DNA from: Leptolyngbya sp. SIO1E4
GTDB taxonomy: Bacteria > Cyanobacteriota > Cyanobacteriia > Phormidesmidales > Phormidesmidaceae
Length of the DNA: 64,000 nucleotides
NCBI GenBank assembly: GCA_010672825.2
Contig: JAAHFU020000004.1
Span: 682,001-746,000 of the forward strand
Reading direction: 5' to 3'
Below are positions 1-64,000 of the stretch, piece by piece (the stretch's first letter is position 1; each line of letters begins with the position of its first letter). The notes beneath the pieces are model-generated. The model was not told where the DNA came from, searched no databases, and was given only the letters and a program-made list of their open reading frames with translations. Made by a program: the position numbers and the translations under genes.

Positions 1-49
1 GGCAGATCCCAATTTGCGCTCTGCCCATGCCATCAGCCTGCGCTATTGA
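1..49 (+). CDS. 3' end of an upstream gene (partial)
   Basis: The frame beginning at base 2 is open and ends at TGA 47-49, giving a short tail ending in AHAISLRY. The next gene starts 10 bases later with its ribosome site (GGAGG-like, 49-55) directly after this stop, so the two are probably in one operon. From the context (injection-system operon) it is probably another baseplate gene, but too little is visible to name it. Confidence 0.45.
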   Translation, partial: ADPNLRSAHAISLRY

Positions 50-58
50 GGAGGGCCT

Positions 59-1108
59 GTGACATCTACCCACTCGACTCAAGTATTGGGGCTGCAATTA
101 ACCCCCATGCAGCTGTTGGAATCGTCCGTTAACAACGGCGTCTCTGCTTGGAAACGTGAACCGGGCAGCCTCAGCCTGGTGTCAGCCTCTGAGACGCGTT
201 TGCGGCTTTGTCCTGGGGAACCCAGTGAACTGGTTGTGCAGATTACGAATCTGAGCGCTCACGCCCTGCACATTGATCTGCAGGTGAGTGGGCTGTTTCC
301 AGGTCGATGTTTTACCGATGTAGAAGGGGGAGAACTCCCCGCCAGGGGGAGAATTGAGGCGGTTCTGCGGTTTGAGTTGGCGGCGGATTTCTTTGAAGCG
401 CGATTCGCCTTAGACCCGGGCCAGAAAGCCGTGCTGGACTACCCACAAGTTTTGCAGGTGTATGCCCGCACTCCCCCGGTTGAGTTGGGGGGCGATCGAG
501 CAGCGGGGACGCTCTTGGCAGAGACGGTCTTCAGCCTGCACATTCGACCCGATAGCCGTTACCTCAACTATTTGCCGACGGTTTATCGAGAAGTCGATTT
601 GATCGGTCGTTTACTCAAACTGTTTGAGCAAGCCTTTGATCCCTCTATTCAGACCCTGGAGTTACTTTGGGCCTACCTCGACCCGCTGACCACCCCTGAA
701 ACCTTACTGCCGTTTTTGGCCTATTGGGTGGGCTGGCCAAGTCATATTCCTTGGAGCTTAGGTCAGCAGCGGCGCTTAATTCGTCGGGCTCTGGAAATTT
801 ATCGTTGGCGAGGCACTCGATGGGGGCTGAGACTCTATTTACATCTGTATACGAATTTGCCGCTGGATGCTCCCGAAACCCCAGAATCTGAGAAGCACAT
901 CAGTATTCAAGAGACCTTCAGCCAGGGGTTTGTTCTAGCGTCTGCCCGGTTGGGGGAAACCACCCTGCTCGGGGGGGGCCGTCCCTTCCACTTTATTGTT
1001 CGCTTGCGATCGCCCACGCCTCAGGATGAACCCTTGATTCGAACCATTATTGAGCAAGAAAAGCCTGCTTTTTGTACGTATGAACTCTATCTGGAGGAAC
1101 GGCACTGA
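59..1108 (+). CDS. Phage tail protein I-like baseplate component of a contractile injection system
   Basis: 349 residues from a GTG start preceded by GAGGAGGG. Residues about 168-285 match the phage tail protein domain found in contractile injection systems: YLPTVYREVD, the LLELLW/DPLTTPETLLPFLAYWVGW segment and a RRALEIYRWRGT helix are its hallmarks. In this family the protein is a baseplate/fibre-attachment component. Residues about 20-165 look like a beta-rich Ig-like extension (CPGEPSELVVQITNLS), which ordinary tail protein I lacks. The stop overlaps the next start (TGATG), so the two are translationally coupled. No integrase, capsid or lysis gene is visible nearby, so a domesticated CIS is preferred over a prophage. 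The assignment of the tail domain is firm; the role of the extension is inferred. Confidence 0.85.
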   Translation: MTSTHSTQVLGLQLTPMQLLESSVNNGVSAWKREPGSLSLVSASETRLRLCPGEPSELVVQITNLSAHALHIDLQVSGLFPGRCFTDVEGGELPARGRIEAVLRFELAADFFEARFALDPGQKAVLDYPQVLQVYARTPPVELGGDRAAGTLLAETVFSLHIRPDSRYLNYLPTVYREVDLIGRLLKLFEQAFDPSIQTLELLWAYLDPLTTPETLLPFLAYWVGWPSHIPWSLGQQRRLIRRALEIYRWRGTRWGLRLYLHLYTNLPLDAPETPESEKHISIQETFSQGFVLASARLGETTLLGGGRPFHFIVRLRSPTPQDEPLIRTIIEQEKPAFCTYELYLEERH

Positions 1109-2505
1109 TGCAGCGATTTTCTCCCGCCATTAAAGCCTTTGAACGGTTACAAGCCTCGGATGGATTGCTGATTACGGCGGACCATTGGCAGCGCACCCAA
1201 GACTATCATCGGCAACGGCAAAATGTTTATTACCAGTCGCTGTATCAGGCGGGCATTGTCAGGGGCTTGGGCGTGACGGTGACGGCTGCCCCCGCAGACA
1301 TTGAGGCTCGATATCGCAATGGTCGCTGGATCACGATCCAGCCTGGGATTGCCATTGATGCCCAGGGCAACCCCATCGTGGTGACAGAGCCTTTTGTTTT
1401 TCAAGTTCAATCTCTGTTGGCTGAGGGCGGGCTCAAAACGGTTTACATCGTCCTGAATTATGTAGATCCAGATGAACTGCGCTGTCCGCCGGGGCAAGAC
1501 TGGGTGCAAGAAACCTTTCGGGTTGTTGAGAAAACCACGCTCGACGTCTTAGATATAGAACTCTGCCGCATTCATCTCAGCGCCGGTGCAGAGACCCTGA
1601 CGATCGCTAAAAATGTCTTCTTCCCTGAGCCTAACAGCCTGGATCTCAACCATCGCTGCTCTATCTGCAGTCGGGCTGAAGGGGAGGTCAGTGTCGCTCA
1701 GCTGATTAACCCTGCTGCCCCCAACGCGGAGGCCAGCAAGGGCTTAACTCACCTTCTAAAAGCTGTTAACGTCCTCTATCCGGCGCTACGGGGGGAACCC
1801 CCCATCGCAGCCGTGCCCCTGGATACGCCGGGCGGATCTGGCCTGGGAGATCGCGATTTACTCTATCTGCCCTATGCCCTGCTGTCGCACCTGTCTGTCA
1901 CCGTGCAGTCGATGTTGAAAGACTTTGTCAGGGCCGGAGGGACGGTGCTGATTGCCCTCGATGAGGAGGATGCTCGCCAGGAGGAACTGGCGAGCATCAG
2001 ACGAGAACTGTTAGAGGCTTTAACCGATACCGAGAACGACCCCAGTTTGGCTGTGGCCACCGGGTCTGTGCGGGCAGAAATTGCCGCCATTGAGGCTGAA
2101 ATGGCGCAGTTTGTTGAGGCCCTTCGTCAGTCGATGCTGCCCCTGGCGAAGCAGCTCGCGCTCTCTTTGCCTGGCGACGGCGCGATCTCGATCGATCATC
2201 CCTTACGCACAACGCCCTTTTTGTTTGGGGGGTGGCCGGTGGTCGCAGGGCACCCCATTCAGCTCTTTTGCTGGGGCAGCATTCTGCTTTTGGTGGGGCC
2301 TTTACCTCAGATTTGGGGGCCTGATTCAACCAGGGTGCGATCGCGGGAAACCATTCGCACAGCCCATGAGATGGGGATTAATTTGCTGCACTATGCGTGG
2401 CGACGACGGCAATTAATTCAGCTGCAAACGGGCAGCCCTCCACCGATACCTCCACCGATATCCGTACGGCAGCAGGACGCTTTGACTGGCCAGGTCACTT
2501 CCTAA
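1108..2505 (+). CDS. Conserved protein of the injection-system operon, function unknown
   Basis: 465 residues, starting inside the stop of the preceding tail gene (TGATG). I do not recognise a named family over the full length. Residues 1-150 (ITADHWQRTQDYHRQRQN, then GLGV and QPGIAIDAQGNPIV) look like a compact globular baseplate-type domain. Residues about 205-290 contain DRDLLYLPYALLSHLSVTV followed by RAGGTVLIA, recalling DUF4159/glutamine-amidotransferase-like folds that end in a glycine-rich strand. Residues about 290-345 are strongly helical and charged, a probable coiled coil. No signal peptide or TM helix. Position between tail protein and membrane proteins suggests a structural or assembly role, which is inference. 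Confidence 0.7.
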   Translation: MQRFSPAIKAFERLQASDGLLITADHWQRTQDYHRQRQNVYYQSLYQAGIVRGLGVTVTAAPADIEARYRNGRWITIQPGIAIDAQGNPIVVTEPFVFQVQSLLAEGGLKTVYIVLNYVDPDELRCPPGQDWVQETFRVVEKTTLDVLDIELCRIHLSAGAETLTIAKNVFFPEPNSLDLNHRCSICSRAEGEVSVAQLINPAAPNAEASKGLTHLLKAVNVLYPALRGEPPIAAVPLDTPGGSGLGDRDLLYLPYALLSHLSVTVQSMLKDFVRAGGTVLIALDEEDARQEELASIRRELLEALTDTENDPSLAVATGSVRAEIAAIEAEMAQFVEALRQSMLPLAKQLALSLPGDGAISIDHPLRTTPFLFGGWPVVAGHPIQLFCWGSILLLVGPLPQIWGPDSTRVRSRETIRTAHEMGINLLHYAWRRRQLIQLQTGSPPPIPPPISVRQQDALTGQVTS

Positions 2506-2511
2506 TACCCC

Positions 2512-4707
2512 ATGATTAAGCCCATTTATACCGAGATCTCTGACTCTGTTCTCCACTTTGCCCCGGAGAGCGGCCCGCTTTCGTTCGCCATTACGGTGTA
2601 TAACAACAGCCCTCAGTTTGCCTCTTTTCAAGTGGTTTTAGTGGCTGCGGGGGTAGATGCCAACCAGCGAGACTGGTATCGCCTCTCCCCCTCGGTGTCG
2701 GCCAAGATTCCCCCCGGCGATCAGACCTGCTTCCAGGCCCATGTGTTGTCTGTGCCCCCCATCCCCGGCGGGTTTACAGGCACGATGAACCTGACGGTCA
2801 GGGTGTATTCCACTGAACTGCGCAACGAAGACCGTAAGGATCTGCGCCTCATTATTACGGGAGACGGGTTACTGGCCCCCCGAGTGACGATACCCAAGTC
2901 AACCTATAAGGCGCATCCCCAAGAGCAGGTCGCGGTGTTGGCCAACATCTACAACCCCAATCGCAAATCTTTAGAAGTGGTGCTTGAGCTGACCGGGCTC
3001 AAGCCCGAGTGGTTTCCAGACGGGGTTCAGAAAAGCATGATGCTGGTGCCCTCTGAAGAGAAGCAGGTGACGTTTCTTTGCCAGTTACCTCTGCCCACGC
3101 ACGCCCCCAGCAGCCGCTATCCCCTGAATCTCAAGGTTTTACAGCCCGCGATCGGCGCTCTCCCCCAGCAGCTCCAGCTTGAGGTTTTTCCGCAGGGGTT
3201 TGTCGAATTTCACTGCGACCCCATTGAACAGTGGATTCCTGAAAAATCTGCCCGGTGGCGGAATCCGGCCCAGGGCATCACCACCTATCAGCTGGGCTTT
3301 AATAACCGCAGCAATTTAGGGCTGTTCGGCATCGTATCGGTCGTCGATGAGGATGAACTGCGTCAACAGCGTCGTCACCGCCGCCTCGAAAACCCGCCGC
3401 CAGACGCTGAAGCTGCGGCTGCAGCGAGTCTACCTGCTGGGTTAACGCTTGTGCCTGAGCGCGTTTTTTTGCAGCCCGGTGAAACGGGCTTTTTACAGCT
3501 CACGGTGCGGCGGCGGCTGCCTTGGCTCGGGTGGTCTCGCTTCAAGCGATTGCAGGTGCAGGCGAGCCTGGTCGATGCTCCCTTAGATCTGCGCAATGAA
3601 AACCAAACCCTGGAGCTGCACATTCTGCCGGTCATTCCGTTCTGGCTGCAGGTGTTGGGGGGGCTGGTGGGCCTGTGCCTGGTCGCGTTTATCTGGTGGC
3701 TGATGGCTCAGCGCGGCCATACGAACGCGGTTCATACCGTTCAATTCAACGGTGCCGGAACAGAGGTGGTCAGTGGGGCGAGCGATCAAACCCTGCGTCG
3801 CTGGCAGGTGACGCGACGGCGGCTGCGACCCCAGCCTATTATTTACCGGGGAGACAAAGCGGTGCGCGTGATCCAATATCGCCCGGTTAATAATGACTGG
3901 GTCGCTGCCGGGCTAGAAAATGGCACCATCCAGGTGCACAGCCTCTTGTCAGGGCGAACCAGCACGTTAGAGAGTGCCCGAGACGATCGCGTCTTTGACC
4001 TCGCGTTTGACCAAGATGCCCGCACCCTTTGGAGTGCCCATGGCAGTGGCCTCATTCTGCAATGGGCGCTAATGCCAGATTTAGGGATTGCCAGTCAGCG
4101 ACCCCCGCAGCAAATCGTGGAGGCTGATTTTGCCGTCAGTGCCCTGGCCCTGACCGGAGACGCTGATAATTTGCTGGCCATTGGCGGGCGATATCAAGGG
4201 TTTGTGGTCGTTGATCTGGACTCTGAGGAGGCTGTTAACATCCCTTACCGGAGTGGCACCCAGACAGAGTACATCAACAGCCTGGAAACCGCAGCGGAAT
4301 ACCCGACGCTGCTGGCGGCAGGAGACAGCCAAGGCTACATCTCGCTCTGGAATTTGGAAACCTGTCTGGCGGCGATGGAGCAGTGTGACCCCATTGATGA
4401 GTGGTCAGCCCACGGCGAGCAGGCGGTGCGGTCTGTCGCCCTCAGTGCGGATGGGTGTTATTTGGTCAGCGGTGGTGATGATGGGCGCGTTCGGCTGTGG
4501 CAGCTGTCAGGCGCTGGTGAGCGCCGCCTCGATTGGGCGGATCGCGATGCCGGAACTGTGCTGCGGCGCGCGCGACAACCCATCAACTCGGTGGATATCC
4601 GGCAGCAAGCGCGACAGCTGCGAGTGGTTAGTGGGGGAGACGATCGCACCGTGCGCCTCAATCGGGTACGCCTGCGGGCGAATGATCAGTGTCGGGCGAA
4701 TCGATAA
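2512..4707 (+). CDS. Membrane-anchored Ig-like/WD40 repeat protein of the injection-system operon
   Basis: 731 residues, 6 bases downstream of the preceding stop. Residues 1-370 hold about three Ig-like beta domains (for example LSFAITVYNNSP and LANIYNPNRKSLEVVLELTGL). One transmembrane helix follows at about 376-399 (FWLQVLGGLVGLCLVAFIWW). Residues about 400-731 are WD40 repeats: HTNAVHTVQFNGAGTEVVSG, SGASDQTLRRW, VSGGDDGRVRLW and VSGGDDRTVRL mark successive blades. The N-terminus has no signal peptide, so the helix is the only membrane anchor. Its architecture (Ig-like, TM near 376, C-terminal domain) is shared with the next gene. A role as membrane anchor or platform of the contractile system is inferred from operon position. 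Confidence 0.8.
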   Translation: MIKPIYTEISDSVLHFAPESGPLSFAITVYNNSPQFASFQVVLVAAGVDANQRDWYRLSPSVSAKIPPGDQTCFQAHVLSVPPIPGGFTGTMNLTVRVYSTELRNEDRKDLRLIITGDGLLAPRVTIPKSTYKAHPQEQVAVLANIYNPNRKSLEVVLELTGLKPEWFPDGVQKSMMLVPSEEKQVTFLCQLPLPTHAPSSRYPLNLKVLQPAIGALPQQLQLEVFPQGFVEFHCDPIEQWIPEKSARWRNPAQGITTYQLGFNNRSNLGLFGIVSVVDEDELRQQRRHRRLENPPPDAEAAAAASLPAGLTLVPERVFLQPGETGFLQLTVRRRLPWLGWSRFKRLQVQASLVDAPLDLRNENQTLELHILPVIPFWLQVLGGLVGLCLVAFIWWLMAQRGHTNAVHTVQFNGAGTEVVSGASDQTLRRWQVTRRRLRPQPIIYRGDKAVRVIQYRPVNNDWVAAGLENGTIQVHSLLSGRTSTLESARDDRVFDLAFDQDARTLWSAHGSGLILQWALMPDLGIASQRPPQQIVEADFAVSALALTGDADNLLAIGGRYQGFVVVDLDSEEAVNIPYRSGTQTEYINSLETAAEYPTLLAAGDSQGYISLWNLETCLAAMEQCDPIDEWSAHGEQAVRSVALSADGCYLVSGGDDGRVRLWQLSGAGERRLDWADRDAGTVLRRARQPINSVDIRQQARQLRVVSGGDDRTVRLNRVRLRANDQCRANR

Positions 4708-4719
4708 GGGGGCACTGGC

Positions 4720-7203
4720 ATGACAAGCTTAAACCTATCGCCCAACCAACACGCGCCCCTGTCGGTGATCCTGACCTCATCCGGGATGGATGTGGCCACA
4801 CCGGGGTCGCGCTTTGAGTTGGGGGTCACCGTTCACAATGTGGGCGATCGCAGCGCCATTGTCTATATCTTTATTGAAGAGCGATCGCCCCTCTTGCGGC
4901 AGTGGTGTCATTCCATGCAAGAGCGATTAGCGCTGGCACCGGATCAGAGCGGCGAGATTACCTTGCAGATAGAGATACCCGCCACCGCACTCCCCGAAAT
5001 TTTAGAATATGACCTCGTCGTCGATGGCTCAGATTCTTACCGCGATTTTCCACCCCGACGCTACGACCACTATCAGCTACAGGTTCTGCCCACAGCACGA
5101 ACGGTGGGTGGGGCAGAAGACCCCACGTTTTACCTGGATCCGGTATCCAGCAGCCAGCAGCCGCTGATGATTCAACCCGGTGTCAGCCTACCGCTACAGG
5201 TCTGGGTAGATAACCGGGCGGAGCGGGTGGATCGATTTCGCCTCAGGGGGGCAGGCCTCCCCGATGACTGGCATATCACGATTACCTATCCCAGAGACAC
5301 CCAAGACTTTGGGTTAATGGTTGAGGCAGAGAGTTTGGGGTTGAACCCCGGTGAACGCGGGCAAATTTTGGTCACCCTGATGCCGCCTATCAATGCCCTG
5401 GCGGGCGTCTATATCCCAACGCTGCGGCTGATTTCTGACAATCAGCCAGAAATGAACTTGCTGGATTTGGTTTATCTCCAGGTCAGCCCCACCTACCAAC
5501 TGCAGCCGGTCTTGCAGGTATTGCGTAACCAGGTCAGAACCCAGCCAGCCCTGTTTGAAATTCAACTCGAAAATTTAGGCAACACCCCCCGAGACCTGCT
5601 TTTGTCGGTGGAGAATCTGGAAGACCCAGACAGTTGCACCTACACCTTAGATCCGAGCCAGGTCACCCCGGTAGCGCCCCAAACAACAAGACGAGTCCTG
5701 CTGACGGGGATCCCGCAAAAATGGTGGCAGCGTCCGTTTTATGGGGGGGGTCGCTTTTTTAACTTTCGGGTGCAGGTCGAAGACGCTGAGAGTCATCCCC
5801 TGACGGTCAATACTCTGCCCGGTAATCTCCTCTGGTTACCGCGCCCCTGGTGGCAGCTGCTGGTGCTGCTGTTGACGGCTTTGGGGGTCCTGGGGGTGGT
5901 GATCTGGTTGATTTGGTGGCTGTTTTTCAAACCGCCCGTGCTGCCCCAGCTGCTCACCTTTGAGGCAGAAGACAGCCGGTACGCGGAAGCGAACGGCGAG
6001 TTTGCCCGGGTAAGTTGGGAAATTGACAATGTGCATCGCATTCAAGAAGTCACCCTTGTGGGCTTAAGTGCTGAGGAAGAAATTCTCAGTGCGCCCCTGA
6101 CCTACACCCTGGACTCGGGAGCCCTGCCGCCAGCGCTACTGCCCTTCTGCACTCAACAGGGCAGGCGGCTAACGTGCAATAACGTGCGCACCAATGCCCG
6201 TCAGCCGGGCACCTACATTTTCGAACTGACCGTTGTGCCTCAAGGGCGACGCCCCCGCCAACCCATCACCGCCAGATCCAGCACCGTGGTGATTGAGGCT
6301 CAACCCCTGATACTGCCTGAGATCACTGACTTTGCCCCCAGTCGCCTGGTGTATCAGGAGGCCGGGGCATCACCGGCGGGGGGGTCTTCGCGCGCCGATG
6401 CCGACCTCCAGATTGATGCAGCGGGCATCCGGCTCAACTGGATTGTGACCAACCCCAATGAATTGGCTGCCTTAAAGCTGGTGGCCCGTGCCGATGGCAA
6501 GTCCTTAGGAGAACTCTGGTTTGAGATCGAACCCCTCCCGTCTGGAGACATTGGTCTCCCGGAGGCGCTAGCGGATGTCTGCCAGTTAGCGTCTCAGGTT
6601 TTGGTCTGTGAGGATGTCCCCACTGAAATTGATCAGGTGGGCAGCTACCAATTTGAGCTGACCGCCGTGGCGAGAACCCCCCCTGAGTCAGAAGCTGAGC
6701 CCATCCTGGCCGAAACGGAAGTCGTGACGATTCAGCCGATCGCCCCGGCGATCGCGCAATTTCAAATTGATGGCGAAAATGCGCGACCCAAATATCTCAT
6801 TCCCGTGACGCGCGGCGCAGCCCCTCCCACCATTACCCTCACCTGGGCCATTAATGGTGGGGCCACCACCACAGCAGAACTTTTACCGGTTCCTGGGCCA
6901 GTTGGTTTAGCAGGCAATGCAGTGCTTCCCTTAAACCCCATGGGCAGTACGCTGATCACCCTGCAAGCCACAAACCCAGCGGGGGACACCGTGGCGCGAT
7001 CGGTGCAAATTGAGACCTTTGATCCCAATCCTCAAGATCCGGCAGCGGCAGCGGCAGCAGCGGCAGCGGCAGCCGTCACCGCCGCCGAGGAGAATGGTGA
7101 TGAGACGGGAAGCGCCCCCGAAGGAGCTGGTGCTTTAGACGAGGGAGATGCCGTCGATCAAGAGCGAATTGCCCCCTTAGATGAACCTCCCCGGTTTGAT
7201 TGA
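4720..7203 (+). CDS. Membrane protein with tandem Ig-like domains, injection-system operon
   Basis: 827 residues, 12 bases after the WD40 gene, with GGGGG upstream of the ATG. Residues 1-365 are tandem Ig-like modules (FELGVTVHNVGDRSAIVYIFIEE; LPLQVWVDNRAERVDRFRL; LFEIQLENLGNTPRDLLLSVENLED), then a Trp-rich TM helix at about 376-398 between LLWLPRPWWQ and WLFFKPP. After the membrane come two or three further Ig-like domains, an alanine run at about residues 774-786 (GCG/GCA codons, 7041-7080) and an acidic, probably disordered tail. Architecture mirrors the preceding protein, suggesting two parts of one membrane assembly. Enzymatic motifs are absent. Last gene of the operon, followed by a weak hairpin. 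Confidence 0.78.
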   Translation: MTSLNLSPNQHAPLSVILTSSGMDVATPGSRFELGVTVHNVGDRSAIVYIFIEERSPLLRQWCHSMQERLALAPDQSGEITLQIEIPATALPEILEYDLVVDGSDSYRDFPPRRYDHYQLQVLPTARTVGGAEDPTFYLDPVSSSQQPLMIQPGVSLPLQVWVDNRAERVDRFRLRGAGLPDDWHITITYPRDTQDFGLMVEAESLGLNPGERGQILVTLMPPINALAGVYIPTLRLISDNQPEMNLLDLVYLQVSPTYQLQPVLQVLRNQVRTQPALFEIQLENLGNTPRDLLLSVENLEDPDSCTYTLDPSQVTPVAPQTTRRVLLTGIPQKWWQRPFYGGGRFFNFRVQVEDAESHPLTVNTLPGNLLWLPRPWWQLLVLLLTALGVLGVVIWLIWWLFFKPPVLPQLLTFEAEDSRYAEANGEFARVSWEIDNVHRIQEVTLVGLSAEEEILSAPLTYTLDSGALPPALLPFCTQQGRRLTCNNVRTNARQPGTYIFELTVVPQGRRPRQPITARSSTVVIEAQPLILPEITDFAPSRLVYQEAGASPAGGSSRADADLQIDAAGIRLNWIVTNPNELAALKLVARADGKSLGELWFEIEPLPSGDIGLPEALADVCQLASQVLVCEDVPTEIDQVGSYQFELTAVARTPPESEAEPILAETEVVTIQPIAPAIAQFQIDGENARPKYLIPVTRGAAPPTITLTWAINGGATTTAELLPVPGPVGLAGNAVLPLNPMGSTLITLQATNPAGDTVARSVQIETFDPNPQDPAAAAAAAAAAAVTAAEENGDETGSAPEGAGALDEGDAVDQERIAPLDEPPRFD

Positions 7204-7204
7204 T

Positions 7205-7244
7205 CCGCCTCTTCTAAAAGGGTAGGCGGCTAATCAGGCTTTTA
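7205..7244 (+). terminator. Weak hairpin after the injection-system operon
   Basis: CCGCCT (7205-7210) pairs with AGGCGG (7224-7229), and GCTTTTAT follows about 8 bases later. The stem is short and the T tract is displaced, so termination here is only plausible. Confidence 0.35.
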
Positions 7245-7340
7245 TATAGCCCTATTCAGTTCAATCCAGTACATTTTGGTGAAGGCGGGGTCTAGGGTTT
7301 GGGGCCTAGGGTGTACTTGATCAGCCTGCATACCGCTATA
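7245..7340 (+). repeat. Dispersed repeat A, copy 1 (G-rich, TATAGC ends)
   Basis: A 96-bp unit beginning TATAGCCCTATTCAG and ending CATACCGCTATA; the ends are short inverted repeats (TATAGC/GCTATA). The middle has four G runs, GGGG-TCTA-GGG-TTT-GGGG-CCTA-GGG (7287-7311), which fit the usual intramolecular G-quadruplex pattern. Related copies lie at 8490, 8664, 11833 (inverted) and 34333. No ORF inside; probably a miniature mobile or REP-type element. Confidence 0.8.
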
Positions 7341-7674
7341 GCAAAAGGAGAAGGATGAATAAAAACGCTTGATGAGAGAGCGGTTGAGTTATCTGGACTG
7401 TCCTAATACAAATGCGGACTGCTATATCTGAGATTGACTGATCGTTACTCGCAATTTTTTGCTTTATAGAGAATAATGGCTCGGGTTGTTCTGTCAGCTT
7501 GCAGAACATATTTTCATGGGAATTATTCCGTGGGTGTGTTGAACCATACTGTTACCAAAGTTGAATCACAGCCGCTTCGTTAGAGCTTTATCCTAATAAA
7601 GTGAGGTTAAATATCGAACTAAGAAACCTCAGCGACCTCAGTATTTTTGCCAGCATGTAAGGGTCATTCACGAT
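7341..7674. other. Intergenic region upstream of the PEP-CTERM gene
   Basis: No plausible gene. At about 7403-7422 there is a stub resembling the right end of repeat A (CAAATGCGGACTGCTATAT). The rest is AT-rich and presumably carries the promoter of the next gene, which I cannot place. Confidence 0.4.
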
Positions 7675-7685
7675 GGAGATAATCC

Positions 7686-8348
7686 ATGATAAGACGAACG
7701 TTGGTGATGACGGCTGCAAGTGCTGTGGCTGTTGGCGTTGGGCTGACGAGTTCTGCTGAAGCTGCGAGTCTAGTGTTGGATTTAGAACCCGGAGGTGCTC
7801 CCCTCCCTTGCTCTGTTAATTGTGGCGATGTCAACGGTCGAACTTTCGGGTGGGCATTTGATGTCAGTGACACGATTACAGTAGACGGGCTGGGACTTTG
7901 GGACTTTGGGGCTGATGGCATTGGGCCTGACGTTCAGGTTGGATTATGGCAAGATGACGGTTCGTTGTTGGCATCTACCAGCATTACGAATGCGAGTTTA
8001 ACAGAAGCCTCTAATAATCCGGGCGGTGTTTGGTTATTTGAAGATATCGCCGCCCAAACGCTGACGGCAGGGCGCTACGTCATTGGTGCCACATTTTTCT
8101 CCGACACCCCGCTGTTTCAAATCGGCGCACCGACGACAACCATTCCCGAAGTTACCGTTGTGGGTGGTCGTTTCGACGACAGTGGTCTTGACAGCGGGTT
8201 AGCGTTTCCGGGTAATAACGCCCCCCCACTTTACGGCCCAACACTTCGCCTGGGAGACACGCCGGTAGCTGTCCCCGAACCGACGGCAGTCTTGGGTCTA
8301 CTAGCGCTAGCGGGTGCCGGAATGACCCTCAAACGCAAAACAGCTTAA
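7686..8348 (+). CDS. PEP-CTERM sorting domain protein, exported
   Basis: 220 residues. GGAG at 7675-7678 lies 7 bases before the ATG. Residues 1-26 are a Sec signal peptide (MIRRTLVMTAASAVAVGVG, ending SSAEA). The mature part is beta-rich and acidic (FGWAFDVSDTITVDGLGLW, GRYVIGATFF), resembling the DUF4082-like class of PEP-CTERM proteins. The tail VPEPTAVLGLLALAGAGM followed by TLKRK is a textbook PEP-CTERM signal: VPEP motif, TM helix, basic end. Such proteins are handled by an exosortase and placed at the cell surface; no exosortase gene is in this window. Monocistronic; flanked on both sides by repeat A copies. Confidence 0.88.
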   Translation: MIRRTLVMTAASAVAVGVGLTSSAEAASLVLDLEPGGAPLPCSVNCGDVNGRTFGWAFDVSDTITVDGLGLWDFGADGIGPDVQVGLWQDDGSLLASTSITNASLTEASNNPGGVWLFEDIAAQTLTAGRYVIGATFFSDTPLFQIGAPTTTIPEVTVVGGRFDDSGLDSGLAFPGNNAPPLYGPTLRLGDTPVAVPEPTAVLGLLALAGAGMTLKRKTA

Positions 8349-8489
8349 TCAATAAGGGTAAACTCCCAGCTCTACTGGGGGACGCATCAAGTTTGACAGT
8401 TCCGGAATTGTAAGAAAGAGTCTCTCTCTCATGAACAACTGAGGTTCATATAATGAAGACTCAAAATGAAAGACGTTGGCAGTCTAAGT

Positions 8490-8585
8490 TATAGCCTTGT
8501 TCAGTTGAGTCCAGTACATCTGGGTCAAGACAGGGTCTAGGGTTTGAGGTCTAGGGTGTGCTTGATTAGCCTGCATACCGCTATA
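8490..8585 (+). repeat. Dispersed repeat A, copy 2
   Basis: 96 bp, TATAGCCTTGTTCAG to CATACCGCTATA, same length and ends as copy 1. The third G run is reduced to GG (GGG-TCTA-GGG-TTTGA-GG-TCTA-GGG). Copy 4 at 34333 is closest to it in sequence. Confidence 0.8.
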
Positions 8586-8663
8586 AGTTATATGAAATGG
8601 GAGTGCAAATACCGTGTGGTGTTTATCCCTGGTCGGTCATGATGAAGCAGTGGTGCGCCGGTA

Positions 8664-8758
8664 TATAACCCTATTCAGTTCGAGCCAGTATATTTTGGTG
8701 AAGGCAGGGTCTAGGGTTGGGGCCTAGGGTGTACTTGATCCAAATGCACACCGCCATA
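8664..8758 (+). repeat. Dispersed repeat A, copy 3
   Basis: 95 bp, TATAACCCTATTCAG to CACACCGCCATA. All four G runs are kept (8707-8729). It lies 78 bp from copy 2 in the same orientation, so this intergenic region holds two copies. Confidence 0.8.
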
Positions 8759-8816
8759 TTCGTTATCAAGCGGAGGAAGATAAGCGGTTGGATCAACTAG
8801 CGCTATTCAAGGAGTA

Positions 8817-8904
8817 GAGCCCCTTTGAGGGGCGAACGCTCTAATCCGCTTTGAGCGGTTCCCACATGCTAAAGCCTCCGGCTTTGCCGGAGGCTGCTTT
8901 TACT
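8817..8904. terminator. Cluster of three tight hairpins, last one terminator-like
   Basis: Three successive stems each close on a TTG or TTT loop: GCCCCT/AGGGGC (8819-8833), CCGCT/AGCGG (8846-8858) and the perfect 10-bp AGCCTCCGGC/GCCGGAGGCT (8873-8895) followed by GCTTTT. It sits between two convergent genes, so it may terminate both. The regular layout also recalls structured ends of IS200/IS605-type elements, but no tnpA or tnpB is present. Confidence 0.55.
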
Positions 8905-8961
8905 ATTATGTTAGTTTTGCTAACCGATCGGGGTTCTAGACACGTTCATCGCTGCAGTACG

Positions 8962-10440
8962 CTAAGTGATCTCTAAATTCGCCAGGTTCCCGGAGAAGCC
9001 AGTGATTTCGATTACAGCATCATTGCCTTGTTGATATCCAGCAAGACCATCATTCAGAGCTAAGAAGCTCCTCGAATCGAAAGTGAACGTAGCCGCCCCA
9101 TTAGCGACAAAGGAGGCTGCAGACAGGACAGCCTGGATATCGATTTCATTCAGAGTTGCCGTAGTGCCTGCCTGAACTACATTCGCCGCACTCACAGCGC
9201 TAACGCTATCAATGCTGTCGGTCCCAATAACCAAGTCGGTAATCACGTCCATGGTGCCGACTTCACCATCGATTAATACTGATTCTCCTAAGGAGAAGTA
9301 GCGAAAAACATCGCTCCCGGCACCACCGGTGAGCGTGTCACCCATGGAACCTCCTACCAGAATATCGTCACCCTCGCCACCTCGTAATATGTCATTACCC
9401 GAGTTACCAAAGAGTTGGTCATTGCCATCACCACCATTTAATGTGTCCTGGCCACCTCCCCCCGCCAAGATATCATCGCCTGCCGCGCCGAAAAAGACTT
9501 CATCTTCGGCTAGGCCAAACAGAAACCCGCTGCCAACGGTAACTGAAAACGTATCTTCAACAACTTGACCCAGCAAATTGGTGGCCTGAACTGTAATATC
9601 AGCCGTTCCAAATTGACCCGGTAAGTAATCCAAAACAAGCTGGTTATCATTAATACTGACATTCAAAAGCTGAGGATTAGAATTGTTGCTGACGGTAAAC
9701 TCTAATTCGTCACGTTGGGCAACTGTAATGCTGCTATAGCGGACAAAGTTTTCGTCGCCTGTGATGACCGGATTATTAGGGTTATTAAAAACCAGGGGCA
9801 GATCGCTAAATGCAGGATTTAAGCCAGTTCCATTAAAGATATCGACGGCTGCGATCGCATCAATTACAGCTAAGTCTGTGGCCGAAAGTACTTCACCAAA
9901 AACAGTAAACCCACCATTTTGATTGTCCAACGCTCCGGAGTTATCAGCAAGGTTAAAGAACCACTGATTGGTGGCGCTGTTGGGATCATTTTCCAGCTTG
10001 GCCATCGCGATCGTTCCACGTACGTTGGAACGATCTGGACTAAACTCATTCGGCACGGGTGGGTCTGTGGGAATGATACCCAGAGCATTAGCTGGGTTCG
10101 CTAGATTATTTGCTAGGTCATTAATGGTAAATCCGCCCCCCTGAACGATGGAACCAGGAATGGAGCGATGAATAATGCTGTTGACGTAGTCTCCATCATT
10201 CACATAGTTCAAGAAGTTTTGAACCGTAAGCGGTGCACCAGTTTCGGCTTGATCAAACAGTAGAACTTCCTTTACACCGCCACCTAAGGATGTGTTAAAA
10301 AGCTCAAAGCGGGCAACCAACCCTGTCGTGGAGGGGTCATCAAAATGGTCAGATAGGTTGATCGATACATCTTCGGCATCGCTGACAGCAAGGATATTGT
10401 TCAAAGTATCTGTGATAACCGGTTGGGATGCTTCACTCAT
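8962..10440 (-). CDS. Cyclophilin-type peptidyl-prolyl isomerase fused to RTX calcium-binding repeats
   Basis: 492 residues. Residues about 35-215 are a cyclophilin domain: VQNFLNYVNDGDYVNSIIHR, then IVQGGGF, SNVRGTIAMAKLENDPNSAT, NQWFFNLADNS and FTVFGEV match the fold and active-site region. A cadherin/Ig-like linker follows (NPQLLNVSINDNQLVLDYLPG). Residues about 315-385 are RTX nonapeptide repeats of the GGxGxDxLxGG kind (AGGGGQDTLNGGDGNDQL). RTX repeats bind calcium and go with type I secretion; there is no N-terminal signal peptide, consistent with that. Likely an exported foldase or surface protein. Secretion genes are not nearby. Start is ATG; 200 bp of AT-rich sequence upstream presumably holds the promoter. 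Confidence 0.87.
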   Translation of the reverse strand: MSEASQPVITDTLNNILAVSDAEDVSINLSDHFDDPSTTGLVARFELFNTSLGGGVKEVLLFDQAETGAPLTVQNFLNYVNDGDYVNSIIHRSIPGSIVQGGGFTINDLANNLANPANALGIIPTDPPVPNEFSPDRSNVRGTIAMAKLENDPNSATNQWFFNLADNSGALDNQNGGFTVFGEVLSATDLAVIDAIAAVDIFNGTGLNPAFSDLPLVFNNPNNPVITGDENFVRYSSITVAQRDELEFTVSNNSNPQLLNVSINDNQLVLDYLPGQFGTADITVQATNLLGQVVEDTFSVTVGSGFLFGLAEDEVFFGAAGDDILAGGGGQDTLNGGDGNDQLFGNSGNDILRGGEGDDILVGGSMGDTLTGGAGSDVFRYFSLGESVLIDGEVGTMDVITDLVIGTDSIDSVSAVSAANVVQAGTTATLNEIDIQAVLSAASFVANGAATFTFDSRSFLALNDGLAGYQQGNDAVIEITGFSGNLANLEIT

Positions 10441-10647
10441 AATTTTTCAATCTCAATTCAATGGTAGATCTTGCAAAAACTGAAACGGATCTCGTGACCC
10501 TAAAAGCTATGACAGAATTTCAAAACAGCTTAGGTAATTTATCATTTGACGAGTAAAATATTACACACTGGTTAGTAACTCGAAACAATAGTTTTGTAAT
10601 GAAACTTTAGTAGCAAACCTTTGCCATATTAAGAACTAATTAAATAT

Positions 10648-11180
10648 GGGCACCCCGTCGATGCTGGCTTCAGAGCGATAGGCACTATCGGCCCATACCC
10701 CAGCCTCCGGATTGTCGATATCCAGCAGTGCCCCCAACACTCGCGAGTCGTGCGCCGAGGCATCGCTCACTGGGTAATCCCAGTTCTCGTTTCAAAAGCG
10801 ACAGATCAGACCCCTCCCAACCTCCCCTTGCCAAGGGGAGGTGCCGCAGGCGGTGGGGTAGCGATATATAGCACTGCTTTGAAGAATTGGTATAACGCCG
10901 GGATGACCCCAAAGCGAATATCACTGCTGATGGGGTCTTTGTAGCCGTAGTAGGAGACTCCGTTCTTCTTTGTCCAGCGCGTATCGACATCTTTTTGCGG
11001 GAATTGATGCGGCGGCTCGGGCCATGCTGGCGGCACCTGACCCTGCTTTAGCTGCTGATTTTCGCTCTTCTCATTACGTTGTTTGAGCACCGCAATCAAG
11101 GTCGCATTTCTTGCTGTGACATTATGGGGAGACGGAACTGAGATTACCTTCAAAAGCCCAAACGGATCAAAGACCTGCAA
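10648..11180 (-). pseudogene. Decayed IS5-family transposase, interrupted by a miniature element
   Basis: Reading the minus strand, 11180 to about 10896 gives LKQRNEKSENQQLKQGQVPP, then QKDVDTRWTKKNGVSYYGYK, the classic IS5-type transposase segment. The frame then runs into repeat B. On the other side (about 10767-10648) the transposase resumes with SDASAHDSRVLGALLDIDNP, then VWADSAYRSEASIDGVP, where the DDE core should continue but stops. The gene lacks its start region, its C-terminus and continuity, so it is a pseudogene. Confidence 0.8.
10774..10895. repeat. Miniature inverted-repeat element B, copy 1
   Basis: About 122 bp with ends TAATCCCAGTTCTC and GAATTGGTATA in inverted orientation. 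The core has a strong self-complementary stretch (CCTCCCCTTGCC...GGCAAGG-like, GGGGAGGTGCCGC). A second copy is at 22725-22842. It lies inside the IS5 transposase reading frame, so it inserted after the IS. Confidence 0.8.
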
Positions 11181-11183
11181 GCG

Positions 11184-11582
11184 CTACTCTGCCTTGAGGC
11201 GCCCTTTCATATCAGCGTATGCAGTATTAATTAGCTTCAATAGGGCCTCAGCGTTGACCTCATCTTCGGGCCTGAGCTTTACATGACGCATGAACTTGCC
11301 AGTGCCTTCCAACAGGCCATCCGGATCGGCCAGCTCTGCACCACGGAAGAACCCAACATTGACGTGAGCTTTGAAGGCGTTGACGTAGGCGAATGCGGCA
11401 TCCTCTACGCAGGCTGTAGGATGACCGTCATGCAATAACTCTCGAACATCGTCTCCACAGTCGCGCATGACCTCAAACCAGCGCTGGGCGATCGCCCCCA
11501 ACTCACCGGCATGCTCATGCATCCAGGTCTCGATGTCTGGATCTCGCCTGACCGCACTCGTGAATCGAAAAAGTTGGCTCAT
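11184..11582 (-). CDS. DUF1801 domain protein
   Basis: 132 residues, ATG start. FEVMRDCGDDVRELLHDGHP, then AFAYVNAFKAHVNVGFFRGAEL, then GTGKFMRHVKLRP are the conserved blocks of DUF1801 (YdhG/YjbR-like fold). The family consists of small single-domain cytosolic proteins with no settled biochemical role. The length is normal for the family, so the gene seems intact. It lies 3 bases from the IS5 relic and divergent to the HepT remnant. Confidence 0.82.
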   Translation of the reverse strand: MSQLFRFTSAVRRDPDIETWMHEHAGELGAIAQRWFEVMRDCGDDVRELLHDGHPTACVEDAAFAYVNAFKAHVNVGFFRGAELADPDGLLEGTGKFMRHVKLRPEDEVNAEALLKLINTAYADMKGRLKAE

Positions 11583-11596
11583 GGAGATTTCATTCC

Positions 11597-11839
11597 TATA
11601 AAGAATATCTAAACGACATTCGCACTGTCAGTGCCGTTGAGCGACAATTTGAAGGTTTGGGAGAAGCGGCTCGTAGAATTTCGACTGAATTTCAACACGC
11701 TTACCCCAATATTGATTGGCAACGCATTATCGGCTTACGTAATATCATTGCCCATCGCTACGACGAAGTTAGACAAGAGATATTGAAGCCTTCCTTGGTG
11801 CTTACAGCGTTTCTCACTCTGATGAAGGACTCGCCCTAG
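11597..11839 (+). pseudogene. HepT-like (DUF86) ribonuclease/toxin remnant
   Basis: The frame encodes YKEYLNDIRTVSAVERQFEG, then LGEAARRIS, NIDWQRIIGLRNIIAHRYDEV. The R-x4-H-x-Y signature (RNIIAHRY) of HepT/HEPN toxins is intact. The 15-25 residues normally found between the first helix and AVERQFE are missing, no ATG or GTG occurs between the upstream in-frame stop and the TTG at 11657, and no MntA/MNT nucleotidyltransferase partner is adjacent. It is therefore read as a decayed toxin gene. Confidence 0.65.
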
Positions 11840-11906
11840 ACCCCAAACCCCAGACCCTAGCCCCTATTGCGATCAGGATGTACCTCACTCAGCTAAAAAG
11901 GCTGTA
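11833..11906 (-). repeat. Dispersed repeat A, copy 5 (inverted, diverged)
   Basis: On the minus strand it reads TACAGCCTTTTTAGCTGAG, then GTACATCC, then five G runs (rc of 11834-11864) matching repeat A, but it lacks the far end with CTGCATACCGCTATA. It overlaps the last codons of the HepT remnant. Confidence 0.6.
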
Positions 11907-11967
11907 TGCAAATGCCAGATGTGGTTGTGGCTTGTCATTCCAGGGCTATATGAAAGAGAAAGTTGGG

Positions 11968-12354
11968 TTAACTCACGACGCAATCTGCTTCAATTTCCAC
12001 TAACCAATCTTCTTTGATAAACCGGGATACTTCTACAAAAGTACAAGCAGGACGAATATCCGAAAAGAATTCTCCGTGGGCCTTAGCCGCTTCTTCCCAT
12101 CTTGAAATGTCTGTGAGCATTACCCTTGTCCGAATAACATCATCTAACTTTCCACCCGCATCTTTAATTGCTTTGTGAACAATCTCTAAACACCAATAAG
12201 TCTGACCATAGACATCTCCTGGAGAAGCAGTCGTGCCATCAGCTTCAATGGGTGCTGTTCCTGCGACTGAGATCAGGTTTCCAATCCGCGATGCTCTAGA
12301 AAAACCAATGGGTCGTTCCATGGGAGAACCGGAAGAAATATTTTTTCTCACCAT
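11968..12354 (-). CDS. RidA/YjgF family protein lacking the catalytic-type arginine
   Basis: 128 residues, the family's normal size. FSRASRIGNLISVAGTAPIE, VYGQTYWCLEIVHKAIKDAG, DVIRTRVMLTDISRWEE and VEIEADCVV are family blocks. RidA proteins are homotrimeric imine/enamine deaminases. The Arg that binds the substrate carboxylate in RidA (in the PARS-VEV motif) is Cys here (RPACTFVEV), so RidA-type deaminase activity on 2-aminoacrylate is doubtful. It is better called a Rid-superfamily paralogue. Monocistronic, minus strand. Confidence 0.85.
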   Translation of the reverse strand: MVRKNISSGSPMERPIGFSRASRIGNLISVAGTAPIEADGTTASPGDVYGQTYWCLEIVHKAIKDAGGKLDDVIRTRVMLTDISRWEEAAKAHGEFFSDIRPACTFVEVSRFIKEDWLVEIEADCVVS

Positions 12355-12455
12355 ATAAATAAAGTATCCACTTCAAGCCCGAACATCGTATGCGCCATAC
12401 TTTGCTGCTAGCGTTCGCATTTCCTCTCGTCTATCTTGCAATCGCCCCTCAAGCT

Positions 12456-15400
12456 TCATTCGCTTGAGTCTCCTTTTTCTTTTCTCAACTCCATTGCAAC
12501 TGCTCGAATGCCTTCAGCGATCGCGCGAAAGGCTTCGTCTTGATTATCCCAAAGGGTAACGGGCTGGTGATTTTGGGGCAATACTGGAAGCTGACTAAAG
12601 GGCGCACCTGCCCAGTCTACGGGACGCAGCAGAATGGGAATGACGCGAGCCTCGTCTGATTGATGTCGCTCAATGGCCCGTTGGATTTCGAGGTCATAGC
12701 AGGTGTCATCGGCGAGGGAGTGGGCGCTGATTAGTAGCAGAATGATGTCGGCGGTGTTGAGCTGGTGGTTGATGACTTGGGCGTGATCGTCGCCAGGGAG
12801 GATTTGGCGATCTTTCCAGTTGGTGATGATGCTCTGGTGTTTGAGCAGGGTGAGGTGGTCGGCGAGTTGGGTTTGTAGGGGTTCGTCGGCGGGAGCGTAG
12901 GAGAAGTAGAGGGAGATGGCTTTGCCTGATGGGACGAAACCGCTAGCTATTTCATAGCTATAGAACTGGTACCGATCTTGGATGGCTTCAATGATGGGTG
13001 AGAGATTTTCGGTTGTTATAAGCTGCCGTTGGTAAAGGGAAGATAAGGTTGAAGGAGTTTCACTTTTCTTCAAAGCCTCGGTAGCCTTCCAGCGGACAAC
13101 AGGGTCTGAATCTTCGAGAGCTGTGAGCAACCCAGGAATTGCCGCCTCACTGTCTAATTGCCCTAAGGCCTCGACAGCCTGCCTGCGGAAATCATAGTCT
13201 GAATGTTCCAGAGCTTTGAGCAACCCAGGAATTGCCGCCTCACTGCCTAATTGCCCTAAGGCCTCAGCAGCCCGCCTGCGGACATCATAGTCTGAATCTT
13301 CGAGAGCTTTGAGCAACCCAGGAATTGCTGCCTCATTGCCTAATTGCCCTAAGTCCGCTGCAGCCCGCCTGCGGACCTTAGAGTTTGAATCTTCGAGAGC
13401 TTTGAGCAACCCAGGAATTGCCGCCTCATTGCCTAATTGCCCTAAGGCAGCGGCCGCCCGCCTGCGGACATTATAGTCTGAATGTTCCAGAGCTTTGAGC
13501 AACCCAGGAATTGCCGCCTCACTGCCTAATTGCCCTAAGGCAGCGGCCGCCCGCCTGCGGACATCAGAGGCTGAATCTTCGAGAGCTTTGAGCAACCCAG
13601 GAATTGCCGCCTCACTGCCTAATTGCCCTAAGGCCTCGGCCGCCTGCCTGCGGACATCATAGTCTGAATCTTCGAGAGCGTTGAGCAACCCAGGAATTGC
13701 CGCCTTACTGCCTAATTGCCCTAAGGCCTCGGCCGCCTGCCTGCGGACATCATAGCCTGAATCTTCGAGAGCTTTGAGCAACCCAGGAATTGCCGCCTCA
13801 TTGCCTAATTGCCCTAAGGTCTCGGCCGCCCGCCTGCGGACATTATAGTCTGAATGTTCCAGAGCTTTGAGCAACCCAGGAATTGCCGCCTCACTGCCTA
13901 ATTGCCCTAAGGCGGCGGCCGCCCGCCTGCGGACATCAGAGTCTGAATCTTCGAGAGCGTTGAGCAAACTAGGAATTGCCGCCTCACTGCCTAATTGCCC
14001 TAAGGCCTCGGCCGCCTGCCTGCGGACATCATAGTCTGAATCTTCGAGAGCTTTGAGCAACCCAGGAATTGCCACCTCACTGCCTAATTGCCCTAAGGCC
14101 TCGGCCGCCCGCCTGCGGACACCATAGTTTGAATCTTCGAGAGCGTTGAGCAAACTAGGAATTGCCGCCTCACTGCCTAATTGCCCTAAGGTCTCGGCCG
14201 CCCGCCTGCGGACATCAGAGGCTGAATCTTCGAGAGCTTTGAGCAACCCAGGAATTGCTGCCTCACTGCCTAATTGCCCTAAGGCCTCGGCCGCCCGCCT
14301 GCGGACACCATAGTTTGAATCTTCGAGAGCTTTGAGCAACCCAGGAATTGCTGCCTCACTGCCTAATTGCCCTAAGGCCTCGGCCGCCCGCCTGCGGACA
14401 CCATAGTTTGAATCTTCGAGAGCTTTGAGCAACCCAGGAATCGTAGTTTTCTCACCATGTGAAAATTCTGAAGGATTCTCCCTGAGGTTATGAAAGCTCT
14501 GGAATTCTTCGGGTCTGGTTTGTTTGATTCTCTCCAAACTTTCATTCGCAGTTCTTTGAACATAAGACGCTGGATGGCTAGAAGCTTGAACTAAAACCTG
14601 AATAGCAGCTTTAGACGCAAGTCTTTCAAGAATATTGGCTGCTTGTCTGCGGATTTCAAACAAATCGCTTTCCAATGATTGAGCAAGCGCATCAATCGCT
14701 TTATCTGGATAGATTTTGCTCAAAAGCTCAGTCTTAAACCACTCAGTTACGTGAAGCTGATTAATGACTTGAATTGTTTGCTCTTGAAGTTTGGGTGGAG
14801 CGTTACCAGCAAGTTTTGCCATCAAGACTAAATCAACAGCTTGAGCCAAATGAGTAATGTTGGTTGTCTCAGTTTCATTATTTGAATGTTCAAGTAATGC
14901 GATGAGAACAGAAAGAGGCTCTGTCCACTTTAGATAATTGAGATACTTCTGCTGTAATTCGCCATTACTTATTTTTTTACGGCCCAACAACCGCAGCAAA
15001 TATTCCGCCGCATAATATTCCTGAATCAGCTGGTGACGAAACTCAAGCTGTTCACCATTCTCTTGAATCAAATGATGTTCCAGTAAATCATCCAAACATT
15101 CCGCCGCCCGGTCTCCCGGAGCACTCACCTTTCCCTGCAGAAACTGCTCAAAAATCCCCCTGGCTTCGCTCCGAGGAATGGAAATCAACGCAGGTGGTGG
15201 CGAAAGCGGGTGGGGAGGATTGGCCTCTGGTTTACCTTCCATCATGACAAAGGCTAGATATTGCAGCAGCTCTGTCCACCAGCGACGCGATGCCGTCGAG
15301 ACTGGTACGTCTTGCTTCAGGTGGCGCTCATAGCCCTGAGTGAACTGACGAAACACCATGCCCAAGTTGGGTGGAATCTTCCCCCTTTGTTGAAACAAAC

Positions 15401-16520
15401 TACAGAGCATCCACAACAGCAATGGGGTTTCCGCAAAGCTACGCATCCGGCCTTGGAGCTGATGCAGCAGTTGCTCGCCCTGTTCTGGTAAATAGGCCAT
15501 AACAAACTGCCGCATCTGCGCATCTTGCAGCGGCTGCATTTCCAGCTTTTTCGTTAGGCCAAAATCTCCCCCAATGCTCAGGTCACGGGTAGTAAAAATC
15601 ATCGGGGCTTGGGGATAGTCGGTGCGGAAGCGGATCACATCCTGCTTTGCGGTTTCTGAGGGCAGCTCATTCAACCCATCCACCAGCACCAAAATGTGCC
15701 CCTGCCGTAGCAGGGTAGACAGCTTAGATTCATCCATCTCTAGGGCTGGATCGTGGCGCTTAAAAAACGCCAGCATCCGACTCAATACCGACGTGTCCCA
15801 AAACCGCAGCTCCACAAGCACCGGAATTGGTGCGGAGTTATGAGACCGTTGCTGAGCCTGGGCCGCTTCTTCTAGCAACAGCCTCAGCAACGCCGTTGAT
15901 TTTCCAGACCCCGGACGTCCGACCAGCAACACATGCTCATGGGCATATTTGCGAATGCCATCCAACACCGGCAACCGTTCAGTTTTCTCTCGTTTCTCCT
16001 GGCGGGGATCGGCTGCAGAACTCGCCTGCTCCCTTTCATCGGAAACCGTCTGCACCATTAGCCCAAAGTCAAAGGGAGAGGGAATGGTTTGTTCCTGCTC
16101 CTGTTCTGGCTCTCTGATTTGCCCAATGGCATCCGTTAGCGCATAGAGTTTCCACCACTGCTGATAAGTCGTAACGAGAGACTGTAAATAGGGTGCAAAA
16201 TTGACCGTGCGGGCTTCAGGAGACTGAACCTTTTTCAAAACAGCTTCTAGTGCTGCCTGAAACTTCTCCGGATTAGACAAGTGATAGTGGGTGCCTTCAA
16301 TAAAAACAGTGCCGCCCTCTTCGAAGAGGGTTTGAAACCCTTTTGCACCATCCCGGTTATCCTGCTGCATCTGCTGATGAGACTGCAATGCAGTTGCCAA
16401 CTCAGAATTTGCCGCGATCGCCTCTTCCACATGCGTGACCAAATCAGCCAGAGATGCCTCCGGTTCATCTCGCAGCTTCTCAACTATGAGCTGACACAGT
16501 TGGGTGACGGGGTCAGTCAT
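12456..16520 (-). CDS. NACHT-HEAT-TIR protein (STAND NTPase, candidate conflict/immune receptor)
   Basis: 1354 residues. Residues 1-100 hold a small N-terminal module with an AKGFQTLFEEGGTVFIEGTHYH motif core. NACHT NTPase: Walker A GRPGSGKST at about 199, Walker B ILVLVDGLNELP at about 270-280, sensor region IFTTRDLS; winged/helical region to about 560. After a degenerate helical section, residues 692-1156 are 15 HEAT (PBS-lyase type) repeats of 31 residues, consensus AAIPGLLKALEDSDYDVRRR. Residues 1199-1350 are a TIR domain (ISLYFSYAPADE ... CYDLEIQRAIER, whose Glu fits the NADase catalytic residue). In STAND proteins the repeats sense, NACHT oligomerises, and TIR acts as effector. Unusual in having TIR at the C-terminus. 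Cytosolic; ATG with AAGG upstream. Confidence 0.92.
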   Translation of the reverse strand: MTDPVTQLCQLIVEKLRDEPEASLADLVTHVEEAIAANSELATALQSHQQMQQDNRDGAKGFQTLFEEGGTVFIEGTHYHLSNPEKFQAALEAVLKKVQSPEARTVNFAPYLQSLVTTYQQWWKLYALTDAIGQIREPEQEQEQTIPSPFDFGLMVQTVSDEREQASSAADPRQEKREKTERLPVLDGIRKYAHEHVLLVGRPGSGKSTALLRLLLEEAAQAQQRSHNSAPIPVLVELRFWDTSVLSRMLAFFKRHDPALEMDESKLSTLLRQGHILVLVDGLNELPSETAKQDVIRFRTDYPQAPMIFTTRDLSIGGDFGLTKKLEMQPLQDAQMRQFVMAYLPEQGEQLLHQLQGRMRSFAETPLLLWMLCSLFQQRGKIPPNLGMVFRQFTQGYERHLKQDVPVSTASRRWWTELLQYLAFVMMEGKPEANPPHPLSPPPALISIPRSEARGIFEQFLQGKVSAPGDRAAECLDDLLEHHLIQENGEQLEFRHQLIQEYYAAEYLLRLLGRKKISNGELQQKYLNYLKWTEPLSVLIALLEHSNNETETTNITHLAQAVDLVLMAKLAGNAPPKLQEQTIQVINQLHVTEWFKTELLSKIYPDKAIDALAQSLESDLFEIRRQAANILERLASKAAIQVLVQASSHPASYVQRTANESLERIKQTRPEEFQSFHNLRENPSEFSHGEKTTIPGLLKALEDSNYGVRRRAAEALGQLGSEAAIPGLLKALEDSNYGVRRRAAEALGQLGSEAAIPGLLKALEDSASDVRRRAAETLGQLGSEAAIPSLLNALEDSNYGVRRRAAEALGQLGSEVAIPGLLKALEDSDYDVRRQAAEALGQLGSEAAIPSLLNALEDSDSDVRRRAAAALGQLGSEAAIPGLLKALEHSDYNVRRRAAETLGQLGNEAAIPGLLKALEDSGYDVRRQAAEALGQLGSKAAIPGLLNALEDSDYDVRRQAAEALGQLGSEAAIPGLLKALEDSASDVRRRAAAALGQLGSEAAIPGLLKALEHSDYNVRRRAAAALGQLGNEAAIPGLLKALEDSNSKVRRRAAADLGQLGNEAAIPGLLKALEDSDYDVRRRAAEALGQLGSEAAIPGLLKALEHSDYDFRRQAVEALGQLDSEAAIPGLLTALEDSDPVVRWKATEALKKSETPSTLSSLYQRQLITTENLSPIIEAIQDRYQFYSYEIASGFVPSGKAISLYFSYAPADEPLQTQLADHLTLLKHQSIITNWKDRQILPGDDHAQVINHQLNTADIILLLISAHSLADDTCYDLEIQRAIERHQSDEARVIPILLRPVDWAGAPFSQLPVLPQNHQPVTLWDNQDEAFRAIAEGIRAVAMELRKEKGDSSE
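13053..14447 (-). repeat. Tandem array of 15 x 93-bp HEAT-coding units
   Basis: Fifteen direct 93-bp units in the NACHT-HEAT-TIR gene, most of them 90% or more alike by eye. Differences cluster at the three residues after EDS (NYG, ASD, DYD, SYN-type) and at RRR/RRQ. The last unit (SDPVVRWKATEALKK) is the most divergent. The pattern suggests recent unequal recombination plus selection on a few exposed positions. Confidence 0.92.
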
Positions 16521-16532
16521 CCTTGCCTATCT

Positions 16533-16733
16533 CTAATCTGGCTTGCTCTGAATGTGGATTTCACCGATGTAAGTGGTGCCACCCTCAACCTTCGTCTGCC
16601 ACCCTTTCGCCTGATCATAGTTGTTCTGAACCATGTTGCTCTGGTCAATCAGCTTGCCCGCGTTAATTTCCTGCGCCAGCATCTGAATGTCACTGGCAAA
16701 CTGCTTTGGCGCTATTGTTCCGGATTTGCCCAC
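16533..16733 (-). CDS. Small protein sharing the N-terminal motif of the NACHT protein
   Basis: 66 residues from GTG 16733 (or shorter from ATG 16682); an in-frame TAA lies just before the GTG. It contains NNYDQAKGWQTKVEGGTTYI followed by GEIHI. The NACHT protein 12 bases downstream has NRDGAKGFQTLFEEGGTVFI followed by EGTHYH at residues 54-80, so the two share a module. It could be an adaptor (effector-associated domain type) or a truncated duplicate of the NACHT N-terminus. Same strand and close spacing suggest one operon. Confidence 0.55.
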   Translation of the reverse strand: MGKSGTIAPKQFASDIQMLAQEINAGKLIDQSNMVQNNYDQAKGWQTKVEGGTTYIGEIHIQSKPD

Positions 16734-16854
16734 TCTTTAGGCCAATGGCTTAGCAAGCGCTTTCAGGCATTATGCATGGCTTCCAAGCCTGATGCATAGA
16801 GCAGTTACAGCAAGGAGAAATGATTGTGGAAATCAGCAATACCCCTGAACAAAA

Positions 16855-17064
16855 CTATATGCCCGGAATCTCTGAGAGTTCCCCTTTCAGCTCTTCAACC
16901 GAGAACTGAGTCATCTCCTGCCACTCTTGCACCGTAAAGTCATAGCCGTAGGTGTGGGCCAGAGTTACAAACGTTTGAATATCTGGAGCTGCTGCTAATT
17001 TTTCTCGTAACGCAGTATCAACTTGCGCTGCCCGAAACAGTTGAGCGACCGCTTCTTTTGCCAT
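16855..17064 (-). CDS. Nif11-domain protein
   Basis: 69 residues from ATG 17064 (AGGA-like site upstream). MAKEAVAQLFRAAQVDTALR, then EKLAAAPDIQTFVTLAHTYGYDFTVQEWQE is the Nif11 domain; the A/GY/F-DFTxEE motif is clear. Nif11 domains serve as leader peptides of ribosomal peptides or occur in small proteins of nitrogen-fixation regions. This one ends SEIPGI with no double-glycine cleavage site or core peptide, so a peptide-precursor role is unlikely. An upstream in-frame extension to 17178 exists but would overlap the divergent gene and has no family similarity. Lies 121 bp upstream of the small NACHT-associated protein. Confidence 0.8.
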   Translation of the reverse strand: MAKEAVAQLFRAAQVDTALREKLAAAPDIQTFVTLAHTYGYDFTVQEWQEMTQFSVEELKGELSEIPGI

Positions 17065-17149
17065 AATCCTGTTACCTGCTATCTGTTTTGCCGTTTCGTC
17101 GCTTGAATCATACAAGACCCAATCAGGCCCCTCAGCCCCCAACCTGGCC
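17065..17149. promoter_or_regulatory. Divergent intergenic region (Nif11 / pseudokinase-TpsB operon)
   Basis: 85 bp separates two divergent starts, so it must carry both promoters or a shared control region. I see no clear -10/-35 pair or palindrome. Confidence 0.35.
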
Positions 17150-19303
17150 ATGACCTCTATCCCTAAGACTCTTCTCAAAACCTATCTGAGACGTCTTCCT
17201 GCCCCGACTCGACAGGTCAGATTTAACTTCCTGGGCCGCTACAGCTGGCTAAAGGATCTTTTAGAAGACTTAAGGCCAGAGTTATTTCCTCCAGAACCGG
17301 CTCCCCCCGCCGAAGAGACCCAGATTGAAGAAGACGTGGATACGGCTGCGATCGCGGCTCAGCTACTGAGTGCCAAAGTACAGGGACGACAAGGGATATA
17401 TCAGGTTGAGCGTTGGCTAGGGTCACGGGGGCAAGGATATTTGTTTGCAGCCCTCAAACTCGGCGCCAAGCAGCCGGTCATTTTGAAAGAGTTCTTGTTA
17501 CCGGCCCGCCTGTTTAGCCCCACTGAAGCCCGCCAGCGACAGCAGGCCTTTATACAGCTAGCGGGGCTGGCGCGTAGGGATGGCCGCCGCCAAGATTTAC
17601 GCCTCATTCAACCCTTGGATGCGATCGCCGATGCCGCCTCTGTAGAACGGTGCTATCTCATTACCGATGAGCGTGATGCCTCACCAACCCTAAGACAGCG
17701 GCTGCATGAGCAGGGTCCCTTTGACACAGACGTGATTTGGCAGGTGTTAGAGCAAGCCCTGCAGACACTGCTGCACCTGCACCAGCAGATCATGGTGTTG
17801 CCGTCTGGGCAACGACAGTCAGGGCTGGTTCACGGCAACCTGACGCTCGATAGCCTGCTGTGGGTCGAATATGCCCCTAACCAGTGGTTTGTGTACCTCA
17901 CAGATTTAGCTCTATGGGAAAGGCTGTTTGACCCACCGATGGCGAAATCCTACACGGTGGATGTCACTTTTGATGCGGTCAATGAAGACTTAAAGGCGCT
18001 GGGGGCCGTTGCCTACGGACTGCTGACTGGGCAAGAAACAATACCCACGGGAACTGCACCCGCTGACCTGGAGATGCCCCAGACAGATCCCGACCTGGTG
18101 GCGTTTATTCGACGGCTATTGACGCCCGCCCGCTTTGCCAGCGCAGAGATTGCCTGGCAGGAACTTTTAAAGCGGCCCCGCCTCGCTGCTGTGGATGCTG
18201 AAAAGCCCACCGTTGAGTCAGCCATGGCGGCACAGCGCCGGACACCCCGATGGTTAATTGCCCTGGTGAGTGCGGTTGTGTTGGTGGGCCTCGGTGGGGT
18301 GCTCTGGCGGGTCTTGTTTCGGCGGCAGGCCCCCGCTAGCCAGCTCGCCCAAGTGTGCTGCCTGCAAGAAGTTGGGGCTGTTCCCCAAGGAGACTATCAG
18401 TACACGGGCATCGCCCAAGGAACTTGGAACTATGTCCTCACCCAGCAAAATTTAGGCCAGCGGGGGCAAACGCTCACCTCAGCCATTCAAGTCGCGCAAC
18501 CAGAGTTGACCCTGACCTACGTTCCTGCTGACTCAATGGACGCTGCGATCGCCGCCGTTCAATCTGGGGAGGTAGACTTTGCTGTGCTGCCAAGGTTTAT
18601 GGATCTGGAACTCCCGGCTGGGTTAGGGGCCGAGGTGATTGCTTACGACGGCCTGGCTGTGTTTGTCGCCTTTAGCTACGCAGAACGACAGCGTAGCCTG
18701 CCGCAATCCCTCAGGGGGGAGCTGACCCTGGCGGATCTCCAAGCCCTCTACGTGGGCCAGATGGATACCTGGCGCGATCTCAGCCGCACCTGGTTACCCA
18801 TCAAACGCTACGCCCCCGAAAACATCGAAGCGGCTCGTATTTTTGAACATCGCGTCCTCAATCGCATTGAGTTGGAGCGGCTGCCCGAGATTGAAGTGCA
18901 ACCGACGTTTCCCATGCTGAGGGCCATTTTGCAGGACTTTGAGACCCAGCAACTCGGCAGTATTGGGTTTGCACCGTTGAGTCAGGTGTTTGGTCAATGT
19001 TCGGTCTATCCCCTGGCTTTAAGGGGCGAGCAAGGGGCTGCGGTGCAACCCCTCGTCCTCAACACGGGGCAAGCGGTGACGCCTGACCTTGACTTGTGCG
19101 ATCGCAAGGGGGTGTATTTTCCTAACGTTGACGTGCTGCAAACCGGGGAATATCCCTTAGCCTATGAGATCATAGTTTTGTTTCCTCAAGACAATAGTCG
19201 GGTCCCTGTAGGGCCAAAGTTTGCAGAATTATTGCGCACGGTCGAAGGACAACAGTTATTGAGAGAAGCTGGCTTAGCCCCCCTTGACGGAACCGTTCCA
19301 TGA
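17150..19303 (+). CDS. Membrane pseudokinase fused to a PstS-like substrate-binding domain
   Basis: 717 residues. Residues about 80-345 are protein-kinase-like: GSRGQGYLFAA (glycine loop), VILKEF (the Lys), LVHGNLTLDSLLW in place of HRDxxxxN, and YLTDLALWE in place of DFG. Catalytic Asp and metal-binding Asn are both replaced, so it should be a pseudokinase. One TM helix at about 367-388 (WLIALVSAVVLVGLGGVLW). Residues about 400-717 resemble phosphate-type periplasmic binding proteins (AAIAAVQSGEVDFAVLPRF, GLAVFVAFSYAERQRSLPQS, ENIEAARIFEHRVL). The topology would join an outside ligand-binding domain to a cytosolic pseudokinase. Its stop overlaps the ATG of the TpsB gene (ATGA), implying coupled synthesis and a possible role in controlling secretion. 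Confidence 0.8.
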   Translation: MTSIPKTLLKTYLRRLPAPTRQVRFNFLGRYSWLKDLLEDLRPELFPPEPAPPAEETQIEEDVDTAAIAAQLLSAKVQGRQGIYQVERWLGSRGQGYLFAALKLGAKQPVILKEFLLPARLFSPTEARQRQQAFIQLAGLARRDGRRQDLRLIQPLDAIADAASVERCYLITDERDASPTLRQRLHEQGPFDTDVIWQVLEQALQTLLHLHQQIMVLPSGQRQSGLVHGNLTLDSLLWVEYAPNQWFVYLTDLALWERLFDPPMAKSYTVDVTFDAVNEDLKALGAVAYGLLTGQETIPTGTAPADLEMPQTDPDLVAFIRRLLTPARFASAEIAWQELLKRPRLAAVDAEKPTVESAMAAQRRTPRWLIALVSAVVLVGLGGVLWRVLFRRQAPASQLAQVCCLQEVGAVPQGDYQYTGIAQGTWNYVLTQQNLGQRGQTLTSAIQVAQPELTLTYVPADSMDAAIAAVQSGEVDFAVLPRFMDLELPAGLGAEVIAYDGLAVFVAFSYAERQRSLPQSLRGELTLADLQALYVGQMDTWRDLSRTWLPIKRYAPENIEAARIFEHRVLNRIELERLPEIEVQPTFPMLRAILQDFETQQLGSIGFAPLSQVFGQCSVYPLALRGEQGAAVQPLVLNTGQAVTPDLDLCDRKGVYFPNVDVLQTGEYPLAYEIIVLFPQDNSRVPVGPKFAELLRTVEGQQLLREAGLAPLDGTVP

Positions 19304-21648
19304 CGTCAACCCCCTCTTCTGACTCGACAGCACCCCGCCGTCCGGTGTGGCGCGGCTCTACCAAGGGATTGGCCATTGCGATGCTGACGGGGACGGTGTT
19401 AGCCATCCTGGCCAGGCCCGTCTTCTGGCAAGAAGGCCTTTATTTAGAAGACCCGAATGCAACCGAAGCCGAGGATGCCCGGCGCGATCGCCCCGCCCCC
19501 AGCGTCTTTTCACAGCCAGATCGTCCAGATCAACCGCGTGATCAGGCCCGACAGCCCATTCGGGTGGGTCGCCTGCCTGCAGCCGATACCGCTGACGAAC
19601 CAACTCCGTCCGCTGCTCCAGAGGCAGATGCCGCGCGCCCACGAACGCTGCGGCTCAGTCGGGGCTTTTATCAAGAGCCCCCTCCCGCTGCAGTAGATTC
19701 TCCCCAACAGAATGGGGCACCAGAGGCTGCTCCAGCGGCAGAGTCCTCCCAGCGCCTGCAGGCAATCACGCAATCTCTGACGGCCCTATTGTTGCCCCCG
19801 GCAGAACTACCCAGCGCTGCAGACAGTGCCTCGCCGCTCTTAGCGCCCATTCCTGAGCTATCGGCCGCTGCCCCTGTATCGCCCCCATCTGCCGCCCCTA
19901 CACCGACCCCATCCCCTTCAACGGATGCCCCCCCTGCGGCAACGGTTCCGCAGGAGAGCCCCCCACCCCCGACGGCAGAGGCGCCTGGTGCAGCCGACCC
20001 CGCCCCGTTAGAAATGCCTGAGGAACCTTCAGCGCCAGCGAGCGTTCCCCCCCAAAGGGCAAGCCTTCCAGACCAAATTCAGGTCAATCAGTTTGTGGTC
20101 ACCGGCAGCACCGTATTTGACCCAGAAGACCTAGCGGCGATCGCCCTCAGCGCCGTGCTGGCCCCCGCTGATTTAGAAACAGAGGAGGAGCTGTGTGAGG
20201 TGCGTGGCCCCGTCACCCTGTCAGCCCCTCTGAGCTTAACCCCCAGCCAACTGGTGCGTGCCAGCGATGCGATTGAGCAATGCTACATCCGAGAGAACTA
20301 CATCAACTCCGGGGCGTTTATCGCGGAGACAGAACTCACAGAAGCTGACGATGGCATCGTTGAGATTAGCGTGGTGGAAGGGCAGCTAGAAGCCATTAAC
20401 ATCGAGATGATTCGGTCTGGGCTCTTTGGCCTGAACCCCAGCTATGTGGGGTCGCGGCTGGATGCTGCGATCTCAGACCCGTTCAACCTCAATGATTTGA
20501 TTGAAGCGGTACAGTTGCTAGAACTGGATCCCCTCATCACTCAAATTTCGACCGAAATCGTTCCGGGCACGCAAACGGGCACCAGCGTTCTCAATGCCAG
20601 GGTGGTGCAAGACGATGGGTTTGATGTGACCTTATTCTTTGATAACGATCGCTCCCCGAGTGTGGGCAGTTTGCGTCGCGGCATTGCCCTGAGTCAGGCA
20701 AATTTGCTGGGGATAGGCGATCGTTTCAGTCTGGGATACAGCTTCACCGAGGGCAGTAATGAACTTAACCTTGGTTATGCCGTCCCGATTAATGCCCGGA
20801 ACGGAACCGTAGGGGTTAACTTCACCACGACCAACAGCGATGTCATTGAAGAACCCTTCACGATTCTGGATATTGAATCCGAATCGCGCAACTATGAAAT
20901 CTTTTATCGGCAGCCGCTCATCTTAACCCCCACTGAAGAATTCGCCCTCAGTCTGAGAGCGACTCGCCGCACCAGCCAAGCCCAGTTTCTGGAAACGATC
21001 GCGGGCCAACCTATTCCCTTTCCAGGCACCGGTGCCGATGCTGAAGGCCGCACCCGCGTGACGGCTTTACGCTTTGGGCAAGAATGGATTACCCGCAACT
21101 CTCAAGAAGTCGTTGCCCTTTTTTCTGAGTTCAGTTTAGGGCTCGATGCCCTGGGAGCTACCATCCAATCCACGCCACCCGATGGTCGGTTTCTCCTCTG
21201 GCGGGGGCAAGGGCAGTGGGTGCGACGTCTCGGCCCTGATTCATTGTTTCTCTTACGCGGCAATATTCAGTTTGCAGATAGGCCGCTGGTGCCCAATGAA
21301 CAATTTAGTTTTGGCGGGCAGCGGGCAGGGCGCGGCTATCGGCTGAATACCCTGCTGAGAGACAATGGCTGGTTTTTATCGGGAGAATTTAGGCTGCCGC
21401 TCTTTCGCATTCCTGAAGATAACATCTTGATGCAGGTAGCTCCCTTCTTCGACGTGGGGGGTGGCTGGAATGACGGCGACGTATCCGATACGGTGTTCTT
21501 AACCAGTACGGGGTTAGGGGTGATTCTGGATGTGAATGACGCCATTTCAGCGCGTCTAGACTGGGGGATTCCCCTCAGTGACTTCGACGCTACAGGCAAC
21601 GATCTCCAGGATTCTGGCCTCTATTTCTCGATTCAAGTGACGCCTTAG
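19300..21648 (+). CDS. TpsB outer-membrane transporter (ShlB/FhaC family), two-partner secretion
   Basis: 782 residues, overlapping the pseudokinase stop by 4 bases. A hydrophobic N-terminal segment (LAIAMLTGTVLAILARPVF) is the export signal; residues 35-255 are a long Pro/Ala/Glu-rich linker, typical of cyanobacterial members spanning the peptidoglycan. POTRA domains follow (IQVNQFVVTGSTVFDPEDLA; DGIVEISVVEGQLEAINIE), then a 16-strand type barrel with the conserved LGIGDRFSLGYSFTEGSNEL, FSFGGQRAGRGYRLN (VRGY-like motif) and a C-terminal strand ending YFSIQVTP. It secretes TpsA exoproteins, two of which are encoded just downstream on the other strand. Confidence 0.9.
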   Translation: MTSTPSSDSTAPRRPVWRGSTKGLAIAMLTGTVLAILARPVFWQEGLYLEDPNATEAEDARRDRPAPSVFSQPDRPDQPRDQARQPIRVGRLPAADTADEPTPSAAPEADAARPRTLRLSRGFYQEPPPAAVDSPQQNGAPEAAPAAESSQRLQAITQSLTALLLPPAELPSAADSASPLLAPIPELSAAAPVSPPSAAPTPTPSPSTDAPPAATVPQESPPPPTAEAPGAADPAPLEMPEEPSAPASVPPQRASLPDQIQVNQFVVTGSTVFDPEDLAAIALSAVLAPADLETEEELCEVRGPVTLSAPLSLTPSQLVRASDAIEQCYIRENYINSGAFIAETELTEADDGIVEISVVEGQLEAINIEMIRSGLFGLNPSYVGSRLDAAISDPFNLNDLIEAVQLLELDPLITQISTEIVPGTQTGTSVLNARVVQDDGFDVTLFFDNDRSPSVGSLRRGIALSQANLLGIGDRFSLGYSFTEGSNELNLGYAVPINARNGTVGVNFTTTNSDVIEEPFTILDIESESRNYEIFYRQPLILTPTEEFALSLRATRRTSQAQFLETIAGQPIPFPGTGADAEGRTRVTALRFGQEWITRNSQEVVALFSEFSLGLDALGATIQSTPPDGRFLLWRGQGQWVRRLGPDSLFLLRGNIQFADRPLVPNEQFSFGGQRAGRGYRLNTLLRDNGWFLSGEFRLPLFRIPEDNILMQVAPFFDVGGGWNDGDVSDTVFLTSTGLGVILDVNDAISARLDWGIPLSDFDATGNDLQDSGLYFSIQVTP

Positions 21649-21678
21649 GATTGATGCAAGCGGTCTAATGACGTGTTG

Positions 21679-21742
21679 AGGAACCCGGTTTCTGCAAAAT
21701 CAGGCCAGGCAGCAGCTGATTTTTGAGAGAAACCGAGTTCCT
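21679..21742. terminator. Inverted repeat between convergent TpsB and DUF928 genes
   Basis: AGGAACCCGGTTTCT (21679-21693) pairs with AGAAACCGAGTTCCT (21728-21742), one mismatch, around a 34-base loop. Sequences of this kind recur in cyanobacterial genomes as small dispersed palindromes; here it lies between two convergent stops and could terminate both transcripts. Confidence 0.55.
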
Positions 21743-21778
21743 ATCTGAACGCCTCTGAACGAACCCTGCTTCAGCTCC

Positions 21779-22588
21779 TTAATCTTCTGATAAACGACCG
21801 TTTGTCATCTCAATAATCGGCGTTTCAGCAAACTGAGGTATCCCAGAGGCTTCCATTAAAATTGCCCAGTCTTCGTCGGTATCGGCGCTGGGGTCGTCAT
21901 AGCGGTATTCTGCAATAAGCTCAGCTGTCTCTTGCCAGATGCCTTCTTGCAGATAATAATCTAACCGCTCCTCACGGGTTCCTTCAATATCCGCAACGCG
22001 CTCAATTTCGCCTCCTGAGAAAACAATCGTGCTTTCCTCAGTCCCTTCAGCACTACAGTTAATCACCACCCGCCATCGATAGGTGGTTCCCTCTTGCAGC
22101 ATTGGGGCCTCGCTGGGCATTTGGATGCCGATGATACCAGCTTGATCAGCAATATCAAAGGTGGCTTTATACACCTGAGGATTACGCCCAGGACTGTTCG
22201 GGTCTTCAACGTAGATGACGCCAGATGCATCAGGCAGTTCAGGGACATTAATCAAAAAGGTCGGATGGGCAGATGCTGTTAAATAAGCAGGGGCGACTGT
22301 TTCGTCTTCGCCAATGGGCACCACCGGCGCAGCCCCGTCAGGGCAGCTACCCCGCGAAAACCCACCCCGGCGATATCGAGAAGGCCTGACGCGAAAACTC
22401 ATCCCCCGATTCCTCAATCGGTTGGCCATCAGAACTGTGTCGGTGGATTCCAATGCTGAGGCGATCGGAGTTGTCTTCGGGGTTGTCTGTAGAGCCGCAT
22501 TTACATCAGTACTTATAACCGCAACTAAGCCCACGGAAAAAGCTAAGCAATACGATAAACGTCTCATAATCAGTATTTTTGTAGACAT
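21779..22588 (-). CDS. DUF928 domain exported protein
   Basis: 269 residues from ATG 22588 (a TTG precedes it). Signal sequence MRRLSYCLAFSVGLVAVIS, ending DVNA. After a basic linker (RYRRGGFSRGSC) comes the DUF928 region: VVPIGEDETVAPAYLTASAH, PTFLINVPELP, GTTYRWRVVINCSAEGTE, IVFSGGEIERV. DUF928 is a cyanobacterial extracytoplasmic domain of unknown role, often near TPR-CHAT and TpsA genes, as here. The acidic C-terminal helix region (DYLQEGIWQETAELIAEYRY) is usual. Convergent with TpsB. Confidence 0.85.
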   Translation of the reverse strand: MSTKILIMRRLSYCLAFSVGLVAVISTDVNAALQTTPKTTPIASALESTDTVLMANRLRNRGMSFRVRPSRYRRGGFSRGSCPDGAAPVVPIGEDETVAPAYLTASAHPTFLINVPELPDASGVIYVEDPNSPGRNPQVYKATFDIADQAGIIGIQMPSEAPMLQEGTTYRWRVVINCSAEGTEESTIVFSGGEIERVADIEGTREERLDYYLQEGIWQETAELIAEYRYDDPSADTDEDWAILMEASGIPQFAETPIIEMTNGRLSED

Positions 22589-22724
22589 CAAGGATTACAA
22601 AAGCGCTACTCGACGATAGCAAGCTAGTGGTCAATACATAACTCTGAATCCAGTGTTAATCGTAACTGCCTGTCTGGGTCGAATTAGTAAATGCAAGAAA
22701 AAGTTGAACCCTGGAAGGACAGTT

Positions 22725-22842
22725 ATACCAGTTCTCGTTGCTAAAGCTACAGATCAGACCCCTCCCAGCCTCACCTTGCCAAGGGGAGGTGCCGCAGGCG
22801 GTGGGGTGGCGATGTGTAGCGCTTATTTGGAGAATTGGTATT
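22725..22842. repeat. Miniature inverted-repeat element B, copy 2
   Basis: About 118 bp: TATACCAGTTCTC at the left and GAGAATTGGTATTA at the right are inverted repeats. The core (CAGATCAGACCCCTCCCAGC, then AAGGGGAGGTGCCGCAGGCG) is nearly the same as copy 1. It fills most of the 332-bp gap between the DUF928 and TpsA genes; nothing else was seen there. Confidence 0.85.
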
Positions 22843-22920
22843 ACCCATAATGACTGCATTTATAATGTTGCAAATCAGCCTGTCACGGCTCGTGATAGAG
22901 AAATCGCTACGAAGGAATCG

Positions 22921-25900
22921 CTATAAAGGCTCCGAAGCGGCTCGATAGGCTCGATGACAGAGCGCCTGTTGACGATTCAGGGAGGCCGCTGCCGTTGAAG
23001 CGTCATCCTGGTTCCAGACAGATGACATGGCTTCACTTGGTTCACGGTCTAACGTCACCCAATCAGCCGCAGCATCAGCGGTTGTTGCCCTGAGCACAGC
23101 GGTTGGCATGGTTGGTAAGCCGCCGCGCCCAGCGACGGTAACTGCGCTCCCCTCATCTAAGGCATCCCCTGTACATTGACGAGTGGTTTGATCAGAGGCA
23201 TCAATAAATGCGATCGCTAACTCAGCCAAACCGCGATTCGGATCTGTGGTGAGGGTATTCAGCTCAACGGTTCCCTGCACACCGGCCTCAGAACTGGCCG
23301 TGATGTCGTTGAGCGGCGTCCGCTCGGGGCGTACCTGAATCCCAAATGCGCCTAAGGCATTAATGCGAATATTGCCGCCAGCCCCTTCCCCAGCATCGGC
23401 AAAGATGTCACTGCCTTGATCTCCCGTAGGAAATTCAGCAATGATGAAATCAGCCACGATGTCGATATTACCGCCGCTAGCATCCCCCCCAATGGCTTCT
23501 GCTGAAATCACACTTTCGTTCCTGAGCCACAGAATATTTTCTAGGGTCTGATCGTTGGCCAAGTTGAGCGTAATCTGAGCGGATGCCTCGCCTCCAGCAG
23601 CGCCTGTTTCTGCCGTCAGGCTACCGTTGTCTAGCAGGATGCGATTTGCGGCAATATCGAGCCCTCCAGCCGCCCCTGCTTCATTACTGCTCACGCTAAT
23701 CGCTCCCCCGTCCAGGACTTCCAGAGATGCCAATAGGCGATTTTCTGAACCAATGGTGACGCTACCAGCCTCTCCACTCTGGGCTGTTGCGCTAATGGAT
23801 GAGCCGTCGCCAGTGACAACAAGGTTATTCGTTTCAACGATGACGTTACCAGCAACCCTTTCTGTTGTACTGGTTTCAATACTGCCGCCAGCGGAAACTT
23901 CAACTGAGTTAGTCGCATCAATTTCTACTGTGCCAGCACTCCCATTCTCGGCAGAGGCTCCAATCGTAGAGTCTGCTCCTGTTATCGCTACTGTATCAAC
24001 GGTAACTGTGACATCTCCGGCTGTTCCGGTGCCGGTACCGCTAGCGGCTATCGCAGCCCCATCCTGCACTGTGAGTTGAGGGGTATTGAGGCTGAGGTTG
24101 CCTCCTGTGCCGCCATCACCAGAAGACGCGCTAATACCCCCCGGAGTGTCGCTGAACCTGCCGCTGAGGATCACTGAATCCGTGGCTTCAACCGATACGC
24201 CACCCGCTACACCGCTTTGAGTCGACGCCGAAATCAGTCCATCATTCACCGACAGAGTCTGTAAGTTCTCGAGAACAACGCCTTGCCCTTGACTTGATAC
24301 TGTTGATGCAGATATTTGCCCGCCAGCATCAATCGTCATCTCAGGGGTGTTGATGCTAATAAAACCGCCCTCTCCAGAACCACTAGCAGCTGCAAATAAG
24401 CCACTATTCGCCACTTGATTGGGATTTAGACCTGTATTCAGAAGCGAACTCGGAGCCAGAGATATTTGTAGAGTGTAAGTATCCCCTATCCCTACAACAC
24501 TCCCTGCAATACCAGTACTATCGGCATCTGAATCAAATTCACCAACACCGATAACGTACGTTCCAGCCTCGCGAAAGGTATAGCGCAAATAAGAATCTCG
24601 CAAAATATTACCAGCACTGCCTTGAGCGCCTGCTGAATTTACGAAATCATCATTTCGAGCTAACAGGTTTGCCTCTGGGTTGCCTTTTCCATCATCACCC
24701 AGTCTGAAAAGAAAAAGCTCAGTATCGACTCTGCCATCGACAGGCTCATATCCGAAATCAATATCGAAAGTGCCTGTTGTGTTGGGCTCAGTAATTTCAA
24801 TCACATAATAGTCAAACGCTTCATTGCCCTCAGCTGCAATAGAGATATAGGGAACCTGATCGGCCGCCTGAACATTGACAGCATTGGGAGAATTGGGATT
24901 GACTGAGAAGGTCGTCTCGAAGTCACCGCTAATTTGCTGTCGCGATCCTGCGAATGAGTCTGCTGGAAATAAGGCATCTTCAGCAGCTGGCAAATTTGTA
25001 ATCGTTTCGCCATCCCCGGTGACACTCACTTGTTCTGGAACCGGTCGAGCAGCAAAATTATCATCTAATCCTGAGATTAGGGCTTCCTCAGAAGCAGAAA
25101 TATTGATATTTCCAGCATTTCCAGCACCATCTGAATTTGCAATTAGCTGCCCCCCATCCAGAACTTCGACTCGACGGGGCAAATTGGCTTGGCCAATCAA
25201 AATATTGCCCCCCGGCGATTGTCCTGAGGTTCCCGCGCTTAAGACCCCTCCATCAGCGACTCTCAGGTTGCCATTAGCAGAAAAATCAATGGAGATATCT
25301 CCTCCCTGACCGCTAATATCAGATTCAGACGCGGTGAAAAATCCACTCGAAAAGCCCTCAGCGTTATATCCAGAAATACTCAATGCAGGGGTAGCAGTAT
25401 CTTCACCTGAAATTGTGACTTGAATGTTGCCTGCCTGAGCATTGTCTTCTACAGGATTAAGGGTACCTACAGTGCGATCGCCAAAGGTTCGAGCTTCCAA
25501 TCTTCCCCCATCAGCCAAGGCAAGTTGGTTCGTCTCAACGTTAATACTTCCTCCCGATCCTCCAGCTCCAAACCCCACGATTGTTCGAATACTGCTATTG
25601 CTAATTGTTATCACATCAGCATTGACAATAATATCTCCGCCAGCTGCATTACCATTCGTGCTGGCATCGATAAGGGATTGATTCTCTAGAGAAAGTTCTC
25701 CAAAAGAAGTCAGCGTGATATTTCCACCAGAATCATCAAATTCATTCGATAAAGCATCACTAAAAATACTACTTCCATCTAAAGTAATATTTGTTCCTTC
25801 AATTTGAATGGCGCCTCCATTTCCAACTGCAGAGAGGGCACCTGCATCAAGCAAAGCATTTGTTAGCTCAACGGAACCATTGGGGGCAACAATCTCAATC

Positions 25901-28041
25901 CTGCCAGAGTTGCTGCCTGTCCCTGCAAACTTAGGTGTACTGGTGCTGGTTGTGATGTTTGTGCCTTCTAGGAAGATACTGCCCGTATCACTCCTAATCA
26001 CAACTGGACCCCCATCTGCCCCAGCTGAAGAGGCATTAATGTCTCCTAAAACCGTGATATCGCCAACGGCTTCTAGAACGACATCACCCCCTGGCATTCC
26101 ATCTGCCGAAGTGTCAATATTGCGTACACTGATGCTATTCCCGCCCGCGACATCTGTCGATTGATACCTGACAGAAGTATCATCTAAGCTGATAGAAGAG
26201 CTGCGGATATATTCAACTCCAAAACTGCCAAATTGATTTTCAATCCCTGCAGAATGTATCCCTCCATCCGTTGGGGCATTTTCGTAATGGACTTCAATAT
26301 CCCCACTTCCTTCAAAAAGCTGAAACTGAAAAGTACTCGGATTTTCAGCAGGAAAGTGTTGAATATCTTCAAAATCAACCACAAAAATTCGATTGGGCTC
26401 ATCCCCCACTATCCCGTACCGAATTTGCCCTCCTTCTGGCGGATTTAGATCTTCCCACCACCCTGCAATTAGAGCATTTAGAGTAAATCCAGAAGGCAAT
26501 GATTCACCTGTACAACAACCACTGTCTGTTGTGGGCTCTAAAGTAATAAATCCATTAGAACTGATATAAACTTCAGTATAATCTGTTCCAAAATAGTTGA
26601 AATCAAACGGCAGAACTATAGCTTCACTCACTTCATCATCCCCTAATGGGACACCCGTAAACCCTGCGAAGTTAGTAACACGCTCAAAGCCAATGTCATT
26701 AGCCGCATAGCCAATCGTAGCTAATGCAAATTGTGTCTCTCCAATCAGTATTGGATCTGGGTTTTGAGGATCTAGATCATAAGCAACATCAAGAGACTGT
26801 CCTGCGCGCAAAATCAGACTGGGTCGAGTCGTCAACGCATCATAATCCGGATCATCAATGGGAATGGCATCTGTATTATCCGGCCCAGTAATTCGAATAT
26901 TGCCCCCGGTAATGCCCCCCGTTGCTTCAACTTTGAGGGCCACCCCTGTGTAGTCGCCAAAGGAGACATTTCCATCAACTCTGATAATCGGATCGTAGTA
27001 GCTAAAGAAATTACCGGGATTCCCCTCCAGGTCTTCAATAGAGAAATTACCCCAGCTAAAGAAATGAGCATCCCCTGAGACGGGGCCATTGCTGGCCAAT
27101 GTCATATCTCCGCCTGACTGAAATGGAGTTTGGGGGTGATTCAGCGCCAGAATATCAATCTCCGCCGCTCCCTGAATTAACAGATCGCCCCCGGCTGCCG
27201 CTAAAAAGGGCGTTTCTTCGCTGTCGCGAATGCGGACTGTCTGCCCCGCCACAAGAGATAAATCTCCCCTCGTCAGCAGCTGGCTTTCTTCTAATATCAA
27301 ATTCTCGCTGGCTGATAGCACTGCCGACTGTGCCAACAGTGCCTGCACCTGCACATCACCGGCCATCCCTTCCATCCGCACTGCGCCGTTGGGGGCAGAC
27401 AGCACCCCTGTGCTAGTCACAGAGCTGGCAGATAACGTGAGGTCTTGCCCGGCTGCCAAATCTGCCTCACTTACCAACGCTGTTGGAGCATCCGGCCCCA
27501 ACTGCAGGCCCAAAGGGATGTTGACTGTTACCAGGGGTGCATCATTCGGATCCGTGGCGCGAAACTCGCTGCCGTCGGCAAAGCGGAAGCGATCGCTGGT
27601 ACTCGCCACAAACGCTCCCTGCACATCCAGCCGAGCATCTGGGCCAAAAACAATGCCATTGGGGTTGATGAAAAAGAGATTGGCCGCCCCATCAACCCCC
27701 AACAAGCCATCAATTTGGGAGGGACTAAACCCCGTGACCCGGCTTAAGATGTTTTCAATGCCAATGGGGTTGGCAAAATAGACCCGCTGCCCACCGTTGA
27801 CATTGAACTCTTCAAAACTGTGGAACAGGGCACTGCCCCGCGTCGCGCCCCCTTCAATCAGATCGGCCCAATCCCCTTGCACAAAGGCATCCGGCACCAC
27901 CACGGAAGATTCACCGCCCAAGGTGTTATCGGGCACAATTTGCGCGAGGGCTCCCTTAAACTGGGGAACGAATGCCTCACCGAATAGAAAGACAGTTGCC
28001 AACCCAGGCACTATCCATCGGCATGCTCGCCACGTATTCAT
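22921..28041 (-). CDS. TpsA exoprotein, filamentous-hemagglutinin N-terminal domain (large)
   Basis: 1706 residues. Signal peptide MNTWRACRWIVPGLATVFLF to ...GALAQ. The TPS domain has ANPIGIENILSRVTGFSPSQ, GLLGVDGAANLFFINPNGIV (the NPNG motif) and FVASTSDRFRFADG. The rest is parallel beta-helix of repeats (SGGNITLTSFGELSLENQSL-type). Two globular insertions stand out: a nidogen-like domain at about 465-640 (LPFDFNYFGTDYTEVYISSN, CCTGES) and a pre-peptidase-C-like domain at about 1055-1200 (YYVIEITEPNTTGTFDIDFG, GTYVIGVGEFDSDADST). The C-terminus has the cyanobacterial tail CTGDALDEGS then GRGGLP and a Trp. Secreted through TpsB to the surface; adhesion or matrix role is inferred. Confidence 0.9.
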   Translation of the reverse strand: MNTWRACRWIVPGLATVFLFGEAFVPQFKGALAQIVPDNTLGGESSVVVPDAFVQGDWADLIEGGATRGSALFHSFEEFNVNGGQRVYFANPIGIENILSRVTGFSPSQIDGLLGVDGAANLFFINPNGIVFGPDARLDVQGAFVASTSDRFRFADGSEFRATDPNDAPLVTVNIPLGLQLGPDAPTALVSEADLAAGQDLTLSASSVTSTGVLSAPNGAVRMEGMAGDVQVQALLAQSAVLSASENLILEESQLLTRGDLSLVAGQTVRIRDSEETPFLAAAGGDLLIQGAAEIDILALNHPQTPFQSGGDMTLASNGPVSGDAHFFSWGNFSIEDLEGNPGNFFSYYDPIIRVDGNVSFGDYTGVALKVEATGGITGGNIRITGPDNTDAIPIDDPDYDALTTRPSLILRAGQSLDVAYDLDPQNPDPILIGETQFALATIGYAANDIGFERVTNFAGFTGVPLGDDEVSEAIVLPFDFNYFGTDYTEVYISSNGFITLEPTTDSGCCTGESLPSGFTLNALIAGWWEDLNPPEGGQIRYGIVGDEPNRIFVVDFEDIQHFPAENPSTFQFQLFEGSGDIEVHYENAPTDGGIHSAGIENQFGSFGVEYIRSSSISLDDTSVRYQSTDVAGGNSISVRNIDTSADGMPGGDVVLEAVGDITVLGDINASSAGADGGPVVIRSDTGSIFLEGTNITTSTSTPKFAGTGSNSGRIEIVAPNGSVELTNALLDAGALSAVGNGGAIQIEGTNITLDGSSIFSDALSNEFDDSGGNITLTSFGELSLENQSLIDASTNGNAAGGDIIVNADVITISNSSIRTIVGFGAGGSGGSINVETNQLALADGGRLEARTFGDRTVGTLNPVEDNAQAGNIQVTISGEDTATPALSISGYNAEGFSSGFFTASESDISGQGGDISIDFSANGNLRVADGGVLSAGTSGQSPGGNILIGQANLPRRVEVLDGGQLIANSDGAGNAGNINISASEEALISGLDDNFAARPVPEQVSVTGDGETITNLPAAEDALFPADSFAGSRQQISGDFETTFSVNPNSPNAVNVQAADQVPYISIAAEGNEAFDYYVIEITEPNTTGTFDIDFGYEPVDGRVDTELFLFRLGDDGKGNPEANLLARNDDFVNSAGAQGSAGNILRDSYLRYTFREAGTYVIGVGEFDSDADSTGIAGSVVGIGDTYTLQISLAPSSLLNTGLNPNQVANSGLFAAASGSGEGGFISINTPEMTIDAGGQISASTVSSQGQGVVLENLQTLSVNDGLISASTQSGVAGGVSVEATDSVILSGRFSDTPGGISASSGDGGTGGNLSLNTPQLTVQDGAAIAASGTGTGTAGDVTVTVDTVAITGADSTIGASAENGSAGTVEIDATNSVEVSAGGSIETSTTERVAGNVIVETNNLVVTGDGSSISATAQSGEAGSVTIGSENRLLASLEVLDGGAISVSSNEAGAAGGLDIAANRILLDNGSLTAETGAAGGEASAQITLNLANDQTLENILWLRNESVISAEAIGGDASGGNIDIVADFIIAEFPTGDQGSDIFADAGEGAGGNIRINALGAFGIQVRPERTPLNDITASSEAGVQGTVELNTLTTDPNRGLAELAIAFIDASDQTTRQCTGDALDEGSAVTVAGRGGLPTMPTAVLRATTADAAADWVTLDREPSEAMSSVWNQDDASTAAASLNRQQALCHRAYRAASEPL

Positions 28042-28232
28042 CGTAAAAATTCTGCACTCCGCAAGAAGGGTGTTGTGAATGCAGGAGACACACAGGGTGC
28101 CTTTACTTTATCAGAGATTATGGAGCTGGCTCCGTATATTCAACGGCCCTACAGAATATTTAAGACTGGCCTTAAGCGTCATCTCTCAGTGAGGTCGCGG
28201 GGCGATCGCCCCCCTGCACCGCCAAGCCCCTG

Positions 28233-31199
28233 CTAGCCGCGATCGCAGGCACGGGTCGGGATGAGGGCGGGCGAAGGGGCACTGGCATCAGACGCCGAAG
28301 ACGCCGAATCAGACACTCTATTCCGGCTGATGGGGGCAATTTCGGCCTCCGTCAGGCGAACCCAATCAGTGCTGGGCGCGATCGCCTGCAGAAGATCCGT
28401 CGGATGGGTAGGCAAGCCCCCACGTCCCCCCTGGGTGACAGCACTCTCCACAGCGCACCGATTGATGGCGGCTCTAAACGCCTCCTCAGCCTCTCTATCG
28501 ACAAAGTCTGGTAGCTCATACACCGTCTCTGTCTCTACGCCAGCGCCGACCGCCTCTGTCACTTCTGGCGGCACTGGCGGTGCTGGCGGCGTTGGCGGCA
28601 CTGGCGGCGGTGCAATAATAGTCACCTCATTGCCCACAATATCGTTCAAGGGAGTTCGTGCTGGCCGCTGCTCGATGCCCTCTAACGACGTGACCTCAAT
28701 TGCAATTTCCCCCCCGGTATTGCCGACACTGTTGGCGATAATGTCGCTGCCGTCGGGGCCGGTAGGTGCTTCTGCCACAATCGCGCCCCCTGTGAGGGTG
28801 ATATTGGCCCCCGTCCCGGCATCACTGAGCCCTGTGGCAGAAATCAAGCTTTCATTTCTGAGGGTCAAGCTGCCCTCTTCCGCAAAACTGAGGGTGATAT
28901 TGCCGGAGTTTGCGTTGTCGATGGCTCCCGTCTCAGTCAGGAGGGATCCTTGATCCAGCAGTACTGATGTGGCGGCTATTTGCAGCGCTCCGGCAACCCC
29001 CTCAGGGCTAATCACCTGCAGTTGAGATGCCTGCACGCTCAGGGTGTCTGTGCTGAACGTCAGGTTGCCGGTGGCGGCCCCTTCATTACTAACCGTGGCC
29101 AGGGTTGAATCAAGGATGGAGACTTCGCTGCCCCCCACATCAATTGCCCCAGCAGCACCGTCACCCGTGGTCGCGCTACGGATGTCGGCATTGCTGAGGG
29201 TGATCAGGTCCCCAGAAAGGGAGACATTGCCAGAGCCGCCATCCGTTGCAGTGCTGCTGACGGTGGCATCGTTGATATCGAGCTGGTCCCCAGCGATCGC
29301 GACATTGCCAGCAGTGCCGTCACCAATGGCATCGCTCGTGATAGTAGTCTCCCCACTTATCGTGATTTGGCTGCCATTAATCGAGACGTTGGCGGCGTCT
29401 CCATCTATGGCCTCGCTACCAACGGTTACATCCGTCAAATTAATTGAGCCCCCAGCCTGCAGGCTGACGTCGCTGCTGCTGCCTCCACTTGCCTGGCTTA
29501 ACACGTTGCCCGTAACAATATCGCCTCCGGCTTGAACCTGAATCTCGCCACTATTGCCGGGTTGAGTCTGAGAGACAAGGTCGCCGGTTGTAATATTCCC
29601 GGCTGCCAGTAGGGTGATGTCTCCAGCGTCGTCTTCGCCTGCCACTGAGGTAATGTTCGCCGCCACGCTAATACTGGCTCGGGCATCCAGGGTGACTGAG
29701 CCAGTATTCGCAAAAATGGAGTCGTCGGGGAATCCCGCGATCGCATTATTGCCCGTGAGGCTAATATCGCCCCCAGCAAGCTCAGGATTGGGGTCAAATT
29801 GCGTCGTGAGAAACACTTGCCCATCAAAAGGGATGATAATGCTGCCGATGCTGATGTCGGCACTGGTTGGGGGGCCATCCAGAGGAGCGGGAACTGCGGG
29901 GATAAAGGCACCGCCCCCCACAATTCCCGGTGCTCCAAAGGAGAGCGTTCCCGCGCGAATGTCGAGGGTGCCCTGTTGCTGGCCATCGATGTCAATGCTG
30001 CCGCCGTTGGAAAGGGGCACTGTTTCCTGGAGTCCATTGAGAGGGTCTGCCCCTGTGATGGTGATATTGCCGCTAACAATCACGCTGCCACCCGCCAAAA
30101 TATGGAGCGAGGCCCCCTCATAGCTCTCAAAGGCCACATCGCCACTGGCTCGAATTACGGGATCATTCGGGCTCAGTAGCCCCCCCAAGGCACCCTCCAG
30201 GGTTTCAATGCGAAAGTCGCCATAGGCGAGGTATTGGGCATCGCCGATCACCGGGTTGGCCGATCGCAAAATCAGGTCTCCCCCTGCTACCAAGCCGCTC
30301 TCGGGGTGATTGAGGGCAAAAATATCGACTCGATTATTTCCCTGGAATAGCAGCGTCCCTCCGGCGGCAGCCACAAACGGTGCATGGGCACTGTCGCGAA
30401 TGCGCAGGGTATTGTCTGCGCCCAACGACAGATCGCCCGTGGTGACTAGGCGACTTTCTTCCAAAATCAGCGTGTCACTGGCCAGCAGTTGGGCCGACTG
30501 GGCTGTCAGGGCTTGCACCTGAACGTTGCCGTCGCTGCCGCGAACCGTAATCTGCCCCTGAGGCGCTGAGAGCTGTCCGGTACTGGTCACCTCGCTGCCT
30601 AACAGGGTCAAATCCTGGCCGACTGTCAGGTCGGCTGCAGTCAAGATGGGCGTTAGGGAGGCAGGCTCTAGCTGCAGCCCCAGGGGAATATTCACCGTGA
30701 CCAAGGGCGCATCATTCGGATTCGTGGCGCGAAACTCACTGCCGTCGGCAAAGCGAAAGCGATCGCTGGTGCTGGCGACAAAAGAACCCGCCACATCCAG
30801 CTGAGCATCGGGGCCAAAGATAATGCCGTTAGGGTTCAGCAAAAATAGATTTGCCGCGCCATCCACCCCTAATACCCCCTCAATTTGAGAGGGGCTTACC
30901 CCTGTAACTCGACTCAAGATCGTGTCAATCCCCAGGGGGTTGGCGAAATAGACCTGCTGCCCAATGTTTACATTGAAGTCTGAAAAACTGTGGAAGAGCG
31001 CACTTCCCTGTGTGGATCCTCCTTGAATTAGGTCAACGCCCCCCTCAAAATTCACCACTGAAGCGTCCACACCGAGGCTATTATCTGGGATGATTTGCCC
31101 GTAAGCGCTGCTTGAGGAGCGCCAACCTGCCCCACTGAGAATGAGGACGCTGACCAACCCGGGCGTGATCAGCCGTATCGTTTGCCAGAGATTATTCAT
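28233..31199 (-). CDS. TpsA exoprotein, second paralogue
   Basis: 988 residues from ATG 31199; an in-frame ATG at 31238 exists, but the 31199 start aligns with the paralogue (MNNLWQTIRLITPGLVSVLI vs MNTWRACRWIVPG) and gives a clean signal peptide. TPS domain: FANPLGIDTILSRVTGVSPS, LLNPNGIIFGPDAQLDV, FVASTSDRFRFADGSEFRAT. Beta-helix repeats run to about 880, then a Pro-rich linker (PPPVPPTPPAPPVPPEV) and the C-terminal block with RCAVESAV, GGRGGLP and DWVRL. First ~250 residues are very close to the larger TpsA, indicating duplication. Probable substrate of the TpsB at 19300. Confidence 0.88.
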   Translation of the reverse strand: MNNLWQTIRLITPGLVSVLILSGAGWRSSSSAYGQIIPDNSLGVDASVVNFEGGVDLIQGGSTQGSALFHSFSDFNVNIGQQVYFANPLGIDTILSRVTGVSPSQIEGVLGVDGAANLFLLNPNGIIFGPDAQLDVAGSFVASTSDRFRFADGSEFRATNPNDAPLVTVNIPLGLQLEPASLTPILTAADLTVGQDLTLLGSEVTSTGQLSAPQGQITVRGSDGNVQVQALTAQSAQLLASDTLILEESRLVTTGDLSLGADNTLRIRDSAHAPFVAAAGGTLLFQGNNRVDIFALNHPESGLVAGGDLILRSANPVIGDAQYLAYGDFRIETLEGALGGLLSPNDPVIRASGDVAFESYEGASLHILAGGSVIVSGNITITGADPLNGLQETVPLSNGGSIDIDGQQQGTLDIRAGTLSFGAPGIVGGGAFIPAVPAPLDGPPTSADISIGSIIIPFDGQVFLTTQFDPNPELAGGDISLTGNNAIAGFPDDSIFANTGSVTLDARASISVAANITSVAGEDDAGDITLLAAGNITTGDLVSQTQPGNSGEIQVQAGGDIVTGNVLSQASGGSSSDVSLQAGGSINLTDVTVGSEAIDGDAANVSINGSQITISGETTITSDAIGDGTAGNVAIAGDQLDINDATVSSTATDGGSGNVSLSGDLITLSNADIRSATTGDGAAGAIDVGGSEVSILDSTLATVSNEGAATGNLTFSTDTLSVQASQLQVISPEGVAGALQIAATSVLLDQGSLLTETGAIDNANSGNITLSFAEEGSLTLRNESLISATGLSDAGTGANITLTGGAIVAEAPTGPDGSDIIANSVGNTGGEIAIEVTSLEGIEQRPARTPLNDIVGNEVTIIAPPPVPPTPPAPPVPPEVTEAVGAGVETETVYELPDFVDREAEEAFRAAINRCAVESAVTQGGRGGLPTHPTDLLQAIAPSTDWVRLTEAEIAPISRNRVSDSASSASDASAPSPALIPTRACDRG

Positions 31200-31388
31200 G
31201 GGGCACCCGATAGCCCTGTGCAGTTTGGTTAAAGACATCTCGTCTGCTGGCGGGGAATAGAGAACAGGGAATAGTGCGATCGCTTTGTCTCTAGCGTAAA
31301 GAAGCCTGCCCAGGGATGGGTCTGGCTGAAACTAACATTCACGCAGTGGGGGCTTTGGAGGAAGCTGGTCAAACCCCTCGGGTTGCAG

Positions 31389-34139
31389 CTATAGCCAGTT
31401 GCCGATCAGCACGAAGGGCGCCCAATAGTAGGGATGATCAAAATTATTATCGGGATCTTCAATGAGATGTTTTTGAGCCCTCTGCAGGGCTTCAGCCTTA
31501 TTGCCCGATTGGGTTGATAGGGCCTGGTAAAACTCGGTCATGAAGACAGCGGTGGCGGCGTCATCAACCTGCCAGAGGCTGGCAACGGTGCTACGGGCTC
31601 CAGCGCGAATGGCCATGCCCGCCAGCCCTAAGGCGGCGCGCTGATCACCTGTGGCCGTTTGACAGGCACTCAGGACTAACAGCTCCACAGGTTTGGTTCG
31701 GTCACGCTGCAACCAGCGACTCAAATCATTGACAGAAATGCGATTATTCCAGGCTTGAATGAATGTCTCATCCAGCCGAGAACTAAATTGGCCGTGGGTA
31801 GCTAAATGGATGATGGGGGCTGAAGAATTGCTTAAAGTCGCCTCAAACTTTTCATAGGTGAACTGCTCGTTGAGGAAGGACTCAATGGGAACCTGTTGCC
31901 TAATTGCCTCAATTTCATCGAAGACGTAAGGTAACGATGACCATTCAGCGACGGCTTCGGTCAGCCCAAAGGTGAGGGCCTCCAACGAGGTTTCTTGCAG
32001 GGGTTGGGGGTTTAAGAGCTGTAGCCCTGGAGTAATGGCAATGCTGTACTGCTCGACCAGATAAGACTCCCCATCGAATAATGCCGCGATGGGAACACTC
32101 CGCAGGGCACCATCAGGAACAAATACCAGGGTGTCGGGCTGACTGTTCGCTAAGTCTTGCAACAGGGGCTCAGGAAACAGTAAATCGTACAGGTGGTGTG
32201 CCGTATCGAGAACGCCATAGTCTACAAACACCATCTGGCGACGCATGCGAGCGGCGTAGCGATCCAGTTCTCCGGGGGCAAGGGCAGCGGTGTAATATTG
32301 CAGTTCACCCGCTTGGGATGGGGCTGCTTTGGTTTGCTCTGCTTTGGCTTGCTCGGCTTTGGTTTGGGAGGGCGGTAAGTTGGCAATAATGCCGATTTTG
32401 TTAGGTAACAGGATGGGGTAAATTACCGCGACTCGCCGATCGCCAGAAATGTCATCCACCGAGACTTCTTGGCTGTTGAGACAGGCAGCCCTGAGGTAAT
32501 TGTTGAGTTCCTCCAACTGGAGGGATTCTAGAACTGCCCGAGCATCCTTGAGATTCGCCTGACTGGGGGGAGACTCGCCCTCCAGCAGCAGGCTGACGAG
32601 TTTACGATGCAGCGGTTCAATGCTCTGTTGGAAGGAAAATTGCACCTCAGGGTTAATGGTGACCAAGTCGCTTCTGAGGAATTTCAGGGCATTGACAGCG
32701 CCCCGGTAGGCGGCGATCGCCGCCTGTTGGTGGGTGGAGGTGTCCTCAAGTTCGCTGAGCTGTACGTGAAGATCCCCCAGCTGTTCATACCAGCGATAGC
32801 TAATATCAACGGCGTTGACCGTTTCGGACGAAAAGAGCGCCTCTTCCGTGAGTTTTGTGGCCTTTTCTAGCTGAGTGCGATCGGCCTCGATCTGACCTTT
32901 ACTTTGATAGGCTTTCCCCAGATAGCCCAGAACATGGGCTTCAGCTCGGGCATCTTCCAGGGCAATGGCCTCGGTTTGGGCCGTTTCTAAAATGGCTAAC
33001 ACTTGGCTGAAACTTGGCACCCCGGTGATGGGCTGCTGGGCCAATTGTTCTAAACTATTGGCCAGGTTGATGCGCGTATAGATGCCGTCTTGATTGGGAG
33101 AGAGGGCATTGACTTGGGCATACACCGACGGCCATTGCTGAACCGCCTCATCCCAGCGTTCAAACTCAACCAGCAATGCCAGTTGATTGAGCTGCGATCG
33201 CATTGCATTGCCACTCATGGCTGTGGGGGTCACGTCTGGCGCCGAGGCCCGGTCGTACCAGGCCAGAGCCTGCTCCACCGAGGCCTCGGCCAGGGCCGGA
33301 CTATTTTGGGTTTCATACTCTTGAGCCTGAGCGTACTCAATATTGCCAAGGGTCAGTTGAGTGGCTGCAATTTCCTCCTCCAGGGCTAACGTTTCTGCCA
33401 CGGCCAGACTGGCCTGGGCAGCCTGGCGGGCCTGCTCTAAACTTTCAGCCACGATCAAGGCTTCCGCCAAGCTTCTAAGGCTCTGGGTTTTAACAGGGGA
33501 AGGGGATTCAGCCGTCAACTGTTGCTCCAACGGCACCAGAATTTCGTCAACGGCTCGACGATAAAAGCCCAGAGCCTGCAAAGCCCGGGCCTGGCGCAGC
33601 TGACCGCGAATTTGCCCGGCTCGATCACCCGCCGCTTGGTAAGCATTGACGGTCTGTCCCCAGCTCTCAAAGGCAGCTTCAGCGTCGCCCTGGCCCAACT
33701 GCAAGCGGCCCAAAACGTTCAGCGTTTGCGCCCTGACTCGCTGCCAGTTGGGGTCATCTTTCCCTGGGAGATCTAATAGTCGGAGACTCTGAGCGATCGC
33801 ATCATTGGCCTGAGACCACCGCCCCATCTGTCCATACACTAAGGCCAGGTTGCTCTGCACCATCACCTCGCCTAGGGTGTCATTTTGGCTTTGGGCCGTA
33901 TTGAGGGCCGTCTCCAGGGTCTCGGCAGCGATCGATAACTGCCCTCGCACAAAGTTTTCTTGACCCTGATCGAGCAAATACTGAACGTCACGGCTAGGAA
34001 CTTCAGCACTCAAGCCAGGGGAAGGGCTTATCCCCACTAGCTCCCATGGCCCAACACCGAATAGGACTAGCATCCAGGCAAGACACAGACCCAGCAAACC
34101 ATACCCAGCCCGTTGCCACATCGTTCGACGGATTTTCAT
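31389..34139 (-). CDS. Exported TPR-CHAT protease
   Basis: 916 residues from ATG 34139 (a TTG six codons upstream is less likely). Signal sequence/TM MWQRAGYGLLGLCLAWMLVL. Residues about 40-480 are degenerate TPR helices (VQYLLDQGQENFVRGQLSIA; LGRLQLGQGDAEAAFESWGQ). CHAT domain at about 590-916: catalytic His in IIHLATHGQF and Cys in LLVLSACQTATG, ending YYWAPFVLIGNWL. CHAT proteins are caspase-like cysteine proteases of clan CD. An export signal is notable, since better-known CHAT proteases act in the cytosol. A 50-bp palindrome lies 20 bases before the start. Confidence 0.88.
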   Translation of the reverse strand: MKIRRTMWQRAGYGLLGLCLAWMLVLFGVGPWELVGISPSPGLSAEVPSRDVQYLLDQGQENFVRGQLSIAAETLETALNTAQSQNDTLGEVMVQSNLALVYGQMGRWSQANDAIAQSLRLLDLPGKDDPNWQRVRAQTLNVLGRLQLGQGDAEAAFESWGQTVNAYQAAGDRAGQIRGQLRQARALQALGFYRRAVDEILVPLEQQLTAESPSPVKTQSLRSLAEALIVAESLEQARQAAQASLAVAETLALEEEIAATQLTLGNIEYAQAQEYETQNSPALAEASVEQALAWYDRASAPDVTPTAMSGNAMRSQLNQLALLVEFERWDEAVQQWPSVYAQVNALSPNQDGIYTRINLANSLEQLAQQPITGVPSFSQVLAILETAQTEAIALEDARAEAHVLGYLGKAYQSKGQIEADRTQLEKATKLTEEALFSSETVNAVDISYRWYEQLGDLHVQLSELEDTSTHQQAAIAAYRGAVNALKFLRSDLVTINPEVQFSFQQSIEPLHRKLVSLLLEGESPPSQANLKDARAVLESLQLEELNNYLRAACLNSQEVSVDDISGDRRVAVIYPILLPNKIGIIANLPPSQTKAEQAKAEQTKAAPSQAGELQYYTAALAPGELDRYAARMRRQMVFVDYGVLDTAHHLYDLLFPEPLLQDLANSQPDTLVFVPDGALRSVPIAALFDGESYLVEQYSIAITPGLQLLNPQPLQETSLEALTFGLTEAVAEWSSLPYVFDEIEAIRQQVPIESFLNEQFTYEKFEATLSNSSAPIIHLATHGQFSSRLDETFIQAWNNRISVNDLSRWLQRDRTKPVELLVLSACQTATGDQRAALGLAGMAIRAGARSTVASLWQVDDAATAVFMTEFYQALSTQSGNKAEALQRAQKHLIEDPDNNFDHPYYWAPFVLIGNWL

Positions 34140-34159
34140 GGCCCAAAAGTCCAGCAACC

Positions 34160-34209
34160 CTAGTTTGAATGAGAGGATCAGCGATCGCTGATCCTCTCAT
34201 TCAAACTAG
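34160..34209. repeat. 50-bp perfect palindrome centred on GCGATCGC, upstream of the CHAT gene
   Basis: Each 25-base arm is CTAGTTTGAATGAGAGGATC followed by AGCGA, read inward, and is exactly complementary to the other arm. The centre is the HIP1 octamer GCGATCGC (34181-34188). It starts 20 bases upstream of ATG 34139 on the minus strand, so it lies in the leader or promoter of the CHAT gene. Possible roles: operator, RNA hairpin blocking translation, or a palindromic element. Confidence 0.9.
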
Positions 34210-34332
34210 CTCTGCCCCAAAAAGCAACTCTAAAGCACGTCTTAAGGACATAGCTCGCAACCACAATGCTGGCAGGGGCAAGGGGTGTCGATCTCGAAGT
34301 ATGGCACTGGCCATTTTGATTGCGCTTCGAAC

Positions 34333-34414
34333 TATAGCCTTGTTCAGTTGAGTCCAGTACATCCGGGTTAAGACAGGGTCTAGGGTGTGCTTGATTAGCC
34401 TGCATACCGCTATA
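34333..34414 (+). repeat. Dispersed repeat A, copy 4 (internally shortened)
   Basis: 82 bp, TATAGCCTTGTTCAG to CATACCGCTATA. Compared with copy 2 it lacks 14 bp covering one G-rich unit, leaving only two G runs. Ends are intact. Confidence 0.8.
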
Positions 34415-34668
34415 TCAAACCGACATTGAGCTAGAACAACCCGTTAAATCTGCCTCATCAACCCCTACTTCCGCGAGGTCCAGGATGGCGGAACGTCCTG
34501 GTTGATGGGGTCTGGGGACAGCGAAATGTCCCCAGTCACCCTGACGGTGCTGCCCCTAAGTGTTCGCCTGACCGTCCTCACCGAAGTGTGATACCCGTTC
34601 TCCGTTGTTCACCCACCTGTCTGTCAGAGAGAATTTACCGTTAAATGACGTTCCAGTTCAGCCATCCC
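34415..34668. other. Intergenic region with several hairpins
   Basis: No gene seen. CCAGGA/TCCTGG (34480-34501) and a perfect 9-bp stem CTGGGGACA/TGTCCCCAG with loop GCGAAA (34512-34535) lie close together. No T tract on either strand, so a terminator is not clear; a structured leader or relic of a mobile element is possible. Confidence 0.45.
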
Positions 34669-36540
34669 CTAAGGCATCGGCATAACTTGAGAAAGCTGAT
34701 CTAAGGCTTGTTGAGCCAGAGGTTGCTCTGGGTCAAGGGCCAGCGCTTTATCTAGAGAAGCCCTGCCCGCTTCCACTTGCTCTAAACGCAGTTGAATAAT
34801 GCCTAGACTCGCCCAAGCAACGGCATTTTCATCGTCCAGCGTGACGGCTTGCAGATAGCTAGCTTGCGCCGCTTCATAGCGACCCAGAGCGACTAATACC
34901 GCCCCTTGGTTCTGCCAAGCTTGAGTTGAAGTGGCATCAATATGAATTGCCTGACCCGCTGCAGATAGGGCCTCCTCATACTGACCTAGCAGCCACAACA
35001 CAACGCTGTAGTTCGACCAAATACCGGCGTCTTCCTCGTCTAGCAGTAGCGCTTGTTCATAGGCGCTTAAGGCATCTTGATAGGCCGTCGCGGCTAATTC
35101 CAGGGTTCCAGCCTCTGAAAACAGTTGCCCCTGGCTTCTTAAAATGCGGCCTAAGTTGGCCCAGGGTCTCGCCACAGTATTGTCTAACTCAATTGAGCGC
35201 CGCGCTGACTCCTCGGCAGCGGTAAAGTGTGCCTGTGCCTGTGTCTGTGCCTGTGCCTGTGCCTGTGTCTGTGCCTGCTCGCGATTCGCTTCCTGAACGC
35301 CGAGATACCACAACACGACACTGCGATTGCTCCAGGCTTCTGCATAATCGGGACGAATGCCCACAGCCCGATTGCTAGCAGCCCAGGCTTCTTCAAACTG
35401 GCCTGTCCCAGCCAGGGCTTGAGCTTGCTCACTCCAGGCCTGGGCAGAGCCCAAGGGCCACCACTGCCCATCACCTTGAATGGCTTGTTGACAGGCGGCT
35501 ACCGCTTCTTTGTAGCGCGCTAGCTGGTTGAATACGGTACATTGCCCGACCAAAGCCCGCGAAGATTCAGGAGCCAGTTCAACGGCACGAGTGTAAGACG
35601 TTAGAGCCTCGGTAGGGCGATCAAGGTGCTCTAATGCCCAGCCTTGCTGTATCCAAGTTTCGGCCCTGTTGGGGGCCAGGGCGATCGCCTGGTCATAGGC
35701 GGCGACGCCATCGGCATAGCTCGCTAAAGCGCTATGGGCTAAGCCTTGATAAAACCAGGCCAGTGCAGGTGTTTCGTCCCCCCATTGTTGATTGCCTGCC
35801 AGAGCTTCTTGGCAACTGGCGATCGCGTCTGGATAGCGAGTGAGATTGAACAGTGCCCGACATTGATAGGTCAGCGTTAAGGAATCCTCAGGGGTCAACA
35901 GCAGGGTGCGCTCATAGGCCACTAAGGCCAACTCTGATTGGCCCTGCTGATCTAAAATCTCGCCTCGGTGTCGCCAGGCCAGAGCGGGAGATTCGGTTCC
36001 CCAGTCACCATTGACTCTTAAAGCCTCGTTACATTTATCCAACGCCGTTTCGTAATCTTCCAACGCTTGGAACGCAATGCACTGATAGGTAAACGCCAGA
36101 GAGTTTTCCAGGTTGTAAGTCAGCGAAAGATCCGCAGAGGCGATCGCCTCTGGATATTGCGCTAACTGCAGCAAGACACCACTATGATCGGCCCAAATAC
36201 TGGCATCTTCCGGTCGAATTTCGATTGCTTGTTCACAGGCTTGCTGAGCTTCTTCATATTCTTGCGCATCGGTCTGGAGCCGACACAACCGCTGCCAATA
36301 TTCAAAGTCCTCCAACTCCTCCAGGTTGACTTGGGCTATCAGTGACTCAAGGGCAAATGAAGTTTCTGGGGGGGGCTGCGGGGCTGCGATCGCCAGACCA
36401 TCAGACCACAACAGGCCAAAAATTAGAGCAACGGCATTGAACCCCAGGCGAGGCCAGCGCTTACACTGATGACAAGTCAATCCGACTGGATACCTGCCTA
36501 ACAAGGGGAGATCAACGACATGAACATAGCGTTGAAGCAT
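34669..36540 (-). CDS. Exported TPR protein
   Basis: 623 residues from ATG 36540, but this start overlaps the divergent pentapeptide gene by 21 bp. A TTG at 36480 gives a better signal peptide (CHQCKRWPRLGFNAVALIFG ... LAIA) and no overlap, so the true start is probably there. The rest is about 14 TPRs of 34-38 residues (AEAWSNRSVVLWYLGVQEAN; ALSAYEQALLLDEEDAGIWS; AQAWSEQAQALAGTGQFEEA). A hexanucleotide run encodes a Gln-Ala-Gln-Thr stretch near residue 430. TPRs mediate protein contacts; periplasmic location and a scaffold role near the CHAT genes are inferred. Confidence 0.85.
   Translation of the reverse strand: MLQRYVHVVDLPLLGRYPVGLTCHQCKRWPRLGFNAVALIFGLLWSDGLAIAAPQPPPETSFALESLIAQVNLEELEDFEYWQRLCRLQTDAQEYEEAQQACEQAIEIRPEDASIWADHSGVLLQLAQYPEAIASADLSLTYNLENSLAFTYQCIAFQALEDYETALDKCNEALRVNGDWGTESPALAWRHRGEILDQQGQSELALVAYERTLLLTPEDSLTLTYQCRALFNLTRYPDAIASCQEALAGNQQWGDETPALAWFYQGLAHSALASYADGVAAYDQAIALAPNRAETWIQQGWALEHLDRPTEALTSYTRAVELAPESSRALVGQCTVFNQLARYKEAVAACQQAIQGDGQWWPLGSAQAWSEQAQALAGTGQFEEAWAASNRAVGIRPDYAEAWSNRSVVLWYLGVQEANREQAQTQAQAQAQTQAQAHFTAAEESARRSIELDNTVARPWANLGRILRSQGQLFSEAGTLELAATAYQDALSAYEQALLLDEEDAGIWSNYSVVLWLLGQYEEALSAAGQAIHIDATSTQAWQNQGAVLVALGRYEAAQASYLQAVTLDDENAVAWASLGIIQLRLEQVEAGRASLDKALALDPEQPLAQQALDQLSQVMPMP
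35228..35277. repeat. Hexanucleotide CCTGTG/TCTGTG microsatellite inside the TPR gene
   Basis: About eight units of the 6-bp motif (CCTGTG, sometimes TCTGTG) in frame, coding for QAQTQAQAQAQTQAQA on the minus strand. It interrupts a TPR array; unit gain or loss would keep the frame. Confidence 0.85.
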
Positions 36541-37785
36541 GGGGCTGTGCTCTGTTGGCTACTCTTCACTGCGCCCATTTTGGCAGTAAACCCTAATCAC
36601 ATCCAACAGCTCAAAGAAACGCGACAATGCCCGAATTGCGATTTGCAAAATGCGGATCTCTCAGACGCATACTTGCAGCAGGCCAACTTGAGGGGGGCAA
36701 ACCTGTCGGGGGCCAATCTGAACGGGGCCGATTTAAGGGGGGCTTACCTGCTGCAGGCAAATCTCCAGGCGGCAGATTTACGCAATGCGAATTTGACCGG
36801 TGCCAATCTAGATCAAGCCGACCTCACTCAGGCTCGCCTCAACCATACCCTCATTGATGACCGCACTGTTTTATCAGAGAAATGGCGATTAGTGCATCGA
36901 TTAAATAACCAGGGAGTCGGAGAGTTGTCCTTAGTGGAGGCAGATTTATCCGGCGCGAATCTAAATGAGATCGATCTGCGGGCGGTTGACTTGTCAGGGG
37001 CAGATCTCTCCGGTGCAACCCTAGAAGGGGCCAACCTGCGGGGGAGTAACCTCAGCGATAGCAACCTGGAAAACAGTAATTTCTTTATCGCAAACTTGGA
37101 ATCCGTACAGTTGACCAGCGCCAATCTAGCTCAGGCGGATCTCAGCGCTGCCAATTTGCTAGGGGCAGACCTGACCGGCACTAACCTCAGGGAAGCCGAT
37201 TTAACCATCGCGCGCCTTGATAATGCCAACCTGGCAGACTCGAACTTAAGCAGCAGCAATTTAGAGGCGTCTTTGCTTGCCGGGGCCAACCTAGAAAACG
37301 TGACGCTGACCCAAGCCAACTTGTTTTTATCTGATTTACGCGGAGCAAATTTGACCGGAGCCATCTTAGATAATGCCAGACTTACCGGCGCAGACCTCAC
37401 CGATTCTGGCCTCAGCCTGGGCAGCCTCAGCGGTACAGCGTTGGAAGGTATCGCCTCTCGAAATGTTGACCTACAAGGCGTTGATTTGAGCCGTCAAAAT
37501 TTGGCGAATGTCGATCTCAGCGGGGCAAATCTGAGCGGTTCTAACTTGAGCTACGCCAACTTTAGTAACGCTAACCTCAGCAATGCCAACTTAAGTGGGA
37601 CAAACCTGCTGGGGGCTAATTTAAGTCAGGCGAATCTGACGGGGGCAAACCTGGGAGACGCGAATGTCAGGCAAGTGAATTTTGCTGGAGCCAATTTAAC
37701 CCAGGCTAACTTAGAAGGGATTACTGTGGGCAACAGCAATTTCTGTGGCGCGATTATGCCCAATGGAGTTGAGAGGATGTGTTAA
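36520..37785 (+). CDS. Exported pentapeptide-repeat protein
   Basis: 421 residues, ATG with GGGGAG 11-16 bases upstream. Signal peptide MNIALKHGAVLCWLLFTAPI ending LAV. A short NPNHIQQLKETRQCPNCDL segment precedes A(D/N)LxX pentapeptides (ANLRGANLSGANLNGADLRG) that fill almost the whole chain in two blocks split near residue 120-150. Such repeats form a right-handed square beta-helix. The C-PxC-L entry motif is common in cyanobacterial periplasmic members. No extra catalytic domain. Divergent from the TPR gene; function unknown, probably structural or binding. Confidence 0.9.
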   Translation: MNIALKHGAVLCWLLFTAPILAVNPNHIQQLKETRQCPNCDLQNADLSDAYLQQANLRGANLSGANLNGADLRGAYLLQANLQAADLRNANLTGANLDQADLTQARLNHTLIDDRTVLSEKWRLVHRLNNQGVGELSLVEADLSGANLNEIDLRAVDLSGADLSGATLEGANLRGSNLSDSNLENSNFFIANLESVQLTSANLAQADLSAANLLGADLTGTNLREADLTIARLDNANLADSNLSSSNLEASLLAGANLENVTLTQANLFLSDLRGANLTGAILDNARLTGADLTDSGLSLGSLSGTALEGIASRNVDLQGVDLSRQNLANVDLSGANLSGSNLSYANFSNANLSNANLSGTNLLGANLSQANLTGANLGDANVRQVNFAGANLTQANLEGITVGNSNFCGAIMPNGVERMC

Positions 37786-38066
37786 GGCAAGCTGAAATAA
37801 ATGTTTCTTACCGCTTCTTAGGGGTTTTTCTTTATCGCGACTCAGAGAGTATTTCTAAATATTTGCAAGATAGTGTCAAGCCCTCCCATAAGATTACCAG
37901 TTGTATGGAGTAGACCCAAGTTGATAGAAGATCCTTGTTTAACCATTCATGCTAATCATAAAAAATTGGATGTTCGGATGAAATATGTGACTGAGTCGAA
38001 TCTTGAGAGTTTAACCAACTTTCTGTCTACAAAACTAAGAGTCCCTTTTGAGATCCAAAGGAACCC

Positions 38067-38196
38067 CTAAATTGTGTTGAAAATAGAAGCTGGTTGCTCA
38101 TGTATTTTGAGTTGATGCCATTCCGTTTCAATGGGATTCATCTCGGAACAGTATTTCGGTAAGATGTCAGATACCACGTTATCTGGATTGTTGAGC
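38067..38196 (-). pseudogene. IS630-family transposase C-terminal remnant
   Basis: The minus strand reads NPDNVVSDILPKYCSEMNPI, then ETEWHQLKIHEQPASIFNTI and a stop. The Y-SxxxNPIE-xxW motif is the last catalytic region of IS630/Tc1-type DDE transposases. Only this ~43-residue end survives. The 280 bp to its left (37786-38066) and 235 bp to its right hold only short weak ORFs. Confidence 0.75.
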
Positions 38197-38431
38197 GAAT
38201 ATAGTGAGGCTTTTATAGTGTATATCAACCCTGGATATCAGGAAGGGTTAAATAGGGGGAAAAGGAGTGTTGGAGGTGAATTTGAGGGTTGTCGAGTCGG
38301 GGGAGACTTGGTGGCTTGGTCTCCTAAGCATGCTAAAGCCACCCATCTTGTGTAGATGAAAAGCATGGTAGATATTTTATATATTAGATAACGAATCGGC
38401 GATTCGCGCCCTCCAGCAAGGCCAGGATCAT

Positions 38432-38489
38432 ATTAGAGTTGTTGGGAAATAGAGGAAAATAATGTCAACTATTTCCCGACAACTCTAAT
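38432..38489. repeat. 58-bp inverted-repeat element beside the IS5-type insertion
   Basis: ATTAGAGTTGTTGGGAAATA (38432-) and its complement ending at 38489 form 21-bp arms with one mismatch around a 16-base loop. The IS at 38491 sits exactly at its right end, and the AATT target duplication overlaps it. Confidence 0.75.
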
Positions 38490-38490
38490 T

Positions 38491-39340
38491 AGTCGTCCCT
38501 GAAAAGCTATCCAAAGCCAGGTAGGATAGGAGTCTTCAGATTTGAGAAGGGCTGTAAAATACCCAGAAACTGTCCTTGAGCTAGTCAAAACCTGGTGAAA
38601 TGAGTCGCGGATTTTGTCCAAAATCTGAATCCGGTACGCCTTCCCGACCCTTGCTAAAAGACCAATTGAACTTGATGCATCCCTTGGTCAAACTGAGTTA
38701 AGCCATCGATTGGGATGAATTTGAGGGACAATTTGGCCGCCAGGTGGTGCGCACTGCGATAGAGCAACAAGCCTTGAAGCCATCGGAACTGACGAAGGTG
38801 AATGTGGACACAACGGTGCCAGAGAAAGCAGTGGCGTTTCCCACCGATGCCCGGTTGTATGACAAAGCCCGACGCGCTTTGGTGCGCACAGCCCGCCAGC
38901 ATCGGCTTCGCTTACGACAAAGCATCGTGGCGGCCGATGCGGTCCATGGCAATCCCTATGATGGGGCGACGTTAAAAGGGGCGTTGCACCAAACGCAACA
39001 GCTTACCGGCCATTGCCCCCAGAAAGCCATTGTCGACCAAGGATTTCGGGGCAAAAGCCACCACCCCGAGGACGCCGAAGTCGTGGTTGCGGGTACCCGC
39101 AAGCGGACTCGCTCTCGCAAGCGTCTGCTGCAGCGGCGCAGTGCTATCGAACCCGTGATTGGCCACGTCAAACAAGACCATGCTCTCAAGCGCAACTTTT
39201 TACGGGGTCAGCAGGGCGACCGGATGAATGCGTTTCTAGCAGGATGCGGGTTTAATTTGCGAAAGTTGTTTCGGTTCTTCTTAACCGCTCCTGCGAAGCA
39301 AACCCAGGCCATCGCCTGATCCAGTTTTTCAGGGACGACT
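38491..39340 (+). mobile_element. 850-bp deletion derivative of an IS5-family insertion sequence
   Basis: Terminal inverted repeats AGTCGTCCCTGAAAA (38491-38505) and TTTTCAGGGACGACT (39326-39340) are perfect. AATT occurs directly outside both ends (38487-38490, 39341-39344), a likely 4-bp target duplication. The single gene inside is defective, so movement would need a transposase supplied in trans. Confidence 0.88.
38675..39319 (+). pseudogene. IS5-family transposase with nonsense codon and internal deletions
   Basis: From ATG 38675 the frame reads MHPLVKLS, a TAA where Gln is expected, then AIDWDEFEGQFGRQ, and directly VVRTAIEQQALKPSELTKVN, so roughly 80 residues that normally lie between are missing. 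VDTTVPEKAVAFPTDARLYD and GNPYDGATLKGAL follow, again with about 100 residues missing between LRQSIV and AADAVHGNPYDG. The 3' end is intact: RRSAIEPVIGHVKQDHALKR and GDRMNAFLAGCGFNLRKL. Lengths of the gaps are estimated from memory of the family. Confidence 0.85.
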
Positions 39341-39459
39341 AATTAGTCAATCTATCGGTGGGGTAGTTAGGAGTTGCAGTGGGCACACCCGGCAGGATCG
39401 GCGATCGCACTACCTCAAAGACAAAACAACCTAACACCAAGCTAAGGAGCCGAGCGCCG

Positions 39460-40170
39460 CTAGGCTTTCAACACACTCTTCCATGCCTTTGTCGCTACCG
39501 CCTTTGCATCCATTTCGATCAAGTTCCCGTGTGCAATAATGATACGTTCAAAATCCCAGGAGAGAATTTTTTTCAGCCCTTTTCTCACGATCTCTTTGTC
39601 ACCCCATCCCAGCTGATATTCAGGTGCGGGTTTAGGGTTATTCCACATGTGGAACACAGCTTTCCACCAGAATCTCAATAGCAGGCCGGCTTCGTGTGTA
39701 TAATCATCGCCAATGTTCTCCAAGAGATCCACAAGTATTAGTGTTCGGGTTGGTTTGTGGAGAAAGGCGACTTCGTTAATAATACGCGTGCCTTGGATAA
39801 CGACCTGCTCGAAATCTAACTCCCAACGGGGATCGGCTCGGTTTCCCAAGATCCAGTCAAAACTGAGATCAGCGCGTTTCTTTTCCAGACCTGGGCAGAG
39901 AAAGGTTTCAGCGTTGGGGTAATCGGCTTGGAGATCGGAAACATAGAGGTGGTGAAAGTTGCCAGGGGCAATGATGTAGGCGACTTCGCCAAGTTGATCA
40001 ATTTCTGATTTGAGGAGTGCGTCCAATTTGCACGGGCTATGTAGCCACAGTTTGCTGTCGTTTAGCCTCACTATTGTCATACGGCTGAAGAGATCCATGC
40101 CGCCGAAACGGATCGCATACTCCACAATGTAAATCATGCCTGGAACATACTCATCTATCGAATAAGCCAT
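39460..40170 (-). CDS. DUF4336 domain protein (metallo-beta-lactamase-like fold)
   Basis: 236 residues, ATG start. Typical blocks: MTIVRLNDSKLWLHSPCKLD, then IAPGNFHHLYVSDLQADYPN, CPGLEKKRADLSFDWILGN, DFEQVVIQGTRIINEVAFLH and IIIAHGNLIE. DUF4336 is thought to be related to metallo-hydrolases; the HHLY and AHG positions correspond to the usual metal-site segments, although the full HxHxDH set is not visible. Biochemical role is unknown. Cytosolic, no signal peptide. Isolated between IS relics. Confidence 0.86.
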   Translation of the reverse strand: MAYSIDEYVPGMIYIVEYAIRFGGMDLFSRMTIVRLNDSKLWLHSPCKLDALLKSEIDQLGEVAYIIAPGNFHHLYVSDLQADYPNAETFLCPGLEKKRADLSFDWILGNRADPRWELDFEQVVIQGTRIINEVAFLHKPTRTLILVDLLENIGDDYTHEAGLLLRFWWKAVFHMWNNPKPAPEYQLGWGDKEIVRKGLKKILSWDFERIIIAHGNLIEMDAKAVATKAWKSVLKA

Positions 40171-40284
40171 GATGGCTATCCCCTAGTCGGCTTTTCATAG
40201 CGGTACCTAACTCGTGGAGCTGAGCGGCGGTCTGCATGTTAGGACAATGCCTGGATTTTTCAATCCGTCCGATCCTGCGTAGAG

Positions 40285-40407
40285 TTAGACGGCAGGGCCA
40301 GGGACGAATTGATAACCGCAGCCCCGGCAGAGGAAACGCTGCTTACCGGTGTGGATACGACCGTTTTTGACGGTGCGCTCGGTGCTACATTTGGGGCAAC
40401 TGGGCAT
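40285..40407 (-). pseudogene. IS1-family zinc-finger (InsA-type) transposase fragment
   Basis: A 40-codon ORF: MPSCPKCSTERTVKNGRIHT, then GKQRFLCRGCGYQFVPGPAV and stop. The CPxC and CxxC pairs and KNGxxxGKQRxxCxxCGxQF pattern are those of the IS1 InsA N-terminus. The rest of the IS is absent. Confidence 0.8.
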
Positions 40408-40492
40408 GGGTAGGATGCAATGGCTTCGATCTCACTTTAACAAGTCCATCATTACCCCTTGAGTACTACCGACAAGTTTATCAATTGCATCT

Positions 40493-40987
40493 ATGCGCCC
40501 CCTACTCGCCATCGGTTTCAGCCTCACGACTCTCACAATTACCCCACCTGCCCTTGTCCAAGCTCAAAGCGTTGAAGACCTTTATCGTCAAGCAGCGGCA
40601 GCTTATAGAACTGGCGATTACAGCCAAGCTGAAACCATCTTGCAGCAGATATTACAACTCACTCCAGATGATGCCATTGCTCATGCTGGTTTGGGTGGAG
40701 TCTTATCAGTACAAGGACGAGATGAGGAGGCCGAAGAGGCCTTTCGACAAGCCCTTCTACTCGACCCAAACAACGCCTTCGCTTATACCGGTTTGGGTGA
40801 ATTCCTGCGAGAACAGGGACGAGATGAGGAAGCCGAAGACATTCTTCGAGAAGCGATTCGACTCGACCCGAACGACGCCCTCGCTTACAACAACTTAGGT
40901 ACAGCCCTGGAACGGCAGGGACGAGAAGCCGAAGCTGAAGCTGCCTTTGAGGAAGCCCGTCGCTTAGGGTTTGAACTTCCTTTTTGA
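40493..40987 (+). CDS. Small exported TPR protein
   Basis: 164 residues. Signal peptide MRPLLAIGFSLTTLTITPPA ending VQA. Then three to four 34-residue TPRs: VEDLYRQAAAAYRTGDYSQA, AHAGLGGVLSVQGRDEEAEE, AYTGLGEFLREQGRDEEAED, AYNNLGTALERQGREAEAEA. The second to fourth repeats are alike at DNA level (GGACGAGATGAGGA), showing recent duplication. Length is short for a scaffold, probably a periplasmic adaptor. No close operon partner. Confidence 0.85.
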   Translation: MRPLLAIGFSLTTLTITPPALVQAQSVEDLYRQAAAAYRTGDYSQAETILQQILQLTPDDAIAHAGLGGVLSVQGRDEEAEEAFRQALLLDPNNAFAYTGLGEFLREQGRDEEAEDILREAIRLDPNDALAYNNLGTALERQGREAEAEAAFEEARRLGFELPF

Positions 40988-41271
40988 TAAACCTTTTCCC
41001 TCCTCTCTCGTCTTACCCGGCCTATGTATAAGACACCAATAGTGAGGGGATTTTTCTTACCCAAACAGGCCCTGAACTCGCGATCGCCCTACCCCTCGCC
41101 TCTCGCGGAGGGCTTGAAGATGGGTGGCTCAGGTAAGTAGAGCTTGGCACTCAGGTTTCTCAGGAAGCCATTAGGGTTTGCTTATTTCCTGGTCAGGGAG
41201 GGCTCAGAGGCGGGCTTCACTATAGAACTCAAGATGATTGAGTTACTTAAGCAACCAAAGGAGCCCTAAAG

Positions 41272-41796
41272 ATGAAACGCATTGCCCTCGCTTTAACTGC
41301 CTTGACCGCTGTCTCTATCGCGATCGCGCCTGCCGCCTACGCCACAACGGATTTTGATGAATTGCGCCGCGAAAATCTCGATAAGGATGCCGTCAACTTC
41401 GACGAGCTACGTCGGGAGAATCTGGACAAAGATGCGGTGGCTGAGATTCAGCTCAAGGCGATCGACTTTGATGAGCTACGTCGTGAGAACCTCGATAAGG
41501 ATGCCGTCAACTTCGACGAGCTGCGTCGGGAAAATCTGGATAAAGATGCCGTCGTTGAGCTACAGGTAAAAGCCGTTGACTTTGATGAGCTACGTCGGGA
41601 GAACCTCGACAAAGACGCGGTCAACTTCGATGAATTGCGTCGGGAAAATTTAGACAAGGATGCCGTCGTTGAGCTGCAGGTAAAAGCTGTTGACTTTGAT
41701 GAACTGCGTCGCGAGAACCTCGACAAAGACGCTGTCGATTTCGACGAATTGCGTCGGGAAAACCTCGATAAGGATGCGGTGGTTGAGCTGCAGTAA
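41272..41796 (+). CDS. Exported repeat protein made of eight 15-residue FDELRRENLDKDAV units
   Basis: 174 residues; AAAGGAG at about 41259 precedes the ATG. Signal peptide MKRIALALTALTAVSIAIAP ending AAYA. The mature chain is four pairs of the unit (D/N)FDELRRENLDKDAV, separated by eight-residue linkers AEIQLKAI, VELQVKAV and VELQVKAV, and ending VELQ. The peptide repeats are almost invariant while codons vary (GAATTGCGCCGC, GAGCTACGTCGG, GAACTGCGTCGC), so the protein sequence is conserved by selection. Each unit is highly charged and helix-compatible. I do not recognise the family. Monocistronic with a terminator after it. Confidence 0.85.
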   Translation: MKRIALALTALTAVSIAIAPAAYATTDFDELRRENLDKDAVNFDELRRENLDKDAVAEIQLKAIDFDELRRENLDKDAVNFDELRRENLDKDAVVELQVKAVDFDELRRENLDKDAVNFDELRRENLDKDAVVELQVKAVDFDELRRENLDKDAVDFDELRRENLDKDAVVELQ

Positions 41797-41854
41797 GGTG
41801 ACCGTATTTGCTTTTGGCATCTACCTTTTCCGTTCAGTTCACACTCACACCCTT

Positions 41855-41887
41855 GCCCCCTTGATGCAACGATTGAGGGGGCTTTAT
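41855..41887 (+). terminator. Rho-independent terminator of the 15-residue-repeat gene
   Basis: GCCCCC (41855-41860) pairs with GGGGGC (41877-41882), extended by further weak pairs, and is followed by TTTATT. It lies 59 bases after the stop at 41796. Confidence 0.75.
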
Positions 41888-41921
41888 TGAAGCTTGGTGC
41901 CGGAACTCCTTGCGTGTTCAA

Positions 41922-42284
41922 TCATCTTGAGGTGCCAGGGGCTCCGATCTCCAGCGATTGGAGCCTTTTTGTGATGGTGGCTAGGGTGATGGGGTACTCG
42001 GCAAACTTCAGTGCCTTGTGATTGAGCTTGGCTACCTGAATCGCGTCACTGAACCATAGCTCACAGGTTACTTCAACCTCAGCTCGCTGCGCTGGATCTT
42101 GACTCAGAAACTTTTGCTGATCTACAGCACTGTTACCCAGGTGTAATCCATAACTTGCCTCATAGAGTTTCATGAGATGGCGTCGTGCTTTTGCCTGCAC
42201 TGTTTTGGAGCGGGTAAAGTGACCAGCCTGGACTATCTCTAAACGATCAAGCCGTTCATAGCGTGATACCGTTACCCGGATCAT
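41922..42284 (-). CDS. Hypothetical protein, probably the second half of a frameshifted gene
   Basis: 120 residues from ATG 42284. The sequence (VSRYERLDRLEIVQAGHFTR; ARRHLMKLYEASYGLHLGNS; EVEVTCELWFSDAIQVAKLN) looks like a genuine globular protein, but no family is recognised. The 42-codon ORF just upstream ends inside it in another frame, at a point where the two would join smoothly, so this may be one gene with a frameshift. A hairpin with T tract on the opposite strand (41937-41967) overlaps the last codons. Confidence 0.5.
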   Translation of the reverse strand: MIRVTVSRYERLDRLEIVQAGHFTRSKTVQAKARRHLMKLYEASYGLHLGNSAVDQQKFLSQDPAQRAEVEVTCELWFSDAIQVAKLNHKALKFAEYPITLATITKRLQSLEIGAPGTSR

Positions 42285-42384
42285 CTAAGTTGGTGTATTC
42301 CCGGACGCGATCTCCAACCTGCGGCAGTTGCCCTGACCAACCCCACTCCTCTGCCAGCAGGTCGGTTAAGCCTTGTGAGGGCAT
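42256..42384 (-). CDS. Short ORF, possible N-terminal part of the downstream gene
   Basis: 42 codons from ATG 42384: MPSQGLTDLLAEEWGWSGQL, then PQVGDRVREYTNLDDPGNGI. The composition is that of a real protein (GDRVREYxNLDDP). It overlaps the next ORF by 29 bases in a different frame. Either a small coupled gene or the start of a gene broken by a frameshift. Confidence 0.45.
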   Translation of the reverse strand: MPSQGLTDLLAEEWGWSGQLPQVGDRVREYTNLDDPGNGITL

Positions 42385-42625
42385 AAGCATTGTTGAGTAT
42401 TCGTTTTGATACACTCAGCAACTTTTTGACAGCGCTCTCGTATAGTTAAAGGCATCGTTGAATTTGCAAGGTTACGATACATGGCTCTGGGCATTGCTGC
42501 AGAGCTCTTTTTCTGGCTTCAACTTAGGTGCTCATTGATACTTCTTCGAAAACCCCTGGCTTTCCCGTCTTAAGTGGTTACCCCTATAAATCTATGAAAA
42601 TGACAGGAATGCTCGCAGTCGCCTT

Positions 42626-45379
42626 GTGACATGCGCTTTGAGTAAGTATTACTTCAGAATCATATTTTCTTTAGCTAAAGACTGTATTGCTATAGAACGA
42701 TTGCTTGGAAGAGCCTTGGAAAAAATATCTGGTGCCTTACATCAATATCTCCAATTGAGTAACTTGAATTTAGCAGGTCGCAACTTTTCCTATCAATCAC
42801 TTCCAGGAGCTTGTTTCAGGGATTCTCGAAGTGGTGTGCAGCCCATAGGGAAGATTTCTTCCTATCTGCTTGCTCACGTTATTGGTCATCTACTAGGCTT
42901 CATTGCGGCCTTAGTTGGCTCTTTCTTACTGACGCCTGGAATAGCGACTCGTTCAACTGGCGTTGGTTCGCTCATCATCTTGGTAACACTTTGGATGATG
43001 CTTTGGAAGCATGGGTTGGGTAGGGCTGTCGCGGTTGTGACTAGCATGGTCATCGTTTACGGAACAGTTGCCGGTATGGTGTCGATCGCCTTCAGACCAA
43101 TAGGTGTCAGTGAGAGCACGCTGCTATTGGCCTCTACTTTCACGCTTTTGGTTGGTGGCATGATTGGCGCGATCGCTTGCTACTCAGGAACTCAATTAGT
43201 GATCAGTCGGGACGCAACAATCTCAATGCTTCTCGGTTTAGTTGTCAACCTGCTCGTGGTACCGACAAGTAACCGCAGCGACATTGCGAGAACGATTGGT
43301 CAGGCAGGTGGGCTAGGCTTGCTGACCACCTCCGTCCTTGCCATAGGACTAACTGGGTTGTGCTGGCACATCAGCCAGCTAGTATTGGCAGATTCTGATC
43401 AGCATAGGCTGTTCAAAAGACTGGCGATCGCGTGGTCATCGCTCGGGAATATTTGCTTCTACAAAGCTGATCTCACGGGTGCTAATTTCGCTGGAGCAAG
43501 TCTTAAAGGGGCTGATTTCCGTGGGGCTAAGCTGGACTATGTGAACTGGCGAGGAGCTACCGGATTGAAATGGGCTCGTTGGGGAGAAGACCAATTATCG
43601 GACAAAAGAGTGGTTGAGCTCTTAACCCGAGATCCAAACGGAAAAGCGAATTACAGTGATGTCGATCTGAGTTTCACAGATTTAGAGGGCGTTGATTTAA
43701 GCTATTTGAATCTTTCAGGAGCCAATTTCATTGGGGCTGTTTTGCGAGGCACCAATTTGGAAGGTGCAATTCTTCGGGACGTTCGAGCAGTGGGGACTGA
43801 CTTCACGGGTGCTCGTTTCACCGGTGCCTGCATAGAAAATTGGAGCATCGATGCTTCTACAAAGCTGCAACAGGTGGATTGCCGGTTTGTGTTTTTGCAG
43901 GAATTTCCCAAGCCTGGGACGAATAGTCGCGATCGCCAACCGGCTAGCGGCGAATTTGAACCGGGTGATTTTGAACAGTTGTATCAAACCGTCATTGATA
44001 CCTTTGAGCTAATCTTCCGCAATGGCCTTGACTGGAAAACCTTTCAGGCCTCCTTGGATGAGGTCAGGCAGGCTAACCCCACAGCTCACCTGCGGATGCA
44101 GAGTGTCGAGACGAAGGGCGATGGGTATGTCGTGGTCAAACTTAGGGCAGAAGGCAGCGAGAGCAAAGCCCAACTGTACCAAGAGGTATGGCAAGCTTAT
44201 CTCGAACGCATCAGAGTCCTTGAGGGAACCTATCAGCAAGCGATCGCGGATAAGCAAAATCAGCTAGATGACTATAAGGCTCAAAACCAAACCTTATTGG
44301 AAATCACCCGTCAGCTAGCCCAGTCCTCAATCCAGCGACGTCCGGCGACGGGGGAAGCCGTTATCTTGTCGCTTCCCCAGGGCAGCTTAGCCACAGGATT
44401 CACTGTTTTGGCTCAGGTCTGGAATGCGGAACAGACTTTGATGCGGACTCAGATCGGGGCATTGCCGCCTAATCCAGAACTGGCCCAGTCTTATCAACGG
44501 TGGCGGCGGCTCTACCAGGCTCAGCAACCGCTCTTTGCCGATAGTTTTGCCTCTGACACGCCAACCAACTTCTCTCAAGTTGAATTTGAGCAGGCAGCCC
44601 GTCAAGTCTTGACACAAATGAATGCCTGGTTGCAATCTCCAATCTTTCTCCCCATCGATCAGTGTTTACGGGCAGTACTCGATCCCCATCAGCCTGCCAC
44701 CCTCACCTGGCAAGTCGATGATGTCGCGGTGCAGCAGCTCCCTCTACACTGCTGGCATTTTTTTGATGATTACCCCAACACCGCCATCACGTTCAGCTTT
44801 TTGAATACCCGTGCGGTTGCCGCTCACCCGCCACAACGTCAGCGACAACGGGTACTGTCAGTTTTGGGCATAGATAGTGGTTTGGATGTAGAGGCCGACA
44901 AAAAAATTCTAGAGTCCATGCCAGACGTAGATGCTTGCTGCCTGGTGCAACCGACTGTACAACAACTCACCGAAACGCTTTGGCAGGCTGATGGTTGGGA
45001 TATCTTTTGCTTTTCAGGACACAGTGCCTTTGAGGGCGATCGGCTCTGGCTTAACGAGCAAGAATTTCTCAGCTTAGATGACCTGAAATATGCCCTTCGA
45101 CAAGCCACCCAGCAGGGATTATCGCTCTCCATTTTTAACTGCTGCCAGGGGCTTCAACTGGCTCGACAGTTTGCCAACGTTGCCTCCACGGGTGTTATCG
45201 TCATGCGAGAGCCAGTGCCAGATAAAGTAGCACAGATATTTTTGCAGTATTTGTTAGCAGGTCTTCAAACTGAAATGACAACTGCCCACGCGCTAAAGAA
45301 AGCATGTGAGCAGTTGCAGGGGCTAGAAATGGATTTTCCTTATACGACTTGGTTACCGCTTTTCATAGCACACCTATAG
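42626..45379 (+). CDS. Membrane pentapeptide-repeat protein with C-terminal CHAT-like protease domain
   Basis: 917 residues from GTG 42626. Residues about 85-255 form several TM helices (LLAHVIGHLLGFIAALVGSF; LIILVTLWMMLWKHGLG; LLLASTFTLLVGGMIGAIAC; LGLLTTSVLAIGLTGLCWHI). Pentapeptide repeats lie before them (LSNLNLAGRNFSYQSLPGA) and after them (ADLTGANFAGASLKGADFRG). A helical region with a coiled-coil stretch follows at about 450-580. The C-terminal 290 residues are CHAT/caspase-like: His in IFCFSGHSAF (about 799) and Cys in LSIFNCCQGLQLA (about 840). TM placement should keep the protease in the cytosol, unlike the exported CHAT proteins here. Monocistronic. Confidence 0.83.
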   Translation: MTCALSKYYFRIIFSLAKDCIAIERLLGRALEKISGALHQYLQLSNLNLAGRNFSYQSLPGACFRDSRSGVQPIGKISSYLLAHVIGHLLGFIAALVGSFLLTPGIATRSTGVGSLIILVTLWMMLWKHGLGRAVAVVTSMVIVYGTVAGMVSIAFRPIGVSESTLLLASTFTLLVGGMIGAIACYSGTQLVISRDATISMLLGLVVNLLVVPTSNRSDIARTIGQAGGLGLLTTSVLAIGLTGLCWHISQLVLADSDQHRLFKRLAIAWSSLGNICFYKADLTGANFAGASLKGADFRGAKLDYVNWRGATGLKWARWGEDQLSDKRVVELLTRDPNGKANYSDVDLSFTDLEGVDLSYLNLSGANFIGAVLRGTNLEGAILRDVRAVGTDFTGARFTGACIENWSIDASTKLQQVDCRFVFLQEFPKPGTNSRDRQPASGEFEPGDFEQLYQTVIDTFELIFRNGLDWKTFQASLDEVRQANPTAHLRMQSVETKGDGYVVVKLRAEGSESKAQLYQEVWQAYLERIRVLEGTYQQAIADKQNQLDDYKAQNQTLLEITRQLAQSSIQRRPATGEAVILSLPQGSLATGFTVLAQVWNAEQTLMRTQIGALPPNPELAQSYQRWRRLYQAQQPLFADSFASDTPTNFSQVEFEQAARQVLTQMNAWLQSPIFLPIDQCLRAVLDPHQPATLTWQVDDVAVQQLPLHCWHFFDDYPNTAITFSFLNTRAVAAHPPQRQRQRVLSVLGIDSGLDVEADKKILESMPDVDACCLVQPTVQQLTETLWQADGWDIFCFSGHSAFEGDRLWLNEQEFLSLDDLKYALRQATQQGLSLSIFNCCQGLQLARQFANVASTGVIVMREPVPDKVAQIFLQYLLAGLQTEMTTAHALKKACEQLQGLEMDFPYTTWLPLFIAHL

Positions 45380-45461
45380 AAGCAATAGAACATGCACATC
45401 AAGGAGAGTATTGAGGTGAACGCTGTAGGAATTGAGCATCTTGGCGAAACAAATCACTGGC

Positions 45462-46061
45462 TCAAAAAGGAAGTACATTATTTGGATTTGGCACGAGTGT
45501 CCCTCTCCTGGCTGAACCTTCCTCTTTACATAGAAGAGCAATATCCACAATCCCGTAGCTGCTCTGCTCGTAAACTTCAGCACCGTAGGCTTTGTATGGA
45601 CACTCAATGTAAGCGGTTCGATTCTCTCTAGGGTTGTTAGTAAATCTGCCCACCTCACTTAAACCTACTCTGCCGGAGCGTCTGAAGTAACGAAAGTCAA
45701 TAACTCCGTAACCGTACTGCTCAAAGACTTCCAAGCCTGCTAGATCACCTCGTAAATGGTGTCTCAAATTCCAGTTTGTGTTGCCAGTAGCCCATTCGGT
45801 AGTAGTACCGTCCGAACATTGAAATTGGATATCAATGACGCCGTAGTTATACTGCTCATCGACATACATTCCTGTTATGTGAGTTCCATTGTTACATTCG
45901 ACTCTGTGTAGTTGTTCCGCATCAGTGTTATTAGTTGCACGAGATGTAACTGGTGAGGCTTCTACTGAAGTAGCCAATAGAAATGTTGACATAGAAGCTA
46001 GAAATGCTGACATAGAAGCTCCCAGATATGCAAGTCTGAAAGAAGAATTGCTAAACTTCAT
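45462..46061 (-). CDS. Exported protein with three GxxVxEQxxYGxxDI repeats
   Basis: 199 residues from ATG 46061, chosen because it gives the signal peptide MKFSNSSFRLAYLGASMSAF ... SVEA. The mature protein has three related blocks: GMYVDEQYNYGVIDIQFQC, GLEVFEQYGYGVIDFRYF and GAEVYEQSSYGIVDIALLC. Four cysteines flank blocks 1 and 3 and may form disulfides. The three-fold repeat suggests a beta-prism or similar binding fold; no family is recognised with certainty. Followed downstream on the same strand by nothing; upstream lies a DUF1036 gene. Confidence 0.75.
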   Translation of the reverse strand: MKFSNSSFRLAYLGASMSAFLASMSTFLLATSVEASPVTSRATNNTDAEQLHRVECNNGTHITGMYVDEQYNYGVIDIQFQCSDGTTTEWATGNTNWNLRHHLRGDLAGLEVFEQYGYGVIDFRYFRRSGRVGLSEVGRFTNNPRENRTAYIECPYKAYGAEVYEQSSYGIVDIALLCKEEGSARRGTLVPNPNNVLPF

Positions 46062-46219
46062 TTTAAATACTCTCATGATGATGAAAGATGAAAACTCGAT
46101 TAACACGCACGTTGCAGCTCACTCCTATTTCACGTCGCTCGAGAGAGTTTTTCACATATTGTTTAGGCGCATAGGAGACCACATCTAAACAAGCGCAAGA
46201 GCCCTCTTCGAAGGCCTTC

Positions 46220-46702
46220 TTACCAAGTTCGCCAGCTAATCCAGCCTCCAATCTCTAAATTGAACGCAAATCTATCATCTGGCCGCGTATCGATTTGAAT
46301 GAAAGAGTTAACAGGATAATCACGCGAACAGCTTTGAGAACTCCCATCTTGATAGATGGTGAAGGGACTGCTACCAGTGCAAAATGAGGCACCCGGATCG
46401 CTCCAGGTATACCTTGAGGAGTAGGCATGCACATATCCTCTATTGTTGTTTGCAATATCTGCATCAGTGCGGATGACAGAGCAGCTTCCTGGTTCTAAAA
46501 CCCACCAACCTTCTGACACCCAATCGTGACAGTACACTTTGCCGGGACAATCACGATCTGCAAGAAATCCGACAGCAACATATACAGTCTCCTCAGTCTC
46601 ATTGCACGCACGACCAAAAATATCTGCACGTGCTGGAACTTGACCCACAGCTGTAAAGCCACCAACCGCCAATAAAGCATAGAGCCAGTTCCTTACTTTC
46701 AT
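46220..46702 (-). CDS. Exported DUF1036 protein
   Basis: 160 residues from ATG 46702. Signal peptide MKVRNWLYALLAVGGFTAVG ending PARA. The mature part fits DUF1036: ACNETEETVYVAVGF, then the hallmark WVSEGWWVLEPGSCSVI, YVHAYSSRYTWS and FCTGSSPFTIYQ. Eight cysteines suggest several disulfides. DUF1036 proteins are small extracytoplasmic proteins of unknown role. Same strand as the previous gene, 158 bp apart. Confidence 0.85.
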   Translation of the reverse strand: MKVRNWLYALLAVGGFTAVGQVPARADIFGRACNETEETVYVAVGFLADRDCPGKVYCHDWVSEGWWVLEPGSCSVIRTDADIANNNRGYVHAYSSRYTWSDPGASFCTGSSPFTIYQDGSSQSCSRDYPVNSFIQIDTRPDDRFAFNLEIGGWISWRTW

Positions 46703-46739
46703 TCTCAACAGGTCTCCAGATCAGGCAATTATTTCGGCT

Positions 46740-47006
46740 ATCTATTACTCAGAGCTCAGGAGGGTTTTTCACAAAGTGGCAAATAAATTTGGCATCCCTT
46801 TTCTGTATCAAGCACCCTTATGTTCCACGGCAAAGTCCAACAAAACTAGAGAGAGCGAAAAGCGATTCCCTGAATCCCTGATACATCAAGGCTTATATCT
46901 GGAAAGTAATTATCTTCTATGACTGCTTAGCTCTAGTAGGACTAGCGCCAAAGCTTCTTTAAGAAATATTTCAAAAAGTGTAATTTATCAATTGGTGCTT
47001 CGTGAA
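46740..47006. other. AT-rich divergent intergenic region
   Basis: Between two divergent exported-protein genes. No ORF or repeat seen; presumably contains both promoters. Confidence 0.35.
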
Positions 47007-47037
47007 ATAAGCATCGCGTTGGCCACGCGATGCTTAT
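47007..47037 (+). promoter_or_regulatory. 13-bp hairpin in the leader of the small exported protein
   Basis: ATAAGCATCGCGT (47007-47019) and ACGCGATGCTTAT (47025-47037) pair perfectly around TGGCC. The ribosome site (ACGAGGT, about 47043-47049) and ATG 47056 follow at once. It could be a translational control hairpin or a REP-like insertion. Confidence 0.6.
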
Positions 47038-47055
47038 AAACTTACGAGGTTAATT

Positions 47056-47448
47056 ATGAAGTTGACTCAACGAAAGAAGCTTTTGAGCTTGGTCGGTTGC
47101 TTTGCACTAACTGTAGTTCTTGCAACAGTAGCCATCCATCCAGCACATGCTGGTACACGATTCAGTGAAGAGAGTGGTGGGAACTTACCTGGTGTCCGTA
47201 TCCGTGGATTTCGAGTGAGCTACTGCACAGAAGAAAGAGGATGTAGTGATGCCAGTGTTCGACAAGCAGCCTCCGCTTTTTGTCGATATCAGGGTTATAG
47301 TCAAGCTATTGACTACAGATATTACAGAGCATCAAATCGTCGGAGACGAGACACTATCTACTATTTAGGAGGCAATCCTCAAAATATCGTAAATTGGCGT
47401 CCGCAAAACAACAAGAGACGCTGGTTTACTGATATTGCATGTGTCTAA
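47056..47448 (+). CDS. Small exported basic protein, unknown family
   Basis: 130 residues. Signal peptide from MKLTQRKKLLSLVGCFALTV to HPAHA. The mature chain (106 residues) is basic, Arg/Tyr-rich (YRYYRASNRRRRDTIYYLGG) and has four Cys (YCTEERGC, FCRYQGY, IACV), which could form two disulfides. No family is recognised. The end (WFTDIACV) recalls lectin- or inhibitor-like folds in which the last Cys closes the domain, but that is speculation. Confidence 0.72.
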   Translation: MKLTQRKKLLSLVGCFALTVVLATVAIHPAHAGTRFSEESGGNLPGVRIRGFRVSYCTEERGCSDASVRQAASAFCRYQGYSQAIDYRYYRASNRRRRDTIYYLGGNPQNIVNWRPQNNKRRWFTDIACV

Positions 47449-47922
47449 TAAACTTCTATCGGTTGTTGATTTGTTGTTTTCAGTAGACAACAAAAGGTCA
47501 ATGGAGAGGGGGGTGGCAGGAGTAGAATAACTACTGTCTTCTTCCCCCCTTAAATCCACATTCACTATTGTTGTTAGCTGCCTGAGTGACTACCCTAACT
47601 TGTAGAGAGAATAATCAAGCAAACTTCTCTAACTCTTGAGAGTATTACGAAATTAGCCAGTTGCAGTCACAGCATTGAATAGACCACTGAGATAACCAGT
47701 GCAGCAGCGTGCATATTCTCCAGGTTAAGTAATAGCAGATACTAAATTCGCTATTACTTAAATGCTTTGAGCAGTTTATGCTTCCCAATCATTGGCTCTC
47801 CTTGACTTGGTGTGGAAAAAGGCTAGACAAAAGTCCGAGACTTCTGATCCTGCTTTCCGGCAAGGCTCAGTCTCACACGAACTCAGGGAGGGCCCAATCA
47901 TTGAGGTTACACACTTATAAAG

Positions 47923-48015
47923 GGGCGTTGCTGATTCCGGGTATGAACCGATGGCTGTAGGTACTGGAAATTCGCTCGAATTTTCACAAAACTATACCGC
48001 TGTTCAGCAACGCCC
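47923..48015. repeat. 93-bp miniature inverted-repeat element (GGGCGTTGCTGA ends)
   Basis: GGGCGTTGCTGA at 47923 and TCAGCAACGCCC at 48004-48015 are perfect inverted ends, with weaker pairing continuing inward (CGGGTAT / ATACCGC). Such ends are typical of miniature derivatives of an insertion sequence. It occupies the 837-bp gap between two genes; the rest of that gap shows no gene. Confidence 0.75.
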
Positions 48016-48196
48016 ATAAAGGTGCAACGCCGGCTGTGCCCGAAGCAGTATTCTCGGATTGCTTGAAAGCCTGGAAAGAGTCTGCTCCTCAGAGTAGATT
48101 CAGTGTCCATAAGATGAACAAATCGTGTGCCGGATGAATATGCCGATCGCACTAGTGTCCTCAAAAATCAGGGGTTTCCCGTAACCCTAGATAGGC

Positions 48197-48282
48197 CTCT
48201 GTTGTATTCCGTAAGTTCCTAAACTGGGGTTGTTTCTTTAACCCAGGGGAATCTGCCAAATTGCAGCTCATCTACAACAGAG
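48197..48282 (+). promoter_or_regulatory. Nested inverted repeats directly before the sigma-like gene
   Basis: CTCTGTTGTA (48197-48206) pairs with TACAACAGAG (48273-48282), 3 bases before the ATG at 48286. Inside it CTGGGGTT and AACCCAG form a second stem. The structure would bury the start site in the transcript, or the arms may be a protein-binding operator. Confidence 0.5.
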
Positions 48283-48285
48283 TCT

Positions 48286-48963
48286 ATGGAAGCCTTCAAT
48301 CAGCCCCCGAATGACCGCGACCAGATTCAGCAAGCCCTCAAAGACCAGATTCAGCAAGCCCTGCTCTTTTCACCTGACAGCCCCGATCGCCAAAGATGCC
48401 TTATTCGTATCCATGCTTTAGTAATGCAATCGGGCAAGCTATGGCGAGATTCCAGACCTTATTACAACGATGCCGTTCAAGATATGTGGCAGGAGTGTTT
48501 CAGCAACCTAGAAGAGTATGATCCAGCTGTTCAGCTCGTCACCACCTGGCTAAACGATCATTTGAGGCGGGCTCTACGTCGGTATAAAGATCGCCAACAG
48601 CGAGACCTGAATCGACACCGTACAAGAGTCAAAGGTGACGATGGTCAAGAAGCCCCAATCGTTAACTTTTTGACAAGCCGCCCCGACGCTGCCGAAGCAC
48701 AGGAAAAGATCTTGAATCCTGTGCTTAAGTGGGTCGAAGCTGATGCTGATGGTAAGCTGCAAAAGCGCATTTTTGGGAAACGCCCAGACATCAACGTTCA
48801 GTCAGTAATCCTCAAGCGGATTCCGCCGCAATCCAAAGGTTGGAACACGATCTGCACTGAATTTGGTCTATCTGAAGAGGAATCCACTGCTTTACCAAAG
48901 TGGTATCACCGTTACTGCAAACCTGTGCTAAGGGAGTTTGGCACTCAAGCGGGTCTTTTATAA
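48286..48963 (+). CDS. Sigma-70-like regulatory protein
   Basis: 225 residues. Residues about 55-110 resemble sigma region 2 (YYNDAVQDMWQECFSNLEEY, then WLNDHLRRALRRYKDRQQRD), and residues about 175-215 a helix-turn-helix like region 4 (WNTICTEFGLSEEESTALPK). Both are weak matches, so it is a divergent sigma-like factor rather than a standard ECF. In cyanobacteria such genes commonly precede a DUF1822 gene near TPR-CHAT or caspase genes, as here (recalled from family knowledge). The protein has no membrane segment. Likely transcriptional regulator of the locus, inferred. Confidence 0.65.
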   Translation: MEAFNQPPNDRDQIQQALKDQIQQALLFSPDSPDRQRCLIRIHALVMQSGKLWRDSRPYYNDAVQDMWQECFSNLEEYDPAVQLVTTWLNDHLRRALRRYKDRQQRDLNRHRTRVKGDDGQEAPIVNFLTSRPDAAEAQEKILNPVLKWVEADADGKLQKRIFGKRPDINVQSVILKRIPPQSKGWNTICTEFGLSEEESTALPKWYHRYCKPVLREFGTQAGLL

Positions 48964-48991
48964 GGAATCTGTTTTCTATCCTGTCCTTACT

Positions 48992-49942
48992 ATGTCTTCT
49001 CACCCTGATCGACAAAACAATAGTGATATCCTCGTCCTCATTAGGCAAAGCTCGCTAGAGACCGCAAGAGCCTTTGCCTCAGAAGCCTCCGACCCGGCTA
49101 AAGGCGAGCAAATCTTCCTGAACACCTTGTCGGTGCTATCGGTTCATGAATACTTGAGCATCCTGGGTATTGCGACAGATGTCACTCAAGGAGATAGCTG
49201 GCAAACTCACCTGCGACTCATCGACAATCCCGCCGACCTCTATTTGATTGAGCGGGGCTTGATCGAATGTATCCCAGTTTCACCTAATACGTCAGAAGTC
49301 CCCGTTTCACCAGACATTCAACTCAGGCGCGTAGCCTATCTCATTGTCGAACTCCAAGAACCTTTCCAAGAAGCCCAACTAAAAGGGTTTGGAACAGCTT
49401 GTGAAATTACCCGCGACAAGCTATTGATTAACCAACTCCATCCAACATCTGATCTGCCGCAACACCTAGCGAAATTCCACTCTAGTCAATTATGTCAATG
49501 GTTCCAAGGACGTATTGAAGCCATCTGGCAACCCCCAGAGCAAATTATTGCTACTCGTTATCCAGCTTTCCGCTTTAGAGCTCAATCTGGCCCCATTCTC
49601 AGAAAGGCACGATCCACTATCTTGAAAAGTGAGGTCGGTCTTCCGCTTCAACTCGGCCTGGTCATTGCAGCAAAATCAAATGATGAGGCTATTTGTGTGA
49701 GTGTTCAACTTCATCCAGGCATCCAAAAGGATCCTGAGGCGAATGTAGGCTGTACCTTGCCAGCAGGCGTTTCACTGGAATTGCGCTCAGACGAAGAAGA
49801 AACGATACAAAGTGTGTCAGCACGCTCTACTCCATCAGATACCTTTATTCAACTCAACCCTTTTGAAGGCTTACCAAACGAGCAATATCAAATTCGCGTC
49901 AGTTTAGGCAATCAAGAAGAAATTGAAATTTTATCTTTTTAA
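48992..49942 (+). CDS. DUF1822 family protein
   Basis: 316 residues from ATG 48992; a TTG-initiated extension to 48938 would overlap the sigma-like gene and is less likely. Residues about 15-130 carry the DUF1822 signature: ARAFASEASDPAKGEQIFLN, TLSVLSVHEYLSILGIATDV, GDSWQTHLRLIDNPADLYL and RRVAYLIVELQ. The C-terminal part (LGLVIAAKSNDEAICVSVQL, HPG, CTLPAGVSLELRSDEEETIQ) is beta-rich. No signal or TM. DUF1822 has no known activity; the link with the sigma-like gene (28 bp apart) suggests a functional pair, perhaps regulator and partner. Confidence 0.85.
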   Translation: MSSHPDRQNNSDILVLIRQSSLETARAFASEASDPAKGEQIFLNTLSVLSVHEYLSILGIATDVTQGDSWQTHLRLIDNPADLYLIERGLIECIPVSPNTSEVPVSPDIQLRRVAYLIVELQEPFQEAQLKGFGTACEITRDKLLINQLHPTSDLPQHLAKFHSSQLCQWFQGRIEAIWQPPEQIIATRYPAFRFRAQSGPILRKARSTILKSEVGLPLQLGLVIAAKSNDEAICVSVQLHPGIQKDPEANVGCTLPAGVSLELRSDEEETIQSVSARSTPSDTFIQLNPFEGLPNEQYQIRVSLGNQEEIEILSF

Positions 49943-50075
49943 TAGAGCGCTTGATCTGGTTCTGTCGCAACAATTAAGAGGTTAAACTGGGAGCGTCCTG
50001 TTTTTTGTGTAAGTGTCTGTAAACTGACCCATGATGTCTCTAAACATACAAGGGAAAAGGCGTTCACGTTGGCGA

Positions 50076-50300
50076 AGTTGCTCTTTCAGAGCTGGTGTTT
50101 CCGAAGGGCAATCGCATCCCCTTCCTGATTGTTGAGAGAATAATTGTCAATTCTGGCAACTTTCCATGACCGTCTAACATAGTGGCGAGTGTCGCCAATC
50201 TCCATAGACGTGCCGAGAATTTCGAGCGAGTAATCCTCAATGGAACACCCATCGTAGTCGGAGGGGGCTACAGAGTACTGAGCCTTTCGGGGCCAAGCTA
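50076..50300 (-). pseudogene. Unidentified protein fragment without start codon
   Basis: The minus frame from about 50300 reads WPRKAQYSVAPSDYDGCSIE, then DTRHYVRRSWKVARIDNYSL and a stop, with protein-like composition but no start codon after the upstream stop. I cannot name it. A second fragment in another frame (QRERLFPCMFRDIMGQF) runs to about 49990. The 49943-50540 region otherwise shows only a short + strand tail (LTALTLLKQGSVNALANLET, to 50513). Confidence 0.35.
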
Positions 50301-50539
50301 AAGACTAGGTGTAAAACAATCATCGCTTAACTTCTGAATCTAAATACACATCAAGAATTCAGGATTCACCTTAGCCTGATTTCCACCTCCATCTGATTCT
50401 GTACCGCGCTCGGCTACAGCCCGACCTCGACCCAGGAAACCTGACAGCATTGACGCTTTTAAAACAGGGAAGTGTCAATGCATTAGCCAATCTTGAAACG
50501 GCTTTAGGTTGATCTCTATCTGGGGGAGTCGTAACAGGC

Positions 50540-50992
50540 TGATTCATTCATCCTGCCAAACTTGCTGAAAGGTGTAATCGCGACCTGCTGGGTGGCGACA
50601 TACTAATAGTTCACGACGCTCAATGCCGATAGCCGAACGCTTGAAAGTAGCGCTTGGCCACCCAGGTTTTGGGCTTGTTGGGGTGTCGCCTCAGGCACCA
50701 CCGCCAAATCGCTCGCCAGAGTTGGTCATCCATGGCGTTGAAGACGTGCTTACTCACGACATGGCGATATTGCACCTGAAGTGCTGGTTAGGACAGTCAA
50801 ATCTCCTGAAATCCTTATGCAGCAAGGTTTTGATTTCTGCCTTCTGCCTTCTGGTTTCTGCCTTTCGCTATAGTAGCGTCCCCAGCTCTGCAAAATCGGG
50901 TTGAAGAAGCGGATGACCAGAGTCGGTGAGGTATGCAGGTGAGCCTTGAGCCAGGCTCGTAGCGCCTGCAGTTTGGCCTGAGCACCTGAGCC
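50540..50992 (-). pseudogene. Group II intron reverse transcriptase/maturase remnant
   Basis: On the minus strand, LQALRAWLKAHLHTSPTLVI then RFFNPILQSWGRYYS (about 50985-50870), and, after a ~100-bp insertion rich in TTCTGCC repeats, YRHVVSKHVFNAMDDQLWRA then WRWCLRRHPNKPKTWVAKRY (50769-50620). These are the maturase X-domain blocks of group II intron proteins. A frameshift precedes a last piece ERRELLVCRHPAGRDYTFQQ. The polymerase domain and intron RNA are missing. Confidence 0.75.
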
Positions 50993-51125
50993 AGAATTAG
51001 CGCCCTCGGCTTCGGCTTCCCCTATCCAGAGCCCCAGCAGCTCTTTGTTGCCCTCACCGTTGTGCCCGATACGACTAGACTGCTCGTTTGCTGACCTGCC
51101 CAGCGACTTTGACGTTCACGTAGAG
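50993..51125 (-). pseudogene. IS256 (mutator)-family transposase fragment
   Basis: LYVNVKVAGQVSKRAV, a stop/frameshift, then VIGHNGEGNKELLGLWIGEA then EGA. The GxKELLGLWIGExEGA block is characteristic of IS256-type transposases. It is fused directly to the group II intron remnant, so at least one deletion joined the two. Confidence 0.7.
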
Positions 51126-51168
51126 AGGGTGAGATAGACGATGGGAAACTTATTCAAAAATGGGTGGC

Positions 51169-54063
51169 TTACTGCCCATTGCCGATTAAGACAAAGGGTG
51201 CCCAGTGATAGGGATGGCGATCGCCCAGCGGTTCAAAGCCTTCCCGATACTGAGGGGCAGCTCCGGTGCGAAGGGCATCCAGGCGAGTGGATACATCTTC
51301 GTCGTATAGCAAACTGAGTTGCGCCTGCCGCAGTGCTTCGGCTTTGGTAAGTTCGCCCGTTACAAGAAATTCGTAGAAGCGCTGCATCAAGATGCTGGTG
51401 CTGTCGTCGTTCACCGCCCAGAGCGACACTATGACGCTAGGCACCCCGACGGTAATCAGAGCGCGGGATAATCCTACGACGCCATCGCCGGTAATCCGTC
51501 CCCGTCCGGTATCGCAGGCACTGAGAATCGCGAGGTCAGCCTGTAAGTCCATTTGCAGAATTTCGGCGGAGGTGAGGAGGCCATCTTCGCCATCGCCGGG
51601 AGCCAGTGCCACCGCACCAGGTACGTCGAGCACGCCGGAGGATTCGGGAATGCCGTATTCCAGCAGACCGTGGGTCGCGAGATGGATGAGGGAGGCGTTG
51701 GGTAACTCTTGTTTGATGCGGGCTTCGGTGGCCTGCTCCCCCGTCAGCACAGGGATGTTGAAGAACTCGCCAATGGCCTCGGCTTCGGCTTTGGCACCGC
51801 TCAAGTAAGAGAGTTGGGTTTCTGCGAGGCTGCCCTCTTCGTTGGGCAACCACACGGTGGGCATGGTGGGATTTCCAACTATTAGGGCATTCTGGCTATT
51901 CATGCCTATTTCCTGTGCCCTGTTTTCTGTCCCCTGTCCTGCTTCATTAGCCAACCCAAAGACCTGAATCGACGGGGCGGTGAGGATGGTGTGTTTTTCA
52001 ATCAGGTAGGTGCCATCTTCGTCTTGCAAGGCCGCAAAGGGCACGAGGAACAGCTGGCCTTGGGGAATGAAGGCAACCTGGGCATTGGGGTTACTGGGGA
52101 GGAGATCGGCGATCGGATCGATCAGCACCTCATGCAGTTCTTGCAGTTGGGGGGTGTTGGGGTTGCTGCTCTCGTTGACGGCAGAGCGGGAGTCGTTGAC
52201 TAGTGTGGTGAGGGCAGAGTCGGGAGTAGCGCTGCGGTAGACGGGTCCATCAATGGATGCGATCGGGTTTACGACTGGGCTACCGTCACCGCCACCCTCG
52301 AACTCAACCGAGCGAAACTCGATGTCACCGGAAGGCTTCACGACCCAGATGTAGAGGGCCTGGTCAAAGATGAGGGAATAGGTAACTAGGGTGGTATTAG
52401 TGTCGCGGGCAATTTGTTGGATTTCCGCTACGGTGGGCACCTGAGCCACGGGACTGGCTTCCAAGGCGGCGCGTTCTTCCTCCGTAGCAAGGCGGCTAGC
52501 CAACTGCAACACAAACGCCCGCCCCCGTCCGCGCTCGGTAATAGTGAGGGCTTCTACGATCTTTTCCTGAGAAATTAAGGCCCATTCCAGATTGGCGTAG
52601 GCGTAAGCTTGAGTATCAGCGATAGAAACCAATTGAGCATCAGGAAGGTTGGTTCTTAAGGACTCAAAAGTGCCCACAGATCGGAATAAGAGCGTTGCGG
52701 CCTCAGCATATTGGCCAAGCCTAGCGTAGACAACGCCCAAATTCCCCAGGTCGATTGCTTCCCCAGCGAGATCGCCAATCTCACGAGTAATAGCTAGACT
52801 TTGCCCATAGATGGCAATAGCTTGCTGATATTGACCGAGGCTAGCGTAAACAGTGCCCAAATTCCCCAGCGCATTTTCTTCTCCCATGAGATCGCCAATC
52901 TCACGAGTAATAGCTAGGCTTTGCTCATAGAAATTGATAGCTTGCTGATAGTCGCCCAAGCCGCTGTAAGTCGAACCTAGAACGTTTAAGGCGTTTCCTT
53001 CCCCAGCACGATCGCTGATTTCGCGGGTAATTGTTAGTGACTGCCACAAAAGGTCGATGGCTTTCTGATAGTCACCCAGATTGTTGTAGACGAAGCCCAG
53101 GCTTCCCAAAGCGCTGCCTTCCCCACGACGATCACCAACCTCACGAGTGATTGCTAAACTATGCTCTAAAAGGTCGATGGCTTTTTGATAGTCGCCCAAA
53201 AGTCGATAGGTAAGGCCCAAATTCCCCAAAGCGCGTCCCTCTCCACCACGATCGCTAAACTCACGGGTGATCGCTAGCTGTTGCTCCAGACGGTCAATGG
53301 CCTGTTGATATTCTCCTAAATGCCTGTAGACAAGGCCCAGCCTTTCTAGCAAAGCACTTTTCCAGGTGTGATCACCAACCTCACGGGTAATGGCTAGACT
53401 TTGCTCATAAAGGTCAATGGCTTGCTGATATTCGCTCAGATCATCGTAAGAAAGTCCCAAATGCCATAAGTCGAACCCCTCCCCAGCACGATCGCCGATT
53501 TCGCGGGCGATCGCTAGACTTTGCTCATAGAAGTCAATGGCTTGCCGATATTCACCCAAACTATGGTGTGCATTACCCAGTTGTCCTAGAGAGGTACGTT
53601 CCCCAGTGCGATCGCCGATTTCACGAGTAATAGCTAGGCTTTGCTCATAGAAATTGATAGCTTGCTGATATTCATCCAAACTGAGATAAGCATTGCCCAA
53701 ATACCATAGGACTTGTTCTTCCCCAGCACGATCACCAATCTCACGATAAATTGCCAGGGCTGGTTCCAAAAACTGCAAGGCTGCGTAAATCTGTCTAGCT
53801 TTGTACTGTTCAATGCCTTGTTGAGAGAGGCGATTTGCTTCGACTTGACGGCTGTCGGTTTGGGCCAAATTCTGGGTTGCCTCTGTTTTCCAGCCTAATG
53901 GCTCAATCTCTGGCTGGTTACCAGCGGTGCTTAGCATTTTGAGGGCCGAGAGAACCCCGGTTTCTGGCTCTAAATTTGGTTTCTGAGAGGTTGCGGCGAC
54001 CTCCAGGGTAGGAACAAGGAGGGCCGTAAGAGCTGTTAGGCTGAGCAGTGCAGAGTGGCGCAT
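51169..54063 (-). CDS. Exported TPR-CHAT protease
   Basis: 964 residues. Signal peptide MRHSALLSLTALTALLVPTL EVAA. Ten 40-residue TPR-type units at about 95-480 (YQQAINFYEQSLAITREIGD followed by GEGNALGNLG-type helix B). After a helical linker, CHAT domain at about 600-964: His in LIHLATHGLLEYG, Cys in LAILSACDTGRGRITGDGVV, closing HPYHWAPFVLIGNGQ. Caspase-like fold; proteolytic residues intact. TPRs probably recognise a partner that controls the protease. Last gene of the minus-strand run that starts beyond 64 kb. Confidence 0.9.
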   Translation of the reverse strand: MRHSALLSLTALTALLVPTLEVAATSQKPNLEPETGVLSALKMLSTAGNQPEIEPLGWKTEATQNLAQTDSRQVEANRLSQQGIEQYKARQIYAALQFLEPALAIYREIGDRAGEEQVLWYLGNAYLSLDEYQQAINFYEQSLAITREIGDRTGERTSLGQLGNAHHSLGEYRQAIDFYEQSLAIAREIGDRAGEGFDLWHLGLSYDDLSEYQQAIDLYEQSLAITREVGDHTWKSALLERLGLVYRHLGEYQQAIDRLEQQLAITREFSDRGGEGRALGNLGLTYRLLGDYQKAIDLLEHSLAITREVGDRRGEGSALGSLGFVYNNLGDYQKAIDLLWQSLTITREISDRAGEGNALNVLGSTYSGLGDYQQAINFYEQSLAITREIGDLMGEENALGNLGTVYASLGQYQQAIAIYGQSLAITREIGDLAGEAIDLGNLGVVYARLGQYAEAATLLFRSVGTFESLRTNLPDAQLVSIADTQAYAYANLEWALISQEKIVEALTITERGRGRAFVLQLASRLATEEERAALEASPVAQVPTVAEIQQIARDTNTTLVTYSLIFDQALYIWVVKPSGDIEFRSVEFEGGGDGSPVVNPIASIDGPVYRSATPDSALTTLVNDSRSAVNESSNPNTPQLQELHEVLIDPIADLLPSNPNAQVAFIPQGQLFLVPFAALQDEDGTYLIEKHTILTAPSIQVFGLANEAGQGTENRAQEIGMNSQNALIVGNPTMPTVWLPNEEGSLAETQLSYLSGAKAEAEAIGEFFNIPVLTGEQATEARIKQELPNASLIHLATHGLLEYGIPESSGVLDVPGAVALAPGDGEDGLLTSAEILQMDLQADLAILSACDTGRGRITGDGVVGLSRALITVGVPSVIVSLWAVNDDSTSILMQRFYEFLVTGELTKAEALRQAQLSLLYDEDVSTRLDALRTGAAPQYREGFEPLGDRHPYHWAPFVLIGNGQ

Positions 54064-54218
54064 AAGTCGTTTGAGGGGGAGATTGACACTAGCGTATAGT
54101 TCTCATCGGTCTAAGCTTATTCACTTTTAGGCGGGCTTCAGGAAATAAGGCGAGAGAGGAGTTTTGAGTTTTGAGTGGGGAAGTAGCCCACTCAAACTTT
54201 TTGGATAAGACAGGAGGC

Positions 54219-57065
54219 CTATAATCCATTACCAATGAGGATGAACGGTGCCCAGTAGTAAGGATGGCTGTATCCAGGATGATTGCCGTTGATCGCTGCC
54301 CCATCACGACTGACGGGCCGCGCACCCGCCCGTGGATCGTCTGCATCACTGACGGTACTGCTACCATCAATCATCGCCCGCTGTGCAGCCTGCAATGCCT
54401 CCCCCTTGGTCATGCCCTGCGCCAACGCCTCATAAAACGCCGACATCAACGCCTGAGTGCCCGGATCGCTGACCTTCCAGAGGGACGCCAGCACCGCTTG
54501 CGCTCCCGCTTCCTGCATCTGATAGCCCAGCCCCAAAATCTCCACGCCGCTGCCTAACTCCTCACTACCGACAGCGGTTTCACAGGCACTGAGCACCACC
54601 AACTCCGCATCGAGGCTCCAGCTATTGCGAATTGTTTCTAAGCTGACCTGCTCACCACTGCCTAGCACCACAAACGACTGCGCTGGAGCATTTTCGACCA
54701 CTGCACCGTGGGTCGCCAAATGCAAGATCGAGTAGTTGTTCAGGCGATTCTCGAGTTCTTTAAGGCTAAAGTCTTGGTTGAGTAGCACAGTGGTGTCGGG
54801 CATTTGCTCGGCCAGAGAGGTCACCTCAGCCTCGGTGTAGGGCAAGTCACCAAAGGGAAACTCCCTGTCCCCCACCGTAATCGTAAAGCTGCACTCGGCA
54901 CAGGCCGCCGCTAGCAGTTGTCGCTGGTCTTTATCTGGCGGCAGGGCAAAGTCAGTCAGGGAAGCGGCCACAATATGACTGATGCTAAAGCGATCGGCCA
55001 GGTATTGCTCGCCATCGTAAAGGGCGGCCAGGGGCACGTAGCGCAGGGCTCCATCCGGCGCGTAGATGATCGACTCGATGCCCGCCTGGTCTAGCGTCGC
55101 TTCCAACTCGGCGAAGAGCAGCATGTAAAGCTCTTGGGCCAGCGGTTGAATATCGCTGCCGGGGGATTTAAGGGCTTGCCCAAAGGCGACAATTTTGCGA
55201 TTGAGGTCAGCCCCTGCAACGGCAATGGGAAAGCGCAACGGTGGGCCATCGGCAGTAACGAGTACAAGTTCGAGGCGATCACTCAAAATCAGCGGATACA
55301 GTAGCGCTGTTTCTTGAGGTAGATCTTGCAGCCGGTTTTGCAGTTTGCGATGCTGTCGCTCAATGTCAACATTTTGACCATCGGTCTCGTCTTCAATCTG
55401 TTCTAAAAGCGCTTGTACTTCGGGCAGGTCAAGAAAGGCGATGAACTGATTTTGAACCGTTTCATAGCGCTGCCGCAGTTCGGTGAGGCGCTGCTGTTGC
55501 TCCAGACTGAGACTGTCGTAGTCTTGAGCCTGTAACTCAGCCAGATCAGTGGATTCTTCGGTGACTTGCTCATACAACGCCAGCAATTCTTCCTCAATCT
55601 GCCAGAACCCCACGCCAGTTTCGGTGTCTCTGCTGCCTTGAACACTCCGCAGAGACTCATCCAGTTCCTGAACCTTGAGCAGGTCGAGCACGCGCTGGGC
55701 TTCGAGAATGCGATTTTGTTGGAGAAGAAGATCAGCTAGAAAACGGTAGTCATCAGCGATAGTGTCGGTAAAGGACTGTTTCAACTCAGTATCAAGCCCA
55801 GCAATATAACCACGAATGGATTCGCGCACTTCAACTGAGGCTTTGAGGAAAATGACTGCCAGTTCCTGCTTCCCTTGATCGTTTAAGAGCTTACCTAAAC
55901 TGCCTAAAATCAAACCCTCAGTAGCGCGATCTCCAACTTCTCGGACGATCTCCAGGGATTGTTCATAAAAGTCAATGGCCTTCGAATACTGATCCAAGAT
56001 TGAATAGATTATGCCCAAATTGCCTAAGGTTAGACCTTGTCCTTGACGGTCACCAATTTCACGAGTAATAGTAAGCGCTTGTTCGTAGAAATCAATGGCT
56101 TGGGAATATTGAGCCAGATTCAAATAGGAAAGACCTAGATTAGCTAAGGTTGTACCCTCGCCTTGGCGGTCGCCAATTTCACGAGTAATAGTAAGCACTT
56201 GTTCGTAGAAATCAATAGCTTGCTGAGTTTGCCCTACAGACAAGTAGGCAAGTCCCAAATTACCTAAAGCATTGGCTTCCCCTTGACGATCATCAATTTC
56301 GCGAACGATGAAAAGCTGTTGTTCATAAAGATCAATGGCCTCTAAGTATTGACCTAAGCCTTGATACACAATGCCTAAATTACCCAAGGCGCTGCTCTCT
56401 CCTTCAAGATTGCCAATCTCACGAGAAATAGTGAGACTTTGCTCGTGGAGATCGATAGCTTTCGAGTATTCACCTAAGAGAGAATAAACAAGACCTAAAT
56501 TCCTGAAGGCTACACCTTCGCCTTGGCGGTCTTCAATTTCGCGGGCAATGGTAAGGGCTTGTTCAGAATAGTTGATGGCTCTTTGCAACTGTCCCAACTG
56601 AAAGTAAGCGAAGCTCAAGTTGCCTAGAGCAATGCCTTCGCCTCGGCGATAGCCAATTTCTCGGGCGATAATGAGTTGTTGCTCGTAAAGATCAATGGCC
56701 TGTTGATACTGGCCTAAAGATGCATAAGCAGCGCCTAAATTTCCTAGGGTGATGCCTTCTAGCTGATAACTTTCTTCCGGAAACGCTTCCCGAATATCGG
56801 TCTCTCGATAAATTTCCAAGGCCGCTTCCCAAAACTGAAGTGCTTCTCGAAATTGGCTAACGCTAAATAGTTCATTGCCTTGGTCGAATAGGCGATCAGC
56901 TTCGGCTTTGCGCTCTGAGTTGCTAGCTGTTTGAGTTAAGACGGGAAAGGTATCTTGCTGGAGGCGGATTTGCTGAGTTGTTTCCGAGAATCCTGGTGCT
57001 TGAATAGTGGGGGCAATGAGGGTGGCGATCGCGACTAAACCAAACAGCTTGACAGGGTAGTGCAT
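54219..57065 (-). CDS. Exported TPR-CHAT protease
   Basis: 948 residues from ATG 57065: GGAG lies 9 bases upstream and the start aligns with the paralogues (MHYPVKLFGLVAIATLIAPT, compare MRHPARLLGLATV), though ATGs at 57089 and 57071 are in frame. Eight to nine 40-residue TPRs at about 60-430 (YSQAIDFYEQALTITREIGD). The CHAT domain begins near 600: PDGALRYVPLAALYDGEQYL, His in ILHLATHGAVVEN, Cys in LVVLSACETAVGSEELGSGV, ending YYWAPFILIGNGL. The block AACAECSFTITVGDREFPFG lies between the two CHAT halves. Intact protease dyad. Confidence 0.9.
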   Translation of the reverse strand: MHYPVKLFGLVAIATLIAPTIQAPGFSETTQQIRLQQDTFPVLTQTASNSERKAEADRLFDQGNELFSVSQFREALQFWEAALEIYRETDIREAFPEESYQLEGITLGNLGAAYASLGQYQQAIDLYEQQLIIAREIGYRRGEGIALGNLSFAYFQLGQLQRAINYSEQALTIAREIEDRQGEGVAFRNLGLVYSLLGEYSKAIDLHEQSLTISREIGNLEGESSALGNLGIVYQGLGQYLEAIDLYEQQLFIVREIDDRQGEANALGNLGLAYLSVGQTQQAIDFYEQVLTITREIGDRQGEGTTLANLGLSYLNLAQYSQAIDFYEQALTITREIGDRQGQGLTLGNLGIIYSILDQYSKAIDFYEQSLEIVREVGDRATEGLILGSLGKLLNDQGKQELAVIFLKASVEVRESIRGYIAGLDTELKQSFTDTIADDYRFLADLLLQQNRILEAQRVLDLLKVQELDESLRSVQGSRDTETGVGFWQIEEELLALYEQVTEESTDLAELQAQDYDSLSLEQQQRLTELRQRYETVQNQFIAFLDLPEVQALLEQIEDETDGQNVDIERQHRKLQNRLQDLPQETALLYPLILSDRLELVLVTADGPPLRFPIAVAGADLNRKIVAFGQALKSPGSDIQPLAQELYMLLFAELEATLDQAGIESIIYAPDGALRYVPLAALYDGEQYLADRFSISHIVAASLTDFALPPDKDQRQLLAAACAECSFTITVGDREFPFGDLPYTEAEVTSLAEQMPDTTVLLNQDFSLKELENRLNNYSILHLATHGAVVENAPAQSFVVLGSGEQVSLETIRNSWSLDAELVVLSACETAVGSEELGSGVEILGLGYQMQEAGAQAVLASLWKVSDPGTQALMSAFYEALAQGMTKGEALQAAQRAMIDGSSTVSDADDPRAGARPVSRDGAAINGNHPGYSHPYYWAPFILIGNGL

Positions 57066-57145
57066 TGGCATCCGCTCCAGTTTTGGCATGACATCAGTGT
57101 GTAGCTCTGAGTTGGGAGAGCTGATTCGCTTACAGGGAATGGGCT

Positions 57146-58069
57146 CTACTCTTCGTCAGTAGGCTGCAACCCCGCTTCGATCTGGTCGATTTTGATGGCG
57201 TAGTTAAATAACGGCACATCGTTTTCGTCCGTGACGCCGCCTGCATGCAGCGCCACCACGTAGTAGTCGCCATCAATCTCCGCCAGGATGGGGCCGCCGG
57301 AGGCCCCGCCTGTCGTGTCGCAATCATGAATCCAAAATGGCTCCTCATCGGCTAAGATGCTGCAACCTTCATGGACGCCTGCCGTCTCACCCGGATTGTC
57401 AGGAGGAAAGTCGCCAGAGTAGCCCACAAGGTCTAGTTGCTCTGCTTTACCAAGAAGCGTTTCAGCCGGTAGCGTCTGCCAGTGCAGGGTGCCGTAGCGA
57501 TCGCCCAAAGGTCGATCCAGCTTGAGTAAAGCCCAATCATTGGGGTCAGGATTATCGCCGCTGTCAGTGAAGTCAGTGCCCGCTAAAACTTCTTCTACCC
57601 AAGCCATATCATCGGCATTTGTGATGGCACCGTTGATGAGGTTCGGCTGAAAGGCAATGCGTTTGTGTAACTCCTGGGTTTCAGACGTGATCGTACAGTG
57701 AGCGTTTGTCAAGACAACATCTTCGGCGACCAGGGTACCGGTACAGAGACTGATATTGCCGTCTGCCGTTTCAGCCACCAGGCGACCCACGGCTGACCAG
57801 GGATAGTCGCGATTATTCATCGGCACACGATCGTCCTCGCCAGGAACCACTCGGTCGGTATTAGGCGAGGGATCAACATTTTCTAACACGGTCGGAGCAG
57901 CGGCTGGTGATGGGAGCCAGTCAGGGCGATCGCCCGCCAGTTCTAGTTGAGGAAAGGTTTCGGTGGTTTGGGCCTGCACCTGACTTTGCTGGGTGGCAGA
58001 CAGGTAAACCGAGATCGCCAGTCCTAGAGAAAAACCAGAAAGGAGGATCGGTGGGGATAAAAGCTTCAT
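57146..58069 (-). CDS. Exported trypsin-like (V8/S1-type) serine protease
   Basis: 307 residues. Signal peptide MKLLSPPILLSGFSLGLAIS ... QVQA. After a ~60-residue pro-like segment comes the protease: CTGTLVAEDVVLTNAHC (His, about 128), DPNDWALLKLDRPLG (Asp, about 178) and GCSILADEEPFWIHDCDTTG followed by GASGGP (Ser, about 257). The triad is complete. Cys pairs around the His and Ser fit an extracytoplasmic enzyme. Lies between two TPR-CHAT genes on one strand, so a zymogen or activator role in a cascade is a reasonable inference; substrate unknown. Confidence 0.9.
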   Translation of the reverse strand: MKLLSPPILLSGFSLGLAISVYLSATQQSQVQAQTTETFPQLELAGDRPDWLPSPAAAPTVLENVDPSPNTDRVVPGEDDRVPMNNRDYPWSAVGRLVAETADGNISLCTGTLVAEDVVLTNAHCTITSETQELHKRIAFQPNLINGAITNADDMAWVEEVLAGTDFTDSGDNPDPNDWALLKLDRPLGDRYGTLHWQTLPAETLLGKAEQLDLVGYSGDFPPDNPGETAGVHEGCSILADEEPFWIHDCDTTGGASGGPILAEIDGDYYVVALHAGGVTDENDVPLFNYAIKIDQIEAGLQPTDEE

Positions 58070-58176
58070 AACTCAAAATTTTGTGATTAGCAATGCGGTA
58101 GAAGCAGCCTTTGGGGGCTATCGAAAAAACAGTGTAAGCCCCCACTGATAAGGAATGGAGAGAACCCCTGAATATC

Positions 58177-59247
58177 TCAATCAACGTCAGAACTCACAGC
58201 AATATTAGTTGCGCTGGGCTGCTGTCCTACTCTTTGTTGCAGTTCGGATTGCAACTCTTGGGCCACCGCAAGATCGGGCTGTAGCTGTAAAGCTTGTTCT
58301 ACAGCAGCCAAACCTGCTTCGTACTCACCCAGGGCAGCCAACACAGCCGCTTTACGATACCAGGCAAAAGCCCAGTCGGGGCGTAACGCGATCGCCTGTT
58401 CGTAAGACTTCAAGGCTTCCTCATAACGACCCAGTAGAGAAAGGCTATGACCGTGGTAAAACCAGCCCCACCGCCCCTGGGGCATCAAAACAATCGTCCG
58501 GTCAAAAGCCGCTAGCGCCTGTTCGTATTGCTCTAGCTCGAAGAGGGCGATCCCTTGACCATGCCATGCCTGACCGAGGGAATCGTTGAGGGCGATCGCC
58601 TGTTGAAAGGCCTCAACCGCTGCTGGATAAGCTTCTAAGCCCAGATTGCTTTGACCTAGCCTGAGCCAGCTTGGGGCATGGTCGGGAGCGATCGCAACCG
58701 CTTGTTGAAAATTGTTTGCCGCTTCGGAGTAACGGTTAGCGTTGTACAGAGCGATGCCTCGGTGGTAATAACCCCGGTGATTTTCGGGTTGGAGGGCGAT
58801 CGCTTGCTCATATGCCTGCAGCGCCAAGTCCAGCTGATTGGTGACATCCAGAGCATTGGCCATCCACAGCCAAGCGAGAAAAGAATCCCCATTGAGTTCC
58901 AGTGCGGTGGTGAAAGCTGCGATCGCATCACGATAACGCTCTGTGAAATAAAGGCTCAAGCCTTTACCCGTCCAAGCTGCTTCTTGATTGGCATCAAGGC
59001 GAATCGCCTGCTCAAACGCTTGCAAGGCTTCTTCGTAGTTGCCCGCCCGAAAGGCATCATAGCCTGCCTGAACAAGTTGATCGTAGTCACCCGCTTGCAC
59101 CAGGATGTCAGTTTCTAATGCTTGGAAGCGGCGATCGCTGGCAACAGGGATTTCTACAGCGGCCTCAACGGGAGGTGCAAAAAACGGCAAAATCAAGGCA
59201 ATGCCAACGCTGGTGAGCGTATTACTGAGAAAAGAAGTGGATTTCAT
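58177..59247 (-). CDS. Exported TPR protein
   Basis: 356 residues from ATG 59247 (a TTG just before it was ignored). Signal peptide MKSTSFLSNTLTSVGIALIL ... VEA. Eight 34-residue TPRs at about 55-330 (YDAFRAGNYEEALQAFEQAI; AWTGKGLSLYFTERYRDAIA; GYYHRGIALYNANRYSEAAN; AWYRKAAVLAALGEYEAGLA). No enzymatic domain. Likely a periplasmic scaffold or regulator of the neighbouring CHAT proteins, which is inferred. The terminator of the upstream CHAT gene ends right at this start. Confidence 0.88.
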   Translation of the reverse strand: MKSTSFLSNTLTSVGIALILPFFAPPVEAAVEIPVASDRRFQALETDILVQAGDYDQLVQAGYDAFRAGNYEEALQAFEQAIRLDANQEAAWTGKGLSLYFTERYRDAIAAFTTALELNGDSFLAWLWMANALDVTNQLDLALQAYEQAIALQPENHRGYYHRGIALYNANRYSEAANNFQQAVAIAPDHAPSWLRLGQSNLGLEAYPAAVEAFQQAIALNDSLGQAWHGQGIALFELEQYEQALAAFDRTIVLMPQGRWGWFYHGHSLSLLGRYEEALKSYEQAIALRPDWAFAWYRKAAVLAALGEYEAGLAAVEQALQLQPDLAVAQELQSELQQRVGQQPSATNIAVSSDVD

Positions 59248-59311
59248 CAAAAAAGTCCTCCAGGGGAGTTATTCGCTTCTGTCAAGAGCTATCTCTGCCG
59301 CTGGAGGACTT
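59248..59311 (-). terminator. Terminator after the 1048-residue TPR-CHAT gene
   Basis: On the minus strand AAGTCCTCCAG (59311-59301) pairs exactly with CTGGAGGACTT (59263-59253), followed by TTTTTT. The T tract touches the start codon region of the next gene (ATG 59247), so downstream expression would need readthrough or an internal promoter. Confidence 0.75.
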
Positions 59312-59325
59312 ATTCAGTTTTGGCA

Positions 59326-62300
59326 CTACAGCCCATTGCCGATCAGAATGAAGGGAGCCCAGTAGTAGGGATGGCGATAGCCCGATTCGGTGACCGCCAC
59401 ATCGAATCCTTCGCGGGCAGTGGGGATGGGTGCACCCCGACGGGCAGCCGCCAAGCGAGTTTCGGCATCTTCTTCATAGAGCAGGCTGAGTTGCGCTTGA
59501 CGCAGGGCTTCAGCCTTGGTGAGTTCGCCAGTGGCGAGCAGGGTATAAAAACGCTGCATCAAGACGCTAGTACTGGTGTCGTTCACTGCCCACAGGGAGG
59601 CGATGACTGTTTCGGCGCGACTATCGTCTGTGCCTAAAAAGTAGGAACTGATGCCCGTAATTTCGGCCCCGTCGCCCGCTGGACCACCCACCGCCGTTTG
59701 ACAAGCGGAGAGAATCACTAGGTGTAAATTATCTAGCCGGGCATTCATGTCTTCAATATCGGCGGTGGTGAAGCGATCGCCGTTGCCCATCACAATAAAT
59801 GACTCATCCGCTCGACCAGGCACAAAGGCGGCATGAGTCGCTAGGTGCAGCACCTGATAATCAGGTCGCAAGTTAGCTTTTAAAGCCTCTAGCGTAAAGG
59901 CTTCGTTGAGTAGAACCTGGCCTGGATAAATGCCGATCGCGTCGTCGTCGCCACTCTGGACGATGCTATCGAGTTCGGTGGCGACCGCAGGCAGTGGGTT
60001 AAAGTTGGCGACGGCTTGGGTGAGCCCCAATCCAAGTACCTGGGAGGACTCGACATCGGCCAAGCGACTGCGTGTATCGGTGGTGCCGGGGGTGAGCACG
60101 GTGGAAATTTGATAGCGCTCGGCCAGAAACTGCTCGCCATCGTAGAGCGCCGCCATGGGAATGTAGCGGGTGACGCGATCGTTAACGAAAATCAGATGGT
60201 CAATATTGTTGGCGGCCAGCTCAGCTTCTAAAGGCTGAATGATCCAGTTGTAAAGCTGTTGGCCCTGGGCCTGCAGCTCGTCTAACCGGGTGGGTGCGGT
60301 GAGCAATTCGCCAAAGCGCTGCACGGTGTTCGCTAGTTCGCCCTGGGTTACCGGTACTTCGGCACTACCAATCACCCGACCCTCAATCGCCCATACCAGC
60401 CACAGCTTGTCTTCGAGCACGAAGGGATAAATCAGCACTGGGGTTTGCCCCTCAACAGCGTAGGCGCTGAGTAACGATTTAGCGTCGTCACTTAGCTCCT
60501 GTGGATCTTGAAAGTCTTCATCATCTCGACGGTTGGCGCGAATGGTGTTGGCAAACTGGTTGACCTGATCGTTGTATTGAGCGGTGAGGGCTTCGCGTTG
60601 ATCGTAAAGGCTGTTCAGCTCTGCGCAGTTAGTATCTTCGCAGGTAAGGATGGCGCTACTGAGGGCGATCAGACTGCCGTGGGCGTCGATGACGGGCTGC
60701 TCGGCAGCGGTGTAAGCCAGTGCAGTGCCTGTCCAGGTGGCGCGGGTGTTGGTAAACTCGCGCAGTTCTTCGAGCTTGAGTAGGTCAAGCACCTGCTGCG
60801 CTTCGGGAATGCGGCCTTGTTCGAGCAGCAGATCAGCCAGCAGGCGATAGTCAGCGGCGACAGTGTCGGTGAAGGACTGTTGCAGGTTGGTGTCTAGTCC
60901 ACGAATATCGCCCCGGATGGATTCACGCACGTCAACACTGGCTTTGAGAAAGGTGATAGCCAGCTCGGGCTGAGTTTTGGCGTTGAGCAGCTTGCCAATG
61001 TTGCCAAGAGTCCGGCCTATTTCTGCGCGGCTGCCTAGGACGTTGAAGATGGCTAAGGCTTGACCATAAAATTCAAGAGCACGATCCTCTTGTCCCAGGT
61101 TGCGGTACGAATTGCCCAAGTTGTCTAGGGCTATGCCTTCGCCAGCACGAACTCCAATATCACGAAAAATCTCCAGAGCCTGCTCGATAAAAGAGATCGC
61201 CTGGCGGTAGTCGCCCAGACTCAAGTACGCACCACCCAAGTTGCCTAGGGCATCTCCTTCGCCACGGAGATCGCCAATATCGCGGGCAATGGCCCGGTGC
61301 TGCTCGTAGTACTCAATGGCGCGGCGATAATCCCCCGAGCTCCAGTACACAATGCCCACATTCCCTAGGTAAGTTCCTTCACTGCCTCGTCTGCCAGTTT
61401 CACGGGCGATGGCCAAGGCTTGCTCATGGTACTCAATGGCGCGGTGGTAATCGCCTAGGCTCAAGTACACAAGCCCCAAGTTGTTCAGGGTGCGGCTTTC
61501 ACCAGCACCATCGCTCAGATCACGAGCGATGGCTAGGGCTTGTTCTTGGAAGTCGATGGCACGGCTATAGTCGCTTAGGCTCAAATACGAATTACCTAAA
61601 TTTCCCAGGACGGCCCCTTCGTTACGACGGTCGTCAAGCTCACGAGCGATGGCTAGGGCTTGTTCTTGGAAGTCGATGGCACGGCTATAGTCGCCTAGGC
61701 TTTGGTAGGCATTGCTCAAATTCCCTAGGGCAGCCCCTTCGCCAGCGCGATGATCGATGTTGCGGGCAATGGCTAAGTGTTGCTCGTGATAATCAATGGC
61801 GCGGCGATAGTCCCCAAGGTTGCTATAAGCAAGGCCCAAATTCCCTAGGGCATTTCCTTCGCTACGCGGGTCGTCAAGCTCACGAGCGATGGTCAGTGCT
61901 TGCTCGTGGAAATCAATAGCGCGGCGAGAGTCCCCCAGATCGAAGTAAGCATCGCCCAGATTTTCCAGAGCAACCCTTTCACTGCGGTGGTCGTTAAGCT
62001 CGCGGAAAATAGGCAGACTGTGCTCATAGAACTCAATGGCGCGGCGATAGTCCTCAAGGTCGCGGTAAGCAAGGCCCAAATTATTCAGGGCATTTCCTTC
62101 GCTACGCCGGTCGTCAAGCTCACGGAAAATAGGCAGGCTTTGCTCAAGAAACTCAATGGCGCGGCGATAGTCTCCCAAGCTGTAGTATGCACCGCTTAAG
62201 TTGCCCAGGACCTGCCCTTCACTTCTGCGATCCTGGATATCACGATAGATCTCCAGCGCCTGTTCCCAAGACTGCAAGGCCTCACGAAACTGGCTACGGT

Positions 62301-62472
62301 TGACTTGCTCGAAGCCCTGCTGAACGAGGCGATCTGCTTCGGATGCGCGATCTGCTGGGGTACTTTGTGCCAGTACGGAGGTGGTGGGTAGGAGGGTAAG
62401 GGTGACAGGTAGGGCAATGATGAGTAGAGCGGTGACGGTGGCGAGGCCGAGCAGCCGAGCAGGGTGGCGCAT
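59326..62472 (-). CDS. Exported TPR-CHAT protease (largest)
   Basis: 1048 residues. Signal peptide MRHPARLLGLATVTALLIIA. About twelve 40-residue TPRs at about 55-540 (YRRAIEFLEQSLPIFRELDD; YSRAIDFQEQALAIARELDD occurs twice almost identically). CHAT domain to the end: VNDRVTRYIPMAALYDGEQF, His in VLHLATHAAFVPGRADESF, Cys in LVILSACQTAVGGPAGDGA, ending YYWAPFILIGNGL. Two Cys in a loop at about 640 (TCEDTNCAEL) are unlike the paralogues and could be a disulfide in the periplasm. Protease residues intact. Confidence 0.9.
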   Translation of the reverse strand: MRHPARLLGLATVTALLIIALPVTLTLLPTTSVLAQSTPADRASEADRLVQQGFEQVNRSQFREALQSWEQALEIYRDIQDRRSEGQVLGNLSGAYYSLGDYRRAIEFLEQSLPIFRELDDRRSEGNALNNLGLAYRDLEDYRRAIEFYEHSLPIFRELNDHRSERVALENLGDAYFDLGDSRRAIDFHEQALTIARELDDPRSEGNALGNLGLAYSNLGDYRRAIDYHEQHLAIARNIDHRAGEGAALGNLSNAYQSLGDYSRAIDFQEQALAIARELDDRRNEGAVLGNLGNSYLSLSDYSRAIDFQEQALAIARDLSDGAGESRTLNNLGLVYLSLGDYHRAIEYHEQALAIARETGRRGSEGTYLGNVGIVYWSSGDYRRAIEYYEQHRAIARDIGDLRGEGDALGNLGGAYLSLGDYRQAISFIEQALEIFRDIGVRAGEGIALDNLGNSYRNLGQEDRALEFYGQALAIFNVLGSRAEIGRTLGNIGKLLNAKTQPELAITFLKASVDVRESIRGDIRGLDTNLQQSFTDTVAADYRLLADLLLEQGRIPEAQQVLDLLKLEELREFTNTRATWTGTALAYTAAEQPVIDAHGSLIALSSAILTCEDTNCAELNSLYDQREALTAQYNDQVNQFANTIRANRRDDEDFQDPQELSDDAKSLLSAYAVEGQTPVLIYPFVLEDKLWLVWAIEGRVIGSAEVPVTQGELANTVQRFGELLTAPTRLDELQAQGQQLYNWIIQPLEAELAANNIDHLIFVNDRVTRYIPMAALYDGEQFLAERYQISTVLTPGTTDTRSRLADVESSQVLGLGLTQAVANFNPLPAVATELDSIVQSGDDDAIGIYPGQVLLNEAFTLEALKANLRPDYQVLHLATHAAFVPGRADESFIVMGNGDRFTTADIEDMNARLDNLHLVILSACQTAVGGPAGDGAEITGISSYFLGTDDSRAETVIASLWAVNDTSTSVLMQRFYTLLATGELTKAEALRQAQLSLLYEEDAETRLAAARRGAPIPTAREGFDVAVTESGYRHPYYWAPFILIGNGL

Positions 62473-62592
62473 GGGTTAATAGTGTTCAACAAGAATTAAT
62501 GGCAGATCTCTGTGAGCTAAGCACCGCTTTTTACTAAGAGAGAATTTTGGTGCGGGGCAAGGTTGAGGCTAAATCAGCATCGGTTCAGTAAT

Positions 62593-64000
62593 TTATTCCA
62601 CTACCTCGATCGTGGCAGAGAACGTGACGACAGAATTGTTGTCCACGACGGCATCTCGGGCTGTAGGAATTGCGGCGTTGCGGCTGACGTCACCCAGCAG
62701 GCTGTCTAAAATATTACCTACGCTATCTTCAGTGCTTCTAGAGGCTTCACGAGTCGAGTCAAACACAGGAAAGACGTCGGCAGAGCGATCGCTAATGCGC
62801 TTCAGCACCCGTAAGGTATCACGCAATTGCGTGCGGCTGGCAATCACCAACACATTGAAGGAGCCAGAAGGTCCTCTCAAAGGTAAATCGAAGATATCGG
62901 TTGATTTGGGAATCTCAATACTTTCATTTGGACCAAGCTCCGCTTGAATCTCAGGCGCATTCCAGTCGCTGGGATGGTAGACGTACATGTCACCGTCATC
63001 TTCAGTCGCAATCACGGCAACAAATAGTGACGTCGACTCCTGATTCGTGAGCGTGAGCGACAGATTCTCGCCAGCGGTCAGGCGTGGAATGACGGGTGCT
63101 GCATCGCCCCGAGCCTTTCCACTAGAAACTACGGCTACCCCGCCCCGCTCAACAGTGCCGATTTCCATATCAAGGGCTAACTCTGTGGAGTTAGTATTCA
63201 CCATGCTTTGCAACGCTTGCTGAGCGAGTAACAGCTTGAAGCGGGGAAATAGCCGCAAGATCGCTTCCCCGGCACTTTCAAATCCAGCACCAAATGTATC
63301 GGTCAGGGGGGTGAGATTTTCTTTAAACAGGCCAAAGCTGTCAGATTCCAACTCAACAATATCGGCGCGATTTCGAATGCCGAGATTTTCTAACTGTGGC
63401 TGGATGCTGTTACTAAAGCGGCCAATCAGCACGTCGGCAGGGTTGTCAGGAATTGTCACCGGAGTCACGCGGTCAATTCGGTCTAGCTGTTGGCGAACCG
63501 TCTCTAAGTCATCCCCCAGCGACTCATGCAAACCCACCTGCAACGAGAAATCAGTCGGAATACCGCGAATTTCTTCTTGCAATAAAGTTCCTGCTGTGAC
63601 ATCAGGTGGCAAATCAATCGTATTTCCCTGGTCGTCAATACACTGAGCTTTGACTTTGAGGCCATTAAGCTGACCTTGTTGCTGCAAACGAGCAATAACG
63701 TCTCTGTTGGCATTCAACGCTTCATAAATCGAATCTTTGGCCTTCAATGCATTCGGCGTCATGCCACCCAGCCATAGCTCTACCGTTTGCCCGTCAACGA
63801 CTTCTCGCACCACCGCATCGGCAAAGGGGCGATCCGGTGTCATGAGATAAGGGGGCTGCTGGTCAAGGGCAGTTCCGGGTTGTATGAAATAAACGGGGTC
63901 TTGGGGGTCGCCTTCATCGACAGCACGAGTGATGCGGGCTAAATCTACAAACATGCTTTCCAGCGACTCTGTCTGGCCAACTTGCCAGAGATAGCGCGTG
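62593..64000 (-). CDS. C-terminal part of a probable caspase-family protein (cut by window edge)
   Basis: The frame stays open to base 64000 (reading WQVGQTESLESMFVDLARIT), so the N-terminal part lies outside. The visible 468 residues contain a DUF4384-like segment (LTAGENLSLTLTNQESTSLF, DGDMYVYHPSDWNAPEIQAE), a DLPLRGPSGSFNVLVIASRT strand, and helices with RISDRSADVFPVFDSTREAS. In cyanobacteria this tail typically follows a peptidase C14 (caspase/orthocaspase) domain; that domain is not visible here. First gene of the CHAT run. Confidence 0.65.
   Translation of the reverse strand, partial: TRYLWQVGQTESLESMFVDLARITRAVDEGDPQDPVYFIQPGTALDQQPPYLMTPDRPFADAVVREVVDGQTVELWLGGMTPNALKAKDSIYEALNANRDVIARLQQQGQLNGLKVKAQCIDDQGNTIDLPPDVTAGTLLQEEIRGIPTDFSLQVGLHESLGDDLETVRQQLDRIDRVTPVTIPDNPADVLIGRFSNSIQPQLENLGIRNRADIVELESDSFGLFKENLTPLTDTFGAGFESAGEAILRLFPRFKLLLAQQALQSMVNTNSTELALDMEIGTVERGGVAVVSSGKARGDAAPVIPRLTAGENLSLTLTNQESTSLFVAVIATEDDGDMYVYHPSDWNAPEIQAELGPNESIEIPKSTDIFDLPLRGPSGSFNVLVIASRTQLRDTLRVLKRISDRSADVFPVFDSTREASRSTEDSVGNILDSLLGDVSRNAAIPTARDAVVDNNSVVTFSATIEVVE

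Follow-up and report, generated by a model that had tools for sequence, protein, structure and literature searches.

A recurrent neighbourhood of predicted exported TPR-CHAT and trypsin-like proteases, with a Tat-signal orthocaspase, in Leptolyngbya sp. SIO1E4

The minus-strand gene run at positions 51,169–64,000 of the window, i.e. the 64,000-nucleotide stretch of Leptolyngbya sp. SIO1E4 DNA that was analysed, lies within a large array of predicted exported caspase-fold proteases, and for its core we give an even chance to the reading of a recurrent envelope protease module working as a cascade. The run comprises six genes, which encode three TPR-CHAT proteases, one trypsin-like protease, one TPR protein and one caspase.

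51169..54063, minus strand: TPR-CHAT protease 1, predicted exported, 964 aa; the sole cysteine is the catalytic C850
54219..57089, minus strand: TPR-CHAT protease 2, predicted exported, 956 aa; dyad H794/C836
57146..58069, minus strand: trypsin-fold serine protease, V8/glutamyl-endopeptidase-like, predicted exported, 307 aa; predicted zymogen
58177..59250, minus strand: TPR-only protein with signal peptide, predicted exported, 357 aa; no cysteine
59326..62472, minus strand: TPR-CHAT protease 3, predicted exported, 1048 aa
62593..64000, minus strand: C-terminal part of a Tat-signal orthocaspase; full gene C4:744593-746899, 768 aa

The six co-directional genes of the first-pass annotation thus stand, but its gap range of 75–155 bp does not, as the intergenic gaps are 155, 56, 107, 75 and 120 bp in coordinate order. 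The array extends beyond the window, as far as about C4:795 kb, and there includes seven or more further TPR-CHAT genes. Subtilase and transposase-like genes are present in the same region.

Export, together with a conserved module, is well supported at the level of sequence by the signals, cysteine depletion and recurrent gene order. All five N-termini visible in the window carry Sec signal peptides by a strict rule with a false-positive rate of 0.6% on internal Met segments, as had been proposed for each of them. The same rule identified signal peptides in 24 of the 30 strong CHAT proteins of this genome, which are cysteine-poor (Cys content 0.27% vs 1.1% in soluble proteins, p 4e-8). The Tat signal of the caspase and two conserved, disulfide-type cysteine pairs in the trypsin-like protein (109-125 and 236-250) likewise point to export.

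The three CHAT domains of the run were recovered by Pfam (PF12770) with 238, 230 and 209 bits against a cut-off of 24, along with TPRs and DUF4384, and all three carry the catalytic motif HLATH...SAC.T; the earlier statement that the three dyads and the serine triad are intact holds. H794 and C836, in the numbering of CHAT 2, were invariant in 16/16 aligned CHATs, and the dyad was intact in all 30 strong CHATs of the genome (26 by pattern, four by sequence inspection). The AlphaFold model of CHAT 2 predicts an unbroken TPR superhelix at residues ~57-430, with pLDDT mostly >80, followed by the CHAT domain at lower confidence. In Craspase of type III-E CRISPR, too, a CHAT caspase-like protease comes after a TPR superhelix and is complex-regulated (PMC9729208); Craspase is however cytosolic and acts with gRAMP and crRNA, whereas the run proteins are predicted to be exported, and Pfam showed no CRISPR genes in the neighbours that were scanned. 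HetF of the cyanobacterium Anabaena is a CHAT protein that belongs to the cell envelope and whose active site is conserved (PMC8406250), but it has an N-terminal CHAT domain, a transmembrane segment and a divisome partner, in contrast to the signal peptide, N-terminal TPRs and C-terminal CHAT domain found here.

The N-terminus of the caspase lies outside the window. In the full-length protein, Peptidase_C14 (PF00656) scored 67 bits, residues 43-357 matched a metacaspase fold (Z 15.0, rmsd 3.5, 207 residues), the dyad is H138/C212, and DUF4384 occurs in the C-terminal region. Foldseek and VIA searches gave no convincing match for the C-terminal half, the lists being filled by caspase-domain matches. 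In place of a Sec signal the protein begins with a predicted Tat signal, SRLRRRHFLQLAG...ALAQ, with an RRxFL motif, a hydrophobic stretch and an A-x-A-type end; RRHFLQ and L38-A39-Q40 were invariant in 12/12 aligned sequences. The His-Cys pair was kept in all Tat caspases examined, and the acidic S1 residue wherever the sequences covered it. With cyanobacterial orthocaspases and YS pseudo-orthocaspases the protein shares the C14 p20 domain and the acidic specificity pocket, and orthocaspases cleave after positively charged residues; a Tat-like N-terminus has been reported for the YS pseudo-enzymes, the extra N-terminus being presented as what separates these from presumably active enzymes (PMC6426788). 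Here, by contrast, the Tat signal occurs together with an intact His-Cys pair, with no Tyr-Ser swap in any listed sequence.

The protein encoded at 57146..58069 scored above the cut-off of the Trypsin and Trypsin_2 Pfam models, carries the triad H124/D178/S257, invariant in class A trypsins, and matched 7uxg and 1p3c in phmmer. The similarity to GluBI (1p3c) includes the mature N-terminus and places the protein near the secreted zymogens of the glutamyl endopeptidase/V8 family (S1B), from which it differs in its pairing with TPR-CHAT genes; it also has a His at the position aligned with the acidic-P1 His, where many relatives have Asn. Arg73, located directly before the predicted mature N-terminus, was conserved in 98% of the sequences. 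The first-pass annotation had cast this protein as the activator of the set, a role that its zymogen-like build with a near-invariant Arg does not support: the trypsin itself more likely needs an Arg-cutting activator, e.g. the caspase, and the sequence suggests that it would stand downstream in any cascade. Conservation of R73 is no proof of activation by the run partners, because it is equally high in a control trypsin class without a CHAT neighbour. One apparent trypsin-TPR fusion (G003, L070:9703-11634) was put down to a frameshift, or to read-through into the adjoining TPR-CHAT gene, and discarded.

The pairing of an exported TPR-CHAT gene with an exported trypsin gene within 500 bp was found in 30 of 50 trypsin loci, 28 of them co-directional, and in none of the seven loci of a paralogous control class, so that the gene order in relatives, one of the checks foreseen, is not random. 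The pairing spans 12 of 23 genera and five families; in the other 11 genera the trypsin gene is without an adjoining CHAT gene. Named genomes of Nostoc, Scytonema, Tolypothrix, Calothrix, Cylindrospermum and Komarekiella share it (25/33 overall). Compact CHAT-trypsin-caspase triples, with gaps of 4–141 bp, occur in two families, a culturable carrier of the triple being Phormidium sp. FACHB-1136, and a caspase was present in only 12 of the 50 trypsin loci within the fetched stretch, being missing from most trypsin-CHAT loci.

Two terminator-like hairpins with T runs flank the TPR gene of the run, which makes a single co-expressed operon, and thus one transcript for the whole run, doubtful.

58130..58147, minus strand: terminator-like hairpin followed by TTTTTT, just past the TPR stop codon
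59245..59315, minus strand: strong hairpin (fold z -3.75) followed by TTTTTT, directly at the TPR start; possibly a terminator or attenuator

A promoter scan gave no excess over chance (9 vs 8.6).

In the proposed working of the module, the core would consist of a Sec-exported TPR-CHAT cysteine protease and a Sec-exported V8/trypsin-like zymogen, to which part of the lineages would add a Tat-exported orthocaspase, catalytically competent by its residues. A ligand, partner or substrate may dock onto the TPR superhelix, which would gate the CHAT domain, so that occupancy by ligand or substrate would free the CHAT protease. An Arg-specific orthocaspase, or a CHAT protease, might then cleave the trypsin zymogen after Arg73, and the activated serine protease would perform or amplify cleavage of envelope or surface proteins. 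Plausible substrates are TpsA-type exoproteins, which are fused to other CHATs of the same genome. We infer the cascade, its direction and order of events, its substrates, one shared pathway for the three proteases and any role in cell death.

The coupling to TpsA proteins also gives rise to a less probable explanation, though one with a real chance, in which exported CHATs mainly mature or shed two-partner-secreted exoproteins with the trypsin and the caspase in a helping role or as bystanders. Of the 15 TPS domains in this genome, 14 have a CHAT within 10 kb, where 2.6 would be expected, and three share one ORF with a CHAT, an architecture conserved in other genera; full-length TPS-CHAT fusions occur in other families, and TPS and CHAT genes directly adjoin at loci L175, L179 and L185. 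After the second module of the genome (C4:184-205 kb) come TpsB (ShlB), TpsA, TpsA and CHAT genes. A TpsA-linked set is also found in the window, outside the run.

22921..28041, minus strand: TpsA-type exoprotein with TPS domain, 1706 aa
28233..31238, minus strand: TpsA-type exoprotein with TPS domain, 1001 aa
31389..34157, minus strand: TpsA-linked CHAT protein, predicted exported, 922 aa, beside both TpsA genes, the nearer at 151 bp

The run itself, however, has no TPS gene beside it, being ~17 kb from this nearest set, and most trypsin-CHAT pairs are without TPS within 10 kb. For the CHATs as a class, fusions and neighbourhood make the tie to TpsA exoproteins a strong one; for the run they do not.

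It is rather unlikely that the run is the sensory, outward-facing part of a system for cell death or immunity, in which envelope proteases make a signal that a nearby CHASE2-CHAT receptor (EACC2-type, with a sigma-like gene and DUF1822) relays inward. The receptor type has been described (PMC8195603), complete sets neighbour the run in the same array, with two sigma-like/DUF1822/CHASE2-CHAT copies at C4:756837-761763 and 775959-781002, and further sets adjoin trypsin-CHAT loci. Most trypsin loci nevertheless have no CHASE2-CHAT nearby, and the PADLOC matches of the run were mostly to generic TPR models, with a single general model for caspases (68 bits) and otherwise weak, partial matches. The described EACC2 systems are moreover transmembrane and cytosolic, exported proteases not being described among their components, and Pfam found none of their domains in the six run genes. 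Similarly improbable is the fullest version of the envelope cascade, at the surface or in the periplasm, where the Tat orthocaspase would activate the V8-like zymogen under control of TPR-CHAT sensors, with TpsA coupled and CHASE2-CHAT reading inward. General extracellular digestion or envelope protein turnover by a duplicated family grown in a permissive region is the least probable reading: the genome has 49 CHAT matches, the aligned paralogues being 24-71% identical to CHAT 2, the subtilase and transposase-like genes share the region, and tandem expansion accounts for some of the clustering because TPR-CHAT genes are a duplicated family, but caspase-fold proteases are usually specific, and tandem duplication does not explain the repeated pairing of unrelated families at two loci of this genome and across families.

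The run represents a variant of known protease families that is undescribed in the literature searched, where nothing was found on exported CHATs, CHATs with two-partner secretion or CHATs in exoproteomes; a single weak peptide match to a CHAT protein, from an aqueous extract of Nostoc, was not usable (PMC9895726).

The recurrent envelope module, if true, would mean that caspase-fold proteolysis operates in the envelope of cyanobacteria, with Tat-exported orthocaspases bearing intact dyads and with TPS-CHAT fusions, whereas the CHAT proteases characterised best so far, those of CRISPR Craspase and of gasdermin activation, work in the cytosol. It would assign a compartment and candidate substrates to as yet unassigned proteases that number dozens per genome, and would bear on claims of programmed cell death in cyanobacteria, in which the caspase homologues are mostly taken to be cytosolic.

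The six-gene run at window positions 51169-64000 of Leptolyngbya sp. SIO1E4 (genome of 8.2 Mb in 12 contigs; the window being C4:682001-746000) was present where the first-pass annotation had placed it, and it is co-directional as described, with CHAT 1, CHAT 2, trypsin, TPR, CHAT 3 and caspase genes all on the minus strand. The measured gaps were 155, 56, 107, 75 and 120 bp, which agrees with the upper end of the earlier estimate of about 75-155 bp and falls below its lower end. The caspase gene, truncated by the window edge, is complete at C4:744593-746899 (768 aa). By gene cluster, the nearest named relative was a Leptolyngbya MAG, with a trypsin 87% identical in the best segment. As a hairpin with a T run lies directly at the TPR start (fold z -3.75) and a terminator-like site 3′ of the TPR stop, the run may comprise two or three transcripts, and a single operon is not shown. 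A perfect 10-bp inverted repeat (window 54170-54196, fold z -4.28, no T following on the minus strand) was also identified between CHAT 2 and CHAT 1.

The catalytic residues were found intact, as first read: the HLATH...SAC.T dyad is kept in all three CHAT proteins, H794 and C836 (CHAT 2 numbering) being unchanged throughout an alignment of 16 paralogues and homologues, and the trypsin retains the triad H124, D178 and S257. In the caspase, H138 and C212 are kept, and D66 and D210 occupy the equivalent positions that make the metacaspase specificity pocket acidic. Residues 43-357 of its structure model, which overall is of moderate confidence only (mean pLDDT 65), matched metacaspase 4 (Z 15.0, rmsd 3.5, 207 residues). 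The CHAT 2 model was good in the TPR superhelix and poorer in the CHAT domain.

Gene order was non-random across cyanobacteria. Trypsin relatives were divided into high-scoring class A, including the trypsin of the run, and lower-scoring control paralogues, class B. A TPR-CHAT gene was located within 500 bp of the class A trypsin in 30 of 50 loci (same strand at 28; 12 of 23 genera, 5 families), against a chance expectation of about 1% by our own estimate (ca. 30 CHAT among ca. 5,500 genes), and at 0/7 class B loci, which were drawn from the window's own family only and are, like the others, non-independent. A further set, overlapping the first and annotated by organism, was biased because the search alignment was built mostly from CHAT-linked members; there the pair occurred at 25/33 loci (CHAT upstream in 21), among them Nostoc, Scytonema, Tolypothrix, Calothrix and Cylindrospermum. 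All 50 relatives recovered by a pattern search of an 84,980-species collection were, within the sensitivity of that search, cyanobacterial. The compact order CHAT-trypsin-caspase (gaps 4-141 bp) was found in G029, G035 and G040, genomes of one genus, and in G273 of another family. Another such module occurs in the same genome as the run (C4:184-205 kb), with CHAT, trypsin, caspase, TpsB, two TpsA and CHAT genes and a few other genes interspersed. One class B paralogue (C3:497975-498652) and its relatives (L084-L089) lack CHAT neighbours; in several genera a conserved gene recurs close by, and this paralogue also has the conserved Arg ahead of the mature N-terminus.

Signal peptides, earlier noted from the sequence, were recovered in all five complete proteins of the run by a strict rule (false positives 3/537 on internal Met segments), which was passed by 24/30 strong CHAT proteins of the genome versus 41/173 other ORFs. 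Among the six failing CHATs, several have N-termini that look like signal peptides but fall short on charge or begin at an uncertain start codon, and one (C4:625545-628487, 10 Cys) looks cytosolic. Median Cys content was 0.27% in CHAT proteins versus 1.1% in soluble signal-less proteins (p 4e-8), a set picked by the same rule, which is indirectly in keeping with export; in the trypsin, two Cys pairs are conserved. A Tat-type N-terminus (RRHFLQ...LAQ) is common to the caspase and its relatives. An N-terminus of this kind has been described on YS pseudo-orthocaspases, as the chief feature setting them apart from orthocaspases presumed to be active (PMC6426788), whereas all the Tat-type homologues listed here keep His-Cys.

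In the own genome, 14/15 TPS domains had a CHAT within 10 kb (circular-shift control: mean 2.6, maximum 12 in 5,000); at 2 kb the excess was non-significant (2 vs 0.9), partly because these genes are long and have the TPS domain at their far end. Three single ORFs joined TPS to a C-terminal CHAT:

C1:2440897-2448810 (L177:7389-11411 and 11679-15494), two TPS-CHAT ORFs
C5:501637-509376 (L181:9629-17602), one TPS-CHAT ORF

For one fusion, full-length relatives (TPS through CHAT, 35-41% identity) came from several f15-family genera and from a single genome each of f24 and f1; more f1 genomes carry both ends in one open frame. Exported CHAT domains are thus tied to two-partner secretion generally, which does not place the run's own proteases on TpsA, a possibility raised earlier.

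The array extends to about C4:795 kb with more TPR-CHAT genes, a subtilase, transposase-like genes and two sigma-like/DUF1822/CHASE2-CHAT blocks. The block neighbouring the run matches the sigma/DUF1822/CHASE2-caspase kind predicted as a conflict system (PMC8195603). A transposase-like pair is inserted within the CHAT array at C4:754395-755487 (L033:9395-10487), its first gene with helix-turn-helix domains. At window 48286-49942 a small, maybe sigma-like gene (no Pfam match) overlaps a DUF1822 gene, near which only a membrane pentapeptide-CHAT protein (42626-45379) was found; the other two DUF1822 genes accompany CHASE2-CHAT genes. Just upstream of the window, a contractile injection system-like locus (C4:663039-682049 and window 1-7203) has phage tail sheath, baseplate hub and injector OB domains at C4:663-679 kb, with same-strand genes continuing into the window. 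A NACHT-HEAT repeat protein with a C-terminal TIR (window 12456-16520; ThsB-like TIR in PADLOC) is likely an immune protein.

Each protein family is already known. In the literature searched (no preprints, few subscription journals), no description was found of a trypsin partnering exported TPR-CHAT proteins, of TPS-CHAT fusions or of Tat-exported active orthocaspases.

The trypsin resembles secreted V8/glutamyl endopeptidases, and Arg73, conserved in 98% of class A, just precedes the stretch aligned to the GluBI mature N-terminus. Since orthocaspases cleave after basic residues (PMC6426788), these sequence features favour the reverse of the direction first proposed, in which the trypsin-like protein was the activator. 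Two observations weaken this argument: the Arg is also present in class B, where no CHAT gene is adjacent, and a caspase is missing from the vicinity of most trypsin-CHAT pairs. More likely, the caspase, or a CHAT protease, would activate the trypsin, the serine protease being the enzyme activated, and by analogy with Craspase (PMC9729208) the TPRs may gate the CHAT domain.
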